Virus record (IMG/VR): IMGVR_UViG_3300033146_000291
Span: 1 to 20,748 of that record
Strand: one strand, 5' to 3'
Length of the DNA: 20,748 nucleotides
Source of the DNA: a virus
Part shown: positions 1 to 20,748 of the stretch, in pieces
Layout: each line of letters opens with the position of its first letter
How positions within the stretch are numbered: position 1 is the first letter of the stretch
Made by a program: the position numbers and the translations under genes
The notes under the pieces: generated by a model
What the model saw: the letters and a program-made list of their open reading frames with translations, nothing else
What the model was told of the DNA's origin: nothing
The model's database searches: none

Positions 1-307
1 GGATCTCATCACCTAACCACTATACGCGCGTACTAACCCATCCGTCACTGACTACTCTCTCTCTACCACTGCTCTCTCTCTGCTATACAACATACCTATA
101 TATATATACTACCTGCTGCTTAGAGCCTTATGTACATACATCACACGATACTCCTATACCTTATATACTGGTTACCACGCTACTACTGGTATACTCACGT
201 GCTCTATCCTGTATATACAGGAAGTATTTTTCAAATTCCAGTACTTGATTTATAGTCGGCGACCACCCCCATGTGTATTTATATATAAAATAATTATTAG
301 GGTATTA
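1..307. other. Gene-free left edge with inverted base skew
   Basis: No open frame of useful length is present on either strand; all three reverse frames of the first 240 bases contain several stops. By hand count, bases 1-240 hold about 73 C and 26 G on the + strand, whereas the + strand genes to the right are richer in G than C. Two CT tracts lie near 54-64 and 71-81, and an alternating AT run near 106-118. It could be the untranslated end of a leftward transcription unit, a decayed leftward gene or an origin-like region. No tRNA or known RNA fold is recognisable. Confidence 0.55.
207..222. promoter_or_regulatory. 16-bp perfect palindrome, possible operator or weak hairpin
   Basis: TCCTGTATATACAGGA is a perfect inverted repeat. 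It lies about 90 bases upstream of the first bipartite promoter, at the point where base skew changes sign. A repressor dimer site is possible. As RNA it could also fold into a hairpin, and a short T run follows at 227-231, so a weak terminator is the other option. It resembles but does not match the Gram-negative LexA box, because the CTG and CAG arms are only six bases apart. Confidence 0.35.
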
Positions 308-341
308 TATATAGCATTAGTGTTATATTTTTACTATAATA
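308..341 (+). promoter_or_regulatory. Bipartite promoter, copy 1
   Basis: TATATAGCAT, then 12 unmatched bases, then TTTACTATAATA. The second half contains a perfect TATAAT -10 hexamer (335-340). The first half places TAGCAT 17 bases upstream, where a -35 box would sit but unlike TTGACA. The same two blocks with the same 12-base gap recur at 2191-2224, which is the main evidence that this is a real element. Transcription would start near 347 and read the unknown small genes, the dUTPase and the GIY-YIG-like pair. The odd -35 suggests an activator or a non-standard sigma factor. Confidence 0.65.
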
Positions 342-377
342 TAGTATATGAAAGATGATAACACACAAATATGAAGT

Positions 378-611
378 ATGGTAATGATTATGACAAGAAC
401 AGAGATAGCAGAGCATTATGGGCTCTTAGAACTAAGGAGAGAGAATAAGATAAACGATTGGGAACTAGACTTCTTACTAGGTTTGGCTACTTATAGAAGA
501 GCATTAAGCACTAAGCAAGATGCTATATATGAGAGAATCAAGAAGAAGAATGAAGGGCATAAAGGTTTGATAGAATTAGAGGAGAACTGGCCCGCACTTA
601 ATAACATATGA
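378..611 (+). CDS. Small protein of unknown function (77 aa)
   Basis: I do not recognise this protein. It is charged and probably soluble, with no signal peptide or membrane segment. A central stretch (WELDFLLGL, about residues 28-36) is followed by LSTKQDAIYERIKKK, a pattern seen in short phage proteins where a helix ends in a basic cluster. Three ATG codons lie close together (378, 384, 390), so the true start may be up to four codons later. It is the first gene behind promoter copy 1. Its stop overlaps the next start in an ATGA arrangement, so the two are probably translated in a coupled way. Confidence 0.65.
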   Translation: MVMIMTRTEIAEHYGLLELRRENKINDWELDFLLGLATYRRALSTKQDAIYERIKKKNEGHKGLIELEENWPALNNI

Positions 612-781
612 GAGAGATAAGACCAAAGAGGATACTAAGGATAAGAGATCAGATTATTCTAGTTTATAACAGATGCACAGACATATTCATTAACCCTTAT
701 ACGAATGAACATATAACAGCATCTACGTATTTAAAAGAGAAAGATAAGTATAAGGATATAACTAATGTAGAAAAGAAATAG
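608..781 (+). CDS. Small basic protein of unknown function (57 aa)
   Basis: This short frame runs from the ATG at 608, overlapping the preceding TGA by four bases, to the TAG at 779-781, five bases before the dUTPase start. The product begins MREIRPKRILRIRDQ and is lysine/arginine-rich at both ends. No domain is recognisable. The tight packing between two genes, the ATGA coupling and the lack of any competing frame on the same strand support a real gene. No function can be assigned. Confidence 0.6.
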   Translation: MREIRPKRILRIRDQIILVYNRCTDIFINPYTNEHITASTYLKEKDKYKDITNVEKK

Positions 782-785
782 AAAA

Positions 786-1256
786 ATGGATAAGATAGGA
801 ATATATTTAATAGACGATAAGTGTTTACCTGAAAGACATGGTGACTGGATTGATTTGAAATCATCAACTGACATACACTTAAAGAAAGGTGATGCTGTTT
901 ATATACCACTTGGTGTTAGTATAGCTATACCAGAAGGTAAAGAAGCACATTTACTACCTAGAAGCTCAACTTTCGCTAAGTTTAAGATAATTCAGACCAA
1001 TTCAACAGGTATTATAGACAATGCTTATGGTGAGGAGTGGATGATGCCGGTATTAGCTACCGCAGACACATTCATACCAGCTTATACTAGGATAGCACAG
1101 TTCAGAGTGTTTGATAACATGAAGACAGTAGAGATGTATCTAACTGATATGCTTGAAGAAGGTAAGACTAGATCAGGATTTGGTTCTACTGATGATTTAA
1201 GGGCAGATGCAGAGTTTGAGAACCTAGTTAGAGATTTTCTAAAAAAACAACAATAA
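786..1256 (+). CDS. dut: dUTP diphosphatase (dUTPase)
   Basis: It hydrolyses dUTP to dUMP and diphosphate, keeping uracil out of phage DNA and supplying dUMP for dTMP synthesis. All five motifs of the trimeric dUTPase family are visible: motif 1 around WIDLKSS (21-27), motif 2 PRSS (58-61), motif 3 TGIIDNAYGEEW (74-85) with the catalytic Asp78, motif 4 TRIAQF (101-106) and the glycine-rich motif 5 RSGFGST (129-135). At 156 aa the length is normal. Motif 5 is shorter than the usual RGxGGFGSTG form but keeps the phenylalanine that stacks on uracil. After motif 5 there is an acidic helical tail of about 20 residues. It is the only metabolic enzyme in the window and sits in the early-type operon. 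Confidence 0.95.
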   Translation: MDKIGIYLIDDKCLPERHGDWIDLKSSTDIHLKKGDAVYIPLGVSIAIPEGKEAHLLPRSSTFAKFKIIQTNSTGIIDNAYGEEWMMPVLATADTFIPAYTRIAQFRVFDNMKTVEMYLTDMLEEGKTRSGFGSTDDLRADAEFENLVRDFLKKQQ

Positions 1257-1268
1257 TAAATACACAAT

Positions 1269-1592
1269 ATGACAGAAGCAGAAGATAAAACAGCAAAGGC
1301 AGGTATATACATAGTCAGAATTAAATTAGATAGCGGTGAATATGCTGTTAAGTTAGGTTACTCATCTGATGTAACGGATAGGTTCGCTAATTCAGAACTA
1401 CAACCTATCTTCATGTACAGAAATGATGATAAAGAGCTATTAGCTAACTTCGTAGAGACAACTAGGAGAAAGCTTAAAGGATATGAGTTAGTACCATTCT
1501 ACTACTCATTTGATATGCTTAGAGTTATTGGAATAGAATTATACAATGCACTTGGTGTGGTTATGCCAGAAGCATTATACTCTAGGTTATAA
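1269..1592 (+). CDS. GIY-YIG-like (T5orf172-type) protein
   Basis: The N-terminal half resembles the T5orf172/Mug113 branch of the GIY-YIG superfamily: GIYIVRI (12-18), then YAVKLGYS (25-32), then Arg38 in the position of the catalytic arginine, and a possible metal-binding Glu63. Members of this branch often occur in phages and their biochemical role is mostly unproved. The C-terminal 40 residues are hydrophobic and match nothing I know. It follows the dUTPase after 12 bases and is followed ten bases later by a second protein with the same layout, so the two look like diverged duplicates. Nuclease activity is uncertain. Confidence 0.6.
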   Translation: MTEAEDKTAKAGIYIVRIKLDSGEYAVKLGYSSDVTDRFANSELQPIFMYRNDDKELLANFVETTRRKLKGYELVPFYYSFDMLRVIGIELYNALGVVMPEALYSRL

Positions 1593-1601
1593 AAGGAGAA
1601 C

Positions 1602-1952
1602 ATGGGTAAGCTACTGGATATAGCAAGGAAAAGAACACAAGCATCTGTCTATCTTATACATATTAAGAATAGCAGAAATGACTGCCTCAAGGTAGGGTTC
1701 ACTAGAGACTTGTCCAGTAGACTACTAATGATGCCAGATAGCTTCGTCATAACTCTATTAGACGAGGTTATAGGAACCAGATCGGATATGTATAGGTTCG
1801 AGAGGTTCATACACAGATTGAATGATGATAACAGGTATATATGGAGGGGTAGAATATTCTCTGGTTATACTGAACTATACAGACTAGATACAATAGACTT
1901 ACAAGGATTATATAATACATACTTAACTAATGGATACAACGGAGATTACTGA
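1602..1952 (+). CDS. GIY-YIG-like (T5orf172-type) protein, second copy
   Basis: The layout parallels the preceding gene: SVYLIHI (15-21) replaces GIY, LKVGFT (29-34) replaces YIG, Arg40 is in the catalytic-arginine position, and FERFIH (66-71) supplies the expected Glu67. It is 116 aa long with a tyrosine-rich C-terminus. A GGAG sequence seven bases before the ATG could be a Shine-Dalgarno site, unusual for this window. The similarity between the two neighbours is at the level of pattern rather than identity, so duplication would be old. It could act as a nuclease or as a DNA-binding regulator. Confidence 0.6.
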   Translation: MGKLLDIARKRTQASVYLIHIKNSRNDCLKVGFTRDLSSRLLMMPDSFVITLLDEVIGTRSDMYRFERFIHRLNDDNRYIWRGRIFSGYTELYRLDTIDLQGLYNTYLTNGYNGDY

Positions 1953-2181
1953 ATACAGTGAAGAGACACCAAGGCGCACAGCTTTTGATATTGAATGGGA
2001 TAATTCAGAGGCAGACGTGAAGAACGTAATGCGTACTGAGTACCCTGAGCATGTGAATAAGGTCAGAAAGTGCTTACGTGTGATGGGAATAAACAAAGTC
2101 ACTAGAGATGATAGTGTTACAGTCGCGCGATATGCTGTAAGATACGGTATAAGTATAGAGAAGCTAATGCTAATCATGTAG
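1930..2181 (+). CDS. Small acidic-to-basic protein of unknown function (83 aa)
   Basis: It starts inside the end of the preceding gene, overlapping it by 23 bases. The first 35 residues are acidic (many D/E and T) and the last 45 are basic, including EHVNKVRKCLRVMGINKV. The end, RYAVRYGISIEKLMLIM, could form a small helical or helix-turn-helix-like unit, but I cannot match a family. It is the last gene before the second bipartite promoter and so probably closes the first operon. A long overlapping frame on the opposite strand is regarded as a shadow. Confidence 0.55.
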   Translation: MDTTEITEYSEETPRRTAFDIEWDNSEADVKNVMRTEYPEHVNKVRKCLRVMGINKVTRDDSVTVARYAVRYGISIEKLMLIM

Positions 2182-2190
2182 TACTCAGCG

Positions 2191-2224
2191 TATATAGCAT
2201 AACTTACTGATGTTTACTATAATA
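2191..2224 (+). promoter_or_regulatory. Bipartite promoter, copy 2
   Basis: It carries the same elements as at 308-341: TATATAGCAT, exactly 12 bases, then TTTACTATAATA, with TATAAT at 2218-2223. The 12 bases between differ from copy 1, so the blocks are conserved while the spacer is free, as expected for a protein-contact site rather than a recent duplication. It sits in the 93-base gap between two genes. Transcription would begin near 2230 and read the membrane protein, HNH nuclease and small terminase genes. Confidence 0.65.
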
Positions 2225-2274
2225 CTTTAAAGTAAAGGAATGTAAAAAATGAATTTAAAATAAGATATACAAAC

Positions 2275-2550
2275 ATGTTATATAAGGATAGATTAATACA
2301 CGTTTATTTACTTCTATACTTAGTAATGGTAGGAATGGTAAGCTTCACAGCATTCTATTCTCCATTCATGGCAAAGAATTATACTTCTTTCATAGCTATT
2401 AACTCCGGAATACTATTCGCATCAAGCGTATATATCATAGGGTTTAAGGCTATCAAAGCTTACTTTAGTAAGATGAGGAGAGAAGCAAATTTAAGAGCCA
2501 AATATAGGAAAGAAGTAAAAAGCAGCTTAAAAAAGCAATATGGGCAATAA
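2275..2550 (+). CDS. Small membrane protein with two transmembrane segments (91 aa)
   Basis: Two hydrophobic segments (about residues 8-29 and 40-60) are followed by a strongly basic tail (FSKMRREANLRAKYRKE and onward), so a hairpin with both ends in the cytoplasm is likely. No family is recognised. It is the first gene behind promoter copy 2, and its stop codon overlaps the HNH nuclease start by 11 bases. A two-segment topology is compatible with a holin or an inner-membrane accessory, but there is no endolysin gene nearby to support that. Confidence 0.6.
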   Translation: MLYKDRLIHVYLLLYLVMVGMVSFTAFYSPFMAKNYTSFIAINSGILFASSVYIIGFKAIKAYFSKMRREANLRAKYRKEVKSSLKKQYGQ

Positions 2551-2908
2551 GTCTAAATACCCTTGGTCTAATAACAATAAGAAAGAGTTATTAGGATATA
2601 CGCCGGCATCAAGAGCTGGTTGGTATAACAAGAAGGTATGGAGAGATACAAGGTGTCATGTCCTTGCAAATGAGCCATTATGTAGACTATGTACAGCAAA
2701 AGGAAGAGTGACTCCCGCAGTTTTAGTCGATCATATTACAGCTCTAACAGGAACGACAGCAAGTGACTGGTTTCTGTTCCTAGATTTAGATAATTTGCAA
2801 CCTTTGTGTCAGAAATGCCATAGAGCGAAAACTAGGGCAGATAACAGTAAATACAGTGATGAAAATAGACTGAGAGGTCTTGAATTAATGAAAAAATTAG
2901 AAAATTAA
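2540..2908 (+). CDS. HNH endonuclease of the packaging type
   Basis: This is a compact 122-aa HNH nuclease. Visible are a zinc pair CRLC (48-51), the catalytic VDHI (63-66, His65), the asparagine in DNLQPLC (84-90), and CQKCH (90-94) followed by KT. The N-terminal half has W34RDTR, like the W-R-x-x-R element of phage HNH proteins. Phages with cos or pac packaging often carry this small HNH next to the terminase genes, and in HK97 (gp74) it stimulates the large terminase. Here it is two genes upstream of the HeH protein and three upstream of the small terminase, which fits that role better than homing. Confidence 0.88.
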   Translation: MGNKSKYPWSNNNKKELLGYTPASRAGWYNKKVWRDTRCHVLANEPLCRLCTAKGRVTPAVLVDHITALTGTTASDWFLFLDLDNLQPLCQKCHRAKTRADNSKYSDENRLRGLELMKKLEN

Positions 2909-2910
2909 TT

Positions 2911-3111
2911 ATGAAAGAGCAGATAATCAATATATTAATGTTAGCGGTTGTGGTGGTAGTACTACCTTACTTACTGCTATCATACACAGCATTAGATTTT
3001 AATCCTATTAACTGGGAACAGAGTATTAGGTTAAGCCATGTAGTGTTGACAGTGGTAGCGTTCGCAGGTTTGACTAAACTAGGCAACGACGCTAGATTAG
3101 GAGGAAGATAA
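2911..3111 (+). CDS. Small hydrophobic protein, two predicted membrane segments (66 aa)
   Basis: Residues 5-27 form one very hydrophobic segment, with valine and leucine runs, and about 40-58 form a second, ending in a short basic tail. The start follows the HNH stop after two bases. Nothing identifies a family. Size and topology would suit a small holin or pinholin, but no lytic enzyme is visible in the window, so this stays a guess. A purine-rich AGGAGGA near its 3' end might serve as ribosome site for the next gene. Confidence 0.55.
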   Translation: MKEQIINILMLAVVVVVLPYLLLSYTALDFNPINWEQSIRLSHVVLTVVAFAGLTKLGNDARLGGR

Positions 3112-3117
3112 AACATT

Positions 3118-3429
3118 ATGACTAAGAGAGAACTACAAGAAGCGTTAGAGAATTCTGGAATAGGTTTCAGTAAGAAGGCTACTAAGGATGCTTTATTAGG
3201 TTTGTATATGGAGCATATAGATAATATCCAGATGGATAATGAGATAACTGATGAAGATATCGAGATAGCTCCTGAACAAGAGGTACTGGAAGTTAAAATA
3301 AAAGGATATGAAGCCACTTACATTAGTAAGGGTAGAACGTTCAGCTTAGGTGTGTTTAAATCTGAGAAAGAAGCTACCATTGCTTTAAACAAGGCTGGTG
3401 CTTCTATAAGGAAGATTTTAATCAAATAG
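3118..3429 (+). CDS. HeH/LEM-domain protein
   Basis: The N-terminal 30 residues (T2KRELQEALENSG, then FSKKATKDALLGLY at 17-30) have the pattern of the HeH/LEM helix-extended loop-helix fold, a small nucleic-acid- or protein-binding module common in phage head-region proteins. A linker rich in D and E follows (about 33-55). The C-terminal part (about 58-103) reads like a small alpha/beta domain, with alternating hydrophobic strands and KSEKEATIALNKAG. It is followed ten bases later by the small terminase. The module suggests a DNA-binding accessory, but its function is not known. Confidence 0.65.
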   Translation: MTKRELQEALENSGIGFSKKATKDALLGLYMEHIDNIQMDNEITDEDIEIAPEQEVLEVKIKGYEATYISKGRTFSLGVFKSEKEATIALNKAGASIRKILIK

Positions 3430-3439
3430 GATATTATAT

Positions 3440-3751
3440 ATGGCTAAAGTAACAAGCACGAAGTTAGTTCAGTTCCTAAAAGATAGAGGTGTCTATGAAG
3501 ATGTAGATGATCTTATAATAGGTGAGCTACTTTACAATGTAGGTTTAGCTAAGATGGCTAAGGATGATATAAAGGATAACGGTATATTAGATGCAGATTC
3601 TAGTAAAGCTAATCCATCAGTAGTTATCTACAACAATGCAGTTAAGCTTATATTACAGATAGGAAAAAAATTAGGTATAGATCCAGCATCAAGGAGAGAG
3701 TTAAATATAGCCCTCACTACTATCGGAGATGATGGATTTGACCAAGATTAA
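3440..3751 (+). CDS. terS: Terminase small subunit, P27 family
   Basis: The small subunit recognises the packaging site on concatemeric DNA and regulates the large subunit. The C-terminal half carries the recognisable P27 signature: ANPSVVIYNNAVKLILQI (about 57-74) followed by KLGIDPASRREL (77-88). The N-terminal part includes a helix (about 8-16) and an acidic segment (19-25). At 103 aa it is at the short end for the family. It is two genes upstream of the large terminase, with one short unknown gene between. I chose the ATG at 3440, which follows a short AT-rich leader. Confidence 0.82.
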   Translation: MAKVTSTKLVQFLKDRGVYEDVDDLIIGELLYNVGLAKMAKDDIKDNGILDADSSKANPSVVIYNNAVKLILQIGKKLGIDPASRRELNIALTTIGDDGFDQD

Positions 3752-3759
3752 CATAAAGA

Positions 3760-3942
3760 ATGAAAATGAAAGAAGAGATTAGAGAGAATATGATTATACT
3801 ACCAGCAGCGTTATTAAATGACGTGGTACTATATCTATTGAAAAGACCAGCAGGTGAGGTAATGCATCTGATAACAAACATAAAAGCACTAAGTAAGGAC
3901 GTTGAGGTTAAGACCTTAGAACCTTCTAGTGATGAAGACTAA
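3760..3942 (+). CDS. Small protein of unknown function between terS and terL (60 aa)
   Basis: The core LLNDVVLYLLKRPAGEV (about 18-34), followed by a hydrophobic helix, resembles short proteins often found near phage terminase and tail genes, where a helix is followed by RPxGEV. No function is established that I can name. A second ATG lies two codons in (3766), so the start is uncertain by two residues. The end is acidic (PSSDED). It is the last gene before the intrinsic terminator at 4021. Confidence 0.6.
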   Translation: MKMKEEIRENMIILPAALLNDVVLYLLKRPAGEVMHLITNIKALSKDVEVKTLEPSSDED

Positions 3943-4020
3943 AACTTTACTCGTTTTAATAAGGATTGATTAAATATTATATAAACTGTTTTTCTTAATT
4001 AAATTTCATTTTTCATTTTC

Positions 4021-4054
4021 GGAGCCGTATCAGAGACGGTGCGGTTCCTTTTTT
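4021..4054 (+). terminator. Intrinsic terminator just upstream of the large terminase gene
   Basis: GGAGCCG (4021-4027) pairs with CGGTTCC (4042-4048), seven pairs including one G-U, followed by six T (4049-4054). A second, mutually exclusive hairpin is possible inside it (GCCGT with ACGGT, 4024-4040). The last T is only 24 bases before the terL ATG, which leaves no room for a normal promoter in between. Large terminase expression would therefore depend on read-through or antitermination. Confidence 0.75.
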
Positions 4055-4077
4055 GATACACGAATAAAACTGATTAT

Positions 4078-5268
4078 ATGAAAGAGAGTAAAGACGAGTA
4101 CGTAGATAAACATTATAAGGCAGCATTTCAATACGAGGAAGATGTATTAAGTGGTAAAATAGTAGCCTGTGAATACATACATAAAGCAATACAGAGACGA
4201 TCTGAACTACATGAGAAGTATTACTTCGATGAAAAGTCAGTTAAAAAGGTAATTAAGTTCTTTTATTACGTAAACATAACGCAGCATGGGAAACCAAGCA
4301 AGTTCGAGCCGGCACCGTGGCAGGTATGGGTAACAATGCAGATGTTTGGGTATTACAGAGATAAAGATTTAACCAAGAGGTTATTTAAAGATGTTTTGAT
4401 ATTCATATCAAGGAAGAGTGGTAAGACTAGTCTAGGAGCCATATTCGCGATATACTCCCTAATAAAAGAAGAGAGGAGTGCAGAAAGCTATGTTTTAGCA
4501 ACTACACAGAACCAAGCAAGCCAAGCCCTTAAATATGCTAAGGAAATAGTTAGAGATAGTCCTGCTTTAAAGAGGAGAATAAGGATAATGCAGTACCAGT
4601 TACAAACAAGTGATAACGGTACAGGTATATTTAAAGCCTTAACTTCCGATGCAGAGACACTTGATGGACTTAATCCTAGTTATACTATTATTGATGAGGC
4701 ACATGCCCACAAGACTAAGGACTTGACTAATATAATGAGAACTGGTATGTTAGCCCGGGAGAATCCAATGCTTCTAACAGTTAGTACTGCCGGCTTCGAT
4801 AAGACGTTACCATTCTTCAATGATGTGGAAATAGGTAAAAAGACACTAGATGGTGAGATAGACGATGATTCTACACTATACATATTATTTATGTTAGATG
4901 ATGAATCAGAGGTTGAAGATCCAGATAAATGGATTAAAGCTAATCCTAGCCTCGGTGTAACAATGAGTCTTGAGGATATGAAGATAGCCTATAAAAAGGC
5001 TTCATTAACCATAACAGACTTAAATAACTTCAAGGTTAAGAACCTTAATATATACTCTGATGCAGAGAATGTATGGATACCAGACGAAGACTATAAAGAA
5101 TGCTTCTTTGAGCCTGAGTTAGAGAAACTAAGAGGAAACAAGGCTTATTTAGGTCTTGACCTTTCTACAACTAAGGACTTATCATCTTTAGTGGCAGTAG
5201 TTGAAAACCAGGAAACTGGTAAGATAGAGGTGTTTCCAGAGTTTTACTTTCCTGACCTACTGGAATAG
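4078..5268 (+). CDS. terL: Terminase large subunit, N-terminal part (ATPase plus start of nuclease); frame broken
   Basis: TerL is the motor that drives DNA into the prohead and cuts it. The ATPase domain is complete: Walker A SRKSGKTS (111-118), Walker B IIDEAH (204-209), and the coupling motif LLTVSTAG (232-239). The adenine-binding region, with PAPWQVW (78-84), lies upstream. The RNase H-like nuclease begins at YLGLDLS, whose Asp361 would be the first metal-binding residue. The frame then stops at 5266-5268 after FPDLLE, 396 residues in. The rest of the nuclease continues in the -1 frame downstream. A typical Terminase_1/HK97-type TerL is about 550 aa, and the two pieces together give about 560. 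Sequencing error, a real mutation or unusual decoding are all open. Confidence 0.88.
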   Translation: MKESKDEYVDKHYKAAFQYEEDVLSGKIVACEYIHKAIQRRSELHEKYYFDEKSVKKVIKFFYYVNITQHGKPSKFEPAPWQVWVTMQMFGYYRDKDLTKRLFKDVLIFISRKSGKTSLGAIFAIYSLIKEERSAESYVLATTQNQASQALKYAKEIVRDSPALKRRIRIMQYQLQTSDNGTGIFKALTSDAETLDGLNPSYTIIDEAHAHKTKDLTNIMRTGMLARENPMLLTVSTAGFDKTLPFFNDVEIGKKTLDGEIDDDSTLYILFMLDDESEVEDPDKWIKANPSLGVTMSLEDMKIAYKKASLTITDLNNFKVKNLNIYSDAENVWIPDEDYKECFFEPELEKLRGNKAYLGLDLSTTKDLSSLVAVVENQETGKIEVFPEFYFPDLLE

Positions 5269-5417
5269 ACCTACAACCGTGGATTGATAACGGACATATA
5301 ATAGCACATGATAGCAAGATACTAGACTATCATAAGATATTAGATAGAATAACTAAATTCACAGAGATATTTGATGTACAAGGCATTAGTTTTGATCCTT
5401 GGAACTCAACTACTCTA

Positions 5418-5759
5418 ATGGCAGAGATAGAATCTTCATTATACATGGACTTATACGCGGCACCACAGAATGCTTCATATTTCAATGCTCCTATTAAGTA
5501 TCTTGAGAGATTAATACTAAGCAAACAAATCAACTTATCTAAGAACCCTGTTCTAAGATGGTGTTTCATGAATGTAACTATGTACTATGATGGTAACAAC
5601 AACTGTAAGATAACCAAGAACAAGTCGAAAGACAGTGTTGATGGTGCAGTAGCGTTAGCAATGGCAGTAGGACTTTACCTTAAAATTAATTGGGATTCTT
5701 TATCTATGGTACTAGATGGATTTACAGAAGACCATATTGAATTAGATAGAATAAAATGA
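5418..5759 (+). CDS. terL: Terminase large subunit, C-terminal part of the nuclease domain (continues terL in another frame)
   Basis: This frame is the remainder of TerL. The boundaries given start at its first ATG, but coding similarity extends upstream in the same frame to 5256. There it reads PTGIDLQPWIDNGHI, which corresponds to the W-x-x-x-G-x-I element of HK97-type terminases. It contains FDPWNST (Asp at 5394-5396, the second catalytic Asp, upstream of the ATG), LSKNPVLRWCFMN and SVDGAVALAMA (Asp at 5640-5642, the third). No start codon lies before the second Asp, so translation from 5418 alone could not give a working nuclease. The stop overlaps the GIY-YIG start in an ATGA arrangement. 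Confidence 0.82.
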   Translation: MAEIESSLYMDLYAAPQNASYFNAPIKYLERLILSKQINLSKNPVLRWCFMNVTMYYDGNNNCKITKNKSKDSVDGAVALAMAVGLYLKINWDSLSMVLDGFTEDHIELDRIK

Positions 5760-6430
5760 AAAAAGGAATAATATATAAAGTTACAGATATAGTAGACGAT
5801 AACGTTGTATATATTGGGTTGACCACACAAAGTTTAAAACAAAGGATCAACGGGCATAAGAAAGCTACTGTAAAGTATCATTTCGATAGTGCTATAACTA
5901 AGTACGGTATTGATAGATATAAGTTTGAAGAGATAGACAATGGATATAAGATAGTACTTGGTGCTATGGAGTCAATGTACATTGCTTTATACGATACTTA
6001 TAGAAATGGTATGAACATGACAGAAGGAGGAGATGGTATTTTTGTGCCATCAGGTGAAAGCCACCCAAAGTATGATAGTGGATTATATAATTTTTATCAT
6101 ACATCTGGAAAATATGAGTTGGAAATAACAAGGTATGAATTTAGTGAAAAGTATGGAATACAATTAAAGCTAGTACATGCAATTGTAAATGGTAAAAATA
6201 AAACAACAAAAGGTTGGGGTGTGAATAAGGATAATTTAAAATCAGTTCATACATTTTATCATAGAGATGGAAGAGTACTAGAAAATATAAGTAGGAAAGA
6301 CTTTAGAGCTATAACAGGTGAATCGGCAGATACTACTGGTAAATTAGTAGGTAAAAGGCTTAAATCACTGCACGACTGGACTATACATAAAGGTTACTTC
6401 AACAATTTGACAAAACAAATAAATAAATAA
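5756..6430 (+). CDS. GIY-YIG homing endonuclease after terL
   Basis: The GIY-YIG catalytic domain occupies about residues 1-95: GIIY (4-7), VYIGLT (18-23), Arg30 and His34, metal-binding Glu72 in AMESMYIALYDTY, and Asn87 in MNMTEGG. The C-terminal 110 residues hold two copies of a module with the pattern YH-x-x-G, then R-x-x-F, then a G-x-x-K-G-W-type end, which by analogy with IENR/NUMOD modules should bind DNA. It begins on the stop codon of terL (ATGA), so it relies on terL transcription and translation. It is homologous to the gene at 7726. Such free-standing nucleases cut phages that lack them and are copied in by repair. The target is probably in or near terL. Confidence 0.85.
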   Translation: MKKGIIYKVTDIVDDNVVYIGLTTQSLKQRINGHKKATVKYHFDSAITKYGIDRYKFEEIDNGYKIVLGAMESMYIALYDTYRNGMNMTEGGDGIFVPSGESHPKYDSGLYNFYHTSGKYELEITRYEFSEKYGIQLKLVHAIVNGKNKTTKGWGVNKDNLKSVHTFYHRDGRVLENISRKDFRAITGESADTTGKLVGKRLKSLHDWTIHKGYFNNLTKQINK

Positions 6431-6452
6431 AACAAACACAAACACAATATAT
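6431..6452 (+). promoter_or_regulatory. A/C-only translation leader of the portal gene
   Basis: The leader contains CAAACACAAACACAA (6433-6447) and has no G at all until the start codon, so there is no Shine-Dalgarno site. A close copy precedes the first major tail protein gene (12043-12058). Unstructured A-rich leaders of this kind are typical of strongly expressed Bacteroidota genes. Confidence 0.5.
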
Positions 6453-7748
6453 ATGGGATTTAACATATTTGACTTAGGCCACGTTATGATGCATGGTGTA
6501 AAGAACATGGGAAGAACTTCACTTAAATACGATGTATATGAGTCTAGTACACCTATTGTAATGCAAGATGGCATAGGTGATCCAGTAGAGCCTAATAATA
6601 TGCTTACAGTATTTACTGCTGCTAAGATACTATCAAGTTCTATATCGCAGCTAGATTTACAGATACTTAAAGAGAGTGAAGACTATCCTGAATTTAGACA
6701 CTATTACAATCTAAGGTTCAGAATGAATGATGTACAGAACAACCAAGTATTTTGGTCTACGCTGGAATATCATAGAAGCATATACGGAAATGCTTTCGTA
6801 GATTTAAGAAAAGGAAGAAATGAAATAATCCATCCATCAATAGTAACAGACTATGACTTTAAGGGAAATGGTAAAGGTGGTTTAAGGTTTAAGATAGAAT
6901 GGTCTTTAGCTGGTGATAACATACTAGACAAGAGACATACTAGACGATCAGATGAGTGGATAAACAATAAAGACCTACTACACTTCAAAGGTATATCAGT
7001 AGACGGTGTATTCGGGTTACCTCCTGTATCAGCAGCAATGCAAGCTATGCAGATAATGGATAAAGCATCTAATACTGTAATATCATTCTACAACAACAGG
7101 GCATTAAGTCCTATGGCTTTAGAAAGTACTATTAACACAGCAGCAGGAGCCAAAGCAACACTAGAAGGAGCGCAGAGGTTCAATACCAAATATACTGGTA
7201 CTTACAATGCTGGTAAAATAATGCAACTACCTCCCAACACCAAATTAAATCCTATTGCTATACAGTTTAAGGATGCGGAATTGGTTGCTACAATGAGATT
7301 CACGAAAGAGGAGATATACACCATGTATGGAATACCTACTTTCATGTACTCAAATACAGAAACAATCCAAACAGACATAGAACAGCAGACTTTAAGCTTT
7401 AAGACCTTTACATTATCACCTATAACAAGTGTATATGAAGAAGAGATTAAGTATAAGATGCTTAATAAGGAAGATTTAATGGAAGGTATCAATATACGTA
7501 TGAACATGGATGCGTTACTTGAGGCTGATATGGCTGCTAAAGCAACAGCATTCAGAAGTTTAACCACAGCTGGAATAATCACTCCTAATGAAGCCACTAA
7601 AGAGATGGGATTCAAGGAGAGTGAAAACCCTAACATGGATAAGCATTATTTGCAAGTGCAGAATGAAGCTATAGAATCATATACTCCTGGTTGGGGACGT
7701 ATAGATGGTACACAGAATAAAGTTGATGAAGAAGGGAATAATTTATAA
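6453..7748 (+). CDS. Portal protein, HK97 family
   Basis: The portal forms the twelve-subunit ring through which DNA enters and leaves the capsid. Features of the HK97 portal family appear in order: an N-terminal segment ending in the conserved YHRSIYGNAFVDL (106-118), DLLHFKG with VDGVFGLPPVSAA in the middle third, a stretch of long helices, EEIYTMYGIPTFMYS near residue 290 (the clip and stem region), and TTAGIITPNEATKEMG near the end. At 431 aa the length is normal. The C-terminal 23 bases are shared with the start of a GIY-YIG gene, so the last residues (about NKVDEEGNNL) may have been changed by that insertion. Confidence 0.92.
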   Translation: MGFNIFDLGHVMMHGVKNMGRTSLKYDVYESSTPIVMQDGIGDPVEPNNMLTVFTAAKILSSSISQLDLQILKESEDYPEFRHYYNLRFRMNDVQNNQVFWSTLEYHRSIYGNAFVDLRKGRNEIIHPSIVTDYDFKGNGKGGLRFKIEWSLAGDNILDKRHTRRSDEWINNKDLLHFKGISVDGVFGLPPVSAAMQAMQIMDKASNTVISFYNNRALSPMALESTINTAAGAKATLEGAQRFNTKYTGTYNAGKIMQLPPNTKLNPIAIQFKDAELVATMRFTKEEIYTMYGIPTFMYSNTETIQTDIEQQTLSFKTFTLSPITSVYEEEIKYKMLNKEDLMEGINIRMNMDALLEADMAAKATAFRSLTTAGIITPNEATKEMGFKESENPNMDKHYLQVQNEAIESYTPGWGRIDGTQNKVDEEGNNL

Positions 7749-8370
7749 AGCCACATGCTTACTCAATGGCAAAAGATACTTTGGTAAGACTATAACAGGT
7801 TTAAGCAAACGCAAAAATAACCATTATGCTTCTTCATTTAATGCAAAAGATAAATCTTATAATGACCATTTTCACCGTGCAATAAGAAAACATGGAAAAG
7901 ATAATTTTACTTGGGAGATAGTAGAAGCAGATGTACCAGAAGATGAATTAAATGACCTTGAAATACAATATATAGCTGCTGCTAACACTTATAAAAGCAA
8001 TGAATATAATTCAACTGCTGGTGGAGAAGGAGGTAGTGAAATAAGGCCTTCAAGTTATGAAGTATTTACTATATATCATGAGGATGGTAGTGTAGCTACT
8101 GGAACTAGAGAACAATTAGAGTCTAGATATGGACTGCTAAGACACAGTTTAAACCATATTATTAATGGTAGTAGATACACATTAAAGGGATGGGCAGCAG
8201 ATAAGTCAAGATTCCATAAAAGGTATTCATTTGAACATGAGGATGGAAGAAGGATACTAGATGTTAGACCTGTTCAATTTGTAACAATACTAGGATATAG
8301 TAAAAATGCAGCCAATAAATTGGTGTCTGGTAAAAGAAAGACTTATAAAGGATGGAAGTTAATAAAATAA
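7726..8370 (+). CDS. GIY-YIG homing endonuclease after the portal gene
   Basis: The catalytic domain is visible: GIIY (4-7), RYFGKT (17-22, YIG replaced by YFG), Arg29, His33, Glu79 in DLEIQYIAAANTY, and N in YNSTAGGEGG. Two C-terminal modules follow (about 120-165 and 170-214), each with an H-E-D-G start and a KGW end. They resemble the modules in the gene at 5756, and both proteins begin MKKGIIYK. I chose the ATG at 7726 rather than an upstream one at 7705 because this gives the same N-terminus as the homologue. The gene overlaps the portal end by 23 bases and ends 11 bases before the protease start. Confidence 0.83.
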   Translation: MKKGIIYKATCLLNGKRYFGKTITGLSKRKNNHYASSFNAKDKSYNDHFHRAIRKHGKDNFTWEIVEADVPEDELNDLEIQYIAAANTYKSNEYNSTAGGEGGSEIRPSSYEVFTIYHEDGSVATGTREQLESRYGLLRHSLNHIINGSRYTLKGWAADKSRFHKRYSFEHEDGRRILDVRPVQFVTILGYSKNAANKLVSGKRKTYKGWKLIK

Positions 8371-8381
8371 ATACAACATAT

Positions 8382-9002
8382 ATGACAAGAGAATACAGAA
8401 TATCGCCAGACACAGTATCAGTTAGAGCTGGTGAAGGTGGTGAAAAGATAATTTATGGCTATGCTGCTAAGTACAATGTTAGGAGTAAATTAATAGCAGA
8501 AGATAAAAAGATATTTTATGAAGTGTTACTTCCTGGTTCATTAGAGGAAGGCTTACGTAATTCTAAAGATACAGTAATGGTTTTAGACCATACTAAAGAG
8601 TTACTATTAGCTAGAACTAAGAGCGGAACTTTACAACTCAGAGCGGATGAAATAGGCCTTTACTATGAGTTTGTGGTACCAGATACCCAGAGAGGTAGAG
8701 ATACTTTAGAAATGGTTAGTAGAGGAGATATATCTGAGAATTCATTTAAGTTTTACTTACGTAAGGATGATTTTACGTGGAGTAGAGCAGAGGATGGAGT
8801 ATTACTACGTTCTGTAAGAGGAATGAGTAGGATAGCTGATGTATCATTGCTACAAACAGAGGCAGCTTACCCAGAAACAGAGGTTGGCGTGTCTTTAAGA
8901 GAATACGAAGAAATAGAACAAGAACTAATTAAGGCTGAATCACTTAGAGAGGCTCAGCTTGATGAGTATTTTACTAATTTGAAAACAAGTTTTTATGACT
9001 AA
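8382..9002 (+). CDS. Prohead protease, HK97 U35 family
   Basis: This serine protease matures the prohead by removing the delta domain from the major capsid protein. The family pattern is clear: GYAAKYN near the N-terminus (26-32), VLDHTKELLLARTKSGTL (68-84) with catalytic His70, and GDISENSFKF (115-124) with catalytic Ser121. VSLLQTEAAYPETEV (154-168) corresponds to the conserved V-S-x-x-x-x-PAYP-x-T strand. At 206 aa the length is normal. I chose the ATG at 8382, preceded by an AT/AC leader, over an in-frame ATG at 8352 that lies inside the upstream nuclease gene. The end overlaps the capsid gene by eight bases. Confidence 0.92.
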   Translation: MTREYRISPDTVSVRAGEGGEKIIYGYAAKYNVRSKLIAEDKKIFYEVLLPGSLEEGLRNSKDTVMVLDHTKELLLARTKSGTLQLRADEIGLYYEFVVPDTQRGRDTLEMVSRGDISENSFKFYLRKDDFTWSRAEDGVLLRSVRGMSRIADVSLLQTEAAYPETEVGVSLREYEEIEQELIKAESLREAQLDEYFTNLKTSFYD

Positions 9003-10221
9003 ACAAGAATTGCAAGAAGTGATTAGGTCTAAAGAAACTGAGTTTGAAGGAGTTATCTCAGCAGCTAAAGAAGCTAAGAGAGAACTTACAGAAGACGAGG
9101 TAACTTTGATTGATACATTGAAGGCAGAGAGAGCTGATGTAAGCTCTCAAATCGAGTCTCTTGACGCTGAGGAAGCTAAAAGAGCATTAGAATCTAAGGA
9201 AGCTGAAAAAGAAGCATTACGTGCTGAATTGAAGGAAGAACTAGAAGCTGAAATTAAAAGACAGAAAGAAGAAAAAGAAGAGGCTACAAAACGTGACCTT
9301 GAAAATTTAAACAACAAACAAAAAAACATGAAAGAGAATAAATTATTTGAAGCTTTTAGATCTAACTTTGAGAATGGTGACAGAGGCGCAATAGTTGCAC
9401 AAAGAGATGCACTTGATGGGGATACAAGCGTAATGGGAAATGTAATACCTAATTACATAGCTGACTTAGACATTCTAGGTTACGAACCTATCTGGAAACA
9501 AATGGGAACTGATGTATTATCGGGAGCTAAAGGAACATTCACATTACCTTTCGAGGATCCAATCATAGGAGAATTAGCATTAGAGCTTGTTCCTCAGTCT
9601 GGTGACATCGTTACCCCTGATGGAATCCTTATTAAGCCTAAGAGATTTACAGTAAGAAAGACATTCACAGTTGAGACATTAAGTTCAGCTACTGATAACT
9701 TCTTACAGTCAGTTTTAGGTGACATGGTAAAAGGTTGTGATAGAGCTATCACTAAAGAAGTATATGCTAAAGCATTAGCAGTTGCTAGTGTAATAGCTGG
9801 TTCTGACATAACTAAAACTGGATTCGATGCTTTAATGGCAGGTGCAGAAGTTGAATTAGACGGTGCTTTCTTAGCAAACAGAAAGACTTTCTTCGAGGCT
9901 AAAGCTTTACCTATTGACGCTGGATCAGGAAGATTCTTAGTTGAGAGAGCTGGTAACGTAAACATCGGACAAGGTGTTGTATATGATGGTACTCCATTCT
10001 GGTATTCTAATCTTTTCGAGGATGGTGTAGACCAGAAGTACGTTGTATATGGTGACACTTCTAAGATATTCGTAGCTGACTACGGTATGGTAGAAATCAT
10101 AGTTGATAAGTATACTATGGCTGATACAGGTCAAGTTGTTATCACTGTGAACAAATTAGCAGACGTAGCGGTTAAGAACCCTATCGCTTTTGCTAAGACT
10201 GCTGACTTAGATCCTGCATAG
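8995..10221 (+). CDS. Major capsid protein, HK97 fold, with N-terminal delta domain
   Basis: Residues 1-110 form a very charged coiled coil (runs of E, K and A), the delta domain that acts as internal scaffold and is removed by the prohead protease. The HK97-fold core follows from about residue 115. It includes the N-arm (LFEAFRSNFENGD), the strand-rich E-loop region (TFTLPFEDPIIGELALELVPQSG, about 183-205), and the spine and A-domain segments (PIDAGSGRFLVERAGNVNIGQG, about 303-324). The window shows no separate scaffold gene, which fits this fusion. An internal ATG at 9328 (Met112) sits exactly at the domain border behind an A/C-rich stretch. A terminator-like hairpin follows the gene. Confidence 0.93.
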   Translation: MTKQELQEVIRSKETEFEGVISAAKEAKRELTEDEVTLIDTLKAERADVSSQIESLDAEEAKRALESKEAEKEALRAELKEELEAEIKRQKEEKEEATKRDLENLNNKQKNMKENKLFEAFRSNFENGDRGAIVAQRDALDGDTSVMGNVIPNYIADLDILGYEPIWKQMGTDVLSGAKGTFTLPFEDPIIGELALELVPQSGDIVTPDGILIKPKRFTVRKTFTVETLSSATDNFLQSVLGDMVKGCDRAITKEVYAKALAVASVIAGSDITKTGFDALMAGAEVELDGAFLANRKTFFEAKALPIDAGSGRFLVERAGNVNIGQGVVYDGTPFWYSNLFEDGVDQKYVVYGDTSKIFVADYGMVEIIVDKYTMADTGQVVITVNKLADVAVKNPIAFAKTADLDPA

Positions 10222-10237
10222 TAGACAACAATATTAT

Positions 10238-10265
10238 AGGGGATGAAACACTCCCCTTAATTTAA
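10238..10265 (+). terminator. Terminator-like hairpin after the major capsid gene
   Basis: AGGGGA (10238-10243) pairs with TCCCCT (10252-10257) around an eight-base loop, followed by TAATTTAA rather than a clean T run. It lies in the 56-base gap after the capsid gene. A partial terminator here would raise capsid mRNA over the connector genes, or the hairpin may protect the mRNA 3' end. Confidence 0.55.
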
Positions 10266-10277
10266 CCTGTTCATAAC

Positions 10278-10832
10278 ATGAGAAGATATGTAAACAAAGT
10301 TATAAAAGAAAAAGAAGGCTCGGTAGTTACTTTACAACAAGCTAAACAACAACTTAATGTTGAGGAAGACTTTGTAGATGATAATGAGCATATCTTATTT
10401 CTAATTGAAAGTGCAACAGGTGCAGCTGAAGACTATACAGGTACCGATATATCTCTTACTTTAAATACTTTAGAGTATATAGATTATAGAGGTGACGCAT
10501 TATTAATAACAGAGCATCCGTTTAGATCGGTTGTATCAATCATAGCTGTTAAGGAAGGTATTGAAATACCTGTGACAGAGTATGAGGTACAGACTAGATA
10601 TACTGAGTTTTTAATTAGATTCACGGAAACGGTTGATGCTGATAAATTAATAGTTAGGTTTGAAACTGGATATGATATAGATGAGGCTCCTTATCAGGTT
10701 GTTAATGCTATCTTAGTTAAGATAACAGACCTGTATGATATGGAGAGAACATCTTATACATCTGGAATAAACTTTAGAGATAATAAGACATTTGAACGTT
10801 TGCTTAGTGGTAATGTTGTAAGTCGCTGGTAG
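10278..10832 (+). CDS. Head-tail connector, gp6-like adaptor
   Basis: It has the pattern of the HK97 gp6/phage connector family, whose ring attaches below the portal. The N-terminal helices include TLQQAKQQLNVEEDFVDDNEHILFL (about 18-42) and the following helix SATGAAEDYTG. A strand-rich middle (LEYIDYRGDALLITEHPFRSV) and a C-terminal helical part (APYQVVNAILVKITDLYDMERTS) complete it. At 184 aa it is slightly longer than HK97 gp6. The stop is one base from the next start, so this and the following three genes form a tight connector block. Confidence 0.82.
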   Translation: MRRYVNKVIKEKEGSVVTLQQAKQQLNVEEDFVDDNEHILFLIESATGAAEDYTGTDISLTLNTLEYIDYRGDALLITEHPFRSVVSIIAVKEGIEIPVTEYEVQTRYTEFLIRFTETVDADKLIVRFETGYDIDEAPYQVVNAILVKITDLYDMERTSYTSGINFRDNKTFERLLSGNVVSRW

Positions 10833-10833
10833 T

Positions 10834-11154
10834 ATGGAAAGATCAGGAGCATTAAATAGACGAATAGCAGTATGGCGTAAGACCGCTGTTAAGAATGAGT
10901 TTGGTGAGTACGATGAGAATTGGTCTGAACTAAGACTTGTTAGAGCGTATGTTCTTAATCATATTGGTAACAAGGGTGTTGATAATGATGAAGTATTCAA
11001 CGTAGTTAGGCTACGGATTAATGTACGTAATCAAACAGACATCAATGAAATGGATAGAGTCTTTGTATTTGGTAAGTTTTATCAGATAGATTTTATTCGA
11101 CCAGACGATACTAACAGATGGTTACAATTACGCTGCACAAAGATAAACGAATAA
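10834..11154 (+). CDS. Head closure (head-tail joining) protein
   Basis: At 106 aa it matches the small beta-barrel head-tail joining family (SPP1 gp16-like). The N-terminal LNRRIAVWRKTAVKNEFGEYDENW (7-30) is the typical opening, where R-I-x-x-x-R is followed by N-E-F-G-E. The middle VVRLRINVRNQTDINEMDRVFVFGKFYQIDFI and the end RWLQLRCTKINE match the family's strand order. It caps the connector and holds DNA in before tail attachment. It sits between the adaptor and gp10-like genes, as usual. Confidence 0.8.
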   Translation: MERSGALNRRIAVWRKTAVKNEFGEYDENWSELRLVRAYVLNHIGNKGVDNDEVFNVVRLRINVRNQTDINEMDRVFVFGKFYQIDFIRPDDTNRWLQLRCTKINE

Positions 11155-11169
11155 ACGCATAGATAGATC

Positions 11170-11658
11170 ATGGCTAATAACGTATATATTGAGTTACTGA
11201 ACAAAAGGGAAGTAAAACGTATTTTTAGAGCATTACAGCTTACTAATGAGCGCGATAAGCGAAAGCTTAAAGCCCTTGTTAAAGCACCTATTAAAAGGAT
11301 GGAAAAAGACTCTAAAGTCAACCTTACTAAACAGAAGTCAGTGATATCAGGAAACCTACTTAATAGCTTTAGAACAACTGCTACATCAGGTAAGGATACA
11401 TATTATGCTAAGTACGAGAGTAGTAGCAAGTATGCGTATTCAATAGACCAGGGTACTAAAGATAGGTATACGTCAGGAGGTAAATGGACTGGTGCCGTAG
11501 GTAAAGCAACAACAGACTATAAGGGTAGGAACTACTCATTTAGACTAGGCTTTGCTGAAAGAGCCATAAAGAAGACATTACCTACTATAAAACCATACCT
11601 TAATAAGGGTATAGAGCGTGTAGTAGCATCTATAATAAGAAGGAACTCAAGCACATGA
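11170..11658 (+). CDS. HK97 gp10-like tail/neck protein
   Basis: Length (162 aa), position and composition agree with the HK97 gp10 family, which acts at the head-tail interface or tail terminator complex. The N-terminal half is helical and basic. The middle, GNLLNSFRTTATSGKDTYYAKYESSSKYAYSIDQGT (about 62-96), has the family's characteristic pattern: L-x-x-S-[IF] followed by Y-A-x-x-x-E-G-T-like, here with DQGT. It overlaps the next gene by four bases (ATGA). The exact role is inferred from family and context. Confidence 0.72.
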   Translation: MANNVYIELLNKREVKRIFRALQLTNERDKRKLKALVKAPIKRMEKDSKVNLTKQKSVISGNLLNSFRTTATSGKDTYYAKYESSSKYAYSIDQGTKDRYTSGGKWTGAVGKATTDYKGRNYSFRLGFAERAIKKTLPTIKPYLNKGIERVVASIIRRNSST

Positions 11659-12044
11659 TTAAAATTTTAAAAGCTGTATACAGCATATTATACAATGATA
11701 CAGATGTATCAGACATAGTGGATAATAAGATATTTCCAAACATAGTACCTGATAAAGATGCTATCGCAGAGAATATTGACTATCCACTAATAGTAACAAG
11801 AAGGGCAGAGTTGACTACTGAATACTCTAAAGATTGCGGAACTGACCAAGCGTTAGTTGAAGTGATGTGTTATTCGGTATCATACACAGAAGTGGTAGAC
11901 CTAGCAGACAAAGTAAGAAAGTCGCTAGAGTACTTTACTGGAACTGTTGATGATATACTTATATCAAGAGTAAGATTATCAGGAATTAGCGAAGACTTCA
12001 CTGACGGTATATATTACCAACAGTTGCTATTTGACATAAAATAA
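11655..12044 (+). CDS. Tail completion / tail terminator protein, gp17-like (DUF3168)
   Basis: This 129-aa protein begins IKILKAVYSILYNDTDVSDIVDNKIFPNIVPD, the opening of the DUF3168/gp17-like family, in which a helix, then I-x-x-x-K-I-[FY]-P, precedes a proline-rich turn. Strands follow, then a helix (VVDLADKVRKSLEYF) and paired C-terminal strands. Family members cap the tail tube or join the tail to the head. It is the fourth of the four connector genes and is followed directly by the major tail proteins. Confidence 0.78.
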   Translation: MIKILKAVYSILYNDTDVSDIVDNKIFPNIVPDKDAIAENIDYPLIVTRRAELTTEYSKDCGTDQALVEVMCYSVSYTEVVDLADKVRKSLEYFTGTVDDILISRVRLSGISEDFTDGIYYQQLLFDIK

Positions 12045-12058
12045 AACACAAACACACA
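12043..12058 (+). promoter_or_regulatory. A/C-only leader of the first major tail protein gene
   Basis: AAAACACAAACACACA lies 14 bases before the start codon and contains no G. It closely resembles the portal leader at 6433-6447. It probably keeps the start region unstructured for initiation without Shine-Dalgarno pairing. Confidence 0.45.
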
Positions 12059-12072
12059 TATAAAACACATAG

Positions 12073-12786
12073 ATGGCTTTTACAGATAAGGTAATAGATG
12101 GTGGCGATATACTTTTAAGCGTTAATGGCTTAATTGTAGCTTGTGCTACTTCTCACTCAATAGAGCTTACTAATGCGGTTAGAGAGATCAGCTGTAAAGG
12201 TAGTGGTGATTTCACCTCTGCTGAGTATGGTAGATTTAGCTGGACTGCATCAACGGATGCTCTAATGAACTTAGGAAAGGACAGTGCTATGTATGTATCT
12301 TATACCAACCTAATGGAATTAATGTCTGAAAAGGTATTAATTAATATAGACTCGTTCTATATGGAAGGTACAGATTCAATAAGTATCAAAGGACAATGTA
12401 TAATTACATCAATCAACCAGACTGCTGGTGATAGTGAGAATGCTTCATACTCTGTTTCATTACAGGGAAGAGGTGGAATACAATTTCAGGAAGGGTTTAA
12501 ACTTAATACACCTGTATTAGACCCTCCAACAATGACTAGCTCAACAGCAAATTTAGATTGGACAGATGTTAATGACATACCTAATGAATTCGGAATAAAC
12601 TTAGAATACAGTATTGATGGAGTAGATTGGATACTTGCTAAAATACTAAGCACAGATTCAATAGCGGGTGACGTTACTGGATTACAGCCTAGTACTAAAT
12701 ACCTTTTCAGAGTTAAGGCATTAGGTGATACAAACATAGTGGACTCAAACTACAGTAATGTGGTTTCTGGAACTACCCTAGCATAA
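12073..12786 (+). CDS. Major tail protein with C-terminal Fn3/Ig-like domain
   Basis: Residues 1-139 form the tail-tube domain of the major tail protein family (MAFTDKVIDGGDILLSV, then VREISCKGSGDFTS). This copy carries an extra C-terminal domain (about 145-237) that looks like fibronectin type III: LDWTDV on the B strand, EYSIDGVDW, and TGLQPSTKYLFRVKAL as the conserved tyrosine-containing F strand, ending in NVVSGTTLA. Such domains decorate the outside of siphovirus tails and may contact cell-surface sugars. The next gene repeats the tube domain without the Fn3 part. Together they would give a mixed or alternative tube, like SPP1 gp17.1 and gp17.1*, but by gene duplication instead of frameshifting. 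Confidence 0.85.
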   Translation: MAFTDKVIDGGDILLSVNGLIVACATSHSIELTNAVREISCKGSGDFTSAEYGRFSWTASTDALMNLGKDSAMYVSYTNLMELMSEKVLINIDSFYMEGTDSISIKGQCIITSINQTAGDSENASYSVSLQGRGGIQFQEGFKLNTPVLDPPTMTSSTANLDWTDVNDIPNEFGINLEYSIDGVDWILAKILSTDSIAGDVTGLQPSTKYLFRVKALGDTNIVDSNYSNVVSGTTLA

Positions 12787-12842
12787 GTAGTTAATTAATA
12801 AGACAAAGAAAATAAATAAAGTAATAACAAAAACATAACAAT

Positions 12843-13286
12843 ATGGCTTTTTTAGATAAGGTAATTGATGGTGGTGATATTATACTAAGCGTAGAGGGTA
12901 AAATTCTTGCTTGTGCAACATCGCATTCAATTGAATTAACAAACGCTGTTAGGGAAATATCTTGTAAAGGTTCTGGTGATTTCACTAGTGCTGAATATGG
13001 AAGATTCTCATGGACAGCGTCTACTGATGCGCTAATGAACTTAGGTAAAGATCAAGCAACATATTTATCTTACACAGCATTAATGAACTTAATGTTAGCT
13101 AAGACAATAGTAACAGTAGAATCAAAATACGATCAAGACGGTGACGCAGCTAACACTTATACTGTAAGTGGTGAGGCTATCATAACTTCTATCAATCAAA
13201 CAGCAGGAGATAGTGAAAACGCTAGCTACTCTGTAAGTTTACAAGGTAGAGGAGAATTGGTTAGTACAGAGGTAACAACTCCGTAA
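12843..13286 (+). CDS. Major tail protein, second copy without Fn3 domain
   Basis: This 147-aa tube protein aligns with residues 1-139 of the preceding gene. Residues 23-70 are identical in both, and a further 25-residue stretch beginning IITSINQTAG is identical near the end. The middle (about 72-108) differs. The protein identity is not mirrored in the DNA: most codons in the identical stretches are synonymous alternatives, including serine switches between AGY and TCN. It ends after a short tail (LVSTEVTTP) just before a strong terminator, as expected for an abundantly made structural protein. Which copy forms the bulk of the tube cannot be told from sequence. Confidence 0.85.
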   Translation: MAFLDKVIDGGDIILSVEGKILACATSHSIELTNAVREISCKGSGDFTSAEYGRFSWTASTDALMNLGKDQATYLSYTALMNLMLAKTIVTVESKYDQDGDAANTYTVSGEAIITSINQTAGDSENASYSVSLQGRGELVSTEVTTP

Positions 13287-13310
13287 GTAGATAACAGATA
13301 AATGATTACA

Positions 13311-13338
13311 GATGGGGCCGATAACAAGGCCCTGTTTT
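13311..13338 (+). terminator. Intrinsic terminator after the major tail protein genes
   Basis: GGGCC (13315-13319) pairs with GGCCC (13328-13332) around an eight-base loop. Weaker pairs extend the stem outward (G-U, U-G, A-U), and TTTT follows at 13335-13338. It lies within an open frame that could be read from 13302, which is one reason to place the chaperone start at 13374. Confidence 0.72.
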
Positions 13339-13343
13339 GTATC

Positions 13344-13354
13344 TATACTATAAT
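13344..13354 (+). promoter_or_regulatory. Possible promoter -10 box before the tail chaperone genes
   Basis: TATACTATAAT shares TACTATAAT with the -10 half of the two bipartite promoters and directly follows a terminator, so a restart of transcription makes sense. The TATATAGCAT half is absent at the right distance, where the terminator stem lies instead. This may be a weaker or differently controlled promoter. Confidence 0.35.
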
Positions 13355-13373
13355 TTTTAATAAGGAAACGAAA

Positions 13374-13649
13374 ATGATTAAGGAAACTAACATAAGAATA
13401 GAAAACGTAAATTACAAACTTAAATCTTCATCATACAGAGCAATGTTCTTGTTTGAAGAGATAACAGATAAGTCAATAGCGGAACTAACATCACTTAAAG
13501 ACCAACTAATCTATATATACTGTATACTGAAAGTATCAAATCCGATTAATTTCATATACACACTTGAAGATTTTATTGATGTACTTGAGAGTGGAGAAGG
13601 TGAAGGTATACTTGCACAGTTTGCTAAACTTACGGAAGAAAAAAAGTAA
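13374..13649 (+). CDS. Tail assembly chaperone, short form (gpG-like)
   Basis: Tail assembly chaperones coat the tape measure before the tube forms. The 91-aa protein (IKETNIRIENVNYKLKSSSYRAMFLFEEIT at the start) has the size, place and helical C-terminal half of the lambda gpG/Listeria-type family, although the sequence itself is only weakly diagnostic. I chose the ATG at 13374 rather than 13302, because the longer form would be translated from within a terminator hairpin. The gene ends in an A AAA AAG TAA sequence. A -1 slip there joins it to the next frame, exactly as for gpG-gpGT. Confidence 0.78.
   Translation: MIKETNIRIENVNYKLKSSSYRAMFLFEEITDKSIAELTSLKDQLIYIYCILKVSNPINFIYTLEDFIDVLESGEGEGILAQFAKLTEEKK
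13640..13646 (+). promoter_or_regulatory. -1 ribosomal frameshift site A AAA AAG
   Basis: The heptamer is in the correct phase (gaA AAA AAG followed at once by TAA), the same slippery sequence as in E. coli dnaX. A -1 slip continues as VKKDPDSKKGSAMSLAELY into the downstream frame without meeting a stop. A seven-pair inverted repeat (GTTCAGC 13674-13680, GCTGAAC 13691-13697) lies 27 bases further on, rather distant for a classic stimulator. The product would be the gpGT-like long chaperone, spanning 13374-13996. Confidence 0.8.
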
Positions 13650-13681
13650 AGAAGGATCCAGATTCTAAAAAAGGTTCAGCG

Positions 13682-13996
13682 ATGTCGCTTGCTGAACTAT
13701 ATGGATTCGTAGTTCATGATTGCAAAATAAGTCCAGCATATTTCCTAGATGAGATGTCGCCTGATGAAATAGGTTACATATCTAACTCATATATAAAGAG
13801 TCATAAAGAGAAGTGGGAAATGCTAAGGATGAGTATACATGCTACAATTGCATCTCAGTCTTCTAAACCAGTAAAAGCTACTGATGTAATGAAATTTGCT
13901 TGGGATGATGGCGATACAGCAGAGCCAATGACACTCAAAGATATTGAGGCAGCTCGCGAAAGGATAAAGAAGAAATTCAACTTACAAAATATATAA
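13682..13996 (+). CDS. Tail assembly chaperone, extension (gpT-like), reached by -1 frameshift
   Basis: This frame supplies the T half of the long chaperone, which binds the tape measure in lambda-type systems. It probably has no independent start: the frame is open upstream to the slippery site at 13640. An ATG at 13682 exists and is used here only as a boundary. Recognisable elements include YFLDEMSPDEIGYI (about 20-33) and the helical end LKDIEAARERIKKKFNLQ. Its place directly before a nuclease and the tape measure is the standard order. Confidence 0.75.
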   Translation: MSLAELYGFVVHDCKISPAYFLDEMSPDEIGYISNSYIKSHKEKWEMLRMSIHATIASQSSKPVKATDVMKFAWDDGDTAEPMTLKDIEAARERIKKKFNLQNI

Positions 13997-14008
13997 TAAA
14001 CATATAAT

Positions 14009-14422
14009 ATGGCTAAAGAAAAGTATAAACCAATAACAGGGTTTAACGGTCGTTACGAGGTATCAGATCTTGGAAATGTACGAAGTGTAGCCAGATTTAC
14101 TAGAAATGGTAAAGATTGGAGAGATGCAGTCATACTTAAATCAAGATCTTATTCCACAGGATATAGACAGCTTACTTTGAGAGATAATGACGATAAGAGA
14201 TACAGTAGGACAGTTCATAAGCTAGTCGCCGTTGAATTCGTAGATGGATACTTTTATGGTGCCGTAGTGAACCATATTGATGGTAACAAACTAAACAACT
14301 CATCTACTAACTTAGAGTGGATAACACAGAAAGAAAACATAGCACATTCAATAAAACTTGGATTGAGAGCTAAAAAATATAAACTTAATACAATAGGAGG
14401 ACATAGTTATCGCAAAATTTAA
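14009..14422 (+). CDS. NUMOD4-HNH homing endonuclease at the tape-measure start
   Basis: Residues about 8-55 are a NUMOD4 module (GFNGRYEVSDLGNVRS followed by a second strand pair). The HNH part runs VHKLVAVEF (69-77), NHIDGNKLNN (88-97, His89 and Asp91) and NLEW (101-104), ending with Asn110. This is the common free-standing homing nuclease of phages. It separates the chaperone genes from the tape measure, where normally nothing intervenes. Its last 26 bases overlap the open frame of the tape measure, so insertion most likely displaced that gene's own leader and ATG. The first codons, ATG GCT AAA, resemble what the tape measure's start should be. Confidence 0.85.
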   Translation: MAKEKYKPITGFNGRYEVSDLGNVRSVARFTRNGKDWRDAVILKSRSYSTGYRQLTLRDNDDKRYSRTVHKLVAVEFVDGYFYGAVVNHIDGNKLNNSSTNLEWITQKENIAHSIKLGLRAKKYKLNTIGGHSYRKI

Positions 14423-14468
14423 TATAGTAGCCGGCCTTAGATTAAACACAGGAGCTTTTACATCTTCA

Positions 14469-16757
14469 TTGAAAGGTGCATCCGTAGCATTGAATAACTT
14501 CTCTGCTAACTCTTCAAAAGGTATGAAGGGATTACAACTGTCTTCTGCCGCTGCTGGTATAGCAGTAATAGCCGTTGTAGCTGCACTAAGAAGCGCGTTA
14601 AACACTATGTTAGAGTTTAGCAAGGCTACATCAGAATTAAAGGCTGTTTTGGGTGGTACCAAATCAGAAATGAAGGCATTGAGCAAGCAAGCTCAAGATT
14701 TAGGTTCATCTACAGTACACACTGCCACTCAAGTAGTTAAGCTACAGGTAGCATTAGCAAGATTAGGTTTCTCAACAACTGAGATACTTGATATGACTAA
14801 AGCTATACTTGACCTAGGCACAGCGATGGGAATAAGTCTTGCAGACTCCGCTAACTTAGTAGGTGCCTCGCTTAAAGCCTTTAATAAAGATGCTAAGGAT
14901 TCAACACATTTTGCTGATGTATTAGCTAAGGCTACTACAATATCAGCATTATCATTCGATAAATTAAAAATAGCTATGCCTTATGCTGCAACTGCTGCTA
15001 ATCAAGCTGGTGTATCTTTCGAGAGAACCGCAGCCATGTTGGGAGTGCTTGCTAATAAAGGGCTTAGAGCATCGACTATGGGTACATCTCTAAGGAGGAT
15101 ATTCATAAGGCTTGCACAAAAAGGATTATCCTTTAGTGAGGCCATGACAATGATAAATGACTCTACTAATAAACTAACAACATCAACTGAATTGTTTGGT
15201 GTTACAGCTGCAAACTCAGGTGTTATACTAGCTGAATCAACTGGTGAGATAGATAAATTTGATGTGTCTTTGCAAAATGCAATAGGTACAACTAATGAAA
15301 TGGCTAGGATAATGGCTGATAACCTTTCAGGTGATATAATTAAGGTTACTAGTGCATGGCAAGGTCTTGTAATAGCTATTGATGAAGGTAACAGCGTAAT
15401 GTCTAAATCATTAAGATACTTAATGCAAGAGTTCGCTGACTTCCTTAACGTATTACGATCTTACGCTGATGAAGAGTTTGATTTCTATGATGCCGGCGCA
15501 CAACAGCAATTCGGTACTAAAGAAACTCAGACTCTATTAAAGCAAAAGCAGGATAAGATAAATAAAAGCTATACTACTGCAAATTCTGCTATCAAGGATA
15601 TGAACAAGCTCCTTGAAGAGAATAAGTTAATGCAAGAAAAGATAACTAGCTTAGAAGAGCGTAGGCTATCTAATGTAATACCAGGAATAGCAGAAGCAAG
15701 GGGTGATGAAATAGAGTCACTTAAAGTTAATATACTGACCAACAATGCTCTTATAAAGACCCATAGGGAAGCTATTATAGCTAATGATGGTAAGAGAAAG
15801 GCTATAAGAGATCTAGTTAAAGCACAAGAAGAAGCTTCAAAAGCAGCAGCTAGAAATAAGATTATAAATGAGAAGCTAGCAGAACAGAGGAAGAAGGATA
15901 ATGGCACATTTGATAAGCTAATTGATAAGTATTATTTACTATCGTTGATAAACAATAAGGCACTTCAAGATAAGATGGCTATTGTTATTTGGTATAAGAA
16001 TGAAAAGGCTGCCATTGATTCGCTTAATATATCCCTTGAAAAACATAAACTGCTGATAGAAGCCCTTGATAAAGCAAAAGGTGCTAAGGAAGACAAGCTT
16101 ATGAATTCTGATATAGATAAGCAGGTAGCATCATTCTGGGGTAAAGAGAATAAGGCAATAGGTGTAAGTACTGGGAACATAAATGCTGGTATACTACCAG
16201 AAGACACAACTAAGGAACTTAAATCACTTAATGATTATCTTAGAAAGTCAGTTAATATAACTTCACAGTTAGCATCTGCTTTCGATATTTTAGGAAACTC
16301 AATATCAGATGCAATAGAGGGGCAAGACCAAGTGTTCGCAAAGGCAACAGTTGGTGTATTACGTTCTATAAATAAGATAATTAATGCTTTATTAGCAGAG
16401 CTTATTATAGGTGTAATGACGAAAGAAGGTTCTAGTAAAGGTATTTGGGGTCTTGTTGCAGCAGCCATAGCACTACCAATAGCAATAGGTGGTATGAACG
16501 CCATGATTAATAAGAACCAAGATAAGCAGAACTTTGAATCTGGTGGAATTGTACAAGGTACTTCATTCTCAGGGGATAACATAAATGCTGGATTAAACAG
16601 TAGCGAGATGATACTTACTAGAGCACAGCAGGCCAATCTATTCGCGATGGCAAATGGAGGAGGTAATACAGGAGGACAAGTAGAGTTTGAAATACGTGGT
16701 GATAAGCTAGTTGGAGTACTTAATAATCATTCAAGAAAAATGAGTAAAATACGATAG
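14469..16757 (+). CDS. Tail tape measure protein
   Basis: It sets tail length and helps DNA ejection. From the TTG at 14469, the first standard start codon, it has 762 residues. The frame is open upstream to 14397 and encodes a plausible natural N-terminus (AKFNIVAGLRLNTGAF), with an ATC at 14409 behind AGGAGG, so the true start is probably further up. A hydrophobic segment lies at about 28-42, followed by the TP901-type core (about 50-265, LGFSTTEILDMTKAILDLGTA and QAGVSFERTAAMLGVLANKG). A long coiled coil occupies about 340-480 and a second hydrophobic segment about 658-680. The end is glycine-rich, with the usual SGGIVQG motif. At roughly 0.15 nm per residue, it would give a tail a little over 110 nm long. 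Confidence 0.93.
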   Translation: MKGASVALNNFSANSSKGMKGLQLSSAAAGIAVIAVVAALRSALNTMLEFSKATSELKAVLGGTKSEMKALSKQAQDLGSSTVHTATQVVKLQVALARLGFSTTEILDMTKAILDLGTAMGISLADSANLVGASLKAFNKDAKDSTHFADVLAKATTISALSFDKLKIAMPYAATAANQAGVSFERTAAMLGVLANKGLRASTMGTSLRRIFIRLAQKGLSFSEAMTMINDSTNKLTTSTELFGVTAANSGVILAESTGEIDKFDVSLQNAIGTTNEMARIMADNLSGDIIKVTSAWQGLVIAIDEGNSVMSKSLRYLMQEFADFLNVLRSYADEEFDFYDAGAQQQFGTKETQTLLKQKQDKINKSYTTANSAIKDMNKLLEENKLMQEKITSLEERRLSNVIPGIAEARGDEIESLKVNILTNNALIKTHREAIIANDGKRKAIRDLVKAQEEASKAAARNKIINEKLAEQRKKDNGTFDKLIDKYYLLSLINNKALQDKMAIVIWYKNEKAAIDSLNISLEKHKLLIEALDKAKGAKEDKLMNSDIDKQVASFWGKENKAIGVSTGNINAGILPEDTTKELKSLNDYLRKSVNITSQLASAFDILGNSISDAIEGQDQVFAKATVGVLRSINKIINALLAELIIGVMTKEGSSKGIWGLVAAAIALPIAIGGMNAMINKNQDKQNFESGGIVQGTSFSGDNINAGLNSSEMILTRAQQANLFAMANGGGNTGGQVEFEIRGDKLVGVLNNHSRKMSKIR

Positions 16758-16760
16758 ATT

Positions 16761-18947
16761 ATGGCTTGGAATATAAAATATAGATCAAGTTTTATGTCAG
16801 AGAGTGGTATACTTTATGATATAGAGATACTTGAAGAGAACTATACAGACCCTGTGGTTGAATTAAATGCTGGTGTTTCACCGTTTACAATAACCTCACC
16901 AGAATCATCGTTATACAATAACGTTACTGGAACTGGTGCCACTATAACATTTATAAGTGCAGAACCATTACAGTTAGTTGATTTATACGCGGAGGAAAGA
17001 CATAAGTACTTAGTAAGATTAACGTATGATTCCGGAAACAAGACACAATGGTCTGGATGGGTTGATACTGAGACGTACGAAGAGGTGTATTCAGAATTTA
17101 AAAACTACAACATAACTATAACTGCAAATGATGGAATAGCGTTATTGGATGCATATGATTATCTTGATGTTGCTGGTGAGAAGTATACAGGAATGAATAC
17201 TATACACGAAGTAATATCTAGGATACTATTAAAGACTAAACTAGATGTAAATGGTAATCTATTTCATTATCTATATGATATACATATAGAAGAGAAGAAT
17301 GGATCATTGAAGCCGCAGAGTACTAACAATACTTTACTTCATCAGATAGTAGTAAATAACGCTAACTATTATGATGAGCTTGATAAACCATTGACATGTA
17401 GAACTGTATTAGAAGAGGTATTAAAGCCTTTAGGTTTATACCTTAGAACTAACTTGTTCTTAGATGGGCAGTCTAATACAATAGTAGGATACACAATATT
17501 TGATAACAATGCGATAGCTGGAACTAAGACACTTACAGGGTATTCATATACTCTAAATGGTATGTATGATAGTGGGTTTCCATATATTACAACAGAGTAC
17601 ACTCACGACATAGAGAATGAACTTGAGTATAAAGGCACTGGCTCATCTATGACAATAGGTAATCAGGTTAATAACCAGAGGATTGTATATTCTCCATACG
17701 CTATTGCAGATGTTCTTGGTGCTAAGTTGGTGAGAGATGACTTTTGTGAGTACCAGGAGTGTGCTAATCATATTCAAACAATACCACACGATGAAGCAGC
17801 TTGCCCAGCTGATCAGAAATGGTCTGAACTATACTATGATACTAACCCTAATTTTGAGGTAGTTCCTGGTCTAGCAAACATAACAGCGATAGCGCAAGGT
17901 ATACAAGGTAATGCAACATACCCTCTTAGTGAGAATAGTGATTACTTTATGAGAACTATACTATCTAATAGTGGAAGTGGCGATGTAGTGTTTAGTACAA
18001 CAGTTGATACTGAGAGAATATGGGGCCACCATTACAAAGTGGATAATGATTTCTACAACTGGGCGTTACTTGTGGATTGGGAGATGTATATGAGAAAAGG
18101 GCCTTGTTATGAAAATGCAGACCATACAAACCAATTTAATGTATATCATAAGTTCAGAATTGAAATAGGTGGCACAGGTTATGATATAGACGCGAATTAT
18201 TTCTGGAAGACAGACGATCCAGTTACATTAAATAAATGGGTTCATCCTAGATCTTCAAATGAATCAATACTTAATAGCGTGCATGAAGAAGCTACTGATG
18301 GAGTATTAGTAAAGCTTAATCCAGACCAGATGAACAATGTTCTTAATGGGGAAGTTAAAATATCAATGTACCGTTATACTAATATATCAAGTCCTGAAAC
18401 AATTGAGCATAGATTTAAAAACTTCTCAGTTAAGCTAGTTAGAGATTTAGCAGACCAATCATTATATGTTGACTATGAAAAGTTTGATAGCACAGATATA
18501 GTTATAGAGTCTGAGATAAATGAGAATGTAAGAAATGAAGGAGAGGATATTAATACTATACATGGTACAAGAGCTGTTAATGGTGGCCTTGAGAAAGGTG
18601 TGCTTATGTACAACGGACTTAACGGTAATGGATACTTCCAGCTTAATAACTTAGATAAGAACCTAGTTAATGGTACAGGTGACCCAATAAGGTCTACATG
18701 TGAGCAATGGTTGATAAACAAGGTAATGTCTAACTACAATAGACCTGTTATTACATTATCAAATATGAAATTAAAAGCATCAGATATAAAAAACTCTTGC
18801 TTATCGGTATTAACTGACACCAACCAATTCACCATGTCTAAGTTCATGATGAATGGTCTTGAGTATGATGTTTACAGTGACCTAGTTACAGTAGCAATGT
18901 CAGAGGTCAGTAAAGATGATATAAACACAACAAAAGATACAGTTTAG
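16761..18947 (+). CDS. Large tail protein (distal tail or tail-tip)
   Basis: This 728-aa protein starts three bases after the tape measure, the place of distal-tail or tip proteins. The N-terminal part (about 1-160), with YRSSFMSESGILYDIEIL, ELNAGVSPFTIT and NYNITITANDGIALLD, resembles tail-tip proteins of Bacteroidota siphophages that I remember only as unnamed. The middle includes a cysteine-bearing region (CEYQECANH, then ACPADQKW, about 330-355) and beta-rich segments like a carbohydrate-binding sandwich. The end (from about 590) resembles another tube-like domain (NTIHGTRAVNGG). No peptidase or lytic motif is visible. The function is inferred from context. Confidence 0.72.
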   Translation: MAWNIKYRSSFMSESGILYDIEILEENYTDPVVELNAGVSPFTITSPESSLYNNVTGTGATITFISAEPLQLVDLYAEERHKYLVRLTYDSGNKTQWSGWVDTETYEEVYSEFKNYNITITANDGIALLDAYDYLDVAGEKYTGMNTIHEVISRILLKTKLDVNGNLFHYLYDIHIEEKNGSLKPQSTNNTLLHQIVVNNANYYDELDKPLTCRTVLEEVLKPLGLYLRTNLFLDGQSNTIVGYTIFDNNAIAGTKTLTGYSYTLNGMYDSGFPYITTEYTHDIENELEYKGTGSSMTIGNQVNNQRIVYSPYAIADVLGAKLVRDDFCEYQECANHIQTIPHDEAACPADQKWSELYYDTNPNFEVVPGLANITAIAQGIQGNATYPLSENSDYFMRTILSNSGSGDVVFSTTVDTERIWGHHYKVDNDFYNWALLVDWEMYMRKGPCYENADHTNQFNVYHKFRIEIGGTGYDIDANYFWKTDDPVTLNKWVHPRSSNESILNSVHEEATDGVLVKLNPDQMNNVLNGEVKISMYRYTNISSPETIEHRFKNFSVKLVRDLADQSLYVDYEKFDSTDIVIESEINENVRNEGEDINTIHGTRAVNGGLEKGVLMYNGLNGNGYFQLNNLDKNLVNGTGDPIRSTCEQWLINKVMSNYNRPVITLSNMKLKASDIKNSCLSVLTDTNQFTMSKFMMNGLEYDVYSDLVTVAMSEVSKDDINTTKDTV

Positions 18948-18949
18948 AT

Positions 18950-20260
18950 ATGGAAAATATTAGTTTAGAATATAGAAGACTTCCTTCATTACCTAGGTCA
19001 GAGTTACTTAGAAACCAGAATGTTAGTGTAGGTATATATTATGATGTTACAGCATCAACTAGCACTGGTGGCGGTGGCGGTGGTGGTGGAGGCTCATGGC
19101 TTGATTCCTACTTCACATATGATGATATAAATAAACTGCTTATACTTAAAAACCCAGATGGAGGAGGTGAAATACAATTAATAAATGATGATGGAGATGT
19201 GATAGCATATTCTGACTCATTAGGAACAGTTCCATCATTCTGGGATGGGTTACCAATAGCATCAGCTACACAATTAGGTGGTATCAAAGTTGGAGCTAAT
19301 TTGACAATTGACGGAAATGGTGTATTAAATGCAGAAGCAGGAGGTGGGACAGGTGGAACTTGGGGTTCTATAACAGGATTAATTAGTGACCAGACCGACT
19401 TACAGCATGAGCTAGATGATAAATCTGATATAACACATAATCATACTGGAGTTTATGAACCAGCTAACTCTAATATACAGAGTCATATAGGCTCTACTGC
19501 TAATCCTCATAATGTGACATACTCACAAACAGGAGCGCAAGTTGCGGGAACATATAATACAATTATAGGAACTGACTCTGATATAAATACATCTGGTGCT
19601 ACGATTATAGACAATTTGTATATGACGGATGGTGTTCTTACATCACACGGAACAAGGATACTTACTACTGGAGATATAGGTGCTTTAGCTGCATCTCATG
19701 ATATGACACTAACATTATCTGGTGATGCTTCTGGTTCAGCTACTTTCACTAATATGGCTAATGCTACATTAAGTGTTGTAGTAGCAAATGATTCTCATAC
19801 ACATGATGGTAGATATTATACTGAGAGTGAATCTAACAGTAGGTTTGTAAATACCGCTGGTGACACAATGACTGGTAATCTTCAAGTTAATGCTAATATC
19901 AGTGCGACTGGTGAGATTACGGCTTACTCAAGTTCTGATAAGAGACTTAAAACAAACGTCTTTACAGTAACTGATGGATTGGCTAAGATAAATGCTCTGA
20001 GACCAGTTAGATTTAACTGGAATGAGAAAGCTCTGGAACTGAATGAGAACAAGAGTAGAGTTATAACAGAGGTTGGTTTAATAGCCCAAGAAGCACAGGA
20101 AGTTGTGCCGGAGATTGTAGGTAAGTTGTATGATGATTATTTAGGTATCAAATACGACAAATTAACGCCTTTCTTGGTATCAGCTATACAAGAACTCTCA
20201 GAAGAGATAAACGCTCTTAAATTGGAGCTTACGAAGCTTAAAAAAGGAGGAAAGAAATAA
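18950..20260 (+). CDS. Tail fibre with C-terminal S74 intramolecular chaperone
   Basis: The protein is 436 aa. The first 35 residues may attach it to the tail. Nine glycines in a row (40-48) form a hinge, and fibre repeats follow, including HNHTGVY, NPHNVTYSQTGA, DSHTHDGRYYTESE and AGDTMTGNL. The C-terminal 110 residues are a peptidase S74 domain. SSSDKRLK (327-334) carries the Ser/Lys dyad that self-cleaves once the trimer is folded, then GLAKINALRPVRFNW, VGLIAQEAQEVVPEIV and YDKLTPFLVSAIQEL, ending in a coiled coil. The host-recognition part is the region between the hinge and the chaperone. The stop overlaps the next start by one base. Confidence 0.9.
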   Translation: MENISLEYRRLPSLPRSELLRNQNVSVGIYYDVTASTSTGGGGGGGGGSWLDSYFTYDDINKLLILKNPDGGGEIQLINDDGDVIAYSDSLGTVPSFWDGLPIASATQLGGIKVGANLTIDGNGVLNAEAGGGTGGTWGSITGLISDQTDLQHELDDKSDITHNHTGVYEPANSNIQSHIGSTANPHNVTYSQTGAQVAGTYNTIIGTDSDINTSGATIIDNLYMTDGVLTSHGTRILTTGDIGALAASHDMTLTLSGDASGSATFTNMANATLSVVVANDSHTHDGRYYTESESNSRFVNTAGDTMTGNLQVNANISATGEITAYSSSDKRLKTNVFTVTDGLAKINALRPVRFNWNEKALELNENKSRVITEVGLIAQEAQEVVPEIVGKLYDDYLGIKYDKLTPFLVSAIQELSEEINALKLELTKLKKGGKK

Positions 20261-20748
20261 TGGCTTTAGGAACTACAAATATAACAACTTCACTAGCTAG
20301 AAATGCTATTGGAGAAAGCACAAATGCTGTAAAGCAGCTATGTATATCATCTAATATAAATGAGTGGAGTTTACACAAACCTGCTAACTATGGTGCAGGA
20401 AAGGATGCGTGGACAGTTGACCTAAATAGTGAATCTGGGTATAAAGAACCAGATGCGGTATCGTCAGACACAACAGGGCACAGATTAGGCGACTTTAGAG
20501 GGTACAATCATGCTGCTAAACCACCGAGATATTTCAATGGTAATGTAAGCTTCTCTTTTCCAAAATATGACCCTTATGACCATCAGACATTACTTTATAA
20601 AGGTGAAATGCCGGAAACAAGCACAAGAGATGGATTTAATCCAGATTATTTTCTTAGAGAGGATAGCGGAGACTTGTTAGGTGTAAAGTTAGAAATAAAC
20701 GGAACAGACCATGAGGATGTTGTAGTTAGAACTGATGACACTAATATG
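20260..20748 (+). CDS. Tail-region protein, 3' end outside the window
   Basis: The frame starts at an ATG sharing its A with the preceding TAA, eight to nine bases after an AAGGAGG sequence, and stays open for 163 codons to the window edge. It begins MALGTTNITTSLARNAIGESTNAV and continues with SSNINEWSLHKPANYG. I recall similar openings among unnamed proteins at this position in Bacteroides phages. The visible part has no membrane segment and looks beta-rich. No function can be named. It is probably a further tail-tip or fibre-associated protein. Confidence 0.72.
   Translation, partial: MALGTTNITTSLARNAIGESTNAVKQLCISSNINEWSLHKPANYGAGKDAWTVDLNSESGYKEPDAVSSDTTGHRLGDFRGYNHAAKPPRYFNGNVSFSFPKYDPYDHQTLLYKGEMPETSTRDGFNPDYFLREDSGDLLGVKLEINGTDHEDVVVRTDDTNM

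Follow-up and report, generated by a model that had tools for sequence, protein, structure and literature searches.

Two neighbouring genes of this phage, here called A and B, encode tail-tube proteins that share an identical 73-residue core. The genes were found in the window, by which we mean the whole virus record of 20.7 kb (20,748 nucleotides) that was analysed. The unusual point is that the protein identity is kept despite saturation of the silent sites, above all when the pair is set against its relatives in other phages. Comparison of the pair-bearing genomes points to concerted evolution of the proteins, limited to those elements that are predicted to form the lattice of the tail tube. 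We consider it probable, though well short of certain, that A and B are paralogues of an old tandem duplication which are built together into one tube, and that their core is kept matched by selection with the help of occasional gene conversion.

A and B lie between the tail terminator gene on one side and the G/T chaperone and the tape measure gene on the other (Table 1), and the window and seven relatives are alike in this gene order. Each gene is complete, with a start and a stop of its own, and 56 bases separate the two; they do not originate from one gene by frameshift. Profile searches assigned both to PHROG 1407 (major tail protein) and placed both above the PF06199 (tail tube) cutoff of 23.8 bits (A, 25.7; B, 28.2). 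Elsewhere in the window, the ORF at 786-1256, upstream of the packaging genes, looks dUTPase-like by eye. The frame of the large terminase (5230-5760) is broken near 5265: ORF 4078-5268 ends within the nuclease domain, which resumes in another frame towards 5759, reflecting either a real lesion or an assembly error.

Table 1. Positions in the window of the tandem tail-tube genes, their conserved and variable parts, and the adjoining tail genes.
Feature	Position	Strand	Basis
Tail-tube gene copy A, 237 aa: tube domain and C-terminal FN3 domain	12073..12786	+	PHROG 1407 E 2.9e-16, PF06199 E 1.3e-5
Tail-tube gene copy B, 147 aa: tube domain only	12843..13286	+	PHROG 1407 E 1.6e-20, PF06199 E 2.2e-6
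Core block 1 of A (residues 23-70): predicted strand 2, loop 2-3, strand 3	12139..12282	+	48/48 residues same as B; secondary structure from model of B
Core block 1 of B	12909..13052	+	48/48 residues same as A
Core block 2 of A (residues 110-134): predicted end of strand 5, strand 6	12400..12474	+	25/25 residues same as B
Core block 2 of B (residues 113-137)	13179..13253	+	25/25 residues same as A
Variable region of A between blocks: predicted helix 1, strand 4, start of strand 5	12283..12399	+	33% identity to B in window
Variable region of B; 3-residue insertion (DGD) absent from A	13053..13178	+	comparison of A and B
FN3 domain of A, missing in B	12514..12783	+	predicted structure; homologues in L003, L020, L021 (37-48% identity)
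Spacer between A and B, 56 bases; Shine-Dalgarno not obvious	12787..12842	+	sequence
Tail terminator gene, upstream of A; syntenic in relatives	11655..12044	+	PHROG 347 E 3.7e-9; synteny
Tail assembly chaperone G; -1 slippery string AAAAAAAG at 13639, into T (13682-13996)	13374..13649	+	slippery string in sequence

In block 1 all 48 residues are identical in the two copies and 29 codons differ, all synonymously (nucleotide identity 75%), four of them by serine switches between AGY and TCN. In block 2, 17 codons differ over 25 identical residues, two by serine switches. These counts had been made by hand in the original prediction and proved exact on recount. For comparison, both copies were drawn independently with the codon usage of the other window genes. 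Over the 73 identical positions, 46 differing codons were seen against 41.2 +- 4.0 expected (P 0.15); the same draws gave 5.0 +- 1.7 serine switches (6 seen), and 13.7 nt for the longest identical run in block 1 (14 nt seen). Pairwise comparison of distant homologues of the tail-tube family gave differing codons at about 0.4-0.8 of identical residues, mostly 0.5-0.6. The silent divergence between A and B in the window is thus ordinary saturation: it matches independent codon draws, the silent sites are simply saturated, and recoding is not indicated there. A dN/dS calculation, which had been proposed as a check, was run and proved uninformative for two reasons. With NG86, dS was saturated and had no defined value for the A-B pairs of the window and L004, nor for that of L003 when the core was taken by itself; and NG86 treats a serine switch as passing through non-synonymous steps, so that it returned a spurious dN of 0.09 where the proteins are identical.

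Some dozen related contigs were recovered from IMG/VR, in which the genes keep the same order all the way from the portal or capsid gene to the tape measure gene. Additional scans of viruses based on portal, capsid and head-tail alignments contributed L020, L021 and L022 as well as distant single-copy loci. The pair is present in five contigs (the window, L003, L004, L020 and L021), of which three come from one metagenome (3300033146) and one, L021, has its B cut off by the contig end. In L003, L020 and L021 a homologue of the FN3 domain of window A is present on the first copy and missing from the second; neither copy has one in L004. The L003 orthologues adjoin each other and are 69% and 89% identical to window A and window B, respectively. 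A single copy with a different C-terminal domain occurs in L005, L006, L008 and L012. These four and L003 also have an A-run slippery string before the stop of G, at the same place as in the window. In L022 there are two diverged tail-tube genes (10197-10652 and 14130-14756) with two large genes (881 and 273 aa) between them. Two scans for relatives in bacterial genome contigs found none, annotated phages gave one distant relative only (MT835917, 32% identity, single copy), and a scan of Rfam gave no match. An HNH/NUMOD4 endonuclease gene lies between structural genes at 14009-14422 of the window, a place where L003 has no HNH gene, and two other window ORFs between structural genes (5756-6430 and 7705-8370) look GIY-YIG endonuclease-like by eye. 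Endonucleases of these kinds could stimulate local recombination.

The core residues of the two copies follow the genome rather than the copy. A-B identity within a genome was 0.95 in block 1 and 0.97 in block 2, compared with 0.74-0.83 for A-A or B-B between genomes, the close window/L003 comparison being left out of the latter figures. Core quartets outside window/L003 each held 3-12 concerted residues, with 0 orthologous and 0 crossed residues in every comparison. The silent codons of the quartets showed no concerted excess and no dominant pattern. The same was seen when we reassigned which B belongs to which genome. Over the five genomes, the true pairs had 16 mismatches at core residues compared with 46.2 +- 4.1 after shuffling, and this result held without L020 (8 vs 19.8 +- 3.0). 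The region between the blocks showed no within-genome coupling (90 vs 87.5 +- 2.6), silent codons gave 168 vs 165.1 +- 6.4, and some coupling was found in the N-terminal 22 residues (36 vs 45.7 +- 3.0). Residues particular to one lineage stand in both of its copies, namely S35, S48, A56, A120 and T128 in L020, D125 in L004, and I32 and A51 in L021. Since the split of L003 from the window, S132G has also arisen in both of its copies, the glycine being GGA in one and GGT in the other; it is one event with a short shared run nearby, may represent conversion or parallel change, and is not decisive.

The trees of the different gene parts gave corresponding results. The core tree placed L020 A and L020 B together (100/98), and a clade was rejected for the A copies (p 5e-5) as well as for the B copies (p 7e-10); on block 1 alone the B clade was rejected (p 0.005) and the A clade was not (p 0.17). 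The tree of the variable region and N-terminus grouped L004 A with L020 A (94/87) and L020 B with window/L003 B (81/84) and rejected the L020 A-B pair (p 0.03); a B clade was not recovered outright on these columns. The core and variable trees disagree, indicating that parts of the same genes carry different histories. The variable region is near residue saturation, and its signal for a single duplication is therefore modest (p 0.03). Long-lasting, strong constraint on the tube lattice, one of the two readings offered in the original prediction, is supported by these data but is incomplete as an explanation: in the five genomes the core of A is nearer to its own B than to the A of relatives, a resemblance that constraint on independently evolving copies cannot explain.

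Recombination between the copies can be recognised in one genome. The two L020 genes share 69 bp of exact identity (GDCIITSISQASPDSENATYSVS; A 5767-5835, B 6522-6590) between otherwise diverged flanks, compared with a simulated maximum of 32 bp in 2000 draws. The tract lies in the block homologous to core block 2 and, judged from its sequence, is a recent gene conversion of that block. Hence recombination between the copies appears to occur without loss of the pair, which runs counter to the purpose that recoding would serve. As to the donor, the codons of the tract point both ways: L004 B is nearer to them than L004 A (11/20 vs 5/19), whereas window A is nearer than window B. The window, L003, L004 and L021 contain no such tract, their longest runs (12-14 nt) being within chance, so that, after whatever conversion there may have been, it was selection that kept the cores of these four pairs matched while their silent sites became saturated. 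In a comparison between genomes, L003 A (3409-4620) and L021 B (4641-4841) have a 27-nt identical run, the longest A-B run of this kind, which is possibly due to chance or to exchange between phages. A further set of repeated genes was seen in L020, where positions 2-3455 contain three tandem major-capsid-like ORFs with 58-71% amino-acid identity. The first ends in a domain resembling FN3, for which PF00041 narrowly missed its cutoff (E 4.5e-5), and also contains an acidic 12-nt repeat array; the second and third have a 46-bp exact tract in common (simulated maximum 35). The layout of one FN3 copy plus plain copies is thus found in L020 for both the capsid and the tail tube.

The predicted structures suggest what the matched residues may be doing. 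The model of B (pLDDT 69.5) contains the tail-tube beta-sandwich with loop 2-3 and one helix, and had 32 PDB matches of tail-tube type at E < 0.001 (TM 0.5-0.6). The structures that it resembles include the tail tubes of the Listeria monocin (9j1k/8qhs), which is the best match, of lambda (gpV) and of SPP1 (6yeg). The C-terminal domain of A was modelled with pLDDT > 80 and matches FN3 structures, for example FN3con (4u3h, TM 0.78), and PF00041 scored below cutoff in window A and above cutoff in the L021 orthologue. In the model the core comprises strands 2 and 3 with loop 2-3, the end of strand 5 and strand 6, and the uncoupled part comprises the flanking helix, strand 4 and the start of strand 5; with a tube model of moderate confidence (pLDDT about 70) these strand limits are approximate. 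In known tail tubes the inner sheet forms a 24-strand ring barrel, and loop 2-3 is the main ring-to-ring contact in most systems (PMC8718954). By this analogy, the core of A and B would consist of the strands and the loop with which known tubes form their ring barrel and join one ring to the next (PMC8718954).

We propose a tandem duplication that is older than, at the least, the separation of the window phage from the L003 phage, and probably older than that of L004, L020 and L021 too; from the sequence comparisons we infer a single origin. Both proteins are most likely part of one tail tube, in which B would be the undecorated subunit and A the one with FN3 decoration on the outer side. If the two copies share one lattice, each lineage would keep the same core in both: the contact parts (strands 2, 3, the end of 5, 6 and loop 2-3) would have to stay matched in each lineage, and the outer helix, strand 4 and the C-terminus would be free to differ between the copies. 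The core would be kept matched by strong purifying selection, with short gene conversions contributing from time to time, and we infer that the window, too, underwent conversion in the past. During the intervals the silent sites would drift to saturation, the state in which the window is found.

Assembly of A and B into one tube is most likely by analogy with Bacillus phage SPP1, in which gp17.1 and gp17.1* form one tube in a mixed 3:1 ratio, the longer form is produced by frameshift, and the FN3 domain is dispensable for viability (PMC8718954). Both systems have, or in the window are predicted to have, two tube proteins built on one kind of tube domain, of which the longer is extended at its C-terminus by FN3. 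They differ in that SPP1 uses one gene and translational frameshift, which makes the core identical by construction, whereas the match between the two genes of the window must be maintained. The closest solved relatives of the tube domain in sequence and fold are Listeria monocin MttP (8qhs, sequence E 8e-8; Foldseek E 1e-6 to 4e-7) and lambda gpV (8k36). In these entries the tube is matched to one tube protein and no paralogous pair is indicated, unlike the window with its pair. (Near-)tandem major tail genes, one of them longer at the C-terminus, are known from Gordonia cluster DJ and Microbacterium cluster EL (PMC12859696, PMC11080557), though in Gordonia DJ the copies are 43% identical and differ in G+C (PMC12859696). 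In the Microbacterium phages Camille and Count, each with three annotated major tail genes, orthologues were 48-63% and paralogues 43-51% identical, orthologues being closer on the whole. This ordinary divergence indicates that region-limited concerted evolution is not general to duplicated tail genes. Drosophila duplicates undergoing gene conversion (PMC2588116) resemble the present family in that paralogues are closer than orthologues and homogenised tracts are short. The present case is different in concerning only the protein core, in having silent sites saturated in 4/5 genomes, and in affecting phage structural genes. In the open-licence literature we found no earlier report of concerted evolution in phage tail or capsid genes.

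The grouping of the copies by genome in the core trees could also be produced by repeated independent duplication in window/L003, L004, L020 and L021, with the core frozen by purifying selection and the outer region evolving fast, and the single-copy state is indeed common (L005, L006, L008 and L012). We regard this as unlikely, though it deserves serious consideration. The pair has the same position and order, FN3 copy first and plain copy second, in the window, L003, L020 and L021, and the FN3 domains are homologous (37-48%). The variable-region and N-terminal tree, with its A-A and B-B groupings across genomes and its rejection of the L020 pair (p 0.03), also argues against separate duplications. 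In the variable region, moreover, B-B identity is 0.53 compared with 0.41 within genomes, and the B copies of the window and L020 have a residue insertion in common.

Selection against DNA identity between neighbouring repeats, which would have driven the silent changes, was the second reading of the original prediction and seems very improbable to us. Some numbers do lean towards it. Without L020, within-genome silent mismatch exceeded that of shuffled pairs (149 vs 135.5 +- 5.4, P 0.007), as it did for the window and L003 alone (83 vs 76.5 +- 3.0, P 0.02), and the same four genomes had 158 silent mismatches against a codon-usage expectation of 143.6 (z 1.9), with a slight excess in all four. 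The core codons of the window and L003 were crossed in 8 cases and concerted in 1. However, L020 was left out post hoc, after its conversion tract had been seen, and the excess (P 0.007) is a weak post hoc hint. The five genomes together showed no silent excess over shuffled pairs or over codon usage (182 vs 182.5), and the excess in the window alone was not significant. Chance accounts for the length of the identical runs (12-14 nt, with 12.9-16.7 expected), and L020 keeps both copies despite its fresh 69-bp tract. Relatives that keep both copies with high protein and low DNA identity, which had been expected to favour recoding, were found, but they cannot discriminate since simple saturation predicts the same. 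A restricted form, in which selection between rare conversions pushes the silent sites of the two cores apart and so protects the pair from collapse, is improbable as well, if a little less so.

It is also conceivable that A and B are used separately, at different places of the tail (for example A at one end), and are matched through the same partners. The tape measure, chaperone, tail terminator and distal tail protein are single in each genome, and their interfaces would couple both cores. A boundary between A and B segments would still require matched ring-to-ring contacts, and sequence cannot tell separate use from a mixed tube; we give separate use only a slight chance. Import of one copy from a distant phage, which had been said to remove any need for recoding and which has a counterpart in Gordonia cluster DJ, where the authors infer a different history for two major tail genes of different G+C (PMC12859696), is the least probable explanation, as both copies fit the codon usage of the window (mean log frequency within 1.3 SD of simulation), their GC is equal (A 0.368, B 0.370), their cores are identical and their orthologues stand side by side in L003 (69%, 89%).

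The family illustrates that identical proteins with near-saturated silent sites require no selection for recoding. Known phages with Ig-like tail decoration obtain plain and decorated subunits from one gene by frameshift, and the identity of the tube part comes for free. The A/B phages appear to reach the same end with two genes, at the cost of having two copies whose lattice surface must stay the same. If this is true, the concerted residues would reveal which residues of the tube must match between neighbouring subunits, and the pair would be a natural system for studying how conversion and the constraint of co-assembly share the work of keeping paralogues matched.
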